From contig JAJFLC010000015.1 of assembly GCA_021772895.1 (NCBI GenBank), positions 124,001 to 188,000 of the forward strand: a stretch of 64,000 nucleotides of DNA, read 5' to 3'. The notes under the pieces were generated by a model. That model was not told the origin of the DNA, made no database searches, and saw only the letters and a program-made list of their open reading frames with translations. Positions 1-64,000 of this stretch are shown one piece after another. Source of the DNA: Mariprofundaceae bacterium. Its GTDB lineage: Bacteria > Pseudomonadota > Zetaproteobacteria > Mariprofundales > Mariprofundaceae. How positions within the stretch are numbered: position 1 is the stretch's first letter; the number at the start of each line of letters is the position of its first letter. A program made the translations under genes and the position numbers.

Positions 1-60
1 ATCTACCAGACATCCTGCCCCATACAGCTTCCACATCGCATTTTAAACCATCAACAAGCT

Positions 61-1356
61 TTAAAGATGGATAATATGATCCCTGTCCGGGCCAGTTGAG
101 AGCATTGTCACCGGGCATTCACACACCTGCTCAATACGTTTCAGAAGAGCCTTTGCGTTGGTCGGCAACTGATCCAGTGAAGTGGCACCAAATGTATTTT
201 CACTCCAACCCGGCAGTGTTTCATAAACAGGTATACACGCATTAAGTTTCTCACAATCAGCAGGAATCGATTCCTGTTGTATGCCATCCAACTCATAACC
301 AATGCAAAGCTTCACCGCTTCCAGACCATCAAGAACATCAAGCTTGGTGATTGCCAGCCCTGTCACACCATTAATACGAACAGCATGCTGCACAACAACA
401 GCGTCGAACCATCCTGTACGGCGTGGGCGACCCGTCGTCGCACCAAATTCATGGCCTCGCTCAGCCATATGTTTGCCTGAATTTTCGGTATCACACAGAC
501 CTTCAGCATTATAAAGTTCTGTCGGGAATGGGCCTGCACCGACCCTTGTTGTATAAGCCTTACAGATACCAAGTACTTCATCGACTTGACCCGGGCCAAC
601 GCCAAGTCCTGCAAGTGCAGCACCGGAAACAGTGTTCGATGAAGTCACAAAAGGATAGGTACCATGATCCACATCCAGCATGGAACCTTGTGCACCTTCA
701 AACAGGATAGAATCACCCGCTTTGTTGCGGCGATGCAAAATCAGAGGCACATCAGCAGCCAATGGCAACAGACGTTCACGTGCCAGCTCCAGAGCTTCAA
801 CAACCTCTTCACGGGAAACCACTTCAGCACCAAGAAATTCAGTTAACATGAAGTTCACATAACGGAGGTTTTCATCAATCCGCGCCTCCAGCGTATCCGA
901 GGTAAGATCCACAAGGCGGATACCACGGCGGGCAGTTTTATCTTCATAACATGGGCCGATTCCACGGCCTGTTGTGCCAATTTTGGCTTTGCCTTTGGCT
1001 TGCTCGCGCGCTGCATCCAATGCACGATGATAAGGCAGGATAAGCTGACAACGTTCAGAAATGCGAAGCCTGTCCAGCACTGGCACATCAGCCGCCAATA
1101 ACATGTCGATCTCTTCAACCAAGCGAAAAGGATCCACACCCGTGCCGTTACCAATCAGGCTCAACGTATCTGCATGCAAGATGCCAGATGGGATATGATT
1201 CAGAACCGTTGTCTGATCACCAATCACCAATGTGTGGCCAGCATTTGGCCCACCCTGAAAGCGGGCAACCACATCCATTTTAGGAGCCAGAAGATCAACG
1301 ATCTTGCCTTTACCCTCATCACCCCATTGGATTCCAATTGCAACTGTATTTGACAT
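61..1356 (-). CDS. purA: Adenylosuccinate synthetase
   Basis: Cytosolic enzyme that joins IMP and aspartate with GTP to give adenylosuccinate, the first step from IMP to AMP. The protein opens with the GTP loop GDEGKGK (residues 12-18, catalytic Asp13) and has GGPNAGHT with the catalytic His41, then TTGRGIGP and a C-terminal STGPDRD segment. At 431 residues it has the usual bacterial length. I start at the ATG at 1356 because GAGGAA lies about 7 bases upstream; an in-frame TTG at 1368 overlaps that ribosome site. It lies about 210 bases after hisZ on the same strand, so it may be co-transcribed or have its own promoter in 1357-1569. Bases 1-60 beyond its stop hold no recognisable gene. Confidence 0.98.
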   Translation of the reverse strand: MSNTVAIGIQWGDEGKGKIVDLLAPKMDVVARFQGGPNAGHTLVIGDQTTVLNHIPSGILHADTLSLIGNGTGVDPFRLVEEIDMLLAADVPVLDRLRISERCQLILPYHRALDAAREQAKGKAKIGTTGRGIGPCYEDKTARRGIRLVDLTSDTLEARIDENLRYVNFMLTEFLGAEVVSREEVVEALELARERLLPLAADVPLILHRRNKAGDSILFEGAQGSMLDVDHGTYPFVTSSNTVSGAALAGLGVGPGQVDEVLGICKAYTTRVGAGPFPTELYNAEGLCDTENSGKHMAERGHEFGATTGRPRRTGWFDAVVVQHAVRINGVTGLAITKLDVLDGLEAVKLCIGYELDGIQQESIPADCEKLNACIPVYETLPGWSENTFGATSLDQLPTNAKALLKRIEQVCECPVTMLSTGPDRDHIIHL

Positions 1357-1569
1357 ATAATTCCTCAATAAAACTTACAAACCAGCATGACTAAAACGAT
1401 TTCAACAACGCTGGCTCAACAAAGCAGGCCAGCAAATCCACCATTCAAAAATGAATGTTCAAAGCAGTAAAAATCACACTTTTATCACTTAAAAATTAAC
1501 AACCATCAAGCCTTTGCGCACATCTCTTTACACATCGCTTTCGATAGTTTTACTTACCTGACCTTTAAC

Positions 1570-2529
1570 TTAAACAGCATCCAACCATGCCCAAAGATCA
1601 AATGAAAACCCTGTTGCAGGCATGTCTCTGCCATGCAAAGCCATCATTGCGTCATAACGACCGCCATGAAGTAAAGCCTGAGAAGCGCCTGCTGAAAAAC
1701 CTGAAAAAACAATCCCACTGTGGTAGAGGAAACGAGGCATCACTGCAGCATCAATATTAACTTCCACCTCACCACTCAATCGAGTGTTAACTGTATCCAC
1801 CAGATGCATCAATTCTGATGCCGCATGATTGAATTCATCACCCAGCAGCGTTTTTCCTGATTCAAGCCAGTCTCTGTCCGCCTGCCCGGACACCATGACA
1901 ATCAATGCATCTTTATGATCCTGACTCATTGATTCACTTTGCAAATGCGCCTTCATATCTTCAGGAGAACGACGGGACAGCAATTTTGACCAAACTTCCA
2001 TCGCCGTTGAACTCTCTGATACAATCGCCTGAATGAGTCCCATATGTCCAACTTGCAATACCGGCGCATTAAATCCTGCGGCATGCATGGAAAGTGCGGC
2101 CAGGTGCATCACTTCCACATCACCCTCTTCGCCCGACAGGCCTAGGCACTCCACACCCGTCTGCCATTGCTGACGTGAACCTGTCCTTGCATCCGGGCGC
2201 GCAGCCATCACTTGACCGGAATAGTAGAGCTTCAGCTCATCACTATCCTGCATTCGTGTTGCCGCAATCCGCGCTATCTGTGGCGTAATATCGGGTCGAA
2301 TAGCCAATAGCCCTGCATCTGCCGGATCAGAAAATACCAGCGTCTGATCTTCCAAAAAACGCCCTGCTCCTGTATTTAAGGTCTGCGGACGCTCGACAAG
2401 CGGCGGAATCACCTCTTCATAACCAGCATCTGCATAGGTTTCAAACAGTTTATGCTGCAAACGACGTAACTCACGTGCTCGTGTCCCAAATACATCTTCG
2501 AGGCCAATTACAGGTTTCACTTCAGTCAT
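1570..2529 (-). CDS. hisZ: ATP phosphoribosyltransferase regulatory subunit HisZ
   Basis: HisZ is a catalytically dead paralogue of histidyl-tRNA synthetase that forms a hetero-octamer with the short form of HisG and allows histidine feedback on the first step of histidine synthesis. The class II fold is visible as GLEDVFG near the N-terminus, the segment with RPDITPQIAR (about residues 78-87) and a C-terminal GGRYDAMM motif. At 319 residues it is shorter than many HisZ proteins and lacks the anticodon-binding domain of HisRS. The start overlaps the serA stop by ATGA, implying translational coupling. Its presence implies a short-form HisG elsewhere in the genome. HisRS itself is excluded by the short length. 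Confidence 0.93.
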   Translation of the reverse strand: MTEVKPVIGLEDVFGTRARELRRLQHKLFETYADAGYEEVIPPLVERPQTLNTGAGRFLEDQTLVFSDPADAGLLAIRPDITPQIARIAATRMQDSDELKLYYSGQVMAARPDARTGSRQQWQTGVECLGLSGEEGDVEVMHLAALSMHAAGFNAPVLQVGHMGLIQAIVSESSTAMEVWSKLLSRRSPEDMKAHLQSESMSQDHKDALIVMVSGQADRDWLESGKTLLGDEFNHAASELMHLVDTVNTRLSGEVEVNIDAAVMPRFLYHSGIVFSGFSAGASQALLHGGRYDAMMALHGRDMPATGFSFDLWAWLDAV

Positions 2530-4112
2530 AATGATTCCACTTCGATATAACGTACATCAATCATATTTGGCAACGCCATCAATTGATTCAGCACTTCATC
2601 TGAAGGTGCTGAATCAACATTCACCAGGGCAATTGCTTTGCCATCATCACGTCGACCCAGACGAAAATCAGCGATATTGATCTCCGCCTCAGCAAGGTGT
2701 GTTCCGATTGCTGCAATCACACCGGGTCTGTCCAAATTTTGTAAATAGATAATATTACCTTCCGGAGCCAACTCAATCGCACAGGTATCGATGCCAACCA
2801 GTCTTGCACGTTCACCATCAAACACAGTGCCCTCAATACAGTGATACCCATCATCGCCTTCGACTTCCAAACGAATCAGATCATTAAAATGATCCGATGC
2901 ATCCCGTGACACTTCTGAAATATCAATACCACGTTCTTTGGCCAACATGCCTGCGTTGACTGCGTTGACTTCATCAAAGCTCTGAGACAAAAGCCCATGT
3001 AACATTATATTCATCATCGGTTTACGATTCAGGCTTGATACATGGCCTTCAAAATGAATGGTGACCTTATTGTACCCCGGCCGCATCAGCTGACCCATGA
3101 ACTGCCCCAGGCGTTCAGAAAGTTTGAGATAAGGCGCAAGTTTCCTGCCTTCTTCAGCAGAAAGCGAAGGCACATTCACAGCATTTGAAACGGTTCCTAA
3201 TAACAGGTAATCCGCCATTTGCTCCGCAACCTGAACAGCTACATTCTCCTGCGCTTCATCTGTTGAAGCACCGATATGAGGTGTGCAACTCACATTCTCA
3301 AGTTCAAACAGTGAGTTTTCACGTGCGGGTTCAGCTTCAAACACATCCAACGCAGCAGCGCGCAAGTGGCCTGATTTGCAGGCATCATAAAGTGCCTTTT
3401 CATCAACAATGCCACCACGTGCACAATTCACCAGAATCGCGCCCGGTTTCATGCGCGCAATCATTTCAGCATCAATCAGGTTCCGGGTTGCATCAAGAAG
3501 TGGCACATGAATGGTCAGTACATCAACCTGTTCCAGCAATGCTGCAACTGTTTCAATTTTAGTAACACCCATGGCAGAAGCACGATCATCACTGATAAAC
3601 GGATCATAAACAAAAACACTCATATGCAGACCCTTAAGCCGATCACATACAATCGCGCCGATATTACCTGCTCCAATCACCCCCGCTTTTTTACCTGTCA
3701 GTTCGGTGCCCATGAAACGGCTCTTTTCCCATTTCCCGGCTTTGGTAGAAGCACTCGCCTGAGGAATCTGTCTGGCCGCTGCAAGCAGGTGCGATATCGC
3801 AAGTTCAGCTGTAGTAATGGTATTACCAAAGGGTGTATTCATCACCACCACGCCACGCCGGGAGCATTGATTTACATCGATATTATCAACACCAATACCA
3901 GCCCGACCAATCACTTTCACTTTGCTAGCGGCATTCAGAAGGTCACCTTTTAACGTGGTAGAAGAACGAACCGCAATGGCATCATAATCACCTGCAATCG
4001 TGATTTGATCTTCAACCGATAAACCCGGCTTATAATCGACATCAATGCCACGCGTGCGGAATACTTCCACCGCACGTTCGCTCATTTTATCCGCAATCCA
4101 GACCTTAGGCAT
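2526..4112 (-). CDS. serA: D-3-phosphoglycerate dehydrogenase
   Basis: Oxidises 3-phosphoglycerate to 3-phosphohydroxypyruvate with NAD+, the first step of serine synthesis. It is the long (528-residue) type: substrate and nucleotide-binding domains with GAGNIGAIV (Rossmann loop, about residues 145-153), NCARGGIVDE and the catalytic CTPHIGAS histidine, then an intervening domain and a C-terminal ACT domain (DRPGVIAAIGTHL) for serine feedback. I start at the ATG at 4112, with GGCGGG about 10 bases upstream; an in-frame TTG at 4130 would bury that site. It is the first gene of serA-hisZ-purA and overlaps hisZ by four bases. Confidence 0.97.
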   Translation of the reverse strand: MPKVWIADKMSERAVEVFRTRGIDVDYKPGLSVEDQITIAGDYDAIAVRSSTTLKGDLLNAASKVKVIGRAGIGVDNIDVNQCSRRGVVVMNTPFGNTITTAELAISHLLAAARQIPQASASTKAGKWEKSRFMGTELTGKKAGVIGAGNIGAIVCDRLKGLHMSVFVYDPFISDDRASAMGVTKIETVAALLEQVDVLTIHVPLLDATRNLIDAEMIARMKPGAILVNCARGGIVDEKALYDACKSGHLRAAALDVFEAEPARENSLFELENVSCTPHIGASTDEAQENVAVQVAEQMADYLLLGTVSNAVNVPSLSAEEGRKLAPYLKLSERLGQFMGQLMRPGYNKVTIHFEGHVSSLNRKPMMNIMLHGLLSQSFDEVNAVNAGMLAKERGIDISEVSRDASDHFNDLIRLEVEGDDGYHCIEGTVFDGERARLVGIDTCAIELAPEGNIIYLQNLDRPGVIAAIGTHLAEAEINIADFRLGRRDDGKAIALVNVDSAPSDEVLNQLMALPNMIDVRYIEVESL

Positions 4113-4432
4113 TTTATTTTTTCCCGCCAAAAGAACGCGCTGGCACGTTTAGCGCTACGCAAGCCAACCGCATGGTTTCAGAAAAAATAGCTGAAAACTG
4201 AGGTGCGCGATAATGAATCATGAGGCCGCCATACGCAGCAAAACACGTTCGGGAACAGCTGTAGGGGCGGGAGATAGCAGGTACTGTTTGATCACAGAAA
4301 AACTCCAAATCCGGGATTTCACACCCGCAGCCGGAGTGCGCAGGCATACTATAGTGGCAACCGGGAAGGTCAAATCGAGGGCTAAAAACTCACTTACTGT
4401 TATTCAATCATTCCGCTGTTAGTCTGTCGCCT
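4113..4432. other. Intergenic region between divergent serA and rnd
   Basis: About 320 bases separate the divergent starts of serA and rnd and should hold both promoters. I see no clean -35/-10 pair, no terminator and no RNA fold. Open frames exist on both strands (about 77 and 69 codons) but have no ribosome site and no family-like composition, so I treat them as chance. No ribosome-binding site is evident before the rnd ATG. Confidence 0.5.
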
Positions 4433-5617
4433 ATGCCTGACACTCACATTTATATTGACACACCTGATTCATTAAAAAAAGCCTGTGAAGAGTTGGCAAA
4501 ATCATCCGTGCTCTGTGTAGATACAGAATTTCACAGAGAAAAAACATATTATGCCCAGTTTGCTTTGCTGCAAATTTCCAGCAGAGATCAGTGTTATGTG
4601 ATTGATCCTACCTCACTCGAGGATCTCAGCCCCGTCTGGGAACTGATGCATGATGGAAACATTCTGAAAGTATTCCATGCTGCCAGACAAGATCTTGAAA
4701 TTATCCTGCTTGAATCCGGTGCCCTTCCACTGCCTCTGTTTGATACACAGGTTGCAGCAGCCCTGCTGGGTTATGGCCAGCAGATCGGATTTGGTAATCT
4801 GGTTCAACGTATTTTGAAAAAAGACCTCCCAAAACAGGAATCATTCAGTGACTGGCTGGCAAGGCCGCTAACCCCCAAACAACTTGATTATGCTGCGGAT
4901 GATGTGATTTTTCTCATGCCCATCTATCAACATCTGGAAGAACAACTACAGGCAAAAAACCGAAAAGAGTGGTTACACGAAGAGCAGGCACTCTTGTGTA
5001 AAGAAGAGACTTATTTGGTTGATCCGCAGGAAGTTTTCTGGCGTGTTAAGGGGGTCAACAAATTTAGGCCCCGCCATTTAGCCGTTCTCAGAGAGTTGGC
5101 TGCATGGCGTGAATCCGAAGCACAGAAAAAAGACATTCCTCGTCGCCGTATTATCTCTGATGACGCGCTGCTTGAACTGGTAAAAAAGGACACATTAAAC
5201 ATCGAAGTCATGGGACGCATGCGTGGGCTTAACGATGGTGTCATCAAACGTTTTGGTCAAACCATGATAGAGGCCTGGAAAACCGGAAATGAATGTCCAC
5301 AAGAGCAGTGGCCAAAACTTAACCCCCGCCATCATCATGCTGCTGGCACCGAATTAAGGCAGGAACTGCTCGACACGTTATTACGTCTAAGATCCGAAGA
5401 GGAGTTGATTGCTGCAAATATTCTTGCAAGCAAACAGGAACTGGCTGCATTAGCCTCATGGGGCAAAAAGTGTGAGGGCGAACCTCCTGAACTTTCCTTA
5501 TTGCACGGTTGGCGACGGGAATTGATTGGTAATGATCTGTTGCGCCTCCTTCACGGTGAAATATCGCTTCGCATTGATCCAAAAACATGCATGCCCGTGA
5601 TTGAGGAAATAAGATGA
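4433..5617 (+). CDS. rnd: Ribonuclease D
   Basis: 3'-5' exoribonuclease that trims tRNA precursors and other structured RNAs. The N-terminal DEDD-family domain shows motif I DTEFHRE (Asp and Glu metal ligands, residues 31-37), motif II within FHAARQDLEI and motif III DYAADDV with the catalytic Tyr (DEDDy). HRDC-type helical domains follow, the first around RELAAWRESEAQKKDIPR. The 394-residue length is close to the family norm of about 375. It overlaps the next gene by ATGA, so the two are probably co-translated. The upstream region lacks an obvious Shine-Dalgarno sequence, so the exact start is somewhat uncertain. Confidence 0.95.
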   Translation: MPDTHIYIDTPDSLKKACEELAKSSVLCVDTEFHREKTYYAQFALLQISSRDQCYVIDPTSLEDLSPVWELMHDGNILKVFHAARQDLEIILLESGALPLPLFDTQVAAALLGYGQQIGFGNLVQRILKKDLPKQESFSDWLARPLTPKQLDYAADDVIFLMPIYQHLEEQLQAKNRKEWLHEEQALLCKEETYLVDPQEVFWRVKGVNKFRPRHLAVLRELAAWRESEAQKKDIPRRRIISDDALLELVKKDTLNIEVMGRMRGLNDGVIKRFGQTMIEAWKTGNECPQEQWPKLNPRHHHAAGTELRQELLDTLLRLRSEEELIAANILASKQELAALASWGKKCEGEPPELSLLHGWRRELIGNDLLRLLHGEISLRIDPKTCMPVIEEIR

Positions 5618-6255
5618 AAATCTTTTTCACCATTGATGGCCTGTCAGCCGCAGGAGATCAATCATGGCGGCTCCAGAGTGACCTAAAATCATGGCGAACA
5701 TCCACGTATGCAGAGCCCACCGAGCACACTGATGCCCAAATTACCGAATGGAATACGGCTGAATCATGGGTTGGGCGGAGACTAAAAAAAGACAAAGAGT
5801 TCGGTCTTATTGCCAAAGATAAAGCAGGAACATTTGATTTTCTCATGCGCGGCATTTTTGCTCACACCGTACTGCATCGCTTAAGTGCCGCCCCACTGCC
5901 GAACAAGGAGCAGATGCTGGATGTGATGGCATCCCTCAAACCGGGCACGCCATGGCTGCTCTACCTCAATCCCGCCGGACAGTTCATAGCCATGGATACC
6001 CATGGTGCCAAAATCATCGGCAACCTCGATATCGCCGTGCGCGGTGAGATCGCTTCAAGCGAAGATTACATCGGCCCCAAAGCTGCTAAGAATGAAACGA
6101 TGATGGCTAGCCTCTACCACCAGTTCATTGCCGGATGGTGGGAGCATCTAAGCACCGCCCAAATGGCCGTCTTCATTCCTGATGCCGAAAAGTTAAAGGA
6201 AGAGTCCTTCTACATCGAAAAAATTCAGGGCTGGCAACCAGAGAAATCGAACTGA
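5614..6255 (+). CDS. Unknown protein coupled to rnd
   Basis: A 213-residue soluble protein with no signal peptide or membrane segment. I do not recognise a family. The ATG overlaps the rnd stop (ATGA), and GAGGAA lies just upstream within rnd, so co-expression with ribonuclease D is nearly certain. The middle holds a short hydrophobic strand (WLLYLNPAGQF) followed by an AMDTHGAK turn, which looks like a beta-sheet core. The charged ends suggest a compact enzyme or binding protein. A role in RNA handling is only suggested by the coupling. Confidence 0.8.
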   Translation: MKIFFTIDGLSAAGDQSWRLQSDLKSWRTSTYAEPTEHTDAQITEWNTAESWVGRRLKKDKEFGLIAKDKAGTFDFLMRGIFAHTVLHRLSAAPLPNKEQMLDVMASLKPGTPWLLYLNPAGQFIAMDTHGAKIIGNLDIAVRGEIASSEDYIGPKAAKNETMMASLYHQFIAGWWEHLSTAQMAVFIPDAEKLKEESFYIEKIQGWQPEKSN

Positions 6256-6316
6256 TAATCTGAATTCAGTATTGTGTTCTCGGAATCACCGGAATTTCAA
6301 TTGCTTTTGTTAGGCA

Positions 6317-6715
6317 CTATGCTCCCCAATACAATAAAGCAGAGCATATAAACCAAAACACCCACTGAGCAAGTGCTCCGTACGTTTTTGGTTTTGCCTT
6401 AAGCCAAAACAACTGAATCAACCAAGCAATACCCCATAACAAAAATACCAAACTAAGAAATAGGGTTAGCTCGTACTCAAAGGAAATTATGTCAGTCAAT
6501 GATATCGTGAATAGAACTACCGTCATCAACAACAGGTCAACAGTTAACATCTGAAATGCACACATGGACTGCTTCCAATGAAGAATCAACTTATCTGGAC
6601 CTTCTCCATTTCCCTGCCTAGGAGCAATCGCCGCCGTTTCCTTTGTGCCAATAAAGATATGAGCGACTAATGCCAGCAGGCTAATACACGCGGCTATTAA
6701 GACTGGAACATTCAT
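6317..6715 (-). CDS. Small membrane protein, four predicted helices
   Basis: A 132-residue protein with four hydrophobic segments (about residues 3-22, 52-72, 82-105 and 115-130) and few charged residues outside short loops. Family not recognised. It follows the 145-residue membrane gene with one base between stop and start, so the two are one operon and may form a pair. The N-terminal segment is signal-anchor-like. Nothing here indicates a substrate. Confidence 0.75.
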   Translation of the reverse strand: MNVPVLIAACISLLALVAHIFIGTKETAAIAPRQGNGEGPDKLILHWKQSMCAFQMLTVDLLLMTVVLFTISLTDIISFEYELTLFLSLVFLLWGIAWLIQLFWLKAKPKTYGALAQWVFWFICSALLYWGA

Positions 6716-6716
6716 T

Positions 6717-7154
6717 TTATAAACCCGACTCTCTTCTCAATTGAACAGCCCCAATTCCATAAAGAACACCGTAAATAACACATATTATAGAACTCCAAAT
6801 CAAAAAATCATCAACGACATCTGGCAGAATGAAATAGGCAGGAAAAATGGCAATACCTCGTAGTAGATATATCATTGAAATCAGTATCAATGCTACGTTT
6901 AGAAAGGGTAACTTTCTAAATATACCTGCACCTGAAAAAGCATAAAGGCCCCACAAGAATAGAACTGAGGCAATAAAAAATGTAATAGCTGCTGGATACA
7001 AAGAACCTTGCTCTGCCATTACCGCTAATTCTTCGCCGGCACCAAAAAAACGATACCATTCAGCTCCAACAATAATAATCCCTATGTGAAGAAGACTAGC
7101 GATAACACTCAGTACCCCACCTAAAATTAATGCTAAATTTTGTTTATTACTCAT
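6717..7154 (-). CDS. Small membrane protein, four predicted helices
   Basis: A 145-residue protein with hydrophobic segments near residues 7-28, 50-70, 80-100 and 112-135 and a basic C-terminal tail (QLRRESGL). It resembles small DUF-type four-helix inner-membrane proteins, but I cannot name the family. It is the first gene of a two-gene minus-strand operon with the 132-residue membrane protein. Upstream (7155-7240) is AT-rich and could hold its promoter. Confidence 0.75.
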   Translation of the reverse strand: MSNKQNLALILGGVLSVIASLLHIGIIIVGAEWYRFFGAGEELAVMAEQGSLYPAAITFFIASVLFLWGLYAFSGAGIFRKLPFLNVALILISMIYLLRGIAIFPAYFILPDVVDDFLIWSSIICVIYGVLYGIGAVQLRRESGL

Positions 7155-7217
7155 ACCGCTTTCTGCGCCTTACAAGCACAATATGAGTAACTTATTTTCC
7201 GCATATTATGCTCCTAT

Positions 7218-7284
7218 AGGTGGACATATTTTCCACCATATTGCATATTAATGCCTAAAGGTGGACATGGAGGTACAGTACCTC
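7218..7284. repeat. Short direct and inverted repeats
   Basis: The 10-mer AGGTGGACAT occurs at 7218-7227 and again at 7259-7268. The first copy forms an inverted repeat with TCCACC at 7232-7237. Directly after the second copy, GAGGTAC-A-GTACCTC (7270-7284) is a perfect palindrome around one base. No gene starts close downstream, so this could be a regulator site, a small RNA hairpin or a mobile-element scar. Confidence 0.45.
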
Positions 7285-7368
7285 GTTTCAGGGCTACAAT
7301 ACTTAATCCCCCCCCTAATTTTTCGCCCCAGGCTGAGAGTAGTCTACAAACAGAGATATCACAACGAA

Positions 7369-7408
7369 TGGAAAAAGAAAAAAGCCCCCTGCTTTCACAG
7401 AGGGCTTT
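7369..7408 (-). terminator. Intrinsic terminator
   Basis: Read on the minus strand, an 11-base stem (AAAGCCCTCTG paired with CAGGGGGCTTT, one G-T pair) closes a 6-base loop and is followed by a T-rich tail (TTTTTT then C and five T). This is a textbook rho-independent terminator for minus-strand transcription. The stop codon of the orphan coding remnant lies in its loop. Confidence 0.85.
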
Positions 7409-7517
7409 GATATGTCGAGTAACCTAGATTGTAACCTTGGTTGCTTTCAAACTCTTGCATGTAGGCAACCAGCGCATTCACGCCCTCTTCCAGCATGACG
7501 TTGTTGCTGTCTCTCAA
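7395..7517 (-). pseudogene. Orphan 3' end of a lost gene
   Basis: Forty codons open on the minus strand, ending in a TGA inside the terminator hairpin. The peptide looks like real coding sequence (RDSNNVMLEEGVNALVAY, then MQEFESNQGYNLGY). There is no suitable start, and the frame is closed at 7518 just upstream. This is what remains when the 5' part of a terminated gene is deleted. The family is not recognised. Confidence 0.45.
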
Positions 7518-7610
7518 CTAAAAGGCTTTGACCCTTTATTGTTGATAAATTGACAAACTACCAAGTGATATAGAAGCTCTATAATCTAAAGGGCGGAGGT
7601 GGCAATAATA

Positions 7611-8147
7611 ATGATTTCGTATTTCAAGTGGGTGATTGTAATCAGCATCTTCATTCTCTTAATTGTCTTACCCGCGAAAGAAATTGCATGTCGTTATGGA
7701 ATTGTCGGAGAAAAAGCTGATGAATTAATCCGGATAGATGCCAACCTCTATTGTAATTCATTATCAATGGTCGATGTAACCATGACTCCGGTAGGAAGTG
7801 ATATTGCGGTTTTAGTAGAACTTAAGCCGAGTGAAACAGTGACAGGGGTTCATGATTGCAGAGAAATTGATTTTAATTTTGGTAAATATCAACCCGTTTA
7901 TCATCATCCTGGACACATAGTCATAATGTCAAACACTGAACAGGAAATTAAGACTTTTACAACAAAAGATGAAGAAGGGACTTATCATTATAAGATGGAA
8001 AACACCAATCCCCCTTCAGTAAACAGTAATGTTCCTTCAGTATTTACTTTTAAATTGCTCAACGTCGCAAATCACACTGGGCTTTCAACGCATAATGTGA
8101 AAGGACAATTCAGAATAAGGGGATGGGCTGAGCTTCCCCTAGTTTAA
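7611..8147 (+). CDS. Membrane-anchored unknown protein, 3' end altered by an IS
   Basis: A 178-residue protein with an N-terminal hydrophobic anchor or signal (residues 6-21) followed by a polar domain rich in beta-type sequence and two cysteines, so probably exported or periplasmic. Family not recognised. I start at the ATG at 7611: GGAGGTGG lies just upstream, and the in-frame GTG at 7599 overlaps it. The final residues (ELPLV) are encoded by the left inverted repeat of the IS3 element. Rejoining the flanks without the IS and a 3-base repeat gives GWAEKLRA and a stop, so only the last few residues changed. Confidence 0.7.
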   Translation: MISYFKWVIVISIFILLIVLPAKEIACRYGIVGEKADELIRIDANLYCNSLSMVDVTMTPVGSDIAVLVELKPSETVTGVHDCREIDFNFGKYQPVYHHPGHIVIMSNTEQEIKTFTTKDEEGTYHYKMENTNPPSVNSNVPSVFTFKLLNVANHTGLSTHNVKGQFRIRGWAELPLV

Positions 8148-8190
8148 CGGATACAACAAATAGGCGAAAGTATCGCCTGAGGAGTATCCG

Positions 8191-8502
8191 ATGACGAAGA
8201 AAAGAGCAGCATACAAAACATACACGCGAGCATTCAAACTTGAAGCGGTACGATTGATGGAGACATCAGACCGTCCATCATCCGAGATAGCGATGGAACT
8301 TGGGATTCGCCGTAATCAGCTTTACAAGTGGAAAGAGCAGTTGAGTCAGAAAGGCAATGAAGCTTTTACCCGCTCAGTAGGCCGCCCAAAGAGAGAAGAT
8401 CAAAGCGCGATGACAACTCTGAAACAGGAAAATGCACGGCTGAAAGAGGAGAACGAGATTCTAAAAAAAGCCGCTGCGTACTTTGCCAGAGAGCTTGCGT
8501 GA
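8191..8502 (+). CDS. IS3-family transposase OrfA
   Basis: A 103-residue DNA-binding subunit. A helix-turn-helix (about residues 25-50, SSEIAMELGIRRNQLYKW) precedes a leucine-zipper-like coiled coil near residues 75-98. The ATG follows GAGGAG. It overlaps orfB by four bases (GTGA). In this family OrfAB is made by frameshifting near that overlap, and the AAAAAA run shortly upstream (8462-8467) is a plausible slip site. OrfA looks intact. Confidence 0.9.
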   Translation: MTKKRAAYKTYTRAFKLEAVRLMETSDRPSSEIAMELGIRRNQLYKWKEQLSQKGNEAFTRSVGRPKREDQSAMTTLKQENARLKEENEILKKAAAYFARELA

Positions 8503-9360
8503 AGTACGCATTCATTCGAGAACATCGGCAGCAATACACGGCGAAACGTATGTGTAAGGTGTTGAGCGTATCGAGCAGTGGTTATTATGATTGGTGTGAT
8601 CGCCCAGAAAGTCAGCGCAGTCGATCAAATCGCGGCTTAATTACCAAGATACGCTGTTTTCATCAGGCCAGCCACAGAACTTATGGCTCACCTCGAATCC
8701 ATTATGATCTCCAGGCCTCTGGTGAGGCTGTCAGCATTAATCGTGTTGCCAGATTAATGAGAAACAGGCTGGTATCCAGTCAAAGATGGCAAAGCGTTTT
8801 GTCGTTACAACAGATTCGAAGAACACCATGCAACCCGCATCCGATCAGCTCAAACGTCAATTTAAAGTCAAAGCACCCAATCGAGCTTGGGTATCGGATA
8901 CTACGTTTATCGCAACACGTCAGGGATGGCTCTATTTGGCTGTCATCCTTGATCTCTATTCCCGTCAGGTTATTGGCTGGGCGATGGGCAATAGAAATGA
9001 CAGACAACTTGTTTCGAGTGCCTTAACCATGGCGGTTTGGCGCAGAGGTATGGTCAAGCAGGTGATTGTTCATTCTGATCAGGGCAGTACTTATGCATCC
9101 AGTATTATCAAAACCTTCTAAAGCAACACAGTCTTGTCTGTAGCATGAGCCGTAAAGGTGAGTGTCTAGACAATGCTGTAGCAGAGAGCTTCTTTGGCAC
9201 TTTGAAAACTGAATGGGTTGACGATGAGGACTACAAAACCAAAGATGAGGCGAAAGTGAGTTTGTTTCATTATATCGAAGCATTCTACAATCGTAGAAGA
9301 AGACACTCGTTTCTGGGCTATATCAGCCCAGTCGAATTTGAGGCAAATAGTGTCTCTTAA
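8499..9360 (+). pseudogene. IS3-family transposase OrfB, frameshifted twice
   Basis: The DDE integrase domain is spread over three frames. Frame one (8499 to about 8770) carries the HTH_21-like start with HRTYGSPRIH. A shift near 8768-8775 moves to GIQSKMAKRF and the first Asp (VSDTTFI) and second Asp (HSDQGSTY). A second shift near 9100-9115 is needed to read LLKQHSLVCSMSRKGECLDN and the catalytic Glu in AVAESFFGTLK. No single frame encodes all three catalytic residues, so the gene is inactive as it stands. Confidence 0.9.
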
Positions 9361-9471
9361 TTTTTATGTCCGTTAAATCGGGGGAAGCTCAGGTTGAAAA
9401 ACTACGCGCATGATTTTGGCAAAGCATCCCTAGCCATTAGACCAGAAGAAAATCTAAAACGATGTTCAGTT

Positions 9472-9723
9472 TTAAATACGTGTCAGGCGAAGCACATTGC
9501 CTTCGACCTGAATAGCCTCTTTATCAGGAATAAATCGCTGTAATAAAATCCTGATCCGCCTCTCTTCGGCACTATGGCCCGGATACAGACGTTGAATTTT
9601 ATGAATAAAACCAACAAGCTGATCAACTGTCTTGATCTCATCGACAGGGATTCCCTGAGAAGCCCAAATAAAAAGTTCCTTATCACGATCACTTAATCGA
9701 ACACGATTATTGCATACCAGCAT
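9472..9723 (-). CDS. Small unknown protein, end of the era-cinA operon
   Basis: An 83-residue soluble, charged protein. The ATG at 9723 is favoured because AAAGGAGG stands about 8 bases upstream; a GTG at 9744 would bury that site. The sequence has an LSDRDKELFIWASQGIP segment resembling the start of a helix-turn-helix and a conserved-looking end (EGNVLRLTRI), but I cannot name a family. It lies about 125 bases after cinA on the same strand. Confidence 0.65.
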   Translation of the reverse strand: MLVCNNRVRLSDRDKELFIWASQGIPVDEIKTVDQLVGFIHKIQRLYPGHSAEERRIRILLQRFIPDKEAIQVEGNVLRLTRI

Positions 9724-9847
9724 GGAGCACCGCCTCCTTTTCACATCTTTAAAGCATGTGACTGCTCAACTCATACTTCATCTATCGGAAACTTTAGCAA
9801 TTTATTAATACCCTGTTTTCTTAACCCATTCACCGCCACAAAATAAA

Positions 9848-10873
9848 TCATCCCTGATCGACTTCCCGGATCAACATTGCCAACGCATGCGTTGCTGCCA
9901 AAGATTGAATGTCTGTACGGTTACCGCTCAAACAGAAACATGCTGACATCGGTTTTTCACCCGGTAATTGAATAGCAATCCAGACTGTGCCTACTGGTTT
10001 TGTTTCCGTTCCACCATCTGGTCCTGCAATACCAGTCACAGCAATGGAGACGATATTTTCAACAGTAAATTTCTTTTTACGACTACTATTTTTTATACAA
10101 CCAGCGGCCATTGCTTCAACCACTTGTCTGCTTACAGCCCCATATTTCTCAATCAAAACAGATGAAATACCCAGCTCCTCCTGCTTGGATTCATTGCTGT
10201 AACTCACCCAGCTCCGATCCAAAACATTTGAAGCACCCGGCACACGACTGATCCGCGCAGTAATACCTCCTGCTGTACAGGACTCTGCACAACGTAATTT
10301 CATACGGTATTTTTTAAGTAATAAAATCAGCTGCTCTTCAAGTAAATAACCACGGTCATTAAGAGAAAGCGTTGAATTCTGTTTGATATAAGGGTTATCA
10401 ATGCTGCCAAACAGACCCGGCTCCAATACATCGCCCGCTTTTCCATCGGTAGAAACAAGCAGCGGCAGTAAAGGTTGTTCATGATTGAGTTTCCCCAACC
10501 ACGTAAAACGCTGATAAGCCACATCACCTGTAGGCAACAAAAGTACACGCGAATTTTCATATTTATAAAACCAGGCAGTACGCCTCGGATTCCCTAAAAA
10601 AAATGTATCACTGCCCAGTAGGGTACGTTTTCCATCATGATCAGCTAAAATGCGTTTTCCATGCGCAAGAGCCACACGCATCAGATCAACATCATCTGCA
10701 ATGACAACAATCCACCCTTCAGTGTCTTCCCAATTCACATCATTGAGCGTGTGTACATCCACATGTTCTGCGCCGGCCGACTTGATCCATAGACTCAACC
10801 AGGCAGTAGAAATTCCCGCACATGCAAGTGATACACGGCCAGCCTCACTGATAACAAGATGAGCCCGGATCAA
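9848..10873 (-). CDS. CinA/PncC-type NMN amidohydrolase with an unusual N-terminal half
   Basis: The C-terminal half (about residues 185-341) is a clear CinA C-terminal domain: CAESCTAGGITARI, a GAVS segment, AVTGIAGPDGG and PVGTVWIAI. In PncC this domain deamidates nicotinamide mononucleotide in pyridine nucleotide recycling. The N-terminal half of about 180 residues does not look like the MoaB-type domain of full-length CinA and I do not recognise it; it has Rossmann-like strands such as GWIVVIADDVDL. The gene follows pgpA closely in the operon. The activity of the C-terminal domain is likely; the role of the fused domain is open. Confidence 0.8.
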   Translation of the reverse strand: MIRAHLVISEAGRVSLACAGISTAWLSLWIKSAGAEHVDVHTLNDVNWEDTEGWIVVIADDVDLMRVALAHGKRILADHDGKRTLLGSDTFFLGNPRRTAWFYKYENSRVLLLPTGDVAYQRFTWLGKLNHEQPLLPLLVSTDGKAGDVLEPGLFGSIDNPYIKQNSTLSLNDRGYLLEEQLILLLKKYRMKLRCAESCTAGGITARISRVPGASNVLDRSWVSYSNESKQEELGISSVLIEKYGAVSRQVVEAMAAGCIKNSSRKKKFTVENIVSIAVTGIAGPDGGTETKPVGTVWIAIQLPGEKPMSACFCLSGNRTDIQSLAATHALAMLIREVDQG

Positions 10874-10883
10874 ATGAAAAACC

Positions 10884-11372
10884 TCAAAACATCATGCCTG
10901 TAAGTACACTCATCATCAGAATTCCTAACAAACCACCCATGACTCCTGCGCCCACATCATCAGCCATAATTGCCCACCATTCAGGCTCCACCTTTTCCAA
11001 CCAGGAAACAGGCCATGGTTTCAAAATATCAAACAGGCGAAACATCAAAAATGATATACCCAAAAGCATCAAATCCAGCGGAATGAACAAAGCCATGATT
11101 GCAGTACAAAGCCATTGCCCAACCCATTCATCAATCACAATCCAACCCGGATCATCCGAATCAACTGCTGGCAAGACCAGCATACATACATAACAACCCA
11201 CACCAAGCAGGATCAAACTGGAAATAAGCAGCATATGCACACCAAACTGTTCAATGATGAACCATCCGGGCGCAAGGGCTGCCAGACTCCCCCAGGTTCC
11301 AGGTGTCTTAGGCAACCAGCCACTGCCAAAACCGGCTGCGATAAAATGCAGTGTTTTATGCAAAGTGATCAT
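10884..11372 (-). CDS. pgpA: Phosphatidylglycerophosphatase A
   Basis: Inner-membrane phosphatase that removes the phosphate from phosphatidylglycerol phosphate in phospholipid synthesis. The family signature is clear: GFGSGWLPKTPGTWGSL near residue 15, VIDEWVGQ with acidic metal ligands near residue 79, FRLFDILKPWP and a C-terminal ADDVGAGVMGG segment. Four hydrophobic stretches fit the known topology. The 162-residue length is typical. It overlaps the thiL end by 17 bases and is followed by cinA, an order seen in many proteobacteria. Confidence 0.95.
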   Translation of the reverse strand: MITLHKTLHFIAAGFGSGWLPKTPGTWGSLAALAPGWFIIEQFGVHMLLISSLILLGVGCYVCMLVLPAVDSDDPGWIVIDEWVGQWLCTAIMALFIPLDLMLLGISFLMFRLFDILKPWPVSWLEKVEPEWWAIMADDVGAGVMGGLLGILMMSVLTGMMF

Positions 11373-12303
11373 ACCCTGAAGGTAAATCTTCGACCTTTTT
11401 CCCGTTCAATAATATTTCAATCTCTTTTCTATCCGTACATCTCCCGATGCAAGTCGCAAAAGAATCCAGCCAGCCCATGCCCTCAGGTGCAGTGAAGATA
11501 AGTGCATAATCCTCACCACCACCTACAACAGCCTCGATTGCATGTCTCTCGCCCACCTTTCGACAAAGAAGTTCCCAACCCGGAAACTTGGAAAGTTCCA
11601 ATTCCATACCGATATTTGATGCCTTTGTAATATGCCCGACATCCTGCAACACCCCATCACTGACATCGATGCAACAACGAATGCCTAATTCACGAAGATG
11701 AACACCTTGCTCCAGTTTTGGTTTAACAATCTCAAAATAATGTTTGAAATAGCCCTCTTTCATCTCAACCAACCACTGTTGAAGACCCAACGATGAAAAA
11801 CCTGCTCTGCCAACAATCCATACCTTATCTTTTTCACGGGCCTCGCTTCTACATAACGCTTTGCCTTTTGGCAGCATGCCTGCCACTGTGATCGTCAATG
11901 CGGTGGTAACAGGCGAACGAACGGTATCACCACCAGCCAGTTCAACACCATAACGTGTAAGCGCTGCATTCACGCCTTTGCCAATTTCAATAAGTTCTTT
12001 TTTTGATCCAGCCATGACCGAAACCCACGCCCAGCACGCCTCTGCACCCATCGCCGCAAGATCAGAAAGTGAAGTACAAACCGAACGATCTGCAGCTTTA
12101 TCCAACGGGAAATGTTTAGGCCAATGTACGCCCGCCATGGATGTATCCGTGCTCACTACCAATTCCATACCTTCCGGTAACAAATGCACAGAAGCATCAT
12201 CGCCATTTTCAACCGTCGTATTGGGATGCGATTTAGGAGAGTCTCTTCGGAATGCCTGCTGAATCAGGTCAAATTCATCCAAATTGTAAACCTTGTTAAT
12301 CAT
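11356..12303 (-). CDS. thiL: Thiamine-monophosphate kinase
   Basis: Phosphorylates thiamine monophosphate to thiamine pyrophosphate with ATP. Family features are an ENGDDASV segment (the GDD motif), STDTSMAGVHW, DLAAMGAEACWAWVS, AGGDTV, CIDVSDGV and GGEDYALIF near the end. I choose the ATG at 12303, which gives a normal N-terminus (about 315 residues); in-frame ATG 12318 and GTG 12330 are possible and no ribosome site decides between them. It lies between acpS and pgpA in the operon. Confidence 0.94.
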   Translation of the reverse strand: MINKVYNLDEFDLIQQAFRRDSPKSHPNTTVENGDDASVHLLPEGMELVVSTDTSMAGVHWPKHFPLDKAADRSVCTSLSDLAAMGAEACWAWVSVMAGSKKELIEIGKGVNAALTRYGVELAGGDTVRSPVTTALTITVAGMLPKGKALCRSEAREKDKVWIVGRAGFSSLGLQQWLVEMKEGYFKHYFEIVKPKLEQGVHLRELGIRCCIDVSDGVLQDVGHITKASNIGMELELSKFPGWELLCRKVGERHAIEAVVGGGEDYALIFTAPEGMGWLDSFATCIGRCTDRKEIEILLNGKKVEDLPSGYDHFA

Positions 12304-12363
12304 GAGTCCATCATCCATATGAAAAGACACAAAAACCAGAACAAGTCATATATTTATTCATCT

Positions 12364-12747
12364 CTAACTGCTCTCTGCAATCGCAAAGGCCATCGCCACA
12401 CCATCATCATCGCTCAGTGATACATGCACATGCGAAATATCCAGCGTATCAGCTTTTACTCGCGCAGACCCATGAAGATTAATTTCAGGTTTACCGGAAG
12501 CATGATGAATCGTTTCAATCAGTTTGGGAGTAACACCTTGATGAAAACCTGTTCCCAAAGCTTTTGAAACTGCTTCTTTGGCGGCAAAAAGCATGGCCAA
12601 CCGGCGTCCAACATTACCTTTACGAACGGCCTGTTGATATTCGTTATCGGTATACACACGCTGAATAAAACGTTCACCAAAACGCTCCAGACTGCTCTCA
12701 ACCCGTGCAATCAAAATTCGGTCGATACCAATACCAATAATTGGCAT
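12364..12747 (-). CDS. acpS: Holo-[acyl-carrier-protein] synthase
   Basis: Transfers the phosphopantetheine arm from CoA to the acyl carrier protein. The 127-residue protein has the N-terminal GIGIDRI (metal-binding Asp) and the helix FAAKEAVSKALGTG with the second metal ligand, then an HVSLSDDDG motif. The start shares one base with the pdxJ stop (TGATG), implying coupling. The pdxJ-acpS pairing is conserved in proteobacteria. Confidence 0.95.
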   Translation of the reverse strand: MPIIGIGIDRILIARVESSLERFGERFIQRVYTDNEYQQAVRKGNVGRRLAMLFAAKEAVSKALGTGFHQGVTPKLIETIHHASGKPEINLHGSARVKADTLDISHVHVSLSDDDGVAMAFAIAESS

Positions 12748-13454
12748 CAGCGCCGCATCACCGCTTTAAAATCAATGACGGCCTGTTTTAAACCTTTAAA
12801 CACGGCATCCGCAATGATGGCATGGCCAACATTGAGCTCTTCAACCTCAGGGATCGCAACAATCGCAGGTGTATTTTCAACTGTAAGTCCATGGCCTGCA
12901 TGCACAATCAGCCCTAAATCAGCAGCTCGTTTTGCGCCATTCACAATCATATCCAACTCTTTTGCCTGAGCCTCTCCACTCAGATTCGCATAATGGCCGG
13001 TATGCAACTCCACCACAGGCGCGCCAATAGTTTTACATGCTTCAATCTGCGCTTTCACTGGATCAATAAACATTGAAACCCGCACATCTGCATCAGTCAG
13101 CTTACGCACAACCGATTTAAGCCGTGTTATATGCGAGGCTACATCCAGACCACCCTCTGTTGTTAGTTCTTCACGTTTTTCCGGTACAAGACAGCATGCA
13201 AAAGGTTTTAAGCCTTCACAAATCATGACCATCTCATTTTCGGCCGCCATCTCCATATTCAGATGAATATCCATCGCAGCCAGTTTTTCCATGTCATGAT
13301 CCTGAATATGGCGGCGATCCTCACGCAGATGCGCGGTAATGCTATCGGCACCAGCCCCCAAACATATCTTAGCTGCTTCAACCGGATCAGGATACGGTGT
13401 TAAACGTGCCTGCCGAAGTGTTGCCACATGATCAATATTCACACCCAGATTCAT
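12747..13454 (-). CDS. pdxJ: Pyridoxine 5'-phosphate synthase
   Basis: Condenses 1-deoxyxylulose 5-phosphate with 3-amino-2-oxopropyl phosphate to make pyridoxine 5'-phosphate. Recognised by GVNIDHVATLRQAR near the N-terminus (catalytic His and substrate-binding Asp), ITAHLREDRRHI, FIDP and VHAGHGL segments of a TIM barrel. The length of 235 residues is typical. It overlaps recO by four bases and acpS by one. Confidence 0.97.
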   Translation of the reverse strand: MNLGVNIDHVATLRQARLTPYPDPVEAAKICLGAGADSITAHLREDRRHIQDHDMEKLAAMDIHLNMEMAAENEMVMICEGLKPFACCLVPEKREELTTEGGLDVASHITRLKSVVRKLTDADVRVSMFIDPVKAQIEACKTIGAPVVELHTGHYANLSGEAQAKELDMIVNGAKRAADLGLIVHAGHGLTVENTPAIVAIPEVEELNVGHAIIADAVFKGLKQAVIDFKAVMRR

Positions 13455-14152
13455 GATAACTCCTCATTAATAATGGATGGTGCTTTAAGACCATGCTGCT
13501 TAAGCACATCCTGAATCATCCGCTGCCAGCACAAAAGATCGTTTTTACTCAAACGTACATTTGAACCCACATCCGAATCAATAAACTGTGCGGTAATACC
13601 TTTTCGCATGCCTGCACTGATCACCATGCCCTTACCACATGCATGGCATGCAAGCTGGTATGCATGCCAGTTCATCGCCATGGCTTCATCTACCGCTTCT
13701 CCACAATGCCAGCAATGTCCAAAATCACCTACCCAGCCACTCAATGACAACAACTTCCAGATCGCCACATACAGCGCAGAACTGGTCGGACAATGCTGCA
13801 TCATTCCTATCGCCTCAAGCACTTCTTCATAACCATGTGGGTCACCTTCCTGAAACAAACCCGATGCTACAGCACATAACTCAAGTCCATCCAAATCCAA
13901 ACCTTCATCAAGCAGCTTTTCTCTGCGATCAATATCAACCAGCGTTCCCATGCCTGTCCTGCCCGGACGCCAACTTATATCCAGCGCATAAAGTGGAGCC
14001 AGTGCAGCCCTGAACGGGCTTTTGGCTCTGCGCGCACCTCGAGCCATAAGAGAAACCCTGCCATACTGCTGAGTTAAAAAATGGCAAACCAATGAAGTGT
14101 CGCTGTATGGAATCCGCCTCAATAACAGTGCATGATCTTTCAGTTCAGCCAT
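13451..14152 (-). CDS. recO: DNA repair protein RecO
   Basis: RecO anneals single strands and helps load RecA at gaps in the RecFOR pathway. The 233-residue protein has the N-terminal OB fold (LLRRIPYSDTSLVCHFLT, GRVSLMARGARR) and a C-terminal helical domain with a four-cysteine zinc-binding site (CWHCG and CHACG, about residues 143-172). It sits between era and pdxJ, as in many gamma- and betaproteobacteria, and overlaps era by eight bases. Confidence 0.95.
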   Translation of the reverse strand: MAELKDHALLLRRIPYSDTSLVCHFLTQQYGRVSLMARGARRAKSPFRAALAPLYALDISWRPGRTGMGTLVDIDRREKLLDEGLDLDGLELCAVASGLFQEGDPHGYEEVLEAIGMMQHCPTSSALYVAIWKLLSLSGWVGDFGHCWHCGEAVDEAMAMNWHAYQLACHACGKGMVISAGMRKGITAQFIDSDVGSNVRLSKNDLLCWQRMIQDVLKQHGLKAPSIINEELS

Positions 14153-15059
14153 TCAGCCCCAATTCAGTCAACTGGCCGGGATTATCAAACCAATCCGTTT
14201 GAACTTTAACCCATACTTTCAAATTCACTTTACAGCCCAGAAGCTCTTCAAGACCCAACCGGGTTTTGGTGCCGATCATCTTCATACGTTCACCACCTTT
14301 CCCAATCAGCATCGGTTTGTGGCGTTCATGACCGACCAATATAACCGCTTCAATTTCCACACCGGAAGCCGATTCATAAAATGCCTCAATATCTACAGCC
14401 GTCTGAAATGGAATTTCCTGATGCATAGCAAGAAAGACCTGTTCACGCACATATTCAGAGGCCAGTTGACGCTGGCTCTGATCGGTAAACCATTCAGGAT
14501 CATACATCGGCTCAGCTTTTGGCAAAAGCTGGGTCAGCGTCGCAACCAACCCCTCTACCTGAAGTCCTTTGGTTGCTGAAACAGGCACATAGGCTACCGC
14601 ACCGGGATCAATTTGTTGAAGCTGCTGCAAACGCGGCAGAAGACTATCCTTATTCACTTTATCCACTTTGTTCAATATATGGACACGTGGCTGGCTCAAT
14701 GAGCCATCGGCAAACCGTTCAATCAGATTGCGTGTGCCGGTATCCAATGGTTTGGTTACATCCTGCATGATGGCCAGCACATCCGCTTCCTGCGCAGCAG
14801 AATAAGCAATACGCACCATATTCCTGTTTAATTGTTTTGTTCCTTTATGAATCCCGGGTGTATCCACAAACACAAGCTGGCATTTTTCATCTGTGAAAAT
14901 ACCAAGAATACGATGCCGCGTTGTTTGAGGTTTAGGCGTCACAATCGCGACTTTGGTGCCAACGATTTTATTCATCAATGTGGACTTGCCCACATTGGGT
15001 CTTCCCAGCAGTGCAATCGCCCCGCAGCGAAAATTACTTTGACTTAAATCAGATTCCAT
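14145..15059 (-). CDS. era: GTPase Era
   Basis: Ribosome-associated GTPase that binds 16S rRNA and helps mature the 30S subunit. G motifs are visible in order: G1 GRPNVGKST (residues 19-27), G2 in QTTRHR, G3 DTPGI, and G4 NKVD. The C-terminal KH domain holds the GKGGERMKMIGT loop. The 304-residue length matches the family. It is the first gene of the era-recO-pdxJ-acpS-thiL-pgpA-cinA run; the 78 bases upstream may carry the promoter. Confidence 0.98.
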   Translation of the reverse strand: MESDLSQSNFRCGAIALLGRPNVGKSTLMNKIVGTKVAIVTPKPQTTRHRILGIFTDEKCQLVFVDTPGIHKGTKQLNRNMVRIAYSAAQEADVLAIMQDVTKPLDTGTRNLIERFADGSLSQPRVHILNKVDKVNKDSLLPRLQQLQQIDPGAVAYVPVSATKGLQVEGLVATLTQLLPKAEPMYDPEWFTDQSQRQLASEYVREQVFLAMHQEIPFQTAVDIEAFYESASGVEIEAVILVGHERHKPMLIGKGGERMKMIGTKTRLGLEELLGCKVNLKVWVKVQTDWFDNPGQLTELGLNG

Positions 15060-15137
15060 CGGCGCATCATACAGATCAGACTAAAAATGCACATGATGTA
15101 AAGAGCCACAAGTGTTTTGAGCCTGCATTACAGTCCG

Positions 15138-16109
15138 TTACTGGCTTATTTTTTCAGCCATCCAATGTTCGATAATTTTCAGTACCAGCGGTTCAACGGG
15201 ATGCTTCATGAGTTCTGGATAACGGAACACCGAAGGTTCACCTTTTTCCAACCTTAATATATGCGACATATCCTGAATCACATGCGTTTCAACATCACCG
15301 GAGAGAATCTGTTTGATGGCTTTAACATCGTTCGGATCACACTGAATATCTTTTGAACCACCGATGATAAGGCTGGGACAGGTGATCTTTCTATAAACAT
15401 CTACGGGCGCAATGGACACAATTTCTCTCACCCACTTTGCAGGTATCTTTTGAAACATCGAATAAACCGTATTCTTTGATGATTGTTTGATTTTTTTAAT
15501 CAATCTCGTTTGTGCTTTCACCGGGTCTATAAGCTTAAAAAACCACTTCACAGGCATGTTTTTCATACCACTCAAAATTGCCGCCGCCTCTTTCATGCCC
15601 TGAGCCTGTTTCATCATGATTGATTCAAGCTGATCGATGAAAGGAGCAAGCATAATCATGCCCGCGATGGGTATGTGCCGTTGAGAAAGTTGAGGGATGA
15701 TCAATGTCCCTTCGCTATGACCCAATAAAAATATTGCGTTTTTATCCAAGGATTCATGTTCAGCTAAAAATTCCAGGCAATACATCGCATCATCAACAAG
15801 ATCAACATGTCCCGCCGCATAAAAATCACCCGTACTTTTTCCTACACCGCGTTTGTCATAACGAAAACTGGCTACGCCGTTTTTGGCCAAATCATGTGCA
15901 ATGGTATTAAAAATATTTAATTTCTGACTGCTTGCATTTTCGTCCCGGTCAAGCTCTCCACTGCCATGCACCATAAGCACAACTGGAAACATCCCCTCTT
16001 TTTCTGGCAGACATAATGTGCCGGATAATTCCATACTTTTTGCTGACACAACAATTTCATGTTCGATCAAATCATGATCCTCAAGCGATGCCTTCTTACC
16101 TGGCTTCAC
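15138..16109 (-). CDS. Alpha/beta hydrolase
   Basis: A 323-residue serine hydrolase of the alpha/beta fold. The oxyanion HGSGE segment (about residue 49) is followed by RYDKRGVGKSTG, the nucleophile elbow GHSEG (about residue 130), an Asp region near GGSKDIQCD and a late His in DMSHIL. A dienelactone-hydrolase-like or peptidase-like esterase is likely; the substrate cannot be told. There is no signal peptide. The start overlaps the FMN reductase end by 14 bases, so the two are co-expressed. Confidence 0.88.
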   Translation of the reverse strand: MKPGKKASLEDHDLIEHEIVVSAKSMELSGTLCLPEKEGMFPVVLMVHGSGELDRDENASSQKLNIFNTIAHDLAKNGVASFRYDKRGVGKSTGDFYAAGHVDLVDDAMYCLEFLAEHESLDKNAIFLLGHSEGTLIIPQLSQRHIPIAGMIMLAPFIDQLESIMMKQAQGMKEAAAILSGMKNMPVKWFFKLIDPVKAQTRLIKKIKQSSKNTVYSMFQKIPAKWVREIVSIAPVDVYRKITCPSLIIGGSKDIQCDPNDVKAIKQILSGDVETHVIQDMSHILRLEKGEPSVFRYPELMKHPVEPLVLKIIEHWMAEKISQ

Positions 16110-16641
16110 GACGCATCACAATCGCCTCATCAAACTTTTTCATCGCCTGAATTAATAGTTGTGATATCTCCGGGTGTTTTGCAATTCCGCCCTCATCCAA
16201 ATCACTGCCTAACAACGGAACAGCAACACATGCATCTTCAATGATATTCGCTGACATCGTCGTTAAAACTTCCCGGAGTGCTGCCTGTGCATGTATCGCC
16301 CTGGGTGAGGTGTTGATAAAAGCCACCGGAAGCTCAGGAAAATTCATATCACTCACCAGCCAATCAAGTGCATTTTTCATCACCCCTGTAATCCCGTGTG
16401 CATATTCAGGGCAGGCAATGATAAGTCCATCCGATTGTTTCACCGCATCCCTCAATGCTGCAACTTCCATAATGTATTCTTCATCCCGATCGGGATTGAA
16501 CAACGGAAGTTCTCCCATCCCTTCAAAAAACATGGCATCCACATGAGCGGGGACCAGTCTGCTCACAGCATGAAGCACAGCCGTGTTATAAGACACTTTT
16601 CTCAGGCTACCAGAGAGACATAAAACCTGAATGCGATTCAT
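16096..16641 (-). CDS. NADPH-dependent FMN reductase (flavodoxin-like)
   Basis: A 181-residue flavoprotein of the chromate/azo-reductase type. It has the phosphate-binding GSLRKVSYN (residues 11-19) and the flavin-binding PEYAHGITGVMKNALDW segment (about residues 79-95), which define the family. Such enzymes pass electrons from NADPH to FMN and on to quinones, metals or azo compounds; the native substrate is unknown. It lies between DUF1801 and the hydrolase in an accessory cluster. Confidence 0.92.
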   Translation of the reverse strand: MNRIQVLCLSGSLRKVSYNTAVLHAVSRLVPAHVDAMFFEGMGELPLFNPDRDEEYIMEVAALRDAVKQSDGLIIACPEYAHGITGVMKNALDWLVSDMNFPELPVAFINTSPRAIHAQAALREVLTTMSANIIEDACVAVPLLGSDLDEGGIAKHPEISQLLIQAMKKFDEAIVMRREAR

Positions 16642-16642
16642 C

Positions 16643-17068
16643 TCATGTCTCCAGCCCCGAAAGCTGTTTGATATGGTGATAGGTTAACGAAAGTGCAATA
16701 CAGTGTTTTAATGGCTCAACAGGAACAGTATCATCCACGTTAAATGTAATCGCTCGATTACCTGAAAACGTGAACACATCTGAATAATACATTTTAAACA
16801 TCTCAATGAGTCTGGTTTTACAATGAAAATACATGGCATATTGACTTGGATTTGAAACCTTCCAACCGAGCCTGACTGTACTCCCACCCTTGACCAGATA
16901 ACTCGGTTCTCCCCATTTCAAGGTTTCCTCGAGTTGATCAATATTTTCTGTTTCAGAAGCCACTTCAAAGATTAACTGGCGCAAGTATAACAGTTTTAAA
17001 CGTATATCCTCTGGGTAACGATGAAACACGTTTGCAACTTCGATATTTTCAATGTTTTGCATGTTCAT
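16643..17068 (-). CDS. DUF1801 domain protein
   Basis: About 141 residues. The DUF1801 (YdhG-like) signature is present: a TLKWGEPSYL segment near residue 60, then an aromatic strand pattern YAMYFHCKTRLIEMF and FSGNRAITFN. The fold is a small alpha/beta domain of unknown function. The ATG at 17068 follows GGGG; an ATG at 17062 and an upstream in-frame ATG at 17095 are alternatives. It overlaps the end of the FAD monooxygenase gene. Confidence 0.85.
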   Translation of the reverse strand: MNMQNIENIEVANVFHRYPEDIRLKLLYLRQLIFEVASETENIDQLEETLKWGEPSYLVKGGSTVRLGWKVSNPSQYAMYFHCKTRLIEMFKMYYSDVFTFSGNRAITFNVDDTVPVEPLKHCIALSLTYHHIKQLSGLET

Positions 17069-18230
17069 CCATCCCCAGTCCGCTTGCCCAAGCATTTGCC
17101 ATACCGGTCACCATATCATCGTAATTCATCATTTTACTGTTCAAGTTCCGTTCGAGACAAAATGCTGCATCCGTATTGAACAAAGAAGATGCAAGTTTTC
17201 TTGCTCCCAGTGTGATTCCCGCTGTTTTATCCGATCGTGCAGACGCAAATGACTGAAAAGCTTTGTTTATATCCGTCATTTTACTTTCTAAAATCTTTGC
17301 AAGATGCCACGCATCTTCAAGTGCCTGACAAGCTCCCTGCCCTGAAGTAGGCAATGGCGCATGCGCAGCATCACCCATAAGCAAAACATTATTTCGATGC
17401 CAACGTTTGATTGGATCATGATCATGCACATAGATTTTATTCATTTTAGAAAGTGAGGTTTTTTCGATCATCATTTGAATCGGTGCTGGCCAATGTTCGA
17501 AAATTGAAAACAACTCAGATTTATAAGTCTCAGGATTTCTTTCAGCCAATGTTACTGAAGCTATCGCGCCAGCCCAATAGGCTTTTTGAGGCGAGACAGG
17601 TACAATACCAAACCGTTCTCCCACCCCCCAATAATCACACACCGCCATTTCACTGAACATTTCTTTTGGACTCTCACATATACCAACCCAGTTAATGAAC
17701 CCTTGATACACAGGTTTATTATTTCCAAGAACGTATTGTCTCGTTACCGAGTTCATACGACCATCTGCACCAATGATTACATCTGCTTTGATGGTCTTAC
17801 TATTCTGCAAATGAGCCTGAGCCAGATTGTCAGGTGTTGTGGTAATGCTTTTAACTTCAGCATTGTATCGAATTTCTATTCCAAGTTTTTTTGCATGTCC
17901 CCCAAGAACATGCATCAAATCTCTGCGTAAAATCGAATAGCTTGGATAGCCCATGGTTTCGTTTAACTTTAGCAGATTTAACGAGCCGATTGTTTCACCT
18001 TTATCCGTCAATCGACGCATTTCTGTTGGCGCACCCGAAACTTTTTTAACATCGTCCAACATGCCAAGTTCATCAAGTACAAACGATGCATTGGGCCAAC
18101 AGACAATCCCTGCACCACGCTCATTTATGTTCGAAGATTTTTCATAAACTTCAATGTCGAAACCTTTTTTCTTCAAAGCAATGGCTGTGCTTATCCCCCC
18201 TACGCCCGCGCCTAAAATGGCTATCTTCAA
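17049..18230 (-). CDS. FAD-dependent monooxygenase
   Basis: A 393-residue class A flavoprotein hydroxylase. The dinucleotide loop GAGVGGIS is near residue 8, an ADVIIGADG motif sits near residue 150 and the second FAD motif LLMGDAAHAPLPTSGQG near residue 280. I start at the TTG at 18230 because AAGGAG stands 7 bases upstream and the protein then begins directly at the Rossmann strand; the open frame extends to 18308 but adds a non-family leader. Related proteins hydroxylate aromatics or inactivate tetracyclines (TetX-like); the substrate cannot be inferred. Confidence 0.9.
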   Translation of the reverse strand: MKIAILGAGVGGISTAIALKKKGFDIEVYEKSSNINERGAGIVCWPNASFVLDELGMLDDVKKVSGAPTEMRRLTDKGETIGSLNLLKLNETMGYPSYSILRRDLMHVLGGHAKKLGIEIRYNAEVKSITTTPDNLAQAHLQNSKTIKADVIIGADGRMNSVTRQYVLGNNKPVYQGFINWVGICESPKEMFSEMAVCDYWGVGERFGIVPVSPQKAYWAGAIASVTLAERNPETYKSELFSIFEHWPAPIQMMIEKTSLSKMNKIYVHDHDPIKRWHRNNVLLMGDAAHAPLPTSGQGACQALEDAWHLAKILESKMTDINKAFQSFASARSDKTAGITLGARKLASSLFNTDAAFCLERNLNSKMMNYDDMVTGMANAWASGLGMDEHAKH

Positions 18231-18311
18231 ATGTGTCTCCTTGCTGACAAAGTAATTTTCATGGGTAAACACAATACCAAACAACAGTAATCCAGCGGAT
18301 GACCGCAAGGC

Positions 18312-18641
18312 TTAATACGAATGCGCCGACTCAATCGCTTCATTTGCCCACTCGATGAGTTTGTCCTGATTTTCAAAAAGCTCCTCTGGAATCGAGAAAT
18401 ATTTTTTCACTTCAACCCGCCCTCTTTTTGTTTTATAAGAAAATGATTTCATGCCCATAGATTGATACCTTGGCCGCGTTTGATCATTCACGCAAAAATA
18501 TAAAGTGTTGCCCATAATCATCGCAAATTGTTTTGAACCCCGTTTAAAAGCAAATCCACCAAAGAACATTCCCTCTTCAAGATCACCCAAAGGTGCCAGC
18601 AGTTCCCTGACATATTCGATGAATCCCGGACTTGCACTCAT
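18312..18641 (-). CDS. TfoX N-terminal domain protein
   Basis: A 109-residue stand-alone TfoX_N domain, recognised by the pattern EGMFFGGFAFKRGSKQFAMI near residues 23-42 and LYFCVNDQTRPRY. Full-length TfoX/Sxy regulates competence, but short stand-alone forms like this are mostly uncharacterised and need not be regulators. It overlaps the DUF1697 gene by four bases. Confidence 0.88.
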   Translation of the reverse strand: MSASPGFIEYVRELLAPLGDLEEGMFFGGFAFKRGSKQFAMIMGNTLYFCVNDQTRPRYQSMGMKSFSYKTKRGRVEVKKYFSIPEELFENQDKLIEWANEAIESAHSY

Positions 18642-19189
18642 ATTGATGCCTTCGATAGTTCATGCAGCTTACACACTGTTTTCCAGTTTCGTGTTGTTGC
18701 GACAACATCCATCTTTTTTTCAAGAAAAACATTGGAAAGTTTACTTCTGCCATAACCCTCCGGGCAATGCAGATAAATTTCTGTTCCATGTACAAACAGT
18801 GATTCAGATACCGCCACATACGGCTGAATATTTTTGATAGCCTCCACGGATGGACTGGAAGATAAAAACGTAACCAGTATTTTGCTCCCCTCTTTTTCCA
18901 AATCAATCGAAGTAAACGGGCAATGTTGAATCACACGACTTATTTCATCATGTGTACGAATCAAAACAGGCACATCGAAGCCATATTCTGTTTGAATCGC
19001 TGTTTCGATGATCTTTTCAATGTTATTTTTAAGTTTCTTTTCCTGAAGATTAAAAACCACATTACCACTCTGAATATAGGTCTCTGCATGCTTAAAACCC
19101 GAATCTTCATACAACGATTTCAGATCAGCCATGTTGATCTTTTTTTGACCACTGACGTTGATGCCACGCAACATGGAAACATATTTCAT
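18638..19189 (-). CDS. DUF1697 family protein
   Basis: A 183-residue protein with the family hallmarks: LLRGINV-type start (SMLRGINVSGQKKI, residues 5-18), ADLKSLYEDSGF, TYIQSGNVVF and a C-terminal ATTRNWKTVCKL segment with TRNW. Function is unknown. It lies between the tautomerase and TfoX_N genes on the same strand. Confidence 0.93.
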   Translation of the reverse strand: MKYVSMLRGINVSGQKKINMADLKSLYEDSGFKHAETYIQSGNVVFNLQEKKLKNNIEKIIETAIQTEYGFDVPVLIRTHDEISRVIQHCPFTSIDLEKEGSKILVTFLSSSPSVEAIKNIQPYVAVSESLFVHGTEIYLHCPEGYGRSKLSNVFLEKKMDVVATTRNWKTVCKLHELSKASI

Positions 19190-19228
19190 CTGTTATTTTC
19201 TCCAGTCACAGCTTGATTGATTCAGGTT

Positions 19229-19429
19229 TTATTTACTATTTTTTTTCCACTCATCTGTCAACATGCCCGAAAATCCCCAGTTTTCTTCTTCAATCTCTTG
19301 AATAACAACATGAATATGATCCGGTTTTTTACCCAGTTCACGTACCAGTGAATCTGTCACATCCTTCACAAGATTAGCTTTCTGCTTGCGTGTAGCACCC
19401 TTGGTAATTTGAATGTTTACGTATGGCAT
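19229..19429 (-). CDS. 4-oxalocrotonate tautomerase family protein
   Basis: A 66-residue tautomerase. After removal of Met the protein starts with the catalytic Pro1 (PYVNIQIT), followed by GATRKQKANLVKDVTD and a HVVIQEI strand. Family members convert enol and keto forms of 2-oxo acids or act as promiscuous tautomerases. An AGGGAG-like ribosome site lies before the ATG. It is the first gene of the accessory cluster ending at 15138. Confidence 0.93.
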   Translation of the reverse strand: MPYVNIQITKGATRKQKANLVKDVTDSLVRELGKKPDHIHVVIQEIEEENWGFSGMLTDEWKKNSK

Positions 19430-19697
19430 ATGCCCTCCCTGTCACTTATATAAACGTCTGTTTCATATCGTTTTTAGATTAAAATATCGCCTAACCCTGT
19501 TTCTCACCTAAGCCGGATACCATCAACCCATATGAAAAATCATGCCGTAAACTCATACGACAAAAACAATTCAAGACTGATTAACATCTCCAAACTGTTC
19601 AAGACACTTTGATTATTCAGTGCCTGTTTGGTGCCTCGACCCATCTGTTCATGTCGGTTAAAGTCCCCAAAAGAAGGCTGAAGGAGCAGAAAAAAAC

Positions 19698-20894
19698 ATG
19701 GATCATCACCCAACATTCACCTTTGAACATGGTGAGCAGTTTATTACTGTTTTAGGCACCGCCCACATCTCCAGGGCCAGCGCAGACAAAGTCCGGGAAC
19801 TTCTTTCTTCAGGTGCATTCGATGCGGTTGCGGTTGAGCTTTGCAGCAACCGTCATGAAAAAATAATTCATCCAGACACACTCGCAGAGCTTGACCTGTT
19901 CAAGGCCATTCAACAGGGAAAAGGCCCGATGATATGGGTCAGTCTCGTCATGGGTGCATTCCAGCAACGCATGGCAGAGCAGGTCGATATTGAACCGGGC
20001 GCAGAATTAAAAGCAGCACTCGAAGAAGCCGATAAAGCAGGGTATCCAACATCACTCATTGATCGCGATATCAGCATCACCATGAAACGCATCTACCGAA
20101 ACGTTCCATTTTATCAGCGTATAATGCTGTTTAGCGGTTTGATCCAAAGCGTTTTCTCCAGAGAAAGTATCAGTCAAGAAGATATCGAACAGCTTAAAGA
20201 TGGTGATATTCTTGAATCTGCTTTTACCCAGTTTGCAAAAAAAGATCGTGAGCTTTACAAGCCGCTTATCGATGAACGTGATCAATACATGGCGTTGCGC
20301 CTGATTCAAACCGTCAACAGTGCCAAATTTCACCACATTATTGCTGTTGTCGGAGCCGGACATCTGCATGGCATAAAAAACTACTTAAACCAATATTGTG
20401 ATTATTCCGAACATGAGCTCAAAAAGACCATAGATACGCTTGAAAACCTCCCAAAAAAGAAACAAATCGGCAAAGTTATCCCATGGTTCATTACCGCCTT
20501 AATCCTTGCAGGTTTTGCCATCGGTTTTTCAAAAAATGCATCACTGGGCTGGGAACTGATCGTTAACTGGATTCTGATCAATGGTGGTTTTGCATCCATC
20601 GGCGCGTTGATCGCAGGTGCTCACCCATTAACCATTCTCGGAGCCTTTATCGCAGCACCCATCACATCACTCAATCCTATGATTGGAGCAGGTGTCGTGA
20701 CTTCAGCACTGGAATTATGGCTACGCAGACCCACCATTAAAGACTTTGATAACTTACGCCATGATACCACTCACTTTTCCGGCTGGTGGCATAACCGGGT
20801 ATCCCGCACCCTGTTGGTGTTCATCTTTTCATCGCTTGGCTCTGCCATCGGGACCTATGTTGCAGGTTTCATCATCTTTGATCGATTGACCTGA
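19698..20894 (+). CDS. TraB/PrgY family membrane protein
   Basis: A 398-residue protein. The N-terminal TraB domain shows GTAHIS (residues 16-21), VAVELC with conserved Glu, a second block near DRDI and a late VGAGHLHGI. The C-terminal third has about four membrane helices (about residues 258-278, 288-308, 315-335 and 372-393). In plasmids PrgY limits pheromone signalling; related proteins (Tiki, GumN) are proposed metalloproteases. AAGGAG lies about 10 bases before the ATG. It is divergent from the tautomerase cluster. Confidence 0.93.
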   Translation: MDHHPTFTFEHGEQFITVLGTAHISRASADKVRELLSSGAFDAVAVELCSNRHEKIIHPDTLAELDLFKAIQQGKGPMIWVSLVMGAFQQRMAEQVDIEPGAELKAALEEADKAGYPTSLIDRDISITMKRIYRNVPFYQRIMLFSGLIQSVFSRESISQEDIEQLKDGDILESAFTQFAKKDRELYKPLIDERDQYMALRLIQTVNSAKFHHIIAVVGAGHLHGIKNYLNQYCDYSEHELKKTIDTLENLPKKKQIGKVIPWFITALILAGFAIGFSKNASLGWELIVNWILINGGFASIGALIAGAHPLTILGAFIAAPITSLNPMIGAGVVTSALELWLRRPTIKDFDNLRHDTTHFSGWWHNRVSRTLLVFIFSSLGSAIGTYVAGFIIFDRLT

Positions 20895-21062
20895 ACAAAA
20901 AATACAACCTACCTTAATCAATTTTTACGAAATAACAAAACCAGCAGCAGAAAGACATCAATTGACTATTTTTTTCCAGTTTTTTCTGAGATACTCAGAC
21001 ATAGACTTCAATATATCCTCAGGTTATCGTCGATTATTCCATCGTTAAACACATTAAGTATT

Positions 21063-21770
21063 GGGGCTGCTCCAGATAACTAGTTATTATTCTGTTTAAC
21101 CCATTGCTTTAATTGGGTTCTAGAATCACGGTTGTTAAAACGCCACTCACATTCCTTCAAGGATAGCGGAAAATGTTCTTTGGGAACACCATTAAATCTT
21201 CGCATGTGCCGCTTGGCTTAGTTCCAGAAATTCTCAATGCCATTGATGTGATTATGTTTGTTGGCAAACAACTTTGAATGATTGATGCGGTAGTGTTTAA
21301 ACTCCGAGATATCCAGAACGTTATATCCACGCCAGCAGTCGCTATAAACGATGCTATCAGGGATCACTTTCTGCTGAGTGATCAGTATTAATGTGGCCGA
21401 TTTGGCATCAGGAATAATCTTGGTATAAACCTTTCCACCTCTTTTTAACAAACCAAATACAGTTTTTTTCCAGCTGCACCTCTGCCCCTTTTGCGTTTCC
21501 GTGCCCCGCCAAAATATGACTCATCAACTTCAATCTCACCACTAAGGAATTCGGAAGCTTCTTGCTCAAGCTATCGGCTAATAATCATGCGCAACCGATG
21601 AAAATAATATGCCGATGTTTTACGATTAACTCCAACGAGATCCACCGCACATCGGGCTGTAGTGCCAGCAACGAAATGCTCTATCAGGCGATCCTGCTTG
21701 TACCAACTTAACCGACTCTTTCTCATGCCACCCTCGATAGTACAAATTATGCATTATCTCGGACAGCCCC
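21063..21770 (-). mobile_element. Decayed IS1595-family element
   Basis: The right end at 21770 is the clear inverted repeat GGGGCTGTCCGAGATAATGC read on the minus strand, and the left end at 21063 is a diverged copy (GGGGCTGCTCCAGATAAC). Between them is a broken transposase. A second, shorter copy of the same element lies at 61676 in opposite orientation. No convincing 8-base target duplication is visible. Confidence 0.88.
21080..21726 (-). pseudogene. IS1595-family transposase, broken
   Basis: Translating from the ATG at 21726 gives a zinc-ribbon-less IS1595 (ISXO2-like DDE) transposase beginning MRKSRLSWYKQDRLIEHF. It is interrupted by a TAG (in SR*LEQEASEFL), a one-base frameshift near 21472 before TVFGLLKRGGKVYTK, and a second TAG/TAA-type stop after the hallmark HINGIENFWN. 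The C-terminal part (AKRHMRRFNGVP onward) is still readable up to 21080. It encodes no functional enzyme. Confidence 0.9.
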
Positions 21771-21776
21771 TTAATT

Positions 21777-22163
21777 TTATCTCAACCCTGTCTCCATATT
21801 CACGGAATCCAACCAGGCTTCAGCGTCATGAATATCATAAAAAATTTGAACCGTTCCATGAATTTTATCCAACATATTCTGGAACATGCGGGACATGCCA
21901 AACATAAACACTTTGGATACTACAATCGCCCAATACGATTGAGCCCCCCATGGACAATCAGAGACAATGTTATACATGCCCCGATAATCAACTGTAATCT
22001 CTTTCAGCTGACGCCAATCACACAGACCAGGATAATCAGGCCGAAATGTTACATCACTGCGTAGACCGTTATAGTGAGAATGAAAATCATTCCAGTCTAA
22101 AATTTCTGAATACTCTGAATACACTCGGCCCTGTTTTTCATCGATTGAATATGTAATTGCCAT
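21777..22163 (-). CDS. Small unknown protein next to IS1595
   Basis: A 128-residue soluble protein. It has a beta-strand start (MAITYSIDEKQGRVYSEY), a DWRQLKEITVDYRGMYNI segment and an amphipathic end. The overall pattern recalls SpoIIAA/STAS-like small proteins, but I am not certain of the family. GGGAG stands before the ATG. The stop lies only 6 bases from the end of the IS1595 remnant, so the insertion just missed the coding sequence. Confidence 0.7.
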   Translation of the reverse strand: MAITYSIDEKQGRVYSEYSEILDWNDFHSHYNGLRSDVTFRPDYPGLCDWRQLKEITVDYRGMYNIVSDCPWGAQSYWAIVVSKVFMFGMSRMFQNMLDKIHGTVQIFYDIHDAEAWLDSVNMETGLR

Positions 22164-22495
22164 AATCTGCTCCCTACAGCTGTTATCTGAACCATGCCGT
22201 AGTTTAACAAAGCAGATTTTTTTGAATATCCGGGGTAATACGGAGGCGTCTCACTGTATGTGAATGTCCACGCAATCAAATGACATGACAACAAGTCAAA
22301 AATATCACTTCACCATTTTCACTTTCAGGTGAAAATAGAATATGGAATTCTGAAATAAACACCCTTGAAACAAGCCTTTCCAAAGCATTTTTCAACAATA
22401 ATCATTCAAAAACATGCAAAATAACATATAAATCATACATTAAGGTAGAATGATTAAATAATACCTCCTCTCTTTGAAATTATAAAGGCATGTTT
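22164..22495. other. Intergenic region with a perfect inverted repeat
   Basis: About 330 AT-rich bases between the RluA-type gene stop and the start of the small gene before it. It contains ATTTTCAC-TTTCAG-GTGAAAAT at 22315-22336, a perfect 8-base inverted repeat that could be an operator. No T-tract follows, so it is not a classical terminator. I see no gene. Confidence 0.45.
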
Positions 22496-23425
22496 TTAAC
22501 CTGCCCATCGCCATGCAGACAAGCGGTTTTCTGATTCAAACAGATGTTTGATACCTGATACCGGATCAGTAAAAGAAAGATTTCTGGCCAAGAGTTGTAA
22601 AGGTTGACTATGATCCACAACTTCAGACTCCGGTTGCAGTTTAGGATAGAATTTATCATGGAGAATTTGCGAACCGATCAGCCCCATGTGCAGGCGTAAC
22701 TGATGCGTTTTCCCCGTCAGTGGAGCGAGTGAAAAACGTCCGTGCTTACCATCTTCTTCCAGCAACTCAATATGTGAGCGTGCATTCATTTCACCCGGCA
22801 CATTGTGACATAATATCCACTGCCCACTTGGTTCGATGCGACTCTCAATCAACCACGTTTTGCGTCCTGAATCTTTTGGCAGACTTGCGATGGCTTCGTA
22901 TTGTTTATCGATACGCTCTTCCCTAAACAGAGCAAAGTAATCTTTACGTGTTTCCTTGCGTTTACTGAATAACACCAATCCCGCTGTTTCCTTATCCAGT
23001 CGATGTACAGATACCAACTGCTTGTTACCCGTTCGCACCACCAAGCGATGCAGCAAACACTCATTCACATGCTTTCCGGAAGGTGTTACCGGTAAGAAAT
23101 GCGGTTTATCAGCAAGCAGAATATCATCATCTTCATAAAGAATACGCTCTTGAAACGGAATACGCGGCTCGGCTTTCACCTCCCGATAATAACTCAGGCG
23201 TGCATTGATGCGATAAGGTGTTGTCTCATTCACGATCCTGCCCTGTTCATCATAAATTTTATCTGTGCGCAGACGCTGCAACCAAACATCGCGCCCGACA
23301 CGTGGAAAACGCTGGTCAAGAAAATCAGGCAACGAAGGAAACGGAAAATTCAATCGCGGCAAGGTAATATGAGAGGGCCTCGGTGACCGACTGTCTGTAA
23401 TATAATCACCATTATTCAAACTCAT
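22496..23425 (-). CDS. RluA-family pseudouridine synthase
   Basis: A 309-residue rRNA or tRNA pseudouridine synthase. The catalytic motif HRLDKETAGLVLF (with the essential Asp, about residues 142-154) is intact, followed by KQYEAIA and a C-terminal TGKTHQLRLHM motif. An S4-like N-terminal region is weakly visible. The subtype (RluA, TruC or RluD-like) and the target uridine cannot be decided here. It is divergent from the lipoprotein operon. Confidence 0.92.
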   Translation of the reverse strand: MSLNNGDYITDSRSPRPSHITLPRLNFPFPSLPDFLDQRFPRVGRDVWLQRLRTDKIYDEQGRIVNETTPYRINARLSYYREVKAEPRIPFQERILYEDDDILLADKPHFLPVTPSGKHVNECLLHRLVVRTGNKQLVSVHRLDKETAGLVLFSKRKETRKDYFALFREERIDKQYEAIASLPKDSGRKTWLIESRIEPSGQWILCHNVPGEMNARSHIELLEEDGKHGRFSLAPLTGKTHQLRLHMGLIGSQILHDKFYPKLQPESEVVDHSQPLQLLARNLSFTDPVSGIKHLFESENRLSAWRWAG

Positions 23426-23503
23426 GTGCGAAAGATATATCTCACGATGAAGAACAACAGATATTCTATGATCTGCTTGAAATCATAAGTGCTGTTTACT
23501 GAG

Positions 23504-23532
23504 TTGACATATGTTAATAATGTCTCTTGTAT
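23504..23532 (+). promoter_or_regulatory. Possible sigma-70 promoter of the lipoprotein operon
   Basis: TTGACA at 23504-23509 is a perfect -35 element, followed after 17 bases by TTGTAT at 23527-23532, a weak -10. The CsgG-like gene starts 35 bases further on. The spacing is ideal; the -10 match is only three of six. Confidence 0.4.
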
Positions 23533-23566
23533 GCATCCATAAAATTATCTGACAGGGGTTAAATCA

Positions 23567-24265
23567 ATGTCAAATATCGATCTTTTGAAAATCACTCAAA
23601 CAATGTGGTTAGCAGCAGCCACAATCGCGATGATTACAATTACAGGATGTGCGACTGAAGCACATCGCACACTGGAACCGCAAGTGGTCGAAAGTCATGG
23701 CACAACTTATAACGGGCCCAAATACGCGCTTATGGTCGGTAAATTCCAGAACCGTTCAAGTTATATGCAGGGGATTTTTTCGAACGGACTTGATCAGGTT
23801 GGTAACCAAGCCAAAACCATCCTCAAAACACACCTTCAAATGACAAATCGTTTCACAGTCGTTGACCGCCAAAATATGGATGAAATTGCACGAGAAGCTG
23901 ATTTACGTGGTGAAACTCAAACCTTAATGGGAGCGCAGGTTACAATTACTGGAGATGTCACTGAGTTCGGTCGTCGAACGACTGGTGATCATCAATTATT
24001 TGGCATCCTTGGTTCCAGCAAAAAACAAGTGGCTTATGCAAAGGTCGCGCTTAATGTTGTCGATACCAAAACTTCTATCATTATTTACTCTGTCCAAGGT
24101 GCTGGAGAGTATGAACTCAACAATCGTGAGGTCGTTGGTTTTGGGGGTACAGCGAGTTATGATGCTACTCTTAACGGAAAAGTCCTGAACTTAGCGATTA
24201 CTGAGGTCGTCAATAATTTAGTGGATGGATTACAACACGGTGAGTGGTCACCTTCGGGGAAATAA
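23567..24265 (+). CDS. CsgG-family outer-membrane lipoprotein
   Basis: A 232-residue lipoprotein with a signal peptide (hydrophobic residues 13-26) and a lipobox ending at Cys28 (ITGC). The mature part matches the CsgG fold: YALMVGKFQNRS, a TNRFTVVDRQNMDEI strand-helix, ITGDVTEF and a late GKVLNLAITEVVNNLV helix. CsgG forms the curli secretion pore; relatives such as LpoB or GNA-type lipoproteins have other roles. It is the first gene of a three-lipoprotein operon and shares one base with the next gene (TAATG). Confidence 0.88.
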   Translation: MSNIDLLKITQTMWLAAATIAMITITGCATEAHRTLEPQVVESHGTTYNGPKYALMVGKFQNRSSYMQGIFSNGLDQVGNQAKTILKTHLQMTNRFTVVDRQNMDEIAREADLRGETQTLMGAQVTITGDVTEFGRRTTGDHQLFGILGSSKKQVAYAKVALNVVDTKTSIIIYSVQGAGEYELNNREVVGFGGTASYDATLNGKVLNLAITEVVNNLVDGLQHGEWSPSGK

Positions 24266-24651
24266 TGACAAAAAAAATCTCGCAGGTTTCAATTGTAACT
24301 GCCGTTATTTCCTTATTATTGATTTCCGGCTGTGCACCAAAGAACCACTCCATCTATCGGTGGGGCGTATACGAACAATTGATATATGAGATGTATGCTG
24401 AACCGGGTAAAGCAAATCCAGATACGCAGCTGGCAATACTCTCTGCAGATGTCGAACGCACGCTGGCCGAAGGTAAACGTGTTCCACCCGGTGTACATGC
24501 TCATCTTGGATATTTGTATTATTTACAAGGCAATAAAGCTGTTGCCATCAATGAATTTTCAACTGAACAAGCATTATTTCCCGAATCTACAATTTTCATT
24601 GACCGCATTCTTAAACGCCTGCAAGGAAGCAACAATAATGATTCAAAATAA
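24265..24651 (+). CDS. DUF4810 lipoprotein
   Basis: A 128-residue lipoprotein: signal peptide, lipobox ending LISGC (Cys at about residue 24), then YRWGVYEQLIYEMY, which is the DUF4810 signature, and a TPR-like helix pair (HLGYLYYLQGNKAVAINEF). The start is the ATG overlapping the previous stop; an in-frame GTG further upstream lies inside the CsgG gene. DUF4810 proteins accompany CsgG-like and DUF799 lipoproteins, suggesting one envelope complex. Confidence 0.88.
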   Translation: MTKKISQVSIVTAVISLLLISGCAPKNHSIYRWGVYEQLIYEMYAEPGKANPDTQLAILSADVERTLAEGKRVPPGVHAHLGYLYYLQGNKAVAINEFSTEQALFPESTIFIDRILKRLQGSNNNDSK

Positions 24652-25303
24652 GCCTGTTTTATTTACTGTAATCGTTTTTCTAATGTGGGGGTTAAGCGGC
24701 TGTGTACCTCCTCAACCCTATGACTACAGCAACTATCGCAACCATATGCCTCGTTCGTTGTTTGTCATGCCACCCACAAATGACTCCGTCGAAGTTGATG
24801 CGCCCTACATTTACCTGTCGACAATTACACGGCCACTGGCCGAAGCGGGTTATTACGTATTCCCTGTTGCAGTTATTGAAAACTTCATGAAAGAAAACGG
24901 CCTGCAAACACCCAATGAAATGAATGCCGTACCACTCGAAAAAATCAGCAAAATCACGGGTGCCGATGCGGTATTATACATTCATATTGAGGACTGGGGT
25001 CAAAAATACGCTGTTTTTGATTCAACCACAGTTGTTCAAGCACGTGCAAAAATGGTTGACGTAAAAACGGGAATGACGCTGTGGGAAGGTACTGCACATG
25101 CCGCCGAAGGATCAGGAGATGGCGGAGGTGGACTTGTTGGCATGGCTGTTGCCGCAGTTGTCGAACAAATTCTGGATTCAGTCACTGATCGTGCACATAA
25201 GCTCTCTGGCGCAGCCAATAAAAATATGGTTGTGAATAGAACGAATGGTTTGCTGCTTGGCCCATACAGCCCGGGTTATGAAACAGATGTTCGTGGGCGC
25301 TAA
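24638..25303 (+). CDS. DUF799 (GNA1162-like) lipoprotein
   Basis: A 221-residue lipoprotein. The ATG at 24638 overlaps the DUF4810 end by 14 bases. A signal peptide leads to the lipobox LSGC (Cys about residue 20), then PRSLFVMPPTNDSVEVDA and TGADAVLYIHIEDWGQKY, as in the DUF799/GNA1162 family, whose fold resembles TolB or CsgG N-terminal domains. A Gly-rich segment (GDGGGGLVG) precedes the last helix. Function in the trio is unknown; export or envelope assembly is likely. Confidence 0.88.
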   Translation: MIQNKPVLFTVIVFLMWGLSGCVPPQPYDYSNYRNHMPRSLFVMPPTNDSVEVDAPYIYLSTITRPLAEAGYYVFPVAVIENFMKENGLQTPNEMNAVPLEKISKITGADAVLYIHIEDWGQKYAVFDSTTVVQARAKMVDVKTGMTLWEGTAHAAEGSGDGGGGLVGMAVAAVVEQILDSVTDRAHKLSGAANKNMVVNRTNGLLLGPYSPGYETDVRGR

Positions 25304-25383
25304 CCAATGACATTGGAGATAGTGAAAGATGCCAATATATTCTGTACAAAATACGCACAGAAAAAACAAATCCTGAGATTCCC

Positions 25384-27141
25384 TTAATTTGTAGGCAACA
25401 CATCCTCTACAATAAACTGCACCGCACCATTGCCTCGATAATCGTCCAGCTTGAGTTGGCCTAGCAGCGAAACAATACTGCCGCGCTCCAGAGCATCACC
25501 ATAGACCCCGCCGCCAAAGACAATCGCATCAAGCCACAACGAGCCATCACTGACCTTCAGGCGGGTAACACCACCTTTGAGGCTCCGGTTCTCGGCTATA
25601 TGTACATTTTCAATCAGCCAGCTACTGGCTGGATTGCCCTGCCCTACCGGTTCAAATTTTTGCAATCGCTCTGCCAGACCCTCATGCATCGCATCAAGCC
25701 CCAGAATACCATCAACAGACTGAGTCAACTGATCACCTGCTGTTTTAGATTGTTTTTCCACAGCTGTGCCAAAGCACTGCACAAAACCATCCCAGCCATC
25801 GTCTGAGATCGTGCCTCCACCAGCACCCGCATGACCACCAAAACCTTCCAAATATTCAGCACAATCGTTCAAAAGGTTACCGATATGAAACCCCGGACGC
25901 CCACGCAGAGAGACTCGAATTTTGGTGTCTGGCGTGACAAAACCAACCGCTGCCGGTTTACCATGCTTTCTTGCCAAGCGCCCTGCTGCCAGACCCACCA
26001 CACCTGCATGCCATGCCTCATCATACACTGCCAACACATCATGCCCGCCTAACTTGCTTTCGGCCTGTTTAAACACCTCTGCTTCAACCAAACGCCGCTG
26101 TTTATTGGTTTCATCCAGAGCCTGTGCCAACGCCATGGCTTCATCCATATCCGATGTGGATAACATGCGCATGGCCTCTTCGCCATGTCGCATACGCCCT
26201 GCCGCATTGATGCGCGGTGCCAGATAAAAACCGATCGTTTCAACGCTGACGGACTTTTTGATCCTGGCTACTTTCATGAGCGCTTGCAGGCCCACGGCTG
26301 GCTGCGTGTTCAACCGCTGTAACCCATGATATACAAGAACTCTGTTCACACCCACCAACGCCATCACATCTGCAATGGTCGCAATGGCCACACGATCCAG
26401 CAATGAACGCAGATCGAATTGAATATCTACATTTGATTCGCGTAGACGCTTCCAAACACTCATGAGTAAAAAGAACCCAACACCCGTACCACACAGCTTA
26501 CGATCTGCAAAACCGCAATCTTTTCTGGCTGGATTCAGCAATGCAAAGGCAGAGGGTAAATGATCTTCTGACAATGGTTCCGAAGTGTCTGCCTGAGACT
26601 GTTCCGACACATCCTGTTTCAACCACTTTTGTTCTGGCAGATGATGATCAGTCACGATCAGATCAAACCTAAGCTTGATGGCCTCATCACAGGCCTCGAA
26701 ACAGGTGGTACCAGTGTCCACACTGATGCCCAATGTAGAACCTTCAGAGGCTGCCTCTCGCACCGGTTCAACTCCGATACCATGACCATCATCCGAACGG
26801 TGCGGAATCGAGAATGTGACCTTAGCTCCCACAGCACGCAGTGCTTCAGTGAGAATGGCTGTACCACTCACCCCATCACAATCAAAATCACCAAAGATAT
26901 GAATGTGCTCCTGATTGATAATGGCCTGAACCACGCGCTTAGATGCCTTTTCCATATCCTTCATCGTGTCAGGATCAGGCAGGTTCGATAATTTAGGGCT
27001 AAAAAATGGATCAGATTCATGCAGCCCACGTGCCTGCAACAAACCCTGCCAGGCAACCAAGGGTTCATCCGCAGTGAACGGCTCATTTCGCCATACCAAT
27101 GTGCGACCTTTAACCGATTTGGATTCAGGAAGTGTTTTCAT
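25384..27141 (-). CDS. recJ: Single-stranded-DNA exonuclease RecJ
   Basis: 5'-3' exonuclease for single-stranded DNA in recombination and mismatch repair. The DHH phosphoesterase motifs are present: FGDFDCDGVSGTA (about residues 83-95), SVDTGTTCFE and TDHHLPE, then the DHHA1 region with RVSLRGRPGFHIG and GGHAGAGGG, and a C-terminal OB domain. The length of 585 residues is typical. It overlaps the preceding RpfE-like gene by four bases and converges with the lipoprotein operon. Confidence 0.97.
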   Translation of the reverse strand: MKTLPESKSVKGRTLVWRNEPFTADEPLVAWQGLLQARGLHESDPFFSPKLSNLPDPDTMKDMEKASKRVVQAIINQEHIHIFGDFDCDGVSGTAILTEALRAVGAKVTFSIPHRSDDGHGIGVEPVREAASEGSTLGISVDTGTTCFEACDEAIKLRFDLIVTDHHLPEQKWLKQDVSEQSQADTSEPLSEDHLPSAFALLNPARKDCGFADRKLCGTGVGFFLLMSVWKRLRESNVDIQFDLRSLLDRVAIATIADVMALVGVNRVLVYHGLQRLNTQPAVGLQALMKVARIKKSVSVETIGFYLAPRINAAGRMRHGEEAMRMLSTSDMDEAMALAQALDETNKQRRLVEAEVFKQAESKLGGHDVLAVYDEAWHAGVVGLAAGRLARKHGKPAAVGFVTPDTKIRVSLRGRPGFHIGNLLNDCAEYLEGFGGHAGAGGGTISDDGWDGFVQCFGTAVEKQSKTAGDQLTQSVDGILGLDAMHEGLAERLQKFEPVGQGNPASSWLIENVHIAENRSLKGGVTRLKVSDGSLWLDAIVFGGGVYGDALERGSIVSLLGQLKLDDYRGNGAVQFIVEDVLPTN

Positions 27142-28079
27142 TTTCCACCTAAGCCAACGGATCCAGCGAATAGTCGTGCCACCAATTCAGGCTCCTTTTT
27201 AATACGTTTAGGCTGCCATGTAGATTTTCCGAACCCTGGTAATAGCGAACGTTTTAAACATACCGCCACATCACCACCTGCAAGAATAACCTGTCCGGGT
27301 AACGGCTGATCCAATTGAACCAGTTCAGAGATTGCATCGGACTCACTGATGATGATTTTTGCATCTTTTGCAGCCGTCAAAGATCGCAAGCAGGGATTAC
27401 ATGTCGCCACTGGTATCCTTTCAGGCGTCTCCACAGTCTGTGTTATCTTCGACCCTGCCCAGACCCATAATCCATCAACATCAGGCTCCCCAGCGACGCT
27501 TCGGTGTTTGGCAGGTTTTTGATTTAACAACATCTGAATCTCAGACATCAAACGCATCAGCCTGCCAGCATCACGGCCTTGCGGATGCCGATTCGGGAGG
27601 ACGTTTCCCGAAACAGTGGCAAAAGGTGCAGGGTTTGCATCCAGAGGTTCTTTAGAAAACAGCGCAAGTGCAGCATGTTGATGAATCAGCTTCATGCCTT
27701 CCTCTGCTAACAGGGGATTAAACAAATCACATAACCAGACGGCATCTTCTTCATGCCACGGAAACAACGCATCCGGCATCACACGTAATTGATCATGCCC
27801 CAGCCGGGCGTGAAAAGGAGATGCCAGCCAGCACTGCTGAAAATCTTCGATTAAATGATTCTTTAACGATGCATCTGTGAGGGATGCAATAAACAGTGCA
27901 GCAGCATCGCTGCCTGTCAATAAAGCATACCATTCAACGGGTGTTTTCGGTGGAGAGTGAAACCACTGTCTTGAACAATGATGAAATGGTTTTTGCCACC
28001 CTTGCAGCGAAGGATGCATCGCATAGCCATCTTCTGCCGGGATCAGAGCATCTGTAACAATCAGTAATTCAGCTGTCAT
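27138..28079 (-). CDS. RpfE-like protein (phosphoglycerate-mutase-like fold)
   Basis: A 313-residue soluble protein that resembles the RpfE type family next to recJ in Xanthomonas. Recognisable blocks are RVMPDALFPWHEED and NRHPQGRDAGRLMRLMSEIQMLL with VDGLWVWAG downstream. RpfE-like proteins share folding features with cofactor-independent phosphoglycerate mutases, but no activity is proved. The four-base overlap with recJ and the conserved adjacency support a link in expression, not necessarily in function. Confidence 0.75.
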   Translation of the reverse strand: MTAELLIVTDALIPAEDGYAMHPSLQGWQKPFHHCSRQWFHSPPKTPVEWYALLTGSDAAALFIASLTDASLKNHLIEDFQQCWLASPFHARLGHDQLRVMPDALFPWHEEDAVWLCDLFNPLLAEEGMKLIHQHAALALFSKEPLDANPAPFATVSGNVLPNRHPQGRDAGRLMRLMSEIQMLLNQKPAKHRSVAGEPDVDGLWVWAGSKITQTVETPERIPVATCNPCLRSLTAAKDAKIIISESDAISELVQLDQPLPGQVILAGGDVAVCLKRSLLPGFGKSTWQPKRIKKEPELVARLFAGSVGLGGK

Positions 28080-28105
28080 GCATGCAACCGGAGCTTAGTG
28101 ATGAT

Positions 28106-29170
28106 TCAGGAATCCAGCACCTTACGCACAGCATCTTCAGTTGCATCAATGGTAATCGGCGTTGCAATATCCTTCATGGCGGTGTCAGGATCTTTCAAGC
28201 CATTGCCTGTCAATGTGCAAACAATCTTTGAACCCGGTTTGAAATAACCCGCTTTGTTCAACTTGATCACACCGGCAACCGACGCCGCTGAAGCAGGTTC
28301 ACAAAACACACCTTCCATCGATGCCAGCATATCATATGCCTGCAAAATCTCTTCATCAGTCACCGCATCGATACGACCACCGGACTCATCACGTGCTGCC
28401 TCTGCCTGCTTCCATGAAGCGGGTTTACCAATACGGATCGCAGTTGCAATCGTTTCAGGGTTCTCAACCGGTGCACCGTTCACAATCGGTGCAGAGCCTG
28501 CAGCCTGAAAACCAATCATCTTTGGCAAAGTCCTGGAGATACGTTTATCGAAATACTCTTTATAACCCATCCAGTAAGCTGTGATATTTCCGGCATTACC
28601 GACAGGAAGCGCATGATAATCCGGTGCAAAACCCAGTTCATCTACAATTTCAAACGCACCTGTTTTCTGCCCTTGAATACGATAGGGATTCACAGAGTTC
28701 ACCAGTGAAATTGAACCATCCGCAGAAATATCACGCACAATCTGAAGTGCATCATCAAAGTTACCACGAATCTGAATCACCTTGGCCCCATAACGCATGC
28801 CCTGACTCATCTTACCCAGCGCAATCTTACCATCAGGGATCAACACATAGGCTTCCATACCGCAATTGGCTGCATAAGCAGCAGCAGAAGCAGAAGTATT
28901 ACCTGTAGACGCACAGATCACCTTGCGTGAACCTGCATTGTAGGCCTGTGTTACAGCCATGGTCATGCCACGATCCTTGAAAGAACCCGTTGGATTCAAA
29001 CCTTCAAACTTCAGGAAAATACTTAATTCAGGATTGATTGCGTTTCTAAGGTTATGTGACTCGTGCAGCGGTGTATTACCCTCATACAGGGTGATCACAG
29101 CATCATCTTTACCAATCGGCAGAAATGCACGATAACGATCAATAATTCCTTTGTAATGTGGCATATTCAT
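28106..29170 (-). CDS. thrC: Threonine synthase
   Basis: PLP enzyme that converts O-phosphohomoserine to threonine. The PLP lysine is in [14 protein letters not shown] (about residues 57-70), with [14 protein letters not shown] for phosphate and cofactor binding and a later [11 protein letters not shown]. At 354 residues it is the short class. The start shares one base with the hom stop, and it closes the alaC-hom-thrC run. Confidence 0.97.
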
Positions 29171-30507
29171 TAAGCTCCAAAACTTTCTTTACGCAAAATC
29201 AGAACGTCTTCTTCCACATGGGTCAGCGAAGTGATTCGACTGATCGCTGCTTGTAAATTTCCTTCTGTTGTTTCATGGGTCAGCATCACAATCGCAACCG
29301 CCTGAGTTGCATGGCGCTCTTTCTGGGACAAAGCCTCCAGACTAATACGATGATCTGACAATACGGACGTGATTGCAGCAATCACACCCGGCTGATCCTG
29401 CACCATAAAACGCAGGTAATATTCACACCGAATATCCGCAATCGGCAGTGTTTTAAGCTCTTTTCTTGCTGATTCAACAAATCCCATGGGTGGTGCCAAA
29501 TATTTCACAGCGTCAGCTGACCCATCTGAACAAACACGGGCAATATCCACCACATCTGCAATCACTGCCGAAGCAGTAGGACGTTCACCCGCACCACGGC
29601 CAAAATACATGGTGTGTTCAACAAAGTCGCCGGAAACCTGAACTGCGTTATAAGAATCCGAAACCTGAGCAATCTGAGCTGCAAGTGGAACCAATGTTGG
29701 ATGCACTCTCATTTCTACGCGTTCTTCACCTGAATCATCCTTATGTGGTTTTGCGATACCAAGCAATTTAATGCGATAACCCAAATCATGTACGGCTTCG
29801 ATGTCTGCAGCACTAATCTTACTGATACCTTCAGTGAACACCTCATCAAACCTAATCTTCGAACCAAAAGCCATCGCTGCAAGAATAGAAAGTTTGTGTG
29901 CGGTATCGATACCTTCTACATCAAAGGTAGGATCAGCCTCAGCATAACCCAGCGCCTGAGCTTCTTTCAGAACATCCGCATAATCCGCACCCTCATTTTC
30001 CATCTTGGTGAGGATGAAATTACATGTGCCATTTAGAATACCATAAACCGATTCAATCGCATTGGCAGCAAGACCTTCACGAAGTGCCTTAAGGCATGGA
30101 ATACCACCGGCCACTGCCGCTTCAAAACCAATCGCCACACCCTTTTCAGCCGCCAACGGGAACAGCGCTTCGCCATGTTTGGCAATCAATGCTTTGTTGG
30201 CTGTCACTACGTGTTTGCCATGTTCAATGGCTCTTGCAACAAACGTACGTGCCGGTTCATAACCGCCAATCAGCTCAATCACCAGATCAATATCATCGGC
30301 AGTCACGATTTCATTGGCATCATCGGTTAAACGAACCTCTGAAAGATCCAAACCAAAATCACGATCCAAATTACGATCTGCAGCTGCGACAAGGCGGAGT
30401 GTTTTACCCAAACGACGCGACATCAGTTCCTGTTGCTCAATCAAAATACGAGCGGCACCCATGCCAATGGTTCCCAGCCCTAAAATGCCGACTCGAATTT
30501 CATTCAT
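29170..30507 (-). CDS. hom: Homoserine dehydrogenase
   Basis: Reduces aspartate semialdehyde to homoserine with NAD(P)H in threonine and methionine synthesis. The Rossmann motif [13 protein letters not shown] opens the protein, [11 protein letters not shown] and [11 protein letters not shown] follow, and [16 protein letters not shown] marks the catalytic domain. The C-terminal ACT domain ([15 protein letters not shown]) allows feedback. Length 445 residues is typical for the monofunctional enzyme. Confidence 0.97.
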
Positions 30508-30533
30508 TTCTGTCTCTCCAATCTTTCAAACAA

Positions 30534-31712
30534 TCAACTGCCAGCATTCAAAAACTGACGCATGCCACGTACTGCCTGACGTGTACGATGTTCATTTTCA
30601 ATCAGTGCAATACGCACGTAATGATCTCCATAATCACCAAAACCAATACCTGGAGAAACAGCCACACCGCCCTCTTTTAGCATTCGTTTTGAAAACTCAA
30701 GCGAACCCATGGCTTTAAATTCATCCGGAATCTCAGCCCATACAAACATAGATGCCTTTGGTGTTTCCGCCATCCAACCCATTTTATGCAAACCATCAAT
30801 CAACACATCACGGCGTGATTGATACATCGTGCGAATTTCTTCTACACACTCCTGAGGGCCATTCAATGCCGCACAGGATGCAATTTGTAGTGGTTGGAAA
30901 GTACCATAATCAAGATAGGATTTAATCTTAGCCAATGCCGCAACAATTTCCTGATTGCCTACCATAAAGCCCATACGCCAACCTGGCATATTGTAGGTTT
31001 TAGAGAGTGAATAAAATTCCACCGCCACATCTTTTGCACCCGGAACCTGCATGATGGATGGACATACATAATCATCAAAAGTGATCTCAGCATACGCAAT
31101 ATCAGAGATAACAATCAAATCATTTTCTCTGGCAAAATCCACCAGTTTTACATAAAAATCGAGATCAACCACTTGTGCCGTTGGATTCGATGGAAAATTC
31201 ACCACCAGCACCTTCGGACGTGGCCATGAATCTTTTACCGCTTTTTCAATATCAGCAAAATAATCACGATCCGGGCCCATCGGCACATGCCGAATATCAG
31301 CACCTGCAATAATAAATCCATAAGGATGAATAGGATAAGCCGGATTCGGTGTGAGTATCAGATCACCTGGAGATGTAATCGCAACGGCCAAATGTGCCAG
31401 GCCTTCTTTCGAACCAATGGTTGCAATCGCTTCTGTTTCGGGATCAAGATCGACATCAAACTTTCGTTTATACCAGGCACAGATTGCTTTTCTTAAACCG
31501 GGAATACCCCTCGATACCGAATAGCGATGATTCCGGCCATCCTGTGCTGCTTCACACAGTTTATCGACAATATGCTGAGGCGTTGGTTGATCAGGATTAC
31601 CCATGCCAAGGTCGATGATGTCATGCCCATCATGCCTAAGTTCCATCTTAAGTTGATTCACAACTGCAAAAACATAAGGAGGAAGGCGTTTGATCTTATC
31701 AAATTCACGCAT
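30534..31712 (-). CDS. alaC: Aminotransferase, alanine-synthesising type
   Basis: Class I/II PLP aminotransferase. The PLP lysine is in [16 protein letters not shown] (about residues 233-248), with [16 protein letters not shown] and SDIAYAEI segments. The pattern and the gene order alaC-hom-thrC match the alanine transaminase AlaC (YfdZ) clade; an LL-diaminopimelate or valine aminotransferase role cannot be fully excluded. Length 392 residues. The 27-base gap to hom suggests one operon. Confidence 0.9.
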
Positions 31713-31850
31713 GAAAAGCAGAGACCTCTAAGCTAAAACGATTAAAATAAATCCCTGTTCAGGGCTGCCAGAGTGTAAGCAGAGCACCATAAAGGTCAAG
31801 AAACATTGGTAAAATCAACAATAAATAAAGTGTAGGCATTCATTCTTCAT

Positions 31851-31885
31851 AAAAAAACGCCCGACTCTTTCAAGTCGGGCGTTTC
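31851..31885 (-). terminator. Intrinsic terminator after petABC
   Basis: AAACGCCCGACTCTTTCAAGTCGGGCGTTT forms a perfect stem closed by a short loop. On the minus strand the stem is followed by a run of seven T, so it ends the petABC transcript. The plus-strand side has a weaker T-stretch. Confidence 0.93.
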
Positions 31886-31905
31886 TCTATTCGATCGATT
31901 AAAGA

Positions 31906-32604
31906 TTAGTGTTTAACGTCTTTCCAAACTTCCCGTTTCAACAGCCAAAGTACAAATGTCAGAAGCACAAGGAAACCCATCACCCAAATGCCAATGCGCT
32001 GACGTTCAAGTTGATGTGGATCACCAATAAAGGTCAGAAAGGATGAGACTGCACGTGCCTGCTCTTCCAGGTCAGCCGTTTCACTTTCATCATGCTCAAA
32101 CCATGCCAATGGATCTGGCATAGCAATACGATTACCAGGATAATAGGCATTGTAATTACCATCTTCTACCTTGCCATGTGGATCACTCTCGTAACCAGTT
32201 AGCAAAGAATAAATGTAGTTACCACCGCCACGGCGGGCGCGCGTAATCACAGAAAGGTCAGGTGGAACCTTGCCATACGACTCCGTAGCGTCTTCTGGTG
32301 ACAATTCAGTGATCAGACCTTCAAGCAGCCCTTTGTCACCACGCAGTTCATCAACTTCTTCGCGTGATAGCCCCAGTTCTGGATACGCCATCAGATTACG
32401 ATAAGTAAGGTATTTTGCAGCATGGCAGCCCATACAAACGTCGGTAAATACCGTCAAACCTTTGCGCAGGGTTTCATTATCAAAGGTGATTTCCGTATGT
32501 TTTAATGCGCCGCCACCGGAAGCCGAAGCCATCGCAGGTGCCAACATCAATAACAGTCCGGCAATCAGTGAAAGACGCATGCTTTTCATCATTACTTCCT
32601 TCAT
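31906..32604 (-). CDS. petC: Cytochrome c1
   Basis: Haem c subunit of the bc1 complex that passes electrons from the Rieske protein to soluble cytochrome c. The ATG at 32604 gives a 232-residue protein with a signal peptide (SLIAGLLLMLAPAMASA), the haem site CMGCH near residue 58, the Met ligand region MPDPLAW and a C-terminal membrane anchor (WVMGFLVLLTFVLWLL). GGAGGGG, part of the petB end, is its ribosome site. It is the last gene of petABC; the terminator follows 20 bases later. Confidence 0.96.
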   Translation of the reverse strand: MKEVMMKSMRLSLIAGLLLMLAPAMASASGGGALKHTEITFDNETLRKGLTVFTDVCMGCHAAKYLTYRNLMAYPELGLSREEVDELRGDKGLLEGLITELSPEDATESYGKVPPDLSVITRARRGGGNYIYSLLTGYESDPHGKVEDGNYNAYYPGNRIAMPDPLAWFEHDESETADLEEQARAVSSFLTFIGDPHQLERQRIGIWVMGFLVLLTFVLWLLKREVWKDVKH

Positions 32605-32605
32605 A

Positions 32606-33823
32606 TCAGATCCCCTCCGGCAATGGTTTGGTTTTTTCAAACTTATGCACAAATGGCAGCAGTAAGAAGAAGCCGAAATACACGGATGTTGCAATCGCAC
32701 CAACAATTTTCAATGTTGCAGAAGGTGCAGAGTGACCGCAGTAACCCAGCACTACAACAGAAACAAAAAAGAGAATCACCATTTGACGAAATACCGGACG
32801 GTAACGGGCCGAACGCACCTTTGAACGATCCAGGAATGGAAGTACAAAGAGGATTGCCAGCGATCCACCCATCATAAGCACACCAATCAACTTATTCTCG
32901 AACGTACGTAAAATCGTATACCAAGGTGTAAGATACCATACCGGTGCAATATGCGCAGGTGTCTGTAGATTATTTGCAGGTACAAAGTTATCTACCTCAA
33001 TAAAATAACCCCAGGCTTCAGGATTAAAAAATACAAAGTAGCAATAACCCAGCAGGAACACGCCCACACCCAACGCATCTTTTACTGTATAGTAAGGATG
33101 AAATGGAATCGTCTCTTTCTCCTGATCAATATCAATGCCTTCAGGATTATTGGAGTGAACCACATGCAGCGCATGAATATGCCCACCGACAATTGCAGCC
33201 AGCAACAGCGGGAAAAGATAATGCAGTGAGAAGAATCGGTTCAGCGTTGGATCACCCACCGCGAAACCACCACGCAACAACTGTTGCAAATACTCCCCAA
33301 TCACAGGCAATGCGCCAAACAAATTGGTAATTACGGTCGCTCCCCAGAATGACATCTGACCCCAAGGCAACAGATAACCAAAAAATGCCGCACCCTGCAT
33401 GATCAACAGAATCACAACACCAATGATCCATAACAACTCACGAGGTCCTTTGTATGAACCATAATAAAGACCACGGCCAATGTGCATATAAACCACAACA
33501 AAGAAGGCTGAAGCGCCCACCGCATGCATATAGCGAATCAACCAGCCAAAATTAATATCACGCATAATTCGTTCAACCGAATCAAACGCAACCGTATAAC
33601 CACCATACGTTAACTCAGCGGATGGTTTGTAATACATTACCAGAAAAATACCTGTAACAATTTGCAGAACCAGCACCAAAAGAGCCAGCGAACCAAAATT
33701 CCACATGTAGTTGAAGTTTTTTGGAACCGGATACTCAGTCAGCTGGCTTTTAATAATTGAACCAAGCTGTGTGCGTTCGTCTACCCAATGGAACAGGCGC
33801 GTATTCATCATTTTTTCAATCAC
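32606..33823 (-). CDS. petB: Cytochrome b
   Basis: Membrane core of the bc1 complex with the quinone sites. The 405-residue protein has about eight helices and the paired haem histidines (RYMHAVGASAFFVVVYMH and GGHIHALHVVH), plus GYLLPWGQMSFWGATVI. The Qo-site loop reads PVWY (HIAPVWYLTPWYTILR) instead of the classic PEWY. It is full length, not split into b6 and subunit IV. It overlaps no neighbour; petC starts right at its stop. Confidence 0.97.
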   Translation of the reverse strand: MIEKMMNTRLFHWVDERTQLGSIIKSQLTEYPVPKNFNYMWNFGSLALLVLVLQIVTGIFLVMYYKPSAELTYGGYTVAFDSVERIMRDINFGWLIRYMHAVGASAFFVVVYMHIGRGLYYGSYKGPRELLWIIGVVILLIMQGAAFFGYLLPWGQMSFWGATVITNLFGALPVIGEYLQQLLRGGFAVGDPTLNRFFSLHYLFPLLLAAIVGGHIHALHVVHSNNPEGIDIDQEKETIPFHPYYTVKDALGVGVFLLGYCYFVFFNPEAWGYFIEVDNFVPANNLQTPAHIAPVWYLTPWYTILRTFENKLIGVLMMGGSLAILFVLPFLDRSKVRSARYRPVFRQMVILFFVSVVVLGYCGHSAPSATLKIVGAIATSVYFGFFLLLPFVHKFEKTKPLPEGI

Positions 33824-33835
33824 GTCTCTCCCCCC

Positions 33836-34441
33836 TTATCCGATCAGTACAACTGAATCGGTTTTATATTTATATGGCATAACATGTAAATTCTGCGGCG
33901 CAGGCGATCCATTAACCACCCTTGCAGAAAGATCATAGAAAGAGCCGTGACATGGACAATGCCAGCCACCAGCCCAGTTTTCAGGCACCGAGTCACCCCA
34001 GTCTTCACGACCTGAAGTTGGTTTAAACAGAGGAATGCAGCCCAGATGTGTGCAACTGGCAACTACAATCAAAATCTCAGGTTTAATGGCGCGATAAATC
34101 CGTTTTTCATCGGTATCCATCCACTCTGCCTGTACCGCATCGATCGCTTGTGACATAGGATCTTTCAGCAAATCATCATGACCTTTAACTCTATTAAGCA
34201 TATCAGCCGTACGATTCACCACAAATACAGGTTTACCCTGCCATTGAATCACAACCAGCTGACCTTCTACGACAGTCGATACATCGTATTCGGTTTTTGA
34301 TGCTGCCAATGTATCAGCTGCAGGAAACATACTTCCAACAAAAGGCACCGCTGTTGCACCTGCTGCTACAGCCCCAAGGCCTCCAGCGGCAACATACAGA
34401 AAATTACGGCGCGAATGATCCGCTTTATCCGTCATAGCCAT
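33836..34441 (-). CDS. petA: Rieske iron-sulfur protein of the bc1 complex
   Basis: 201 residues. A twin-arginine-type N-terminus (SRRNFLYVAAGG) leads into the membrane anchor, with a periplasmic Rieske domain. The [2Fe-2S] ligands are in CTHLGC (about residues 127-132) and CPCHGS (about residues 157-162). The stretch GREDWGDSVPEN lies between the boxes. It is the first gene of petABC, and the 113 bases upstream to rpe likely hold the operon promoter. Confidence 0.97.
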   Translation of the reverse strand: MAMTDKADHSRRNFLYVAAGGLGAVAAGATAVPFVGSMFPAADTLAASKTEYDVSTVVEGQLVVIQWQGKPVFVVNRTADMLNRVKGHDDLLKDPMSQAIDAVQAEWMDTDEKRIYRAIKPEILIVVASCTHLGCIPLFKPTSGREDWGDSVPENWAGGWHCPCHGSFYDLSARVVNGSPAPQNLHVMPYKYKTDSVVLIG

Positions 34442-34554
34442 CCTCCCACTCTATAAATATAAACAAACCTTCATTAATTAAATTTCATTAATGAAAAAGA
34501 TGCGCATGGCTATCAGCCTGACCCATAAGCGTCAAGAATGATTGCTATACATCA

Positions 34555-35220
34555 TCAAACTTTCTCAGCTAAAGCTCTCAAGTCAGCAATCGCTGCCGCG
34601 TAATCCGGCGTATTATAAACCGCAGATCCAGCCACAAACGAATCTGCCCCTGCACTGGAAGCTTCTTCGATCGTTTTAGGGCTCACGCCACCATCAACAT
34701 GCAAAAAAGCAGAGCTTCCGGCAGCATCAAGCATCGCACGCGTTTCTTTGATTTTATCCGTCACTGCATGAATATAAGATTGTCCGCCGTAACCGGGGTT
34801 CACGCTCATCAACAACACCAGATCAGTACAATGAAGTACGTTTTTAATGGTTGATACAGGCGTAGACGGGCACAACGATACACCGGCCTTACAGCCCAAA
34901 GAGCGGATCAGTTGCAGGGTACGTTCAAGATGCACGCATGTTTCCTGGTGAATGGTGATCATATCCGCACCGGCTTTAACAAAGGCTTCAACCTGAGTTT
35001 CCGGATGTTCAACCATCAGATGCACATCCATCACCTTTTCAGTGTGTGGACGAATCGCCTTAACGATATTGTCACCAATGGTGATCGGAGGAACAAAGGA
35101 ACCATCCATGACATCAACATGGACCCAGTCGCATCCACCTTCATCGATGGCGCGAATTTCTTTTTCCAGGTTTGCAAAATCTGCAGATAAAATTGAGGGG
35201 GCAATATGTACTTTTTTCAT
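34555..35220 (-). CDS. rpe: Ribulose-phosphate 3-epimerase
   Basis: Interconverts ribulose 5-phosphate and xylulose 5-phosphate in the pentose phosphate or Calvin pathways. TIM-barrel motifs are present: APSILSADFANLEKEI, HVDVMDGSFVPP (metal His and Asp), HLMVEHPE, LLMSVNPGYGGQSYI and HVDGGVSPKTI. Length 221 residues is standard. It lies 29 bases after the DUF1573-cytochrome gene. Confidence 0.97.
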   Translation of the reverse strand: MKKVHIAPSILSADFANLEKEIRAIDEGGCDWVHVDVMDGSFVPPITIGDNIVKAIRPHTEKVMDVHLMVEHPETQVEAFVKAGADMITIHQETCVHLERTLQLIRSLGCKAGVSLCPSTPVSTIKNVLHCTDLVLLMSVNPGYGGQSYIHAVTDKIKETRAMLDAAGSSAFLHVDGGVSPKTIEEASSAGADSFVAGSAVYNTPDYAAAIADLRALAEKV

Positions 35221-35249
35221 GGGCCGGATTTATACCTTCAACCCTCTGT

Positions 35250-35927
35250 TCAGTCCAGCGACAATAACCACTTGGAGAGTGTAAGAACCTGTTTCTGTGT
35301 CAGTGGCCCACCTTCTTCATTTGCAAAGCCGGGCATTTGTGGCGTCCCTGTACCATGAGAAATAAGATGTTGCAGCGCTATTTCATCTTCATACCCGTTC
35401 AATGCCGGCGCATAAGCACCTTTTCCACCCTCACCATGGCACATCACACATGCCGCATTATAAATTTCTTTACCCATTGTTTTTCCCTGCACCGGGTCAA
35501 AGTGGCAAGATGCACACTTGCCATCAAAAAGTCCTCGTCCCTCCCGTACCAGGTGAGGATTTTCAATCACATTCAATTTAAGAATCGCCTTTGCAACATG
35601 CCCGGCCGAATCCGTAATCCGAATCCATTTTGTCACATCACCCTGTTTGACTGTGCTATCGATTCGCACATCCAACTCTGTAAAGGCACCCGGTGCCAAC
35701 AGCTTGGATTTCGGCTCAACAGCTGTGCAGCCACATGAAGCCTGTATATCTGTAATGGTGACCACCGTATCACTGTTATTACGAATCAGAAGCGTACCCA
35801 TCGCCTCTTCACCCTCTTTGACCGTACCCATATCCAATGTTTCAGGCTGAATATGCAAATGCGGCAACGCTTCTGCGCATACATTCACAGAAAAAAAGAA
35901 GCTCAGGAGAACAAAAACAAACTTCAT
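35250..35927 (-). CDS. Exported DUF1573 - c-type cytochrome fusion
   Basis: A 225-residue periplasmic protein. After a signal peptide (FVLLSFFFSVNVCA) comes a DUF1573 Ig-like domain (about residues 23-125) with the typical SCGCT motif, then a C-terminal cytochrome region with two haem sites, CASCH and CVMCH (about residues 140 and 163), and a Met region at TPQMPGF. The start overlaps the sdhE stop (TGATG). A role as periplasmic electron carrier or copper/haem-related factor is inferred from domains only; placement beside succinate dehydrogenase suggests a respiratory link. Confidence 0.85.
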   Translation of the reverse strand: MKFVFVLLSFFFSVNVCAEALPHLHIQPETLDMGTVKEGEEAMGTLLIRNNSDTVVTITDIQASCGCTAVEPKSKLLAPGAFTELDVRIDSTVKQGDVTKWIRITDSAGHVAKAILKLNVIENPHLVREGRGLFDGKCASCHFDPVQGKTMGKEIYNAACVMCHGEGGKGAYAPALNGYEDEIALQHLISHGTGTPQMPGFANEEGGPLTQKQVLTLSKWLLSLD

Positions 35928-36154
35928 CAACGCTCCAGCCATGGACGCAACGCATCCGGCAAAGGAATTTCTCCATGCATCATAGCCAGTAACTCAGGGG
36001 TGTCAGTTGCAATCATTGCTTCTACCTGTGAAATAATTTCACTATCACCTGTAGAAAGCGCCTGTTCCAGCGGTGCCAACCATGCATCAAGCTCAAGCAT
36101 CCCCTGCCGATTCAAGCGATAACGAAGCCTGCGTATATCACGCTCATATTTCAT
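35927..36154 (-). CDS. sdhE: Succinate dehydrogenase flavinylation factor SdhE
   Basis: A 75-residue SdhE/CptB (DUF339) protein that assists covalent attachment of FAD to SdhA. The family core is RYRLNRQGMLELDAWL, a variant of the RGxxELD motif, followed by helices typical of the five-helix fold. It lies 167 bases downstream of sdhB on the same strand, which fits its role, and is coupled by TGATG to the DUF1573-cytochrome gene. Confidence 0.92.
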   Translation of the reverse strand: MKYERDIRRLRYRLNRQGMLELDAWLAPLEQALSTGDSEIISQVEAMIATDTPELLAMMHGEIPLPDALRPWLER

Positions 36155-36320
36155 CCTGAAATGCTGATAAGATGCCAGCCAATTAGCAACAGTAAAAAAA
36201 ACAACCTGTAAACAACACGATGGTTTTTAATATCTATAGATTGAATCAATTACAGTGTTCTAAATAATAAATTGAAGTTGCGCAATTTTCATCAGATCTT
36301 ATTCCGCGTTTTTCTATGTG

Positions 36321-37031
36321 TTACGATTTTCGAATCAGTAACGTGCGTTTGATATGATCAATGGCTTTGGTAGGATTTAATTCTTTGGGGCAGCAGTCCA
36401 TACAGTTCATAATTTGATGGCAACGATAGAGTTTAAAGGCATCCTCAAGTTGATCCAAACGTTCACCGATTTTTTCATCCCGGGAATCTTTCAACCAGCG
36501 ATCTGCCTGAAGAAGTGTTGCAGGGCCTAAAAAACGGTCACCATTCCACCACCATGACGGACATGAAGTCGTGCAGCAGCCACACATAATGCATTCATAG
36601 GAACCATCCAGTTCAGCACGTTCTTCCGGCGATTGAAGGCGCTCATGCTCCGGCAAAGGTGAATCAGCCTGTAACCACGGTTTAATAGAACGATATTGAT
36701 CAAAAAAATGTTCCATATCGACAACCAGATCACGAATCACATTCATGCTTGGCAATGGCCGAACTTTGATCGGTTGTTTTAACCCTGCAATCGGCGTGAT
36801 ACAAGCCAGTCCATTCACACCATTGATGTTCAGACCATCAGAACCACATACACCTTCGCCGCAGGATTTTCGATAGGTGAGCGTACCATCAATATGCCAT
36901 TTGATATAATTCAAGACATCAAGAAGCTTCATACCCGCCTTTGTGACAGGCACTTCAAAGGCCTGCATACTCGGTTCAGCATCCTTTTCAGGATCGTAGC
37001 GATAAATTTCAAGTTTGATGATATTACTCAC
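36321..37031 (-). CDS. sdhB: Succinate dehydrogenase iron-sulfur subunit
   Basis: Electron-transfer subunit between the flavin and the quinone site. I choose the GTG at 37031 (236 residues) because GAGGAG precedes it and the protein then begins at the usual beta strand; the open frame to 37100 has no family match. The [2Fe-2S] site is SCGEGVCGSDGLNINGVNGL with Asp in place of the third Cys, as in Escherichia coli, and the [4Fe-4S]/[3Fe-4S] sites are CIMCGCCTTSCP and CHQIMNCMDCCPKELNP. Confidence 0.97.
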   Translation of the reverse strand: MSNIIKLEIYRYDPEKDAEPSMQAFEVPVTKAGMKLLDVLNYIKWHIDGTLTYRKSCGEGVCGSDGLNINGVNGLACITPIAGLKQPIKVRPLPSMNVIRDLVVDMEHFFDQYRSIKPWLQADSPLPEHERLQSPEERAELDGSYECIMCGCCTTSCPSWWWNGDRFLGPATLLQADRWLKDSRDEKIGERLDQLEDAFKLYRCHQIMNCMDCCPKELNPTKAIDHIKRTLLIRKS

Positions 37032-37096
37032 CTCAAAACTCCTCGCATCGCAGTATTTGAAATGACATTGCACAGGACAAAATAAAGTTATACATA

Positions 37097-38908
37097 TCAA
37101 TAAACTCGCTTCTTGGGTGGAAACGATTCGACACTCATCGGAATGGTTCTGACCGGCTTGTAATCCAACTCGACTTTGCCATCTTTAATACTTGCCAGGG
37201 TATGTTTCATCCATTGTTCATCATCACGTTCAGGATAATCATCACGGGCATGCGCACCCCGGGATTCACTGCGCGCAAGTGCGCCTGAAGCTGTTACACG
37301 AGCAAGAGCCATCAGGTTTTCAAGCTCCAGAGCCTCAACAAGCTCAGTGTTAAAAATTCGATTTTTATCTTCGATAGAACCGCTTGAAAGGCTTTCTAAA
37401 GTCTTTTCCAGAAGTACCACACCCTCTGCCATCACTTCTTCAGTTCTATAGACACTAAAATGATCCTGCATCACCTTCTGCATCTCATCGCGGATTTTGG
37501 ATATTCTGATACTTTCATTTGAATCATCAGACAACCAGCGTTCCACCCGCTCCACGCCATCTTTCCAGCAATCAGGGTCAAGTTTTGCATGATAATTTTT
37601 ATCTTCCAGATGTTTGATAACCTGATCACCACAGGCCCGGCCAAACACAATAATTTCCAGCAATGAGTTACCACCCAAACGATTTGCACCGTGCACCGAT
37701 GTACACGCAGCCTCACCAATCGCATAAAGGCTTGGCATGACTTTTTCTTTCTCACCAGCCATGCCCTTACCCTTCTCACCGGCATACACAACTTCTCCAA
37801 ATCGATTCGTTGGAACACCTCCCATTGTATAATGGGCTGTTGGCATCACAGGGATTGGCTCTTTGGTACAATCCACATCTGCAAAACGAAGAGCCAGTTC
37901 ATGGATATTAGGCAAACGTTCCATGATCACATCTTTACCGAGGTGATCCACTTTAAGCAGTGCATGATCCTTGTTTGGCCCACATCCACGCCCTGCTTTA
38001 ACCTCCAGCGCAATCGCACGGGAAACCACATCGCGGCTGGCAAGATCTTTGGCAGTGGGGGCATAACGTTCCATAAAACGCTCACCCTCAGCGTTCAGTA
38101 AATAACCACCCTCACCTCGAACAGCCTCTGAAATCAAAGGGCCCACATCAGCAATGCCAGTCGGATGAAATTGGAAAAACTCCATATCTTCAACTGGCAG
38201 TGATGCATCCAACACCAACGCACCACCATCGCCCGTACAGATATGCGCATTGGTCGTCATTTGAAAAACTCGACCAGCACCACCCGTTGCCAATATCACG
38301 GCTTTGGCTTGAAAAAGATGATATCGACCTTCAGCAATATCCCAGGCCATGACACCCTGACAACCATCTTTGTCCATAATCAGATCAAGCGCAAAAAACT
38401 CATCATAAAAATGTGTCCCCGTCCGAAGGTTTTGTTGATACATTGTATGCAAAATAGCGTGCCCTGTTCGATCTGCCGCAGCACAGGTACGCGAAGCTTG
38501 CCCACCCTCTCCAAACTCTCTGGATTGACCGCCAAACGGACGTTGATAAATCGTACCATCTTCCAGACGTGAAAAAGGGACACCCTGATGTTCAAGCTCA
38601 CGCACCAGACGAGGTGCCGCTCTGCACATATATTCAATGGCGTCCTGATCACCCAGATAATCCGAGCCTTTTACCGTATCATACATATGCCAGTGCCAGT
38701 GATCAGAATTTACATTGCCAAGTGCCGCGTTCATACCCCCCTGAGCTGCAACTGTATGTGAACGCGTTGGTAAAACTTTACTGACCACTGCAACCCGATG
38801 ATTGGCGTCCGCAAGTTGCAGTGCACAACGCAGACCGCCTCCGCCTGCCCCGATAATCACAACATCATGAAAGTGATGTTCAATCTGATCGTTTGAAAGG
38901 TATGACAT
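37097..38908 (-). CDS. sdhA: Succinate dehydrogenase flavoprotein subunit
   Basis: Oxidises succinate to fumarate in the citric acid cycle. The 603-residue protein has the FAD loop [15 protein letters not shown] (about residues 16-30), the covalent-FAD histidine in [22 protein letters not shown], the catalytic Arg region near [10 protein letters not shown] and [18 protein letters not shown]. It follows sdhD by 3 bases and precedes sdhB. Confidence 0.98.
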
Positions 38909-38911
38909 AAA

Positions 38912-39268
38912 TTAACCGCCCCAAGCCCAGATAAGTGCCAGCCACCAAATACCGATGGTTCCCATGATCAAAAGTATCACCCCTGTCAAAGGAACACGCA
39001 TCAATGCCGCAGGCACATAATCTTCAATGATAAGTTTCAGACCAAAATATGCATGCACAATGATCGCAAAAACAAGTAATGTATGCAGTAGCAAAGGGAC
39101 AAAATGGCTGAAAATTTCAAGCAATTCAAATTGATCCAAAACGCCCATATAAACAGCACATAACAATGCAAATGGAAGAGGAATAAGCACAAGCAGCATC
39201 ACGGCAGAAAGGCGCTGCCAATACCAGTCAGTCAAACCATTATGAGCAGCACCCCTATCTTTATTCAT
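38912..39268 (-). CDS. sdhD: Succinate dehydrogenase membrane anchor subunit D
   Basis: A 118-residue membrane subunit with three helices. The family signature is HAYFGLKLIIEDYVP (about residues 69-83), containing the haem b ligand His and the conserved DY pair. The N-terminal TDWYWQRLSAVML matches SdhD start regions. It lies between sdhC and sdhA, as usual. Confidence 0.93.
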   Translation of the reverse strand: MNKDRGAAHNGLTDWYWQRLSAVMLLVLIPLPFALLCAVYMGVLDQFELLEIFSHFVPLLLHTLLVFAIIVHAYFGLKLIIEDYVPAALMRVPLTGVILLIMGTIGIWWLALIWAWGG

Positions 39269-39295
39269 TATAATTAATTACCATTTTTTCCATCA

Positions 39296-39688
39296 TCATA
39301 AAAGCCAACCCAAAAGAAGTGCAGAAGCGACTGCAATGCTAAGAACAATGCGTGCACTCAGGCGCATCATCCGTTGAGATTCACACCAGCCTGCATCCAG
39401 CATAAGAAAACGAATGCCATTACAAAAGTGAAAAGTGATTGCCACACCCACGCCCCATAATATCAAACGACCCATGCCTGAATGCAGCAATGCAAGCGCT
39501 TGGTCAAAGTCCTGTGGTGTGCCTAACATGCCATGCAATACCCAAAGATAAAAAGGTAAAAACAATACCAACAGCACCCCACTTCCCCGATGCGCAATAC
39601 TGGCCAACATGGGTGCACGCCACCTATAGATACTAAGCCTCGGTGATAAAGGCATGGGTTTTCTTTTTCCACTCACTTTCTGATGCAT
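39296..39688 (-). CDS. sdhC: Succinate dehydrogenase cytochrome b556 subunit
   Basis: A 130-residue membrane subunit that binds haem b and the quinone. It has the family stretch RAPMLASIAHRGSGVLLVL (about residues 25-43) and HFCNGIRFLMLDAG with the haem histidine. Three hydrophobic segments are visible. It is the first gene of the sdhCDAB operon; the promoter should lie in 39689-39811. Confidence 0.94.
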   Translation of the reverse strand: MHQKVSGKRKPMPLSPRLSIYRWRAPMLASIAHRGSGVLLVLFLPFYLWVLHGMLGTPQDFDQALALLHSGMGRLILWGVGVAITFHFCNGIRFLMLDAGWCESQRMMRLSARIVLSIAVASALLLGWLL

Positions 39689-39811
39689 ATATTTATATGT
39701 TAAACCCTTCTTCCTGTCATGTTTTCAAATCTTTTTTAATCATAGCACAAAATATGCCACACATTTGATTTCGCCACCCCAAACAGGAAAACATCCAAAA
39801 ATCACAATCAG

Positions 39812-41398
39812 TCACCCTCGAAATTTCTGAACAAGACTTGCCACAATTTCTTCCAACTGCCCGGCACGATGCCATCCCGATTGCTCACCTGCAACCGCAT
39901 GCAAACCAACAGCTGCAGGTATCGCAACATCAGGAGAAACACCTGCAGCCAGCAAACCGCCAATCATGCCTGCCAGCACATCTCCTGTTCCAGCAACAGC
40001 CAGATTCGCTGAGCCAAACGGACATAACCAGACATGGTGATTTGGGGACACCACCAACGTTTGTGCACCTTTCAAGACTACCCAACCCTGATATTTATCC
40101 ACCAATGCCAAAGCAGTCGCCAAACGGTCCTTTTGAACCTCTGCTGCTGACACACCCAGCAAACGCCCCGCTTCACCGGGATGTGGTGTCATCACAATCA
40201 ATGCATCCCTTCGTTTCAATAGCCCTGTAAGTTTTGAGTCTTCTGACACCATATTCAATGCATCAGCATCCAACACCATAGCAAGGCCGGAATGCAACAG
40301 GTCTGCCAACATCCCTGCATATTCCCTTCCCCAGCCCGGACCTGCAACCACTGCATTGGCATCATGCCAGATAGTTGTCTCTTCCTGAGCATGAACCATG
40401 ACCTCAAGCGCAGACCCAGCGATGATCGGATAGACATCACGTGGACAAGCAATGCTAACCAGGCCCACCCCCACCGCCTGAGCGCCCTCAGCAGTCAATC
40501 TCGGAGCACCTGTATAACCTTGAGAACCACCAAACACCCAAAGATGCCCAAGCGCTTTTTTATGTATGTCTTCTCCACGCGCAGGAAAGGCACGTCCTAA
40601 CATGTTTTTATTGATGATATAACTACGCACAGCAGAAAATGGATGTTTATCCATCATCACATCCAGCGTGCCATCCATAATTCCAATTGCAGCAGGTGAG
40701 AGCAGCTCTCCGCGATAAGTTCTACCCTCATTAAGCCAATGCCCCCATTTATAGGCAGCAATAGGCAATGTGAAATCAGCCTTGATCGCCGTCCCGAGCA
40801 CCTTGCCACTATCCGCATCAATACCACTGGCGATATCAACAGCCAAAACACAGCGATCACTGCGGTTAATGCATGCTACCGCCTCACCGATCCATCCCTC
40901 CAAGGGTTTGTTTAAGCCCGTTCCAAAAATAGCATCAACAACCACAGCCGCTCGCCTAAGCCACTCATCTAGGGCAGCCAAATCATCGCGACTTATGACC
41001 GAACGCACCTTAACCCCAACCTCTTCCGCAAATTCCAATTCTTTGAGCAACTCATCACTCAAGCTCTCAAGCGGCACGAGCGGAATCACCGTCACCGGAA
41101 TCCGTTTCTTTCTGAGTAAACGTGCAGCAATAAAACCATCGCCAGCATTATTGCCAAAACCCGTAACAACAACGATCCGGCCACCATCTTCTGCATATCT
41201 AATGACCGCATCAGCAACGACTTGACCTGCATGCAGCATCAATTCAGAAGCAGAGATATGACCCGCATCCACGCTGTATTGATCTGCCATTCGCATCTGA
41301 TTTGCAGTCAATACAGGGCAATCATTATCGCGTAATCTGTTTTTTGATTTATCTTTCAAATGCCCTCCCACCCAAGCTCTTTTTTGTTTCCTGCTCAA
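39812..41398 (-). CDS. nnrD: Bifunctional NAD(P)HX epimerase/dehydratase
   Basis: Repairs hydrated NAD(P)H. The N-terminal YjeF epimerase domain has VVVTGFGNNAGDGFIAARLL (about residues 74-93) and the FGTGLNKPLEG segment; the C-terminal ribokinase-like domain has VVAGPGWGRE, VLDADALNM, TPHPGEAGRLLG and GTGDVLAGMIGGLLAAGV for ADP-dependent dehydration. Length 528 residues is typical of the fused enzyme. It is divergent from the [2Fe-2S] protein gene, with only 20 bases between the starts, so both promoters lie inside or overlap. Confidence 0.95.
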   Translation of the reverse strand: MSRKQKRAWVGGHLKDKSKNRLRDNDCPVLTANQMRMADQYSVDAGHISASELMLHAGQVVADAVIRYAEDGGRIVVVTGFGNNAGDGFIAARLLRKKRIPVTVIPLVPLESLSDELLKELEFAEEVGVKVRSVISRDDLAALDEWLRRAAVVVDAIFGTGLNKPLEGWIGEAVACINRSDRCVLAVDIASGIDADSGKVLGTAIKADFTLPIAAYKWGHWLNEGRTYRGELLSPAAIGIMDGTLDVMMDKHPFSAVRSYIINKNMLGRAFPARGEDIHKKALGHLWVFGGSQGYTGAPRLTAEGAQAVGVGLVSIACPRDVYPIIAGSALEVMVHAQEETTIWHDANAVVAGPGWGREYAGMLADLLHSGLAMVLDADALNMVSEDSKLTGLLKRRDALIVMTPHPGEAGRLLGVSAAEVQKDRLATALALVDKYQGWVVLKGAQTLVVSPNHHVWLCPFGSANLAVAGTGDVLAGMIGGLLAAGVSPDVAIPAAVGLHAVAGEQSGWHRAGQLEEIVASLVQKFRG

Positions 41399-41418
41399 AA
41401 CGAGTCTAGCATACCACC

Positions 41419-41895
41419 ATGCATACTGGTGAAACTATTTCCACAAGCGAACGTGTTTTAACTGAAAACATTCTTGCGCTGCGAAAGTATCCACGCATAG
41501 CATCATACGCACTTGCGGGTTTAGAAGATGTTTATGCGCAGCTTGGTTGTATTCCCGAAATATCCAAAGCTGTCATCCGGGAATATTTTAATGTGGCGTC
41601 TTTTCCTGATGACATATCAGAATCACTGTTTCATGCTACACCCACAAACACTCAAATAGTGAGAATATGCGCTGGCCCACTCTGTATTCAGGCAGACAGT
41701 GATAAATTGGCGACTAAACTCATTGATACATACACCACGTTTCCCGGCATTGCTATTGAACGTCAACACTGCATGGGAGCCTGTCATTCGGCACCTGTTG
41801 CAAAGATGAATGGCACACTGCTTTTAAAGGCTTCATTTGAAAAAATTCAGCAGCAAACTTGCCAAACAGGTGATAAAAGCACCTCCAAAAGTTAG
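41419..41895 (+). CDS. NuoE-like [2Fe-2S] protein
   Basis: A 158-residue protein of the thioredoxin-like ferredoxin family. The four iron-sulfur cysteines are in CAGPLC (about residues 94-99) and CMGAC (about residues 119-123), with the N-terminal four-helix part (YALAGLEDVYAQLG) of NuoE. Unlike NuoE in complex I, it lies alone, not beside nuoF, so it is likely an accessory electron carrier rather than the canonical subunit. Full nuo operon location is not visible. Confidence 0.85.
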   Translation: MHTGETISTSERVLTENILALRKYPRIASYALAGLEDVYAQLGCIPEISKAVIREYFNVASFPDDISESLFHATPTNTQIVRICAGPLCIQADSDKLATKLIDTYTTFPGIAIERQHCMGACHSAPVAKMNGTLLLKASFEKIQQQTCQTGDKSTSKS

Positions 41896-42052
41896 GGATA
41901 CTCTGAAAAAGCCAGCGTATCCGTGCAGGCCATGGATGGTCTGCCAAAATCATACACGCGAAGTGTTTGATTTTGTGAGCAAAGGTAAAACCGCGCTTTT
42001 GCCTTTGCGTGCTGAAAAACGATATGGACGTAATTTTTCAAAATATTCTTAG
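41837..42052 (+). CDS. Possible small basic protein overlapping the [2Fe-2S] gene
   Basis: An open frame of 71 codons from a TTG at 41837, overlapping the previous gene by 59 bases and ending before the YgjP-like gene. It is rich in Lys and Arg (TLKKPAYPCRPWMVCQNHTR, LPLRAEKRYGRNF) and its codons look natural after 41896. There is no convincing ribosome site, so it could also be a frame-shifted former extension of the upstream protein. Family not recognised. Confidence 0.35.
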   Translation: MKKFSSKLAKQVIKAPPKVRDTLKKPAYPCRPWMVCQNHTREVFDFVSKGKTALLPLRAEKRYGRNFSKYS

Positions 42053-42077
42053 CTGGACGCTCAAAACATCCTGAACC

Positions 42078-42791
42078 TTAACTTTCAGCCCAGCTTGGCA
42101 TCCAGAAAGAAGCCTTTCGCATCTCTTTACGGTGTAAAAGATAATCCGCATCACACTGCGCAACCACGGCCCAAAATGCTTTTGAATGATTCATATGTTT
42201 GAGATGTGAAAGCTCATGCAGCATCACATAGAACATCAACTCACGGGGCAAAAACAATAGCTTGGCATTCAGGCTGATGTTTCCATTTTTTGTGCAACTT
42301 CCCCAACGGCTTTTTTGCAAGCGTATGCTTATTTTTTGATAACTGAAACCATGCAGCTTGGCCAGTTCTTCTAAATTTTCCGGAAAACTTTTTTTTGCTT
42401 TGCGTTTCAGCCATCTCTGCAATCCGGCACGAACCATCTTCGCATCGTGCACATGACCACTGAGATATAAGCCGGAAGCTGTTTCGACAACCCGAATACT
42501 ATCCGAATCAGTTTGATGATAAAAAACCGGTAAGGTCAAACCCAACGCCTCCAACACAACCTGTTTCGGAAAATCAGAAAAGGCTTCAAGGTTTTCCGGC
42601 CGAATATTTTCTTTGAAGCGTTTAAGAGAGCGTTGTACCCAGCTTTTTTTCTCTTGCAGCAACGCTGCAGCACGCAGCTTGGGAACACCTGTAGGCAATA
42701 CAACTTCAACACTCATATTTGGACTCACAACAATGCGGGCATAACGTGCTCGATGAGAAATCCGCACAGTGTAGTCAATACCCTCTGTCAA
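42078..42791 (-). CDS. YgjP-like metallopeptidase
   Basis: A 237-residue protein of the YgjP/DUF45 family. The zinc motif is HELSHLKHMNHSKAFW (about residues 191-206), with the HExxH histidines and a later His, and the usual KSRWGSCTKNGNISLN segment upstream. Proteins of this family resemble SprT-type proteases and some are encoded beside restriction systems, but no such neighbour is seen. Substrate unknown. Confidence 0.92.
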   Translation of the reverse strand: MTEGIDYTVRISHRARYARIVVSPNMSVEVVLPTGVPKLRAAALLQEKKSWVQRSLKRFKENIRPENLEAFSDFPKQVVLEALGLTLPVFYHQTDSDSIRVVETASGLYLSGHVHDAKMVRAGLQRWLKRKAKKSFPENLEELAKLHGFSYQKISIRLQKSRWGSCTKNGNISLNAKLLFLPRELMFYVMLHELSHLKHMNHSKAFWAVVAQCDADYLLHRKEMRKASFWMPSWAES

Positions 42792-42834
42792 CCTTTTCGG
42801 CCCTTTGAATTCATTCAGATCAAAAAGCTTTCGA

Positions 42835-43599
42835 TCAGCGTTTTAAATAGCTGCGCATCAATGTCAAAGAAAGCTGGCGAGGCATGATCTTTTGTAACAT
42901 CCACAACATACGATGCCTGAATCCCGGCACGCAATAACCACCGCCTCGCTTCAATGTTTGCAGCGAGGCAGCAACAACCTCTTCAGCAGAAGTTCGAAAA
43001 AAGCTGCCCTTGCCTTTAGGTGCACCGGACACATCACGAAACCCGGTTGGTGAAGGCCCTGATGCAAGTGTCACAATGTTTAATTTTCCTTCCAGTTCAG
43101 CCCGCAATGCCTCACTCCAATAGGTGAGCCCTGCCTTGGCTGCTGCATATGTGCTCATATATGGCAATGGTGTTTCGCCCGCCAGTGAAGAAACATTGAT
43201 AATAAATCCATGATTTCGAATAAGGTTTGGAAGCAAGGCATGTGCAATCGCAACCGGGGCTACCAGATCCGTCCGCAAAACATCCAGCTGTGCCACGCTT
43301 TCGCAGCGTTCAAAGCTCCCCCAAACACCAAAACCTGCATTGTTCACAAGACCGAGAATCGACCCTTCTTCAGCCAACGCTTCGATAAAGCTCTCCACAC
43401 TTTTTCTTTGAGAGAGATCCGTAATAATACATGTATGGCGATCAGGATATTTCAATCCATCGAGTGTAAGTTGCAGACGTGCTTCATCTCTTGCATGCAA
43501 AATAAGTTCGACACCTGACTTTTCCAGTTGCTGTGCAAATTCATAACCAAATCCACCGGAAGCACCCGTAATCAGAATTTTTCCACCGCTCATCGTCAT
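42835..43599 (-). CDS. Short-chain dehydrogenase/reductase
   Basis: A 254-residue Rossmann oxidoreductase. The cofactor loop is TGASGGFGYEFA (about residues 12-23), NNAGFGVWG marks the second motif, and the catalytic Ser-Tyr-Lys set is in NVSSLAGET and YAAAKAGLTY. The substrate is unknown. The C-terminus has a helix that may touch the membrane (KIMPRQLSLTLM). It overlaps the PHP gene by four bases. Confidence 0.92.
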   Translation of the reverse strand: MTMSGGKILITGASGGFGYEFAQQLEKSGVELILHARDEARLQLTLDGLKYPDRHTCIITDLSQRKSVESFIEALAEEGSILGLVNNAGFGVWGSFERCESVAQLDVLRTDLVAPVAIAHALLPNLIRNHGFIINVSSLAGETPLPYMSTYAAAKAGLTYWSEALRAELEGKLNIVTLASGPSPTGFRDVSGAPKGKGSFFRTSAEEVVAASLQTLKRGGGYCVPGFRHRMLWMLQKIMPRQLSLTLMRSYLKR

Positions 43600-44456
43600 G
43601 TCCCGGCACTTACACTTTTCTGTGTTACAGAAGTCTTTCTTTTGATCGATTGCATACGTCTTTCCCGGCCTGAGAAGGCTGCCACTTCATGAATACCGCA
43701 CATTTCAAGCATTCCCAGACACACGTCCATGGCATGCCCAACTTCACCGGGCGCATGTGCATCCGAGCCGAAACTCACCGGTATCTCAAGCTCTGCGGCC
43801 CGCGCAATGATACGTGCATGCGGATACACCTCACACACTGGTTTGCGTAATCCGGCAGAGCTAACTTCCAAAGCCACATCGGCTTTTTTAACTGCAACAA
43901 GCATCCTCTCTTCTGCATCCAATACACGTTGGCTGTCCAGAGGTGGCCGATGCCCAAATTTTTTAATCAGATCCGGGTGCCCGATAATATCAAAGAGTCC
44001 TGATCCAGCAGATGCGGCAACCAATTCATAATAAGCACAATAGGCATCTTCAACGTCCCAGACTTCCCATTGTTTGACTTCATCAGGGTTATCAAACCCC
44101 CACGCATCAATATAATGCACCGAACCAATCACATAATCCCAATCATGAGCAGCGATCATCTCCTTTACATAACTTTCCGTGCCGGGATGAAAATCAGCCT
44201 CCAGACCCATTTTGATATCCAAACGACCGGCAAAAATATTTTGCGCCTCACTGACTTCGTTCAAATAAGCATCCAGCTCACTTCGATCCATACGCCAGGC
44301 CTTATCAAAACCTTCAGGCATCGGAGAATGGTCAGACATGCCAATCTCTTCAAGCCCGACCAACAGGGCCGCCTCGGCGTATTCAGTCACCGTTCCAATC
44401 GCATGATTGCAACGTGGCGTGTGCATATGATAGTCGGGTACAGCCTGAAATTTCAT
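43596..44456 (-). CDS. PHP-domain phosphatase, histidinol-phosphatase-like
   Basis: A 286-residue polymerase-and-histidinol-phosphatase (PHP) domain protein. Metal-binding motifs are DYHMHTPRCNH (residues 8-18), MSDHSP, a HPDLIKKFGHRP block and SFGSDAHAPGEVG near the C-terminus. It matches the HisK/HisJ-type histidinol phosphatases that dephosphorylate histidinol phosphate, though other PHP phosphoesterases share these motifs. It lies beside tRNA-Lys on the opposite strand. Confidence 0.88.
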   Translation of the reverse strand: MKFQAVPDYHMHTPRCNHAIGTVTEYAEAALLVGLEEIGMSDHSPMPEGFDKAWRMDRSELDAYLNEVSEAQNIFAGRLDIKMGLEADFHPGTESYVKEMIAAHDWDYVIGSVHYIDAWGFDNPDEVKQWEVWDVEDAYCAYYELVAASAGSGLFDIIGHPDLIKKFGHRPPLDSQRVLDAEERMLVAVKKADVALEVSSAGLRKPVCEVYPHARIIARAAELEIPVSFGSDAHAPGEVGHAMDVCLGMLEMCGIHEVAAFSGRERRMQSIKRKTSVTQKSVSAGT

Positions 44457-44573
44457 GTCACAATCCTAGCATTCTAAATAGTATGCTGTAAGTCGATTTT
44501 TAGTATTTTCATAAAACAGGAAAAAGATGTTTGACAGCGTGCGATAATTAAAGACACTTCGCCGCCGTTAAAC

Positions 44574-44649
44574 GCGCCTATAGCTCAGTTGGTAGAGTAG
44601 CGGACTTTTAATCCGTGGGCCCTTGGTTCGAGTCCAAGTGGGCGCACCA
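44574..44649 (+). tRNA. tRNA-Lys (UUU)
   Basis: A 76-base cloverleaf with encoded CCA. The acceptor stem GCGCCTA pairs with TGGGCGC, the anticodon arm GCGGA-CTTTTAA-TCCGT presents TTT (Lys), and the T arm is CTTGGTTCGAGTCCAAG. It lies next to the integrase gene, which makes its 3' part the likely attachment site of the prophage. The whole tRNA remains intact. Confidence 0.97.
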
Positions 44650-44656
44650 TATAAAC

Positions 44657-44692
44657 AAAGGGCTGGCGGATTATCGCTGGCCCTTTTGTTTT
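44657..44692 (+). terminator. Terminator after tRNA-Lys
   Basis: AAAGGGC pairs with GCCCTTT around an inner imperfect stem (TGGCG with CGCTG, including G-T pairs), followed by TTTTGTTTT. It is placed 7 bases after the tRNA CCA end and marks the end of the tRNA transcript. Confidence 0.8.
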
Positions 44693-44727
44693 CACCGCGT
44701 GACCATATCGTGACAAAAAAACCATCA

Positions 44728-45768
44728 TCATACCGCCCTTAATCGCTTCATTTCAGGCACAATTCGCTCGGCATCGAGTGCCATGTGTTCTGGTGCCATG
44801 TGTGCGTAAACCTGCACCATCGACGGTGTCTCCCAACCGCCAAGTTTCTGTAAAATGTGCAGTGGCGTTCCACTCTGCACATGCCAGCTTGCCCATGTAT
44901 GGCGAAGGTCGTGCCACCTGAAATCTGTGATACCGGCACGGCTCAGTGCCTTAGTCCATGAATGATTGTTGAATCGGCTTAGAGGTTTGCCTTTAAACTC
45001 AAATACGCAAACACTCTGGATATTGTCGCGCTTTCTACGAAAAAGCAAATTCATAGCCATGCTGTTCAACGGAACTCCAATCGATTTTTTTCCTTTCGCC
45101 TGGTCGCCATAAACCCACATGACAGACCTTTTTAAATCGACCTGATCCCATTGTAAATCTGCGCAGTTCGACTGGCGCAATCCGGTTTGCAATGTAAATA
45201 ATGCAGCATCGGCAAGATGTAACGGCAATTCTCTGATCAAGCTGTCGGACTTCTCTCTCTCTAACCATCTGATGCGATGTTTTGGCTCCGGGCGCATCCG
45301 AATTGCGGGCGCGTGTTCCAGCCATGAAAAACGCCCATCTGTCCACTCTCGTTCTGCCTTGCGCAGTACAGAACGAATCAATGCCGCATAGCGGTTTGCG
45401 CGGGAAGCCGATGATTCCTTCTCTTTGATATCAAGAGTACGATCTACCAGGTCACGTGTAATATCTTCTAACGGTTTATTCCACAGATGCGAATCCAACC
45501 ACTTAAACATAGCAATATCATCCTGCAAAGACTTTTTATGTCCTTGCTTCTCTTTACACCACTGTAATACTGCCTGTTGCCATAATTTTCTTGGCCTCTC
45601 CCCGAGTCTTACACGACGCCACAAGTCACGCTTGAGATTATCATGCCACTCCTGTGCTGCTTGTTTATTGACTTGTGTTGAGACAAGCCCAGTAGATCGG
45701 CGTATGCGTCCGATTCCTTTAATGGAGAAATCAACGTGCCAGCATCCATCCCGTTTCCTGATTGCCAT
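44728..45768 (-). CDS. Tyrosine recombinase (phage integrase)
   Basis: A 346-residue site-specific recombinase. Catalytic residues are in TGLRQSNCADL (Arg I), HDLRHTWASW (His-x-x-Arg) and VYAHMAPEH with the nucleophile Tyr; the usual LGH motif reads LGGW. GGAGGTGA stands before the ATG. It lies beside tRNA-Lys, the likely attB. Its first 160 bases overlap the end of the excisionase-like gene in another frame. Confidence 0.95.
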   Translation of the reverse strand: MAIRKRDGCWHVDFSIKGIGRIRRSTGLVSTQVNKQAAQEWHDNLKRDLWRRVRLGERPRKLWQQAVLQWCKEKQGHKKSLQDDIAMFKWLDSHLWNKPLEDITRDLVDRTLDIKEKESSASRANRYAALIRSVLRKAEREWTDGRFSWLEHAPAIRMRPEPKHRIRWLEREKSDSLIRELPLHLADAALFTLQTGLRQSNCADLQWDQVDLKRSVMWVYGDQAKGKKSIGVPLNSMAMNLLFRRKRDNIQSVCVFEFKGKPLSRFNNHSWTKALSRAGITDFRWHDLRHTWASWHVQSGTPLHILQKLGGWETPSMVQVYAHMAPEHMALDAERIVPEMKRLRAV

Positions 45769-46013
45769 AGTTCACCTCCTATAGCATTTCTTTTACATGG
45801 AGACCCATTACGAATCCATTTCATCAAATCTTCCTTAATAAACACCCACGATCGGCCACATTTTGATGCACCGGGGATATCACCGTTTTTAGCCATTTTT
45901 CGCAGCGCATCCATGCACATATATGCCACAGCGGAGGCAATCTGTAGATCAAGTGTTTCCATATTCACAGCCATCACTCGTAGCTGATCCTGTGTGAAGT
46001 TTTCCCGCATCAT
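45609..46013 (-). CDS. Excisionase-like DNA-binding protein
   Basis: A 134-residue protein with an N-terminal winged-helix domain of the excisionase/MerR type (YMCMDALRKMAKNGDIPGASKCGRSWVFIKEDLMKWI, shown here only as landmarks MCMDALRKMA and GRSWVFIKEDL). The C-terminal part includes SDAYADLLGL, a block I associate with this phage family. GAGGG precedes the ATG at 46013. It is upstream of the integrase and overlaps it by 160 bases; it probably controls direction of recombination. Confidence 0.75.
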   Translation of the reverse strand: MMRENFTQDQLRVMAVNMETLDLQIASAVAYMCMDALRKMAKNGDIPGASKCGRSWVFIKEDLMKWIRNGSPCKRNAIGGELWQSGNGMDAGTLISPLKESDAYADLLGLSQHKSINKQHRSGMIISSVTCGVV

Positions 46014-46201
46014 AATCCCTCATCCACTTTACATGGCTGTAATCGATAGTAGATATTTTTCACATCACTAACGTCCCTGCGAAAAAGTTCATTGCATTCA
46101 TTACAAACACGAATAGCCATGCGAGAATCAACATAAACTGGCCCTCTAATTTGTCCGTCCGGATCTACAATGACATGAGCATCAATCATATTTTCGCACA
46201 C
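46010..46201 (-). CDS. Small phage protein with a Cys pair
   Basis: A 63-residue soluble protein; the middle has VCNECNELFRRDV, a CxxC pair that may bind zinc, and an acidic end. Its stop overlaps the excisionase-like start (ATGA). The GTG at 46201 or ATG at 46189 may be the start; neither has a clear ribosome site. Function unknown. Confidence 0.6.
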   Translation of the reverse strand: MCENMIDAHVIVDPDGQIRGPVYVDSRMAIRVCNECNELFRRDVSDVKNIYYRLQPCKVDEGL

Positions 46202-46226
46202 ATAATTTTAGAGCCTGAATCCACCC

Positions 46227-46526
46227 TCATGAATGCATCTCAACATTTCCGTGATAACTCTCAATAGCTTTTTTTATGCGATTATTCACGAGGTTCATAC
46301 GATCACGAGCCAATCTAAAATGAGCGCCCAAATCTCCCGGTGAAAGAAGCATATCAGCTTCGAGATTTATCTCGATTTCAGCTTTTAATACGGATGTAAT
46401 CAACATCTCACGATTTAGCCGTGCCCGTTGCTCAATCCAAACATCCATTTCAAGATTAAATTCAATCAGTTGAATATCTATGCTTGACGGTTCCTGAACA
46501 CACACCTGCATCATTCGCATCTTCAT
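46227..46526 (-). CDS. Small helical phage protein
   Basis: A 99-residue protein starting at the ATG at 46526 that overlaps the stop of the small membrane gene (ATGA). It is mostly alpha-helical and charged (IEQRARLNREMLI, LARDRMNLVNNRIKKAIESY), suggesting a coiled-coil partner. A longer open frame to 46613 would add residues antisense to nothing but in conflict with the overlapping small gene. Function unknown. Confidence 0.6.
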   Translation of the reverse strand: MKMRMMQVCVQEPSSIDIQLIEFNLEMDVWIEQRARLNREMLITSVLKAEIEINLEADMLLSPGDLGAHFRLARDRMNLVNNRIKKAIESYHGNVEMHS

Positions 46527-46654
46527 TGGTTTGGTACCCAGATAAATACTTCCAATACAAATAACGCAACTAATAACAACAAAATCAGCACACCTTTCGG
46601 ATGAATCTTCCAACGTCGCTCACCCATGTCTCTCATCATTCCGCTACCTTCCAT
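46523..46654 (-). CDS. Tiny single-pass membrane protein
   Basis: A 43-residue protein from the ATG at 46654 (AAAGGGAT upstream) or 38 residues from the ATG at 46639 (GGAAGG upstream). A basic N-terminus (RDMGERRWKIHPKG) is followed by one hydrophobic helix (VLILLLLVALFVLEVFIW) and ends PNQ. The stop overlaps the next start by ATGA, strong support for a real gene although it is short. Small single-pass proteins in phage early operons often act in lysis timing or exclusion; the role here is unknown. Confidence 0.6.
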   Translation of the reverse strand: MEGSGMMRDMGERRWKIHPKGVLILLLLVALFVLEVFIWVPNQ

Positions 46655-46888
46655 CTTATCCCTTTAAAAACTTATTAAAATTTTGATCCTGATAACTCCA
46701 GAAACACTACTGCGACTGCCGAAAACATTTAGCCCAACGATAAAATAATAGAAGATGTTCCATCATCCCATGAGGTTAAAAAATTCTAATTTGATGGATA
46801 TACCACAAATCACTTTGGCCTAGTGGTCTGCTACGATAAATAAAACGATAGGGGATGCACCGCCTGCTCGAATATGGCTCCATTACAT

Positions 46889-47035
46889 TCATCCATGCGC
46901 CTCATCAATCATACGACGGATTTCATCGGACTCTTCACGGCTGAACTCAAAACTTTCATTTTGAAACTCATTGATAGACCAGATCAGCAGTAACACGGTC
47001 AATCCAACTATAATTACTAGCACTGCAGAAATCAT
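46889..47035 (-). CDS. Small single-pass membrane protein with acidic tail
   Basis: A 48-residue protein: an N-terminal helix (ISAVLVIIVGLTVLLLIW, residues 2-19) and an acidic, charged tail (SREESDEIRRMIDE). GGGGGGTGAG stands before the ATG at 47035, and its start overlaps the stop of the preceding 46-codon gene (ATGA). Downstream 46655-46888 holds no gene I can support. Function unknown. Confidence 0.6.
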   Translation of the reverse strand: MISAVLVIIVGLTVLLLIWSINEFQNESFEFSREESDEIRRMIDEAHG

Positions 47036-47172
47036 TTGCTCACCCCCCATGTTATTAATGATGACACATGACGAAAAAGCACTTTAAATCGCATAGACAG
47101 CAAGTTGATATCTTTCAATACCGATCTCATTTCAGCTGATTTAGCGCTTGATTTTTCGTTGGTCAGATGCAT
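47032..47172 (-). CDS. Small phage protein filling a gap
   Basis: A 46-residue basic, partly hydrophobic protein (MHLTNEKSSAKSAEM start, VLFRHVSSLITWGV near the end). Its ATG shares a base with the preceding stop (TGATG) and its stop overlaps the next start (ATGA), so it fits exactly between two genes. That fit is the main evidence. Family not recognised. Confidence 0.55.
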   Translation of the reverse strand: MHLTNEKSSAKSAEMRSVLKDINLLSMRFKVLFRHVSSLITWGVSK

Positions 47173-47423
47173 CAGGTAAGATCCCTCTTCACTGTTTCCC
47201 GCGCCTCAGCAATGGCAACCTTTGTCATCTGCACTGCACGCCATGCAAGCACCCTTTCGTTTGTACGTTTTAGTTCAGCATTGAGAATAGCAAACTCAGG
47301 CAACCAGCCTCTGCTACGACTCCTCTTCAGGCAGGATTCCACATTCCGACGGTGCTTGATTAATCTGGCCAACATCTGCCGACGTGCTGCTACAGATACA
47401 GCTGGTGCGATTAGAAACTTCAT
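47172..47423 (-). CDS. Small basic phage protein
   Basis: An 83-residue basic, helical protein (AARRQMLARLIKHRRNVESCLKR as landmark ARRQMLARLIKHRR). I start at the ATG at 47423 because it overlaps the cro stop by ATGA; an ATG at 47429 is also possible. DNA or RNA binding is suggested only by charge. Confidence 0.6.
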   Translation of the reverse strand: MKFLIAPAVSVAARRQMLARLIKHRRNVESCLKRSRSRGWLPEFAILNAELKRTNERVLAWRAVQMTKVAIAEARETVKRDLT

Positions 47424-47632
47424 GCGCATACCGCTTCCGATTCGGGCTGCGCAAACGCGCGCGCTCGCATTTCAACATCACCACCAGACTTCCATGCAAC
47501 ACCCAAAACACGATCAGCAATTGCCTGTGGAAGAGCATCTGGCCACATGTAAATTGCATGCCTACCAAGACTCAGAGCCTCAGCCAATGGAGACACGCCA
47601 TTAAAAATTTTAATTGCATCCGCTTTCGTCAT
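47420..47632 (-). CDS. Cro-like regulator
   Basis: A 70-residue DNA-binding protein. The helix-turn-helix segment VSPLAEALSLGRHAIYMWPD matches Cro/YdaS-type regulators with the WP pair after the recognition helix, and the end is variable. It is divergent from the repressor gene, with operator sites between them. By analogy to lambda it would turn down the repressor promoter in lytic growth. The ATG at 47632 is chosen over the ATG-less extension to 47662. Confidence 0.85.
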   Translation of the reverse strand: MTKADAIKIFNGVSPLAEALSLGRHAIYMWPDALPQAIADRVLGVAWKSGGDVEMRARAFAQPESEAVCA

Positions 47633-47640
47633 AATCCGTA

Positions 47641-47690
47641 ATGTAATTATCTTTACATACATGTCAACACCTTTACATCATAAAATGTAA
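47641..47690. promoter_or_regulatory. Repressor/Cro operator sites
   Basis: Two 18-base sites 20 bases apart have the form ATGTAA-N6-TTACAT: a perfect one at 47641-47658 and one with a single mismatch (ATGTCA) at 47661-47678. A further ATGTAA half-site at 47685-47690 points toward the repressor start. The 20-base spacing places sites on the same face of the helix. They lie between the divergent cro and repressor genes. Confidence 0.8.
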
Positions 47691-47701
47691 AGATTCCTAC
47701 C

Positions 47702-48505
47702 ATGAATCAAGGAGATCGCCTCAGAGCAGCCAGAAAAGAGGCTAAACTATCGCAAGAAGCGCTGGCTGATCGCGCAAATATTAACCGTGTAACTGTCACT
47801 CAGATTGAGAGCGGCAGCGTCAAAACCATTGACGGGGAAAAACTCATCAAAATATGTGATGCGCTGAGCATTACCGAAAGATGGTTGGTTTTCGGGCAAG
47901 CGGACATCAATGCCAAGGCCGCAGGCACTCGCCTCAAAACCTACATCGAAGAACAAGGCATACCAAATGAATCACTATCCAAGAGCTCAAGCGTCTGCCT
48001 CAATAAAATTCGTAATGCCGAAAAAGGCATCTATAAGCTATCTGAAAGCGATTACCAAAAGATTGCCCAAGTGCTCGAAAAACCTGCCGCCGATATCATG
48101 TATGGTGCAGACCGCAGGCACCCGCTTGAAGTAGAACATTCAGAGTCAGAGCAGCATATACCATCAACTTCAACAGTTTGGCCAGAGAAACCTGAAGATA
48201 TCAGTGTCGCCTTCATTGAAGACATTGCCGAGCGAGTCAGCAAAGCAATCAATGTAGATATTACCGAGATACGTAAAACTATCGCTGGCGCTGTCATGGA
48301 TCATTATGCCGAGCAAACGACATCCGAAGCGGAGTTCCACAAAGCAGCCGAAGACATGCTTAAAAGCCGCGAAGCAAACCTGCCGGATGACATGAAATTA
48401 AGCGACATTGACCGCAAGCACCGCCTTGCCGAACTGATTAAAGAGATGCGCAAGCATACATCGAGAAAAACAGGCAAAAGTCACCAAGTCAGAAAAATAG
48501 CTTGA
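47702..48505 (+). CDS. Phage repressor with XRE helix-turn-helix
   Basis: A 267-residue protein. The N-terminal XRE domain is clear (LSQEALADRANINRVTVTQIE, cited as LSQEALADRANINRVTV, about residues 17-33). A second, weaker XRE-like unit seems to follow (residues 78-135), and the rest is helical and acidic then basic. There is no S24 peptidase Ser/Lys region, so it is not a LexA-like self-cleaving repressor; induction may need another protein or route. It faces cro across the operator. Confidence 0.85.
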   Translation: MNQGDRLRAARKEAKLSQEALADRANINRVTVTQIESGSVKTIDGEKLIKICDALSITERWLVFGQADINAKAAGTRLKTYIEEQGIPNESLSKSSSVCLNKIRNAEKGIYKLSESDYQKIAQVLEKPAADIMYGADRRHPLEVEHSESEQHIPSTSTVWPEKPEDISVAFIEDIAERVSKAINVDITEIRKTIAGAVMDHYAEQTTSEAEFHKAAEDMLKSREANLPDDMKLSDIDRKHRLAELIKEMRKHTSRKTGKSHQVRKIA

Positions 48506-48604
48506 ACCACAGCCATTAATGAATAACAAAGTTCACGATTATTCACCGACTCCAGCAACTTCTTCAGCGTACAGCAGTGCGAATCGGCTAGAATAAAAAT
48601 AACA

Positions 48605-48802
48605 TCACGCATAATCCCTGTTGGTTTGGGAGTGAAGCTGTAGCGCCTCTTCCTGTATTTTCATTCGCTTAAGTTCAGCATAGGTACATAAATCACCGCG
48701 CTCTCTAACCATCTGCATCCAATTGTTCAATGCTCTGATTCTTTTTTCCTGAACAGCATCCATCGCCGCTGATGCTATTCTACTCAATCTTCCAATATCC
48801 AT
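48605..48802 (-). CDS. Small helical phage protein
   Basis: A 65-residue charged helical protein (GRLSRIASAAMDAVQEKRI landmark, YAELKRMKIQEEALQLH end). The ATG at 48802 follows GGGTGGGG. It is at the downstream end of the late operon, after the holin-type gene, and converges with the repressor. Family not recognised. Confidence 0.6.
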   Translation of the reverse strand: MDIGRLSRIASAAMDAVQEKRIRALNNWMQMVRERGDLCTYAELKRMKIQEEALQLHSQTNRDYA

Positions 48803-48960
48803 TATCCCCACCCTTGTTTCAACTCCATTCAGAAGTCATTCAGGTGCAGACTCTAAAACGCTGAAAGATTAAAAAAAGGTTAAGATTCTCTTTGTATGAA
48901 AAGGACAATACGATAAACTGTGACGGGTAACAAACAGCTACTGATAGCAGTTTTCTTTTA

Positions 48961-49539
48961 TTATTTCCGGCTCAACACCGAAGCCAGCAACCCTGTAATG
49001 CTTGCTGGTATTGCCGCACCGTTCGCTGCATCGAGCTTGTTCTTTTGTTCATGTTTCAAAACTCCGAAATATGAATGCAACAACACAACAAATGGGCCAA
49101 TTGCAGCAAGGATAAATTGCCAACCATCCATCACCGCCTTGACCAACGCAGCATCTTTGATCGAAACGCCATAAGCCCATACAGCCACAACCACAATGAC
49201 AGTAAATGCCACCACATGGAATGCACCCTTGGCAATGTATGGCCGGGTTGTGTGTGGTGATTTTGTATCTGCTTCAAGCATGGCACGTACGGTTGAATGT
49301 GACTCTTTGATCTGAGTAATATCAACATCGAATTCTTTCTCCATCACACTGGCACGCTGCTCTGGAGGCAGCGAGTTCACCGCAGACTTAACATCTTCAC
49401 CTGTAGCATTTGCCGAAAGTTTCTTGTCATCCGGCAACAATGCGTTAATCGCACCAACGATAAGTCCACCACCTGGTACGACTTCTCGAATGATCCCGGA
49501 ACCTACGGTTTTAACGATATCCCATATCTTCATACCCAT
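48961..49539 (-). CDS. 3TM-type holin-like membrane protein
   Basis: A 192-residue protein. The N-terminal half is soluble (VGSGIIREVVPGGG, EDVKSAVNSLPPEQRAS), then two hydrophobic helices (about residues 106-126 and 140-158) and a third weak one at the C-terminus. This is the pattern of the three-membrane-segment holin family. Its position beside the endolysin supports a role in lysis. The start may also be the ATG two codons later. Confidence 0.75.
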   Translation of the reverse strand: MGMKIWDIVKTVGSGIIREVVPGGGLIVGAINALLPDDKKLSANATGEDVKSAVNSLPPEQRASVMEKEFDVDITQIKESHSTVRAMLEADTKSPHTTRPYIAKGAFHVVAFTVIVVVAVWAYGVSIKDAALVKAVMDGWQFILAAIGPFVVLLHSYFGVLKHEQKNKLDAANGAAIPASITGLLASVLSRK

Positions 49540-49540
49540 A

Positions 49541-49954
49541 TCAATATACCCCCGTTCTGATCATTTTAGCCAGATCATCAGCCCTTTTACCCACCTGTAC
49601 AGCCCACTGTGAATCAAGTGCTTCAACTGCCGCTCTTTCCCATTCACCATATTTCATAGCTGATAACATATTTTTAAACTTCATCAATCCCGATATACCG
49701 AGGTTAAAGCACATGTCGACCAGCACATCCTGTCGTACTTTATCGAGCTGACTAAACCATGAGAGATTCTGCTCAAGCTGGCTACGACATTTACGAACAT
49801 CATCATCAAGCAGCAGCATCGCCTGCTCAAGTGTAATTCCCTTATCATCCAGATTATGTCCGATGCCGATAGTCAGTTTACCTGCCGTACAACGATACGG
49901 CTTGAGACGTACCCCTTCGTGATGCATTAACATTTCTTTTACGCGTTCTATCAT
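49541..49954 (-). CDS. Phage lysozyme (GH24 endolysin)
   Basis: A 137-residue T4-type lysozyme that hydrolyses murein. The catalytic Glu is in MHHEGVRLKPYRC, and the family motif TIGIGHN follows. The triad reads Glu-8aa-Cys-5aa-Thr, the known alternative with Cys at the place of the T4 Asp. No signal or SAR segment is seen, so the holin must release it. It overlaps the next gene by four bases. Confidence 0.93.
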   Translation of the reverse strand: MIERVKEMLMHHEGVRLKPYRCTAGKLTIGIGHNLDDKGITLEQAMLLLDDDVRKCRSQLEQNLSWFSQLDKVRQDVLVDMCFNLGISGLMKFKNMLSAMKYGEWERAAVEALDSQWAVQVGKRADDLAKMIRTGVY

Positions 49955-50289
49955 CGTTTATCACCTCCACCCCACCGTCTCATGATAATAGCTCGCACTA
50001 ATTCAGGGACAAATTGAAGAAGCCGTTCGATGGCAATCAGCATAAACACAAACAGTTCAGACAAACCAATTCCCAACGGTATCGACATCAGTGCGCTTGG
50101 CAGACCATGGTCACCATTGGGAAAGTAAATAATAATGAGTGCCATCGAGACCAGTCCCCAAATAAACAGGGCACCGGCCAGTATCAGCCATTCATGCCAT
50201 TTCAATTTCTCGCCTGTGCGATGTTTATAAAACAAGCCACCCAACGTTGTTCCAACGCTTGAGATGACAAACAGAGTGCTATGTAGCAT
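49951..50289 (-). CDS. Phage membrane protein, possible second holin
   Basis: A 112-residue protein with hydrophobic segments near residues 2-18, 34-56 and 68-90 and a basic tail (IIMRRWGGGDKR). Its stop overlaps the lysozyme start by ATGA. Size, helices and place make it a candidate holin or antiholin, but the sequence matches no class I know well. Confidence 0.65.
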   Translation of the reverse strand: MLHSTLFVISSVGTTLGGLFYKHRTGEKLKWHEWLILAGALFIWGLVSMALIIIYFPNGDHGLPSALMSIPLGIGLSELFVFMLIAIERLLQFVPELVRAIIMRRWGGGDKR

Positions 50290-50305
50290 ATTTTATCTCT
50301 CGCCT

Positions 50306-50677
50306 TTATACAGCACGAATCAAATCAATGATTGCAGCAACGGATGTAGAGATGTTTACCGTACCATCCTTAACGGCTTGCAACTTTGCTTTTGCTGCGA
50401 GCGCTTCAATGGCTCCGATTTTTAATTTCCACTGCCCACGTTTTGCAATCACATAATCAGCAAACTGTAACGGCGACATTGTGGCTGATTCATGCTCCGC
50501 CAACATTTCAAATCCAGTGATGTTCAACGGGTCCCCACCCGCTGCTACATGTGCCTTGAAGTTGATGGCATCATCATATTTCAGGAGATAAACACCATCC
50601 TTGCCATGTGTTGCTATGCGACCCCTTGCAAGCGCACTCTCAATATTGATGTAGTTTATTACACTGTCAGATAACAT
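50306..50677 (-). CDS. Phage protein of unknown function
   Basis: A 123-residue soluble protein between the tail-fibre gene and the lysis genes. A region SPLQFADYVIAKRGQWKLKIGAIEALAAKAK (landmark PLQFADYVIAKRGQWKLK) is followed by an Ala-rich helix. It may be a tail-associated protein, but no family is recognised. Confidence 0.65.
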   Translation of the reverse strand: MLSDSVINYINIESALARGRIATHGKDGVYLLKYDDAINFKAHVAAGGDPLNITGFEMLAEHESATMSPLQFADYVIAKRGQWKLKIGAIEALAAKAKLQAVKDGTVNISTSVAAIIDLIRAV

Positions 50678-50678
50678 G

Positions 50679-51647
50679 TTAAGCCACCTTCACAAGTTTC
50701 ATTCGACTGAATACATTGTCCCGGAGGTTCCACGAATTTGCGCCACCAAAACCAAGATTGGCAACACCAGAAGCCGTCCATACTTTTAAAACTACGGTTG
50801 CAGATATAGGCAATGTAAAAACATCGCCGTACATACCTACATCAATCGTTGTCGCCCCTGAAAAACCGGTCTGTGGTTCTATAATTGGTGTTGCCAAGTC
50901 TAATGTATTATACAGTGATACCATGCAGCCGCCCGGTGCATATAAATGTGCTATGGCATGATCAACGTAATAAGTACCCGCTGGCAATGTCACTTCATTG
51001 GCGATAAGCGATGCCCCTGCAATTGTATTTAAAACAACATTATTAAGAGGAACTGTCAGCTCTGTATTTAATACTGTCGAGCCTCCAGTGACGTTGTAAG
51101 CGGTCCTGTGGTTAAGATGAATAGCTGGCAACGTAGCGATATTACCAGCTGGGTCAGTCCATACGGTGTTGAAGTCGACAGCGTCAATTTTTGACAGAAG
51201 CTGCCCAGCCGTACCGCTCGCAGGTACACCCACACCATTCAATCCATCCGCCCCCGGATCACCTTTTGCCCCCACAGGGGTCACAGCTGTTGCTGTGGTC
51301 GCCAACTTTGTGATACCTGTAATTTCAAGCGGTGATACGCCAGCTGGAAGTTCCCATGTTTCAACCCAGGATTCATTACCAAATGAAAAGGTCGCCAGAT
51401 ATGCACCAGACACAACGTCATGCCCTGCACCTGATGTAGGTGCAAGAAAAATGCTTGTCGGATTACCTGAAGTGTCAACCAGTTTACCACCTACAATGGC
51501 TACAACGATTGGCGTTTTTGTGACAAGCCGACGTGTTAATCCTTCATCATATTCCCACACTCCATTTGGTTGAATATTGATCAATCCATTCAGCAAGTCG
51601 CCATTTGCCGATGCAATTTCACTGGTTACAGTTTGAATCTCAATCAT
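50679..51647 (-). CDS. Tail fibre/receptor-binding protein with collagen-like stretch
   Basis: A 322-residue structural protein. A short collagen-like segment (GAKGDPGADGLNGVG, about residues 128-142) separates an N-terminal domain from a C-terminal beta domain of C1q/TNF-like character (AIHLNHRTAYNV, LPAGTYYVDHAIAHL). Such proteins are often the distal receptor binders. Start overlaps the preceding gene by ATGA. Confidence 0.78.
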   Translation of the reverse strand: MIEIQTVTSEIASANGDLLNGLINIQPNGVWEYDEGLTRRLVTKTPIVVAIVGGKLVDTSGNPTSIFLAPTSGAGHDVVSGAYLATFSFGNESWVETWELPAGVSPLEITGITKLATTATAVTPVGAKGDPGADGLNGVGVPASGTAGQLLSKIDAVDFNTVWTDPAGNIATLPAIHLNHRTAYNVTGGSTVLNTELTVPLNNVVLNTIAGASLIANEVTLPAGTYYVDHAIAHLYAPGGCMVSLYNTLDLATPIIEPQTGFSGATTIDVGMYGDVFTLPISATVVLKVWTASGVANLGFGGANSWNLRDNVFSRMKLVKVA

Positions 51648-51967
51648 AACTTATTACTTCCGAATTCATTTTTATAGGATATTTCGCAATGCTTTTTACC
51701 AAAGAAGGAGTCGATGAAGCGTTCAAAAAAAGCCGCGTATTTATTGCCGTCAACACGAAGGAAATATGTCCGCGAACTGACCGTCCAATCAGGCTCACCA
51801 TAAAGGATAGCGCCACCCAGTTGATCCAGACCGATGGCAATATCCCACCATAAAGCAGATAGAGAACGAGATGTGATGACATGTCGAATGATCTGCACGA
51901 TCACCGCCGGAACGATCAGAATCACCGTCAAGGCGATCGCGACAAGCATCAGGCCGAAGACTTTCAA
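51644..51967 (-). CDS. Phage membrane protein near tail genes
   Basis: A 107-residue protein with an N-terminal helix (MLVAIALTVILIVPAVIVQII) and a conserved-looking block IGLDQLGGAILYGEPDWTVSS, seen in many phages beside lysis or tail genes, ending with KKHCEISY. Function unknown. It overlaps both neighbours by four bases. Confidence 0.7.
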   Translation of the reverse strand: MKVFGLMLVAIALTVILIVPAVIVQIIRHVITSRSLSALWWDIAIGLDQLGGAILYGEPDWTVSSRTYFLRVDGNKYAAFFERFIDSFFGKKHCEISYKNEFGSNKL

Positions 51968-53016
51968 AGCGTCACCTTCACGCCCATTACACTAGGAGGT
52001 GTCGCCAACCCTGAAATTGGGACGCTATCAATCACAAGGCTTGGATGTGCTAACATTTCAGAAATAGTTGCATGATCATCTTCGTGAACCAGTTCAGCCG
52101 CTGCCATGGCAAGCTGTGAAAAAGGATCAACCAAGACAACCGTTCCATGTGCTAGGTTTGCATTACCTTCAAATGGGTGTGGTACATTTGGCATATTACG
52201 CAGTTTTCGTGTCATGGTGATTTCAACCTGATCAAAGACAGGGTTTGCAAGTGCTGCGATATTTTCCTGTAATTTCACAGAGTCAGCCAAAGCCTCAGTC
52301 TTTGGCCAGGGGAGACGTTTCACAAGTTCATACTGTTTTTTACCCTTGCTTGTGATAATGTTCTTTGGGCTAATGTGATCGGAGCCATGGTATGCCCATG
52401 AAGGATCAGCAGCAACGGAGGTTGCAAGAATAGTTCCAGCTGGAATGCCTGCTCTGTTTCCGGCCTTTGCCATAAGTGCATAAACAAAAACAGGGATATC
52501 GCCATTCCCAAGATTATAGGGTGGCGATGCCTGAATATACCGGCTATACACATAGCCAGTTCGAGGGCTACTGGATGTGCTACGCATGCCAACGCGCGCA
52601 GCATAGGTTGTGAAATGAGCATGAGAAGATATATAGATATTCGCACCCGGACTGGCGCCAAGAAACCAACCCATTGTGTAACTACCACCGGTGAGTACAA
52701 TTTCACCGTTCTGAACGCCTGTGAAATAATGAGATTGTGATGCTGTTGCAGATTTCAACTCTGACTGACCAACAGCACTGGCAACAATCTCAGACTGGCC
52801 AACCCCGTTAGCAGCTATTTTTGATGCAGTAATTGAATCATTTGCAAATTTAGCTGATGTAACAGCTAGATCATTAATCGCTGCCGTTTGAACTTTCGGT
52901 GCGCCAGCATCACCATTAGCCATTGCTGCAGTATTATCACGTAATGAATTCATAAGTGCTACAGTGATTGGCGAATCCGCATCAATATCTGTATTAGGGA
53001 TCGTTGTCCAAACCAT
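51964..53016 (-). CDS. Phage tail fibre protein
   Basis: A 350-residue protein. The N-terminal half has repeated AINDLAVTSAKFANDSITASKI-type strands (landmark NDSITASKI) typical of trimeric fibres; the C-terminal half holds KLRNMPNVPHPFEGNAN and a DPFSQLAMAAAEL segment. It is probably a side or tip fibre; the exact role is not known. Confidence 0.7.
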   Translation of the reverse strand: MVWTTIPNTDIDADSPITVALMNSLRDNTAAMANGDAGAPKVQTAAINDLAVTSAKFANDSITASKIAANGVGQSEIVASAVGQSELKSATASQSHYFTGVQNGEIVLTGGSYTMGWFLGASPGANIYISSHAHFTTYAARVGMRSTSSSPRTGYVYSRYIQASPPYNLGNGDIPVFVYALMAKAGNRAGIPAGTILATSVAADPSWAYHGSDHISPKNIITSKGKKQYELVKRLPWPKTEALADSVKLQENIAALANPVFDQVEITMTRKLRNMPNVPHPFEGNANLAHGTVVLVDPFSQLAMAAAELVHEDDHATISEMLAHPSLVIDSVPISGLATPPSVMGVKVTL

Positions 53017-53019
53017 TTT

Positions 53020-53244
53020 TTAAACCTCCAAAACTAAGCCGATAGATCGAGTCATTGGATGTGCGCAAACCAAGCGGTTTGCTAAATCAAATCGACCTTC
53101 AGCCTGTACCTTCATAATTCCAGTGTAATAATCACAAACAACGCATTTGATACAAATACGGATCATTGCATTTTTTTCCTTTGGGCAATTCACGATTGCG
53201 CCTTCAGGGATTTCTATTTTTTTTGTCAATTCACCGGATATCAT
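53020..53244 (-). CDS. Small phage protein with Cys motifs
   Basis: A 74-residue protein. Cysteines at NCPKEKN, CIKCVVCDYY and VCAHP suggest a small metal-binding fold. It lies between the tail-tip gene and the fibre gene in the late operon, three bases from its neighbour. Function unknown. Confidence 0.65.
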   Translation of the reverse strand: MISGELTKKIEIPEGAIVNCPKEKNAMIRICIKCVVCDYYTGIMKVQAEGRFDLANRLVCAHPMTRSIGLVLEV

Positions 53245-53256
53245 ACATTTCTATCT

Positions 53257-56076
53257 CTATGTTATTTTAAAGGCTTCGCCGCCATCACTGGCAAAACCTG
53301 CTGCGTTATCAGCAATGTAACCGCCTGAATTTTCACCAGCATAATTCGGTGTCCCATTTGCCATGATGATTGCATAACGCCCAAAGAAAGGACTGGTCAT
53401 GGCCAGGTATTCAAAATCACCATCTTTATTTTCAAAGGCTTCAAGAATCATCATCTCAGTCTTTGCAGGTGCACCATCGATGCCCTGAATCGTATCTGAT
53501 TCGATATCAATCGGGTCTGATATCCACAAAGACCCATCCTTCGCATCCAATTTTATTTTGGCATGTTTTGGGGTTTCAGCCATCCATTTCAAGGTGCGTG
53601 ATGCAAACTGAATAACCGGACTGGAAACATCATACCAACGTGATTTCACGACTTTTATTTTCTTTTCGTCATGCTTTGTTGCTAATTCAGACTCAAGATC
53701 GGCCTGAATATGTACAGATTTATAGCTCTCTTCCTTATCAGGATTGACGCGATCCCGTAATCCGTAATAAACAATCATTCGGCTGACCCGTTCATTCGGC
53801 TTATCGCTGACGCTGATTGACTTGAAGTTTGCCGCATCACTTAACGGCGTATCGGTTATATAGGGTGCAATGGACTTCAACTTCACTTGTTGCGCACGTT
53901 CATCCCACCAAATATTAAACAGTGACTGTTCAGCCAGTTCACCAAGAAGTTTTTTCACACCTTCCGGTTTTGTGATGATGGCATTCACGTTGAATTGCGA
54001 CAGGTTGCCAATTTTTTCAACGTTCCAGTCTGCTGATGGAATCATCGACACTGGGATATTTGTATAATTTAAAAGCAAATCGCTCACAACATCGACAACA
54101 TTCGTTCCCGTATAAACAAGGCACTGTTGAACAGAATCATCAACGTCGTGATCATCAGCCACGCTTCCCCATGTTGCGCGAGTCAAACCTGAAAGCACAT
54201 CACCTACATTAGATGTGTAATCGATAATTTCATCACCAATACGAACAGAGCCTGTTGCGTCATAGTCCGCACCTTCACCTGCGTGAAGTGTGATGGATGT
54301 TCCAGCCGCCAAACACGCAACAGAAAGCGTTCCTGTTGATGTAGCCGGTGCCTGCGCTTTGTCCGCGTCTGTCTTTGAAAGCACATCCTTCGCTTTGATG
54401 ACAATCTTTCCGTTTGAATTTGCAATCTCGAACGATTCGATGATATAAGTTCGGGTATCGAAATTTGCTGCGTTATAACTTCCATCTTCGGCCAGATAGC
54501 CTGACATGACCCGAAGAACCCGGCCTTTATAGTATGGATTGCGGGCCAGCAGTTTTCCGAAAAAAGATCCTTGTGTGGCTGGATCATAGCTGCGCATTGA
54601 AACGTATGGATCAACACCGCGATCGTGATGTGTGAAGTCGGTCATTTCAACCGTCACACTGGCGCGGTATCCAAGCCCTTTACCGGGCGTGATCCGAGTT
54701 GGTGCGGTGGACATACCTTTCACGCATGGAAGCGCACCCAGCCCGACCGGAAGCCCCGCGATGTTTTCACAAAAACGATATGTTTTGGGGTTATGAACCG
54801 ATACTGTAACGGCCTCTGTTTTAGCATAAGCGCCAACGGTTGGTGATGCTGCAAGCTGGGCACCGTGCAAATAGATATTAGATAACGCCCCTCCAGGCGA
54901 AATAATGTAGCACCATGCATCTGCGTCACTAGCATCGGCTGTAACCGTCATGGATATCTTATACCAACCGTCACCATCATAATCCATCGCGGCTGCATCA
55001 ACAGCCAACGTTCCAGCCTTCGCCCCAAGCGTTCCAGTTTCCATATCAAAATATTGCCTGGCGAACCCGGAAATCAGGCTTATTTGTATCTGGTAGTTTG
55101 GTAAGGTTGCTGAACCCTTAACAAACAAACAAAACGTAAGTTTTGAGGAAGGTGTTATCGTTGTGTGCTGATATAAATATCCACCCAAGGCGCTAGGGAC
55201 AAGTTCATCCCCTGTCATTAGACCATCATAGGCTACAACGTTTGCATTGACTGTAGCGTTTGTCTTATTCCAAACAGCATTATCAAAGGCTTCTGACCAT
55301 AGCAAAAGGTTTGTGATACTTGTCCTGTAGTTCGCCGGGGCTTTGCACGTCTTTCGCGTGTTGTAGCAGATAGCCCCTTTGGTGGTGGCAGCAACCGCTG
55401 CTGTGGTCGTCTTAGCGTAGATAGGAATTTGCATTACGTCGTAGCCTTCAACAACTTGTCCGCCAAAGACAACGATAGACCCTATGACTGCTGCGGAATA
55501 CGCCCAAGTGGCCGAAGCCCCAACAGCAGGGAATATCTGTATATAGCAAGATGAATTTACTGGATCAACCGACCTGGAAGAAATCCCGACCAGCCAATAA
55601 CCACTATCTTCTGGATCGGTTATGACGACCCCGCTAGTGTTTGGGTATAGGTCATCCTTAAACTCGCCCGTTGCCGTATCAAAAGCTACATCATGATACT
55701 CTGCCGTAAAAATCATACGCAACAATGGGAAGCGCGTTGCCCTGCCTATAGCGTCCTTCTTAACTCTTATCCATGCAGTGTAGTTTTTTGTTACATCACA
55801 ACCAATCGCATACCCCTGCACATAGCCCCACGCCGTCGCACTTGCATCGTTAATTGTATCTGCGACTAAAGCACCACTATAGCTGTCGGTATCAGGTGTT
55901 ACTGTGGTGTTGCTTATTGGCCATGAATCGAATTGCTCTGAATACTGAAGGGCATTGCCATGTGGTACGGCGGTGCATGAAGACTGCCCCATGCTTTCCT
56001 GACAGAAGTCCAGATCGACTTCAACAATCGTCAGTGGTTTCCGCCCGATGCGTTTGCGTTCAATGGCAAGGGTCAT
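53257..56076 (-). CDS. Large tail-tip/hub protein with two inserted modules
   Basis: A 939-residue structural protein. The conserved scaffold is split: DLDFCQES at the start, CYNTRKTCKAPANY in the middle, then YRFCENIAGLP and PGKGLGYRASVTVEMTDF. Two related modules are inserted between these pieces, one starting NALQYSEQFDSWP and the other NLLLWSEAFDNAVW, both resembling carbohydrate-binding jelly-roll domains. The C-terminal half is beta-rich. The 37-codon gene upstream overlaps its start. Confidence 0.8.
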   Translation of the reverse strand: MTLAIERKRIGRKPLTIVEVDLDFCQESMGQSSCTAVPHGNALQYSEQFDSWPISNTTVTPDTDSYSGALVADTINDASATAWGYVQGYAIGCDVTKNYTAWIRVKKDAIGRATRFPLLRMIFTAEYHDVAFDTATGEFKDDLYPNTSGVVITDPEDSGYWLVGISSRSVDPVNSSCYIQIFPAVGASATWAYSAAVIGSIVVFGGQVVEGYDVMQIPIYAKTTTAAVAATTKGAICYNTRKTCKAPANYRTSITNLLLWSEAFDNAVWNKTNATVNANVVAYDGLMTGDELVPSALGGYLYQHTTITPSSKLTFCLFVKGSATLPNYQIQISLISGFARQYFDMETGTLGAKAGTLAVDAAAMDYDGDGWYKISMTVTADASDADAWCYIISPGGALSNIYLHGAQLAASPTVGAYAKTEAVTVSVHNPKTYRFCENIAGLPVGLGALPCVKGMSTAPTRITPGKGLGYRASVTVEMTDFTHHDRGVDPYVSMRSYDPATQGSFFGKLLARNPYYKGRVLRVMSGYLAEDGSYNAANFDTRTYIIESFEIANSNGKIVIKAKDVLSKTDADKAQAPATSTGTLSVACLAAGTSITLHAGEGADYDATGSVRIGDEIIDYTSNVGDVLSGLTRATWGSVADDHDVDDSVQQCLVYTGTNVVDVVSDLLLNYTNIPVSMIPSADWNVEKIGNLSQFNVNAIITKPEGVKKLLGELAEQSLFNIWWDERAQQVKLKSIAPYITDTPLSDAANFKSISVSDKPNERVSRMIVYYGLRDRVNPDKEESYKSVHIQADLESELATKHDEKKIKVVKSRWYDVSSPVIQFASRTLKWMAETPKHAKIKLDAKDGSLWISDPIDIESDTIQGIDGAPAKTEMMILEAFENKDGDFEYLAMTSPFFGRYAIIMANGTPNYAGENSGGYIADNAAGFASDGGEAFKIT

Positions 56077-56186
56077 GATACACCTCCATGTGCATCACCC
56101 TTCGGGCGGAAAGGCTGTGCCCCAGGGCACCATCTTTGCCTGCAATATTCACTTTGTGCGATCATGCTCTCCTGCATGATTGTCAT
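56073..56186 (-). CDS. Tiny conserved-type phage protein
   Basis: A 37-residue protein (MTIMQESMIAQSEYC start, WCPGAQPFRPKGDAHGG end). It overlaps both the preceding and following genes by ATGA, so it exactly bridges the gap between two tail genes. WCPGAQPFRP looks like a conserved turn-forming motif. No function is known. Confidence 0.65.
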   Translation of the reverse strand: MTIMQESMIAQSEYCRQRWCPGAQPFRPKGDAHGGVS

Positions 56187-56959
56187 ACTTCAGCCATCGC
56201 TTTCATATGAACATCCATGAAAACGGAGTTTGAATATTTAGGAACCCGCATGTCATTGTTTCTATCAATCCAGCAAAATGCAGCTTCATCTGGATAATTG
56301 ACTTCATCCCATGAAACAAAAAAAGGGTTGGCCTTAGCGTGCTCATGAAAAGGCATCCAGGTGGATCGAACCCATGCAGGTGAACGATGTTTAAACGATA
56401 GTGACATTTTACCCGCATGATCACGCAAGGATTTACCAAGAAAAGATCCTGTCAGGCTTTTTGAAGATGTTGTTTTATAATCACGAGACAGAGGCGGGAC
56501 AAAACCAATTTGTGGTGCCTGCCCAATATCCAGCACTGAACCAAAGGCAATAACACCGACTTTGGGTTGAAAACTTGTTGCTCCTGCGTCACGACGAAAT
56601 AGTACTTGCCAATACATATCGGAAACAGCACTAAATGAAACAAAATTCACGCCACTATTTATTGGCATCCACCCCCCGGAAACAGCTGTCCAGATCACGC
56701 CATCAAATGAATGTTGCAATAGAAACTCATCAGTTAATGAGTTAAGGTCATGTGCTGAAAATGAAATATAATCACACTGCTGAAGTGAAAGGCATGCGAA
56801 AGAAATCTGTGGATATACAGCTACCGCATCGATTTGCCAAAAGTCAAATGGCAACCAGTCAAAGACATTTTCAACAGGATTTAGCGTTGCAGACTGAGTG
56901 CTGGAAACGGTCACACCGAGTCTCCCTGCAAGGTTTTCATAGCCAATTTTCACGCTCAT
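56183..56959 (-). CDS. Phage tail protein
   Basis: A 258-residue structural protein located directly after the tape measure gene, the position of distal tail or tail-tip proteins in lambda-like phages. It is beta-rich with DNSLTDEFLLQHSFDG-like strands (landmark DEFLLQHSFDG) and a CWIDRNNDMRVPKY segment. Its start shares one base with the tape-measure stop (TAATG). Confidence 0.7.
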   Translation of the reverse strand: MSVKIGYENLAGRLGVTVSSTQSATLNPVENVFDWLPFDFWQIDAVAVYPQISFACLSLQQCDYISFSAHDLNSLTDEFLLQHSFDGVIWTAVSGGWMPINSGVNFVSFSAVSDMYWQVLFRRDAGATSFQPKVGVIAFGSVLDIGQAPQIGFVPPLSRDYKTTSSKSLTGSFLGKSLRDHAGKMSLSFKHRSPAWVRSTWMPFHEHAKANPFFVSWDEVNYPDEAAFCWIDRNNDMRVPKYSNSVFMDVHMKAMAEV

Positions 56960-59121
56960 TATGCCACCCTCAACTGGACACCATTATCAGTCTCTTCATT
57001 AATCGCTTCGATCAGACTGCGCACATCACTCGATGAATAAATACCTTTCTCAACAGATACGCTGACCTGTTGTACAGGTGCCTTCTGACTGGGTTCATTG
57101 GATAATGATTGCGATGGTGCTGATGGAATTGTCGAGTCAGCAGATTTGCCAGCACTACCGCCGCTGACACTAGGGACTCCCCCCCCTGAAGAAACACTTG
57201 CCGATTTAGAGCCAAATGATGTTGATGCAATACTTGAAATCATCGCACCAGTTTTTGCCAACGATGCGGCTGTATACGCAACCGCAACAACAGGCGCATA
57301 CGGGCCACCAACCTGCATGCCAGCGTCCCATGCCGCGATAGCTGCTGATATACCACTAATCGTTGCATTTGCTAATGCAGCAGCCTTGCCGACCTCAAAA
57401 GCTGCCCGGCTATTTGAATTCATCAATGAGCTCATATCACCTAAAGCACTTTGGGCACCCGAAAGCAAAGCTTTATTTTTTTTCTTTTCTAAATCTTTTT
57501 CTGATTTTCCAGCTTTATCTCGAATAGCAGAAATTTTATTCTCACCATCGGCAATAACAGAATTTTTTGCCTCTTCATAAAGTGTTTGTTGCTCAAGGTT
57601 CCATGCGTTGTTATCAATCAACTGCTGCTTATCATATTCCAACTTCTCAAGATCTTTATCAAACTTAAGAATTGCCTTCTCTTCTTCCAGCATCATATTT
57701 TCATCAGCAATCTGGCGCATACTTTCAAAGCGCTCGCGAGTTTTATTGATTAATGCCTGAGTCGTTGCGTCATAATTTGAAAGCTCGGGATTAGCATCAG
57801 GATTGGCATCATCATTGACAGCCGGATCAGTGCCTAGATTAGCATCATCATTGGCAGGTAAACGAGCTGCCAACCTTGCTTTCTCGACTATCTTAGCTCG
57901 TTTCGCTGCCTCATCATTCATGGTTGTCGTAACTTCTTGTAGTTTCTCCGAAAGCATCGGTGCCGCGAGAATTTTATCCATACTATTAAAATCTTTAGCT
58001 ACCGCGGCCCATGCCTCCGTAGAAGATTGATGTAAGTCAACATTTTTAACCTTCAATACATCCAGATGCTCTCCGATAACAGGAATAGAGCTAATCATAT
58101 TGTTAAACACATCACCAAAAAATGAACCAGACTTTGGTTTATTTCCGATAAAATTAACAATTGCACCATCAACATCGGCAATGCCTTCGATGACACTTGC
58201 TTTTGCGATATCCCAACCAAGATTTATTTTCGAAAATCCATAGGATGCTGTCTGAACCGCATCGCCAAGAAAACCAACGACGTTTATAACCTGGGTGATA
58301 CCACTATGAATATTTTTTGTTGATAAGATACCACTTCTTGCCAAATCAGAAAATGCATTGCTGCCTGCAATAATCCATGGCGCAAGCTCAGAAGCGATGG
58401 AGTTACCAACGCCTGCAACAGCTGATTCTGCCTTTAACATAGCTTTATTGGCCAATTCCATCTTAGCGGCATCAACTCTGTTAATTGCGATCCCAAGATA
58501 ATCAGCCTCTTTTGCTGATGCCTGCATACCCTCTTTACCCAGTGCCAGTGTACGAACTAACGAGATGCCTTCAGAGCCAAACAGGTTCACTGCCAGACGA
58601 CTCTTATCGAACTGCGACCCAACCTGACTCATCGCACCAGCTACTTCCTGCATGGCCTGATCAACAGGCATTCTTGAAAGCACCTCAGCATCAAGGCTCA
58701 GTGCTCTCAAAGCACCATTTGCTTCCCCCGTGCCTTGTGCAGCCTCTGCAAGACGAGCTGTAAAGTTCTGTGTGGCCACATCCATCGTGTTAAAATCAAC
58801 ACCGGTCTGTTGACCAGCATAACGCAAGCCTGCCAAAGACTCTGTTGTCATACCAAGTCTATCCGCTGTTTTAGCAAGCTCATCGCCCGCCAGTAGTGAC
58901 TGCATAGTTAGCGCACCAATCCCTTCAACAGCAGCGAGGGCCATATCAGCGACCGGTAATTTTGTGAGTAAGGAACCAAATTCGTCAGCAGTGGATGAAG
59001 TGACCGAGGAAATAGTTTCCATGCTTGCAATAGCAGCAGCTTCAGCCTTCGCAAACGCCTCTTCAGCAGATTTCGAGTCAATTGTAGTTAAATTTTTGAT
59101 TTTAGCGTTTGCTTTTTTCAC
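56959..59121 (-). CDS. Tail tape measure protein
   Basis: A 720-residue protein that sets tail length. The GTG at 59121 is the start: AAGGAGG lies upstream and the GTGA overlaps the stop of the -1 chaperone frame. It is rich in Ala, Lys and long helices (TADRLGMTTESLAGL, LEYDKQQLIDNNAWN), with hydrophobic helices near residues 590-640. At about 1.5 angstrom per residue the tail would be near 110 nm. Its place beside the chaperones is standard. Confidence 0.93.
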   Translation of the reverse strand: MKKANAKIKNLTTIDSKSAEEAFAKAEAAAIASMETISSVTSSTADEFGSLLTKLPVADMALAAVEGIGALTMQSLLAGDELAKTADRLGMTTESLAGLRYAGQQTGVDFNTMDVATQNFTARLAEAAQGTGEANGALRALSLDAEVLSRMPVDQAMQEVAGAMSQVGSQFDKSRLAVNLFGSEGISLVRTLALGKEGMQASAKEADYLGIAINRVDAAKMELANKAMLKAESAVAGVGNSIASELAPWIIAGSNAFSDLARSGILSTKNIHSGITQVINVVGFLGDAVQTASYGFSKINLGWDIAKASVIEGIADVDGAIVNFIGNKPKSGSFFGDVFNNMISSIPVIGEHLDVLKVKNVDLHQSSTEAWAAVAKDFNSMDKILAAPMLSEKLQEVTTTMNDEAAKRAKIVEKARLAARLPANDDANLGTDPAVNDDANPDANPELSNYDATTQALINKTRERFESMRQIADENMMLEEEKAILKFDKDLEKLEYDKQQLIDNNAWNLEQQTLYEEAKNSVIADGENKISAIRDKAGKSEKDLEKKKNKALLSGAQSALGDMSSLMNSNSRAAFEVGKAAALANATISGISAAIAAWDAGMQVGGPYAPVVAVAYTAASLAKTGAMISSIASTSFGSKSASVSSGGGVPSVSGGSAGKSADSTIPSAPSQSLSNEPSQKAPVQQVSVSVEKGIYSSSDVRSLIEAINEETDNGVQLRVA

Positions 59122-59399
59122 TGGTTTCCTGCCCTCCTTACAATATCCATACACTCAATCCAAACGGGTGATTGATCGTGCCAACCACCGGCGGTGGGTA
59201 AAATTCCTTTCTGTAACCACCCCCACGACAGGAACACTTCGTCGAACTCATCCAGCATCAGTGCAGGACACCCTTCCGTCTCCATATCCCAGTTATCGAT
59301 CCAGTGATTGCTGCCACCACAACGGGCTGGCTTATCTACTGAGAGAGGACAGTCTCCGCATCGTTTTCCGGTGTGGTAGGCAATGGCTCCGATCCAGAT
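59118..59399 (-). CDS. Tail chaperone, -1 frame part (gpT-like)
   Basis: Ninety-three codons in the -1 frame of the upstream chaperone gene, beginning inside an A9 run and ending in TGA overlapping the tape-measure GTG. The frame has a TAA directly before the A run and no start codon of its own, so it can only be made by frameshifting. The peptide is clearly real protein (RCGDCPLS, NHWIDNWDMETEGCPALMLDE). It would extend the first chaperone to about 202 residues, as gpGT in lambda. Confidence 0.85.
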   Translation of the reverse strand: MWIGAIAYHTGKRCGDCPLSVDKPARCGGSNHWIDNWDMETEGCPALMLDEFDEVFLSWGWLQKGILPTAGGWHDQSPVWIECMDIVRRAGNQ

Positions 59400-59725
59400 T
59401 TTTTTTTAACATCATCTGAAACCAGAAGGTGTTCGACAATCAGTGCTGCAACACCGAGTAAAAACGGCTGATTTTCAGAATCTGTAGTGTCGATATTGTA
59501 ACTCAACTGGCGCGGATCATGACGTTCACCATCCACCTCAACTTCCGAAACACATTCACGCAGTGCATAAAGTGCGATTCGGGTCGATGGATTGGATGAA
59601 ATACGGAAAAAGCCCTGAATTTCAGCCACATGCTCGGGCAGTACAAAACCTAGTCTAAGCCTGATACCAAGCTCTTTATTTTCCAGTGCGTTATCCTTGC
59701 GAGTAAGCAGCTTTAATTTCGACAT
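59336..59725 (-). CDS. Tail assembly chaperone, zero-frame product (gpG-like)
   Basis: A 129-residue protein just upstream of the tape measure gene. The first 109 residues to VSDDVKKK are shared with the frameshift product; the zero-frame tail is SGSEPLPTTPENDAETVLSQ. Helical and acidic features (PEHVAEIQGFFRIS, LLGVAALIVEHLL) fit tail chaperones that coat the tape measure protein before tube assembly. Confidence 0.85.
   Translation of the reverse strand: MSKLKLLTRKDNALENKELGIRLRLGFVLPEHVAEIQGFFRISSNPSTRIALYALRECVSEVEVDGERHDPRQLSYNIDTTDSENQPFLLGVAALIVEHLLVSDDVKKKSGSEPLPTTPENDAETVLSQ
59399..59407 (-). promoter_or_regulatory. Likely -1 frameshift slippery site (A9)
   Basis: Minus-strand context GTT-AAA-AAA-AAA-TCT contains A-AAA-AAA, a canonical -1 slippery heptamer, within the chaperone gene 61 bases before its zero-frame stop. 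Slipping joins the 109-residue chaperone core to the 93-residue -1 extension. Transcriptional slippage on the A9 run is an alternative mechanism with a similar result. Confidence 0.75.
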
Positions 59726-59734
59726 TTCAGCCCC

Positions 59735-60673
59735 TTAATCAATCGTGATTTGATAGGCATCGTCACCTACCGTCTCATTCAGCTTCAAGGTGATGTCACG
59801 GTTGTTAAACAAACCATCTGCGGCAGGTGTAACGACTTCATATTGGGCTGCCGATGCAGACAAAGTGAAACGATTTCCAGCCGAACCAAACTGAGCAAGA
59901 AATGCTGCTTCAGTGAGACCTGTTAAACGATTAAAATCGGCTGCGGTAGCCAATGAGCGTTTAGAAAAAGTTACACTGGACTTGTCGCGCCCGGTTACCA
60001 GTGCCTGAACATCGCCAATCATGTGTGGTACATCGGTGGCAACGCCTGCATCAAAAGCAAACGTACCGACTGAAATAGGAGTTGCCGCTTCACTGACAAC
60101 ATCGGATGCCGATACCTTAATCGGGTCAGATGATTGATATGTGATGCCCGTAGGTAGCACTACAGTAGTCGGCGCCACATATGGTGCCACAATAGTTGCT
60201 TTGCCTGTGATGTAACCATTAATTGGCGCATCAAACTGAAACGTTGCAACAGCACCAATAAGCTTCCATAGCAGACCATCCTCATACCAGTAAAAGGTTG
60301 AAGTCTGGCGTGCTGTATCCGGGCCGGTAGTGATCGGATCCATGACAACACTGACGGGTACAGTGGCGACTGTATTGATGGTAATTGTATGTGCGGCAGA
60401 AAACATAACCGGCCAATAATCAGGTATAATGCCAAGGCCGCCACCAGAGCGAATTTTAAAGCTGACCTCCAATTGATTCTGTTTCTCAATCATATTGGAC
60501 TTCATATCACCAAAGGTCTGTTTTACACCCTGATTAGCCAAAGCTTCAATACCGGTTGTAAACGTTCCCGATTCAATACGGATGGCATTTAATGCTGCCG
60601 TCGGAACCGAATCGGTACCCGGTGTCGATTCAATTTTACCTAACAGGGCCTTTTGTAATGTACTTACACTCAT
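59735..60673 (-). CDS. Major tail tube protein
   Basis: A 312-residue protein located directly before the tail chaperones, the position of the tail tube subunit (gpV in lambda). It is beta-rich and ends in an Ig-like or tail-tube strand pattern (RDITLKLNETVGDDAY). GAGAGGAG precedes the start. The 45-codon gene overlaps its start by ATGA. Confidence 0.85.
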   Translation of the reverse strand: MSVSTLQKALLGKIESTPGTDSVPTAALNAIRIESGTFTTGIEALANQGVKQTFGDMKSNMIEKQNQLEVSFKIRSGGGLGIIPDYWPVMFSAAHTITINTVATVPVSVVMDPITTGPDTARQTSTFYWYEDGLLWKLIGAVATFQFDAPINGYITGKATIVAPYVAPTTVVLPTGITYQSSDPIKVSASDVVSEAATPISVGTFAFDAGVATDVPHMIGDVQALVTGRDKSSVTFSKRSLATAADFNRLTGLTEAAFLAQFGSAGNRFTLSASAAQYEVVTPAADGLFNNRDITLKLNETVGDDAYQITID

Positions 60674-60807
60674 GATTTACTCTCCTCTCCATTATCTGGC
60701 CTGACTAATGTACGTGGAACAAACCCAGTCAGACGTTTATCGTTATTTTTTTTGGTTGCTATTTTTTTGCCCACCGGTTTTTTTCTGTTTTTCTTTATAG
60801 TTGTCAC
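60670..60807 (-). CDS. Small Lys-rich phage protein
   Basis: A 45-residue highly basic protein (TTIKKNRKKPVGKKIATKK landmark KKNRKKPVGKKIATKK, then RLTGFVPRTLVR). Its GTG overlaps the tail-terminator stop (GTGA) and its stop overlaps the tube start (ATGA), so it exactly fills the gap. It may bind DNA or a tail partner; no family is recognised. Confidence 0.6.
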   Translation of the reverse strand: MTTIKKNRKKPVGKKIATKKNNDKRLTGFVPRTLVRPDNGEESKS

Positions 60808-61247
60808 ACCAATACCCCCGGATCTGTTTCACGCACAAAATACGTCGCCGTAAAGTCCATAACAGCTTCACCCACAGGGTTTGTTGCAGTGATATTCAAG
60901 CCTGCCAGCGTATTGTTCAGCACAAGATCAGCCGTCAAGCCCCCGAGTGTAGGATCAACAGCCAGCGCCTTTTCCACCTCAAGACAAATCTGATCTAATC
61001 CATCATCCAGTGTTGAGGTAGCTGAGACCACCGCATGTACCTGAAGCTCAAGTTTACGCTCCTGCTCACGGTTGCTACCCAACGATACTCGCAAGGCATC
61101 ATCTTTTAATGCATATAGCAGCAGACATGGGAATGGACCCTGATCTACCACATGCAATCGTGATAAGAACACATTACTGCCAGTCGTAGTCAGCCCGGTT
61201 AGAACTGTGCTTATAGCATCACGGATCTGTTTACGTGCATGTGCCAT
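60804..61247 (-). CDS. Tail terminator/completion-like protein
   Basis: A 147-residue protein with an N-terminal helix (HARKQIRDAISTVLTGL) and a beta-sheet core (ERKLELQVHAVVSA, DQICLEVEKALAVD), the pattern of gpU-type tail terminators. Its position before the tube gene agrees. GAGGAAG precedes the start. Confidence 0.75.
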   Translation of the reverse strand: MAHARKQIRDAISTVLTGLTTTGSNVFLSRLHVVDQGPFPCLLLYALKDDALRVSLGSNREQERKLELQVHAVVSATSTLDDGLDQICLEVEKALAVDPTLGGLTADLVLNNTLAGLNITATNPVGEAVMDFTATYFVRETDPGVLV

Positions 61248-61272
61248 TAAACTTCCTCAAGAACCACAATAA

Positions 61273-61395
61273 TCATTTCTGTACTCTGAAATATTCAGAA
61301 TCAAAAACGGCTTTGATCAGCGAATCATTCATGGTGATTTTTTCACCTGTGACAGTAAGCATGTCCAGCCTGTCCGCATCAAATTCAAATGCCAT
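61273..61395 (-). CDS. Short head-tail joining-type protein, possibly truncated
   Basis: A 40-residue protein (MAFEFDADRLDML, TMNDSLIKAVFDSEYF) with AGGAGAG before its ATG. It resembles the beginning of phage head-tail attachment proteins, which are longer. After its stop, another frame reads MIIVVLEEV, so a shift or internal deletion may have shortened it. Lies upstream of the tail terminator gene. Confidence 0.45.
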   Translation of the reverse strand: MAFEFDADRLDMLTVTGEKITMNDSLIKAVFDSEYFRVQK

Positions 61396-61675
61396 TTTCT
61401 CTCCTGTCTTTCAAAACTTTTCAGCTTTTCAAAGCAGATTCATACCTTCGCACCCTTGCTTTGAAAAACCGTCCACAGTTCGTAAGAACAGTGGAACATT
61501 TTAATATCATTTTAAGAGCGACCAACTTTCGAGGTGACAAAAGAGGGCCGCTCAACTTTTTTCCAGTCTGCTTTCACCAGATACAGCACTGTTCTGAAGT
61601 GCTATGGCACGCATCATGACGGACAAAAAAGGAAACGATTAAGACAAGCGTTTCACTTTTTATTTAATTGGATTT
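61396..61675. other. Gene-poor gap at the tail/IS junction
   Basis: About 280 bases without a convincing gene, where head genes would be expected upstream of the tail module. It contains CCACTGTTC-TTAC-GAACTGTGG on the minus strand (near 61470-61492), a hairpin with one mismatch, and short broken frames. It ends at the inverted repeat of the IS1595 remnant. Confidence 0.5.
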
Positions 61676-61887
61676 GGGGCTGTCCCAGATAATGCATAAT
61701 TTGTATGATCGAGGGTGGTATGAAAAAGTGTCGGTTAAGTTGGTACAAGCAGGATCGTCTGATAGAGCATTTCGTTGCTGGTACTACAGCCCGATGTACG
61801 GCGGACTTTGTTGGAGTTAATACGTAAAACATCAACCTATTACTTTCATCGATTGCGTATGATGATTAGCCAACAGCTTGAGCAAGC
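61676..61887 (+). mobile_element. Truncated IS1595-family remnant
   Basis: Starts with the inverted repeat GGGGCTGTCCCAGATAATGC at 61676 and continues with the transposase start MKKCRLSWYKQDRLIEHF (ATG at 61720). A one-base shift gives an early stop (GVNT), and homology to the copy at 21063 stops at about 61887. Only about the first third of the element remains. It lies in the opposite orientation to the copy at 21063. Confidence 0.88.
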
Positions 61888-62040
61888 CCAAAAAATTGGA
61901 CTACGCAACATCAAATTAATTTCAAAGGGGGCTTCATCGTCGTAAGAAATACAACATCCGCAAAGTTTTTGTGCCAATGGCATGAGCAGATTCAACCCGG
62001 CCTCTTCGTATTCAAGTGGTATGGTAAAACCGCTTACCAC
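61888..62040 (-). pseudogene. Phage ORF cut by the IS1595 remnant
   Basis: About 50 codons on the minus strand (GFTIPLEYEEAGLNLL, KLCGCCISYDDEAPFEIN) start in overlap with the preceding tail-fibre chaperone remnant and run into the IS1595 fragment. The sequence looks like real protein but has no natural end. Possibly a small tail gene cut by the insertion. Confidence 0.35.
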
Positions 62041-62473
62041 ACCACCTTATCAATTTCGACCTGGGCCAAGGCTGGATCGGCAGTAAGAGCTGGATCAGCA
62101 GCAATCACAGCCAGAGCCGAGGATAAATCCAAGCATCCATGCCGTACCGTTCCATGTGTGGTGTGGTGCAGGTAGTGGAGTAGCAGTGAGTGTTGAAGGT
62201 AAAATACCAATGTTAGTATGTTCTTCCGGTGAGCCATCCGTAGCATAAACGGTGCCTCGGTGATCTTCTTTTTTTACCCATTTTTTGTTCAATTCATTGA
62301 ACACTGTAACCTTTCCCACTCCGATGGTCGCAGGTGGTGTCACATCGGTTACGTGGGCTGGAACCAACGATTTTTTTTTCAACAGGATCAAGATCAAAGA
62401 CATCGGTACCCAATAATTCAAACGTGACCGGATGATAGTGGAAAATAGGAATGTTGTTAGTTGTCATTGGCAT
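62034..62473 (-). pseudogene. Decayed tail-fibre assembly chaperone (copy 2)
   Basis: A decayed paralogue of the gene at 63413. It starts well (ATG 62473 with GGAG, MPMTTNNIPIFHYHPV) but an A9 run at 62371-62379 shifts the frame by one base before SLVPAHVTDV; the HHTWNGTAW block follows. Then about 100 codons are missing: the frame ends GSGCDCC, while LSSALAVIAADPALTADPAL and QVEIDKVVW are read in another frame. One base less in the A run would restore the first join. Confidence 0.8.
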
Positions 62474-62485
62474 CTGAATATCTCC

Positions 62486-63367
62486 TTAATATTTAACTAG
62501 AAACTGAACTGCGCGATTGCGGGGGCGGGTTTCAGAGCCAACATTGACACCTGTTGGATACACCCATGAGCTAAGACCATTGTTATCAACTGTAGAGGAT
62601 GATGGGGATAATGTGTAAGCACCTCCAGCACTAGAGCCTCTAGGCTCCAGATGTTTGTGATCCTGAAACTGGTCGCCCTGCCCAGAGCCGAGAGCTCGGC
62701 CACTATCGATGCCTCGAGCATCATCCCAGCCACGTAAAAATTCGCCGCGTGTTTCAATCACGTTAAATGTGGTCGCGCCATCACCAACGCCGTGAGGAGC
62801 AACCACAATAGGCACGGCGGATGCGGTGGCTGTGGCATTGATACTGAGCGTGATAGATGTGCCTGAATCGATGCTTAAAACGGTAGTGGCAGCGGGGATT
62901 CCCGGGCCGGATATGGGCATTCCTGTAGCCATCTTGCTCGTGTCAGCAATATTGATAACACTTGGAGAAGCTATCGTAGTATCTCCAATGTCCTGAATGG
63001 TGGTTTTGTTAAACAACGCCGCATAAGTTGCGCGCGAAATTGCAGCACCGTTTCCCTTGAGATAGCCCGGTGCCACATCAATACCCGTGTAAGGAATGAG
63101 CCCTCCGACAGGAACCACCGAACTGGATGATACAATCAATGCGGATACAGCATCACGCACCTGCGTAAGATTTGTATGAGCCGGAGTAAGCCCTGCTGAT
63201 GTAATCAGGTTATGTAGCTCCTCTGTGATCATGTGATACCAATAATCCCCCAGAATTGTTGGCGGCACACCCGTCGCCGGGTCACCATTGCTGGCATAAC
63301 CTGTCGAAGGCGATACTGGAGGCGTAGGGGCAGATACAACAGCGCCTGATTCAAACTTTCTATCCAT
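62486..63367 (-). CDS. Phage tail fibre protein with collar domain
   Basis: A 293-residue protein. The N-terminal part is conserved-type (GDYWYHMITEELHNLITSAGL), the middle has the tail-collar motif (VGGLIPYTGIDVAPGYLKGNG, cited as GGLIPYTGIDVAPGYLKGN) and the C-terminus holds FLRGWDDARGIDSGRALGS, HKHLEPRGSS and RPRNRAVQFLVKY, as in many fibre tips. It lies between two chaperone copies. Confidence 0.82.
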   Translation of the reverse strand: MDRKFESGAVVSAPTPPVSPSTGYASNGDPATGVPPTILGDYWYHMITEELHNLITSAGLTPAHTNLTQVRDAVSALIVSSSSVVPVGGLIPYTGIDVAPGYLKGNGAAISRATYAALFNKTTIQDIGDTTIASPSVINIADTSKMATGMPISGPGIPAATTVLSIDSGTSITLSINATATASAVPIVVAPHGVGDGATTFNVIETRGEFLRGWDDARGIDSGRALGSGQGDQFQDHKHLEPRGSSAGGAYTLSPSSSTVDNNGLSSWVYPTGVNVGSETRPRNRAVQFLVKY

Positions 63368-63412
63368 GATAAATCTCCTTATCCCTTTTCCTGTCTATTG
63401 TGATGTTTTTCA

Positions 63413-64000
63413 TCACCACACCACCTTATCAATTTCGACCTGGGCAAGGGCTGGATCGGCAGCAAGCGTTGGGTCAGCAGCAATCACAGCCAGAGCATCG
63501 TCCAGTGCCAAACGTTTACCAAGAATGGTGCCTGCGCTGGCTGCATAGGCATCAGCTTTGGCGATAATCGAAGCTGCAATCACCGCAACGCTTAAGCCTC
63601 TGGCGGTTGCTATCGCCGATAACAACGGTGTGATAGATGCAGGGTCGGCAATCACAGCTCGGGCCTCTGCCTCCTGCTTGTTCCATGTATCCATTTCGGT
63701 TTGTGAGTAAGCGCCTCTAATGACAAAAACGGCCTGCTCGTAAGCTGTGCTGATTTCCATCTTTTTGGCATCCAGAGCTGAAACAAAATCAAACAACCAG
63801 GCTGTGCCATCCCATGTGTGATGCGCACCCGGTGGCGGCGTCACACTCAGTGTAGAAGGCAAAACACCAGGCATATCATGCTCTACCGGTGAACCATCCA
63901 CAGCATAAACGGTACCACGATGGTCTTCTGTTTCCGTCCATTTTCGAGCCGTTTCATCAAACACCTGCACCATGCCTGTCGCCACCGTAGCTGATGGCAT
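63413..64000 (-). CDS. Tail-fibre assembly chaperone, partial at window edge
   Basis: At least 195 residues; the paralogue at 62034 shows that about 45 N-terminal residues lie beyond the window, so ATG at 64000 is probably internal. HHTWDGTAWLFDF is followed by an Ala-rich helical tail with SQTEMDTWNKQEAEARAVIADP and IIAKADAYAASAGTILGKR, typical of fibre assembly chaperones. It is the intact copy of the pair. Confidence 0.75.
   Translation of the reverse strand: MPSATVATGMVQVFDETARKWTETEDHRGTVYAVDGSPVEHDMPGVLPSTLSVTPPPGAHHTWDGTAWLFDFVSALDAKKMEISTAYEQAVFVIRGAYSQTEMDTWNKQEAEARAVIADPASITPLLSAIATARGLSVAVIAASIIAKADAYAASAGTILGKRLALDDALAVIAADPTLAADPALAQVEIDKVVW

Follow-up and report, generated by a model that had tools for sequence, protein, structure and literature searches.

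What does a DUF1573 domain do when it is built into the same predicted exported polypeptide as a c-type cytochrome? The question is raised by a gene in a 64,000-nucleotide stretch of a Mariprofundaceae genome (GenBank assembly GCA_021772895.1, contig JAJFLC010000015.1), referred to here as the window. A sequence-only reading of this gene had proposed that DUF1573 works with periplasmic electron transfer in some bacteria and that, in an iron-oxidizing lineage, the fusion could belong to a special respiratory chain. We examined the protein's domains, predicted structure, distribution, gene neighborhood and motif variants.

Domain architecture and predicted structure of the fusion protein

The gene lies on the minus strand of the window at 35250..35927, with its ATG at 35927 and its stop codon ending at 35250, and encodes 225 amino acids; all window features given below are on this same strand. 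Pfam and matches to the predicted model and its folds place a DUF1573 domain at residues 26-108 (35604..35852; PF07610, 57.7 bits versus a cut-off of 26.1, E 1.2e-15), and no other DUF1573 match was found in the window genome. Sequence and alignments locate the CGC motif, which is typical of the DUF1573 family, at residues 65-67 (35727..35735; codons TGT GGC TGC). They also locate two CxxCH motifs, CASCH at residues 138-142 (35502..35516) and CVMCH at residues 160-164 (35436..35450). The proposed union of a DUF1573 domain with a segment bearing two haem sites is therefore borne out by Pfam and by exact coordinates.

The two haem motifs are not equivalent. A class I cytochrome c domain was recognized by Pfam and fold matches at residues 152-224 (35256..35474), with Cytochrome_CBB3 at residues 152-204 (46.1 bits versus a cut-off of 27) and Cytochrom_C at residues 152-224 (42.5 bits versus 21.3). 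It covers the second CxxCH only, leaving the first outside, and the class I combination of a CxxCH and a distal Met within the class I fold was found for the second haem only. The candidate second ligand of haem 2 is the invariant Met198 (35334..35336); that of haem 1 is His125, in an NPH motif (35553..35555), which is conserved at 90% or more in both a 29-row and a 59-row alignment.

The N-terminus of the window copy looks like an ordinary signal peptide with no clear lipobox (approximately residues 1-18, 35874..35927, assigned from the sequence and comparison with relatives). A simple pattern detected lipobox-like N-termini in 41 of 58 homologues. These N-termini agree with the earlier prediction that the fusion protein is exported, and many relatives of the window protein probably carry a lipid anchor.

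An AlphaFold model built with the 59-row alignment had a mean pLDDT of 91.5 and a pTM of 0.76, and consisted of eight strands followed by helices. The beta half matched 2qsv (Z 13.2, rmsd 1.9, 96 aligned), a functionally uncharacterized P. gingivalis protein whose sequence profile also matched (E 2e-5), as well as HYDIN/ASH/MSP/PapD-like domains. The helical half, modeled alone (pLDDT 88.4), matched the NirN cytochrome c domain (Z 10.7, rmsd 1.7, 72 aligned), NirS cytochrome c domains and c6-type cytochromes; these matches begin near model residue 30, with the first haem motif (model residues 20-24) outside them. The model thus confidently predicts a HYDIN/PapD-like beta domain joined to a class I cytochrome c domain. 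Fold likeness alone shows no function.

Distribution of the fusion and conservation of its motifs

A profile search, read manually, found the full-length fusion in 67 of the 78 genomes of the order, a count that includes one gene cut by a contig end (G003) and one genome with two matches in a single open frame (G039). The program's own tally of 73/78 also takes in weak matches to the cytochrome region only. Within the order, 39 genomes count as good here (completeness of 90% or more, contamination of 5% or less); the fusion is present in 35 of these and missing from four (G004, G007, G009 and G040). A protein search of 61 genomes, comprising the window's own and 60 relatives, matched 34, of which 29 (own included) belong to the same family.

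Beyond the order, fusions were found in Bacteroidota (L116), Acidobacteriota (L117 and L118), an unplaced bacterium (L115), an Actinomycetota metagenome-assembled genome (L120) and one further Pseudomonadota genome (G041). Misassembly, or the chance joining of two genes, would make the fusion an artifact; the same fusion in most of the order and in genomes of other phyla rules this out for practical purposes. Within Acidobacteriota, 7 of 297 genomes matched at E 1e-25 or better, with 8 matches in total. DUF1573 matches occurred in 44 of 397 Pseudomonadota genomes, and the window's order accounts for 38 of these. Genes called around the matches in G060, G094, G173, G229 and G357 contained no CxxCH or CGC, as read with a crude gene caller that missed the G041 gene (later read directly) and may miss others among Pseudomonadota. 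The Bacteroidota fusion (L116; G434:C1:2300655-2300942) has a second DUF1573-like match farther upstream in the same open frame.

Neither the 29-row alignment nor the 59-row alignment that includes other phyla shows any variation in the CGC motif, the two CxxCH motifs or the Met-Pro of the second haem. Across 68 collected fusions, the first motif reads CGC in 64, UGC (encoded with TGA) in 3 and CSC in 1; the two haem motifs are always 16 or 17 residues apart, and a His lies 7-20 residues ahead of the first haem motif in 67 of 68, the exception being G041. The patterns used to collect sequences demanded a conserved core that included CGC. The CGC pattern matched 30/30 loci of one set and 56/58 of another, in which the exceptions were a gene cut short (L119) and a TGA form (L120), so the collecting pattern hid no other forms in these sets.

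Linkage of the fusion to sdhE and respiratory genes

In the window, sdhC/D/A/B and sdhE lie on one side of the fusion gene and rpe and the bc1 genes on the other, all on one strand. The sdhB, sdhA, sdhD and sdhC genes span 36321..39688 (sdhB assigned by Pfam, the others by eye), and sdhE occupies 35927..36154 (Pfam Sdh5, 31 bits versus a cut-off of 27). On the other side are rpe (34555..35220, by Pfam) and petA, petB and petC of the bc1 complex (31906..34441; Rieske protein and cytochrome c1 by Pfam, petB by eye). The stop codon of sdhE (TGA) and the ATG of the fusion overlap by one shared base, TGATG. Both the translational coupling to sdhE and the proximity to rpe and bc1 genes noted earlier hold, the latter with Pfam support for Rpe, Rieske and cytochrome c1. 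Elsewhere in the window, inspection by eye revealed a run of phage-like frames at 44728-64000, some of which resemble an integrase (44728-45768), a lysozyme (49541-49954) and, farther along, long tail genes, and two overlapping frames at 8191-9026 that resemble an IS3-type transposase pair.

Respiratory genes nearby would also suit a protein that delivers or senses copper or another soft metal for respiratory enzymes, with CGC binding the metal and the haems acting as partner or reporter. CGC would resemble the copper site of Cox11, in which an Ig-like domain likewise bears a CxC-type pair. By eye, no copper-oxidase gene was noticed beside the fusion in the window, and we regard this explanation as improbable.

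Of the order's 54 loci (L061-L114), 51 have sdhE directly upstream of the fusion, and in these 51 a possible fusion start overlaps the sdhE stop or lies no more than about 35 bases away. Two of the three exceptions (L083 and L100) are at contig ends; at the third (L097) no sdhE was seen upstream of the fusion. In many loci of the order the pair is surrounded by sdhB, rpe, petA and petB. Thirteen loci of the Ghiorsea clade showed no sdhABCD, rpe or pet gene in the fetched flanks, which varied in length, with sdhE and the fusion still adjacent; the pair therefore stays together where the other operon genes are elsewhere. At L065 and L075, the following genes resemble hflK, hflC, htpG, tgt and secDF by eye. 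Genus g8, taken here as Ghiorsea, has a close SdhA (at least 70% identity) in 12 of 16 genomes and a distant match only in the other four; in G010 and G019, SdhA is encoded on the contig that bears the fusion, approximately 19 kb away.

That the gene is coupled to sdhE points to co-expression with the maturation of succinate dehydrogenase (SDH) rather than to contact between the two proteins, since SdhE is cytoplasmic but the fusion protein is predicted to be exported. A strict dependence of SDH on the fusion gene was considered and rejected: in G007, sdhE is followed directly by rpe, with no fusion. G009 appears to have the same order, its sdhE-like frame being seen by eye and missed by the Sdh5 search, which is too weak for counting absences (E 1.1e-6 even in the window genome). 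Given the operon of G007, and apparently that of G009, the fusion gene is dispensable. In G004 and G030, SdhB and sdhE are present and followed by other genes instead of the fusion; in G426, SdhB is present with a contig end approximately 240 bases beyond, which makes this genome uninformative on loss of the fusion. SdhB was not found in the fusion-less genomes G001, G002, G015, G028, G427 and G040, so that the missing fusion in these may reflect a gap or a joint loss.

Outside the order, the window's operon genes were not found beside the fusion in L115-L118, and the neighbors of the fusion differ between groups. Thus, the zetaproteobacterial gene context is lineage-specific and the fusion protein is not. 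These data bear on a dedicated Fe(II)-oxidation carrier, for example one that replaces Cyc1 in Ghiorsea. The excerpted text of PMC7029218 states that ZOTU9, which includes Ghiorsea, has no cyc1 and must depend on a different periplasmic carrier, and the fusion is present in 16/16 genomes of genus g8. Against such a role, the fusion also occurs in other phyla and is missing from 4/39 good genomes of the order, and we consider it very doubtful. The broader suggestion of a chain special to iron oxidation is likewise not supported: the fusion is found in Acidobacteriota, Bacteroidota and Actinomycetota, with neighbors other than sdh or bc1 genes in L115-L118, and some of the good genomes of the order that lack it keep SDH.

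Apparent exchange of cysteine and selenocysteine at the CGC site

The window gene encodes the first Cys of CGC with TGT and so has no in-frame TGA there of the kind that would mark selenocysteine (Sec). In three fusions (L120, L159 and L160) this codon is TGA, and the frame continues through both haem motifs. In a 68-row tree, each TGA form pairs as sister with a Cys form with good support, which implies no fewer than three changes; the branch leading to L120 is long and its placement less sure. The Cys sister of L159 is L156 (69% identity over 171 aa).

SelA was found in the genomes of L159 and L160 (G532 and G499) and was not found in that of L156. It is also present in five Cys-form genomes (G435, G436, G496, G556 and G582), and searches of the L120 genome returned neither SelA nor tRNA-Sec; both points argue against a simple rule pairing Sec with SelA. 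G435 and G436 each gave a clear tRNA-Sec, and the top match in G437 was a tRNA-Ser.

Evidence for SECIS elements in the TGA genes is mixed. Rfam returned nothing relevant from six loci. The longest hairpin near the expected place was 7 bp in L160, 5 bp in L159 and 4 bp in L120, the last two falling within the range of eight Cys controls (3-6 bp). Folding energies of the TGA genes were not clearly below those of shuffled sequences (z between -0.77 and 1.48); z was lower still in three of the Cys controls.

Two further variants were seen during this survey. Stand-alone DUF1573 genes in two Acidobacteriota (L145:1761-2060 and L146:1616-1918) have an in-frame TGA at the first motif Cys and a 9-bp hairpin downstream; they sit in G435 and G436, both of which have SelA and tRNA-Sec. 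The genome of L160 encodes a second fusion (L161) in which CSC replaces CGC.

Sec comes at a high cost, and its use generally points to a reactive residue. Invariant in the alignments and seemingly interchanged with Sec, the CGC/UGC site appears chemically active, and the apparent exchange suggests that the DUF1573 domain participates in redox chemistry. An alternative explanation is a plain periplasmic carrier serving bc1 and an oxidase, in which DUF1573 provides docking or anchoring and CGC is a structural pair. The class I cytochrome fold and the position between sdh and bc1 genes fit such a carrier, and invariance of CGC alone is compatible with a structural role; the apparent swap of the first Cys for Sec in three separate fusions is not what a structural pair would lead one to expect. 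We judge a plain carrier unlikely, if still the strongest of the rival explanations.

A proposed redox relay

The reading that we favor, with confidence that is about evenly balanced, is that the fusion is a c-type cytochrome with two haems, exported and in many cases lipid-anchored, that has DUF1573 as a built-in redox head. In this relay, the Cys/Sec-Gly-Cys site, borne by the Ig-like DUF1573 domain, would carry out thiol or selenol chemistry, or hold a soft metal, and would trade electrons with haem 1, which is probably His/His-ligated via the conserved upstream His. Electrons would pass between haem 1 and haem 2 (His/Met, in the class I fold), and haem 2 would exchange with the pool of bc1 and cytochrome oxidase. 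Zetaproteobacteria would make the protein together with SdhE.

The relay is supported by the Pfam domain content, the invariant motifs, the upstream His, the TGA/Cys exchange, the sdhE linkage and the confident fold; that haem is attached, which residues ligate it, what the substrate is and which way and by what path electrons run are inferred. Several observations count against it: G041 is without the upstream His, the recognized cytochrome fold does not take in the first haem motif, neither SelA nor tRNA-Sec was found for L120, five Cys-form genomes bear SelA, the L159 and L120 hairpins are weak, sdh/bc1 neighbors are missing outside the order, and the operons of G007 and G009 are without the gene. 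The proposal that DUF1573 works with periplasmic electron transfer gains strength from the unvarying CGC of the alignments and from the apparent swap between Cys and Sec; its restriction to iron oxidation is not supported.

More tentatively, and with rather less confidence than in the relay itself, we suggest that these fusions are new periplasmic thiol/selenol:cytochrome c oxidoreductases, with DUF1573 as the catalytic or substrate-binding head and the haems as the link to the respiratory chain. If so, the fusion would reveal the type of redox partner used by the wider DUF1573 family. A haem-linked DUF1573 kept across most of an order, coupled there to sdhE and with apparent Sec forms in other phyla, makes it testable whether CGC reacts with a thiol, a metal or an oxidant and thereby alters the redox state of the haems. 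Several periplasmic electron carriers of Zetaproteobacteria are unidentified according to the excerpted text of PMC7029218, and the fusion is an added candidate among them.

Comparison with known systems

Each domain was already known separately, as were Sec forms of DUF1573, whose UGC versions are recorded in PMC9312934, PMC13188914 and PMC2398784. The fusion, its linkage to sdhE across the order and the recurrent Cys/Sec exchange were not found in the literature searched, which covered few subscription journals and yielded no report of a DUF1573-cytochrome fusion. The portions seen of the PV-1 genome paper (PMC3179512) and of a review of Zetaproteobacteria (PMC6443915) do not mention the fusion gene. 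No function is stated for DUF1573 in the excerpts of PMC9312934, PMC13188914, PMC2398784 and PMC10434189, the last of which counts a DUF1573 gene among the members of the Bacteroides thetaiotaomicron iron stimulon, with no link to haem seen.

The DUF1573 family, including OS_HP2 (NF041425), shares with the window protein an Ig-like domain with a CGC/UGC motif. Against NF041425 (OS_HP2_seleno) the window protein scored 37 bits and three relatives 57.5, 60.7 and 63.6, all below the cut-off of 100. The excerpted Sec-form records in PMC9312934, PMC13188914 and PMC2398784 name no cytochrome partner, the word "cytochrome" being absent from PMC2398784, whereas the window protein has a cytochrome fused to it.

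The class I domains of NirS, NirN, cytochrome c6 and CcoP resemble the fusion's second haem region in fold and in CxxCH-Met layout; relative to them, the fusion adds a haem motif 16-17 residues earlier and a DUF1573 domain. The periplasmic-side placement of the Cox11 copper site is another possible analogy to the fusion's CGC; Cox11 is not known to contain haem, unlike the fusion with its two haem motifs.

A further comparison is with the Cyc1/c4-type diheme carriers of iron oxidizers. Cytochrome c4 proteins consist of two class I domains, whereas the window protein has one (residues 152-224) and the haem motifs of the fusions are spaced by only 16-17 residues, and 1h1o, labeled cytochrome c-552, matched it weakly (E 0.52). 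Like the fusion as predicted here, these carriers are exported two-haem proteins, and the two may occupy a similar position in the chain.

Follow-up and report, generated by a model that had tools for sequence, protein, structure and literature searches.

A tail assembly chaperone gene with a probable lambda-type −1 frameshift and an uncatalogued T extension in an integrated element of a Mariprofundaceae bacterium

Reading frames at the chaperone locus

The window, the whole stretch of 64,000 nucleotides of DNA that was analyzed from a Mariprofundaceae bacterium, contains a group of tail genes on the minus strand in which a gene with two overlapping reading frames lies directly upstream of the tape-measure gene. 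The features of this group are as follows.

60804..61247, minus strand: tail terminator of a flexible-tail module (PHROG 4204, E 1.2e-19)
59735..60673, minus strand: probable major tail (tube) protein, 312 aa, lying between the terminator and G, with a relative of 308-309 aa in the same place in L011 and G076:C95
59336..59725, minus strand: G, putative zero-frame tail assembly chaperone, 129 aa, an open reading frame from ATG at 59725 to TAG at 59336; residues 1-109 are common to the predicted frameshift product
59399..59407, minus strand: A9 run in the sequence, with the in-phase slippery heptamer A_AAA_AAA at 59405-59399
59406..59408, minus strand: TAA in the sequence, closing the −1 frame directly 5′ of the slip; the same layout is found in the relative L019
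59118..59399, minus strand: T, −1 frame extension, 93 codons (ATC 59399-59397 to CAG 59123-59121) and TGA 59120-59118, recognized from translation, relatives, alignment and AlphaFold2
56959..59121, minus strand: tape-measure protein (PHROG 9483 tape measure, E 2.6e-85), whose GTG at 59121-59119 overlaps the T stop

G/T is thus placed between the terminator and tube pair on one side and the tape measure on the other. The tube protein was assigned by its position, no match having been obtained among the PHROGs.

Over the A9 run, the zero-frame codons are GTT AAA AAA AAA TCT, in which A_AAA_AAA is the only in-phase heptamer. The first two A's of the run form part of the TAA at 59408-59406; beyond this stop, the −1 frame reads K K I W I G A (AAA AAA ATC TGG ATC GGA and onward) and is open to the TGA at 59120-59118. 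The zero-frame G product has 20 codons beyond the slip, and a −1 slip would join 109 residues of G to the 93 of T in a GT fusion of 202 residues. A sequence-only reading of this DNA had proposed a programmed frameshift here. Its placement of the A9 run and of the in-phase heptamer was correct to the base, its coordinates for the preceding TAA and for the 93-codon frame ending at the tape-measure GTG were exact when re-derived, and its sizes of 109 and 93 residues add up to the fusion given above. The accompanying statement that the −1 frame has no start of its own was accurate for the 90 nt adjoining the slip, within which the window sequence has no start codon, but not for the deeper part of the extension, which contains in-frame ATGs, the first at 59285. 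A start at this ATG would drop the slip-proximal half of T, including three of the four conserved cysteines described below.

Relatives of T and their junctions

The T extension was 31.5% identical to a sequence of Microcystis phage Mae-JY22 (E 5e-6) and 40-41% identical to sequences from two genomes of the same bacterial family (E about 2e-11), and relatives occurred twice in one genome of the same order. A profile built from six T sequences detected relatives in 48 viral contigs, one of which led to further relatives in phages of Rhizobium, Agrobacterium, Rhodobacter and Alteromonas. With single sequences as queries, a scan of genome contigs with T gave one locus, in a Mariprofundaceae MAG, and a scan of viral contigs with GT gave no relatives; a scan with the tube protein likewise gave none. 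About 50 further loci code for T relatives, and both the T protein and the arrangement of the two frames are conserved among them. T lay in the −1 frame of the upstream gene G in all the loci read; G relatives occupied the same place in the tail operon, and the position before the tape measure was kept in relatives where this gene was annotated. As evidence that would count against it, the sequence-only reading had named homologues whose −1 frame forms a separate gene with a start codon of its own; such cases were looked for, and the loci read had instead the −1 frame with a heptamer at the junction. Three tape-measure relatives, from Alteromonas PB15, Vibrio K303 and Caudoviricetes sp. ctUhy936, had non-homologous −1 frames beside G and were not used.

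The junction heptamers were A_AAA_AAC, A_AAA_AAG and A_AAA_AAA or, less often, G_GGA_AAN. When T sequences were clustered at 70% identity, a heptamer of the form A_AAA_AAN or G_GGA_AAN was present at the junction in 33 of 33 clusters, compared with 4 of 4,813 in-phase codons upstream in G, the former figure being a favorable one as the heptamer was picked for each locus with a preference for A- or G-rich motifs. Three loci (L050, L051 and L064), in which G or the junction could not be confidently read, were left out of the site statistics. All the junction heptamers fell at one alignment position, corresponding to the KK that opens T, and in the T alignment homology extended to these KK residues coded by the slippery site. 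T carries a CxxC...C...CP...GGWxDQ signature with four conserved cysteines, and an AlphaFold2 model of T had a mean pLDDT of 84 and a pTM of 0.74. Comparison of these sequences indicates that the −1 frame T is a real protein, and the four cysteines suggest that its domain may be metal-binding.

In some deposited records, T is detached from G. It appears as a separate open reading frame in Mae-JY22, L338C, RHph_I4, JP1 and RcTiptonus, and in most of these records the T homology reaches upstream past the annotated start to the slippery site. The T of Mae-JY22, of Rhizobium phage L338C and of Agrobacterium phage JP1 is annotated as a separate hypothetical gene and that of Alteromonas phage P24 was left without annotation; these four phages share with the window the T family and its −1 frame, their sites being A_AAA_AAC or G_GGA_AAC. 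In Rhodobacter phage RcTiptonus, gp42 is the G homologue by position and was deposited as a tail assembly chaperone. As in the window, the RcTiptonus T relative (gp43) follows in the −1 frame, after A_AAA_AAG, and adjoins the tape measure; unlike in the window, the pair is annotated as two genes, T being deposited as a separate hypothetical one, and the phage was isolated with complete virions. Identity between the RcTiptonus T and a relative of the window's T is low, at about 30%. A paper on phages of the RcTiptonus group states that most of them carry the frameshift usual in tail chaperone genes (PMC8601537).

Scans of Pfam, PHROG and NCBIfam gave nothing credible for T, as did scans of Pfam and PHROG for G, and neither protein had a PDB match by sequence or by fold. 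The profile search of the 93-residue extension for gpT-like families that had been suggested in the sequence-only reading therefore led to no known family. The AlphaFold2 model of G had a confident fold from residue 11 to residue 100 and predicted disorder beyond the slip, and a Foldseek search of this model against BFVD returned several named tail assembly chaperones among weak matches (E >= 0.02, TM <= 0.48). The proposed likeness to lambda gpG/gpGT accordingly stood for the organization of the locus (its position, the −1 direction and the sizes) but did not extend to protein families, since neither half matches Pfam or the PHROGs; the relation to lambda is one of organization. On these searches, the G/T family is widespread yet has no entry in the protein-family libraries searched, G being divergent and T having been split off or missed in annotation. 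With a profile made from the family alignments, many such phages could be annotated.

A mechanical test of phase, length and open frame was passed by three sites in the 64 kb of the window, the tail chaperone site included. The other two were at 52341, on an overlapping frame of another open reading frame, and at 8463, in an IS3-type orfA/orfB pair (8191-9121) where A_AAA_AAA followed by G represents the usual frameshift of such elements. For the G/T slip site, sequence conservation is stronger evidence than this window-wide chance count.

Proposed mechanism and alternatives

In phage lambda, many copies of G bind the tape measure, and recruitment of the tube protein falls to the T part of GT; the ratio of G to GT is set by a low level of −1 frameshifting, and G/GT frameshifting is widely conserved (PMC5009743). 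Like the window locus, the lambda and HK97-type chaperone genes lie before the tape measure, with G followed by T in the −1 frame, a heptamer at the end of G and products of similar sizes. The window locus differs from lambda in the conserved CxxC...C...CP...GGWxDQ of its T and in its site, A_AAA_AAA within an A9 run. The slippery site of lambda is G_GGA_AAG. It is very probable, in our judgment, that 59725-59118 on the minus strand is a tail assembly chaperone gene from which a programmed −1 frameshift of the lambda G/GT type yields two products; we infer the slip, how efficient it is and the role as a chaperone from the anatomy of the locus and its conservation. Most ribosomes would produce the 129-aa G. 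In a minority, two lysine tRNAs would re-pair one base back on A_AAA_AAA (59405-59399), and the ribosome would read 93 more codons, yielding the 202-residue GT fusion. By analogy with lambda, G would coat the product of the adjoining tape-measure gene, tail-tube subunits would be recruited through the T part of GT, and G and GT would then leave. The mechanism is a textbook one; the protein family is uncatalogued in the libraries searched, and the element around the gene is less ordinary than its frameshift.

The window site has neither a Shine-Dalgarno (SD)-like sequence upstream nor a hairpin downstream (z +1.0 to +1.5), so the A9 run is probably the sole actor, working without stimulators. 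Among A_AAA_AAC sites, an SD-like sequence was present upstream in 19 of 26 and the median z of the downstream hairpin was −1.9, whereas sites in long A-runs (8-9 A's), that of the window among them, had an SD-like sequence in 2 of 8 and a median hairpin z of +0.4, statistics which ignore shared ancestry. Hairpin z values of the long A-run sites differed from those of all other sites with a Mann-Whitney p of 0.003, shared ancestry again being ignored. Six loci (L049, L054, L060, L063, L066 and L067) had a strong hairpin directly 3′ of A_AAA_AAC (z −3.6 to −6.3) and a GAGG-type sequence about 11 nt upstream. In Escherichia coli, slippage is better at all-purine A-site codons (AAA, AAG) than at mixed ones, AAC being an example (PMC4066793), and weaker sites may hence need the help of stimulators. 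The family offers a natural comparison of slippery strength against stimulators, A_AAA_AAC occurring mostly with an SD-like sequence and a hairpin and long A-runs mostly without.

The same run could act on the polymerase rather than the ribosome: transcripts with ten A's would carry normal translation from G into T. Runs of nine A's are known to be slippage-prone, as in Thermus dnaX (PMC1088944), and runs of 8-9 A's recur in the window and its nearest relatives, where they tend to be without a downstream hairpin. Most relatives, however, have only 6-7 A's, or G_GGA_AAC with no run at all, yet keep the in-phase ribosomal heptamer, which makes ribosomal slippage the likelier main route. In addition, hairpins and SD-like sequences accompany the heptamer in most A_AAA_AAC relatives, and every 8-9 A-run of the set has an in-phase heptamer within it. 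We consider it unlikely that polymerase slippage is the main source of the −1 product, and the two processes are mutually compatible.

Expression of T as an independent gene, through translational coupling or an internal start, would agree with its deposition as a separate open reading frame in some records and with the ATGs inside the extension (59285). This explanation is highly improbable, as the 90 nt adjoining the slip in the window hold no start codon; an internal start would lose the conserved N-terminal half with the first three cysteines, and homology reaches the KK residues that the slippery site encodes. A still smaller probability attaches to the two frames being an artefact, either because the A9 run was missequenced or misassembled or because the gene has decayed. 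Homopolymer runs are error-prone, and decay is conceivable since the element appears without head genes; the same −1 layout, however, recurs across many independent genomes whose slippery sequences differ, both frames are open and conserved, and the adjoining tail genes are intact.

The integrated element

The G/T gene lies within a larger unit, the contractile tail module of which is mostly beyond the window; neither this second tail module nor the apparent lack of head genes figured in the sequence-only reading.

44574 to beyond 64000 of the window (G000:C7:168574-204504): integrated element of 35.9 kb between two copies of a 34-bp tRNA-Lys repeat, the integrase lying at one end and the phage primase at the opposite end

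The tRNA-Lys gene is at 44574-44649, and part of it recurs as a perfect 34-bp repeat 35.9 kb away, beyond the window. In order, the element carries a contractile module (terminator, sheath, tube, chaperone and baseplate), fibers, the flexible-tail module, a lysozyme and a repressor. Genes for a terminase, a portal or a capsid were looked for in the element and not found; across the genome, nothing was detected with Pfam models of the portal, the HK97-type capsid and two terminase families, nor with the terminase and portal of the G041:C8 prophage as queries. The element is termed apparently headless on the basis of these four named families and both searches with homologues, together with the fact that the open reading frames left unassigned are small. 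The chaperone of its contractile tail (PHROG 508) has no in-phase slip site and no −1 extension. The terminators of the two tail modules (60804-61247 and G000:C7:200109-200636) are related, having the same N-terminus, MAHARKQIRDA, and being alignable over 142 residues, a similarity that suggests a shared or duplicated origin.

A siphophage-type prophage of the same bacterial family (G041:C8; loci L076 and L077) shares with the element the primase (56% identity), terminator, tube, G/T and tape measure, its G/T junction being GCA AAA AAA AAG. Unlike the element, this prophage has terminase-, portal- and capsid-like genes in the place taken by the contractile tail module. The dual R/F pyocin cluster of Pseudomonas aeruginosa (PMC9810705) likewise brings tail modules of both kinds together with a lysis cassette and regulators, with no head genes found; the window element differs from it in its integrase and phage primase and in its attachment repeat from tRNA-Lys. 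With both types of tail, no head genes found and a contractile module where the G041:C8 prophage has its head genes, the element resembles a dual R/F tailocin and is a candidate for one by gene content.

A possible, though short of probable, interpretation is a mobile dual R/F-type tailocin in an iron-oxidizer lineage (the order of the Mariprofundaceae), with the frameshifted gene working for its flexible tail and a contractile tail module having taken the place of a siphophage head module. Were this the case, a single element with a single lysis cassette would give rise to both tails, and the flexible one would use an unstimulated A9 slip and a T rich in cysteines that perhaps binds a metal. 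No paper on tailocins in Zetaproteobacteria was found in the literature searched, and the apparently headless dual-tail element constitutes a testable tailocin candidate.

Where the two tail modules meet (62034-64132), tandem copies of fiber and fiber-assembly-like genes are present. A second A9 run occurs here on the minus strand (62371-62379), within a shortened copy of the fiber-assembly-like gene at 63413-64132 which is possibly a decayed duplicate.
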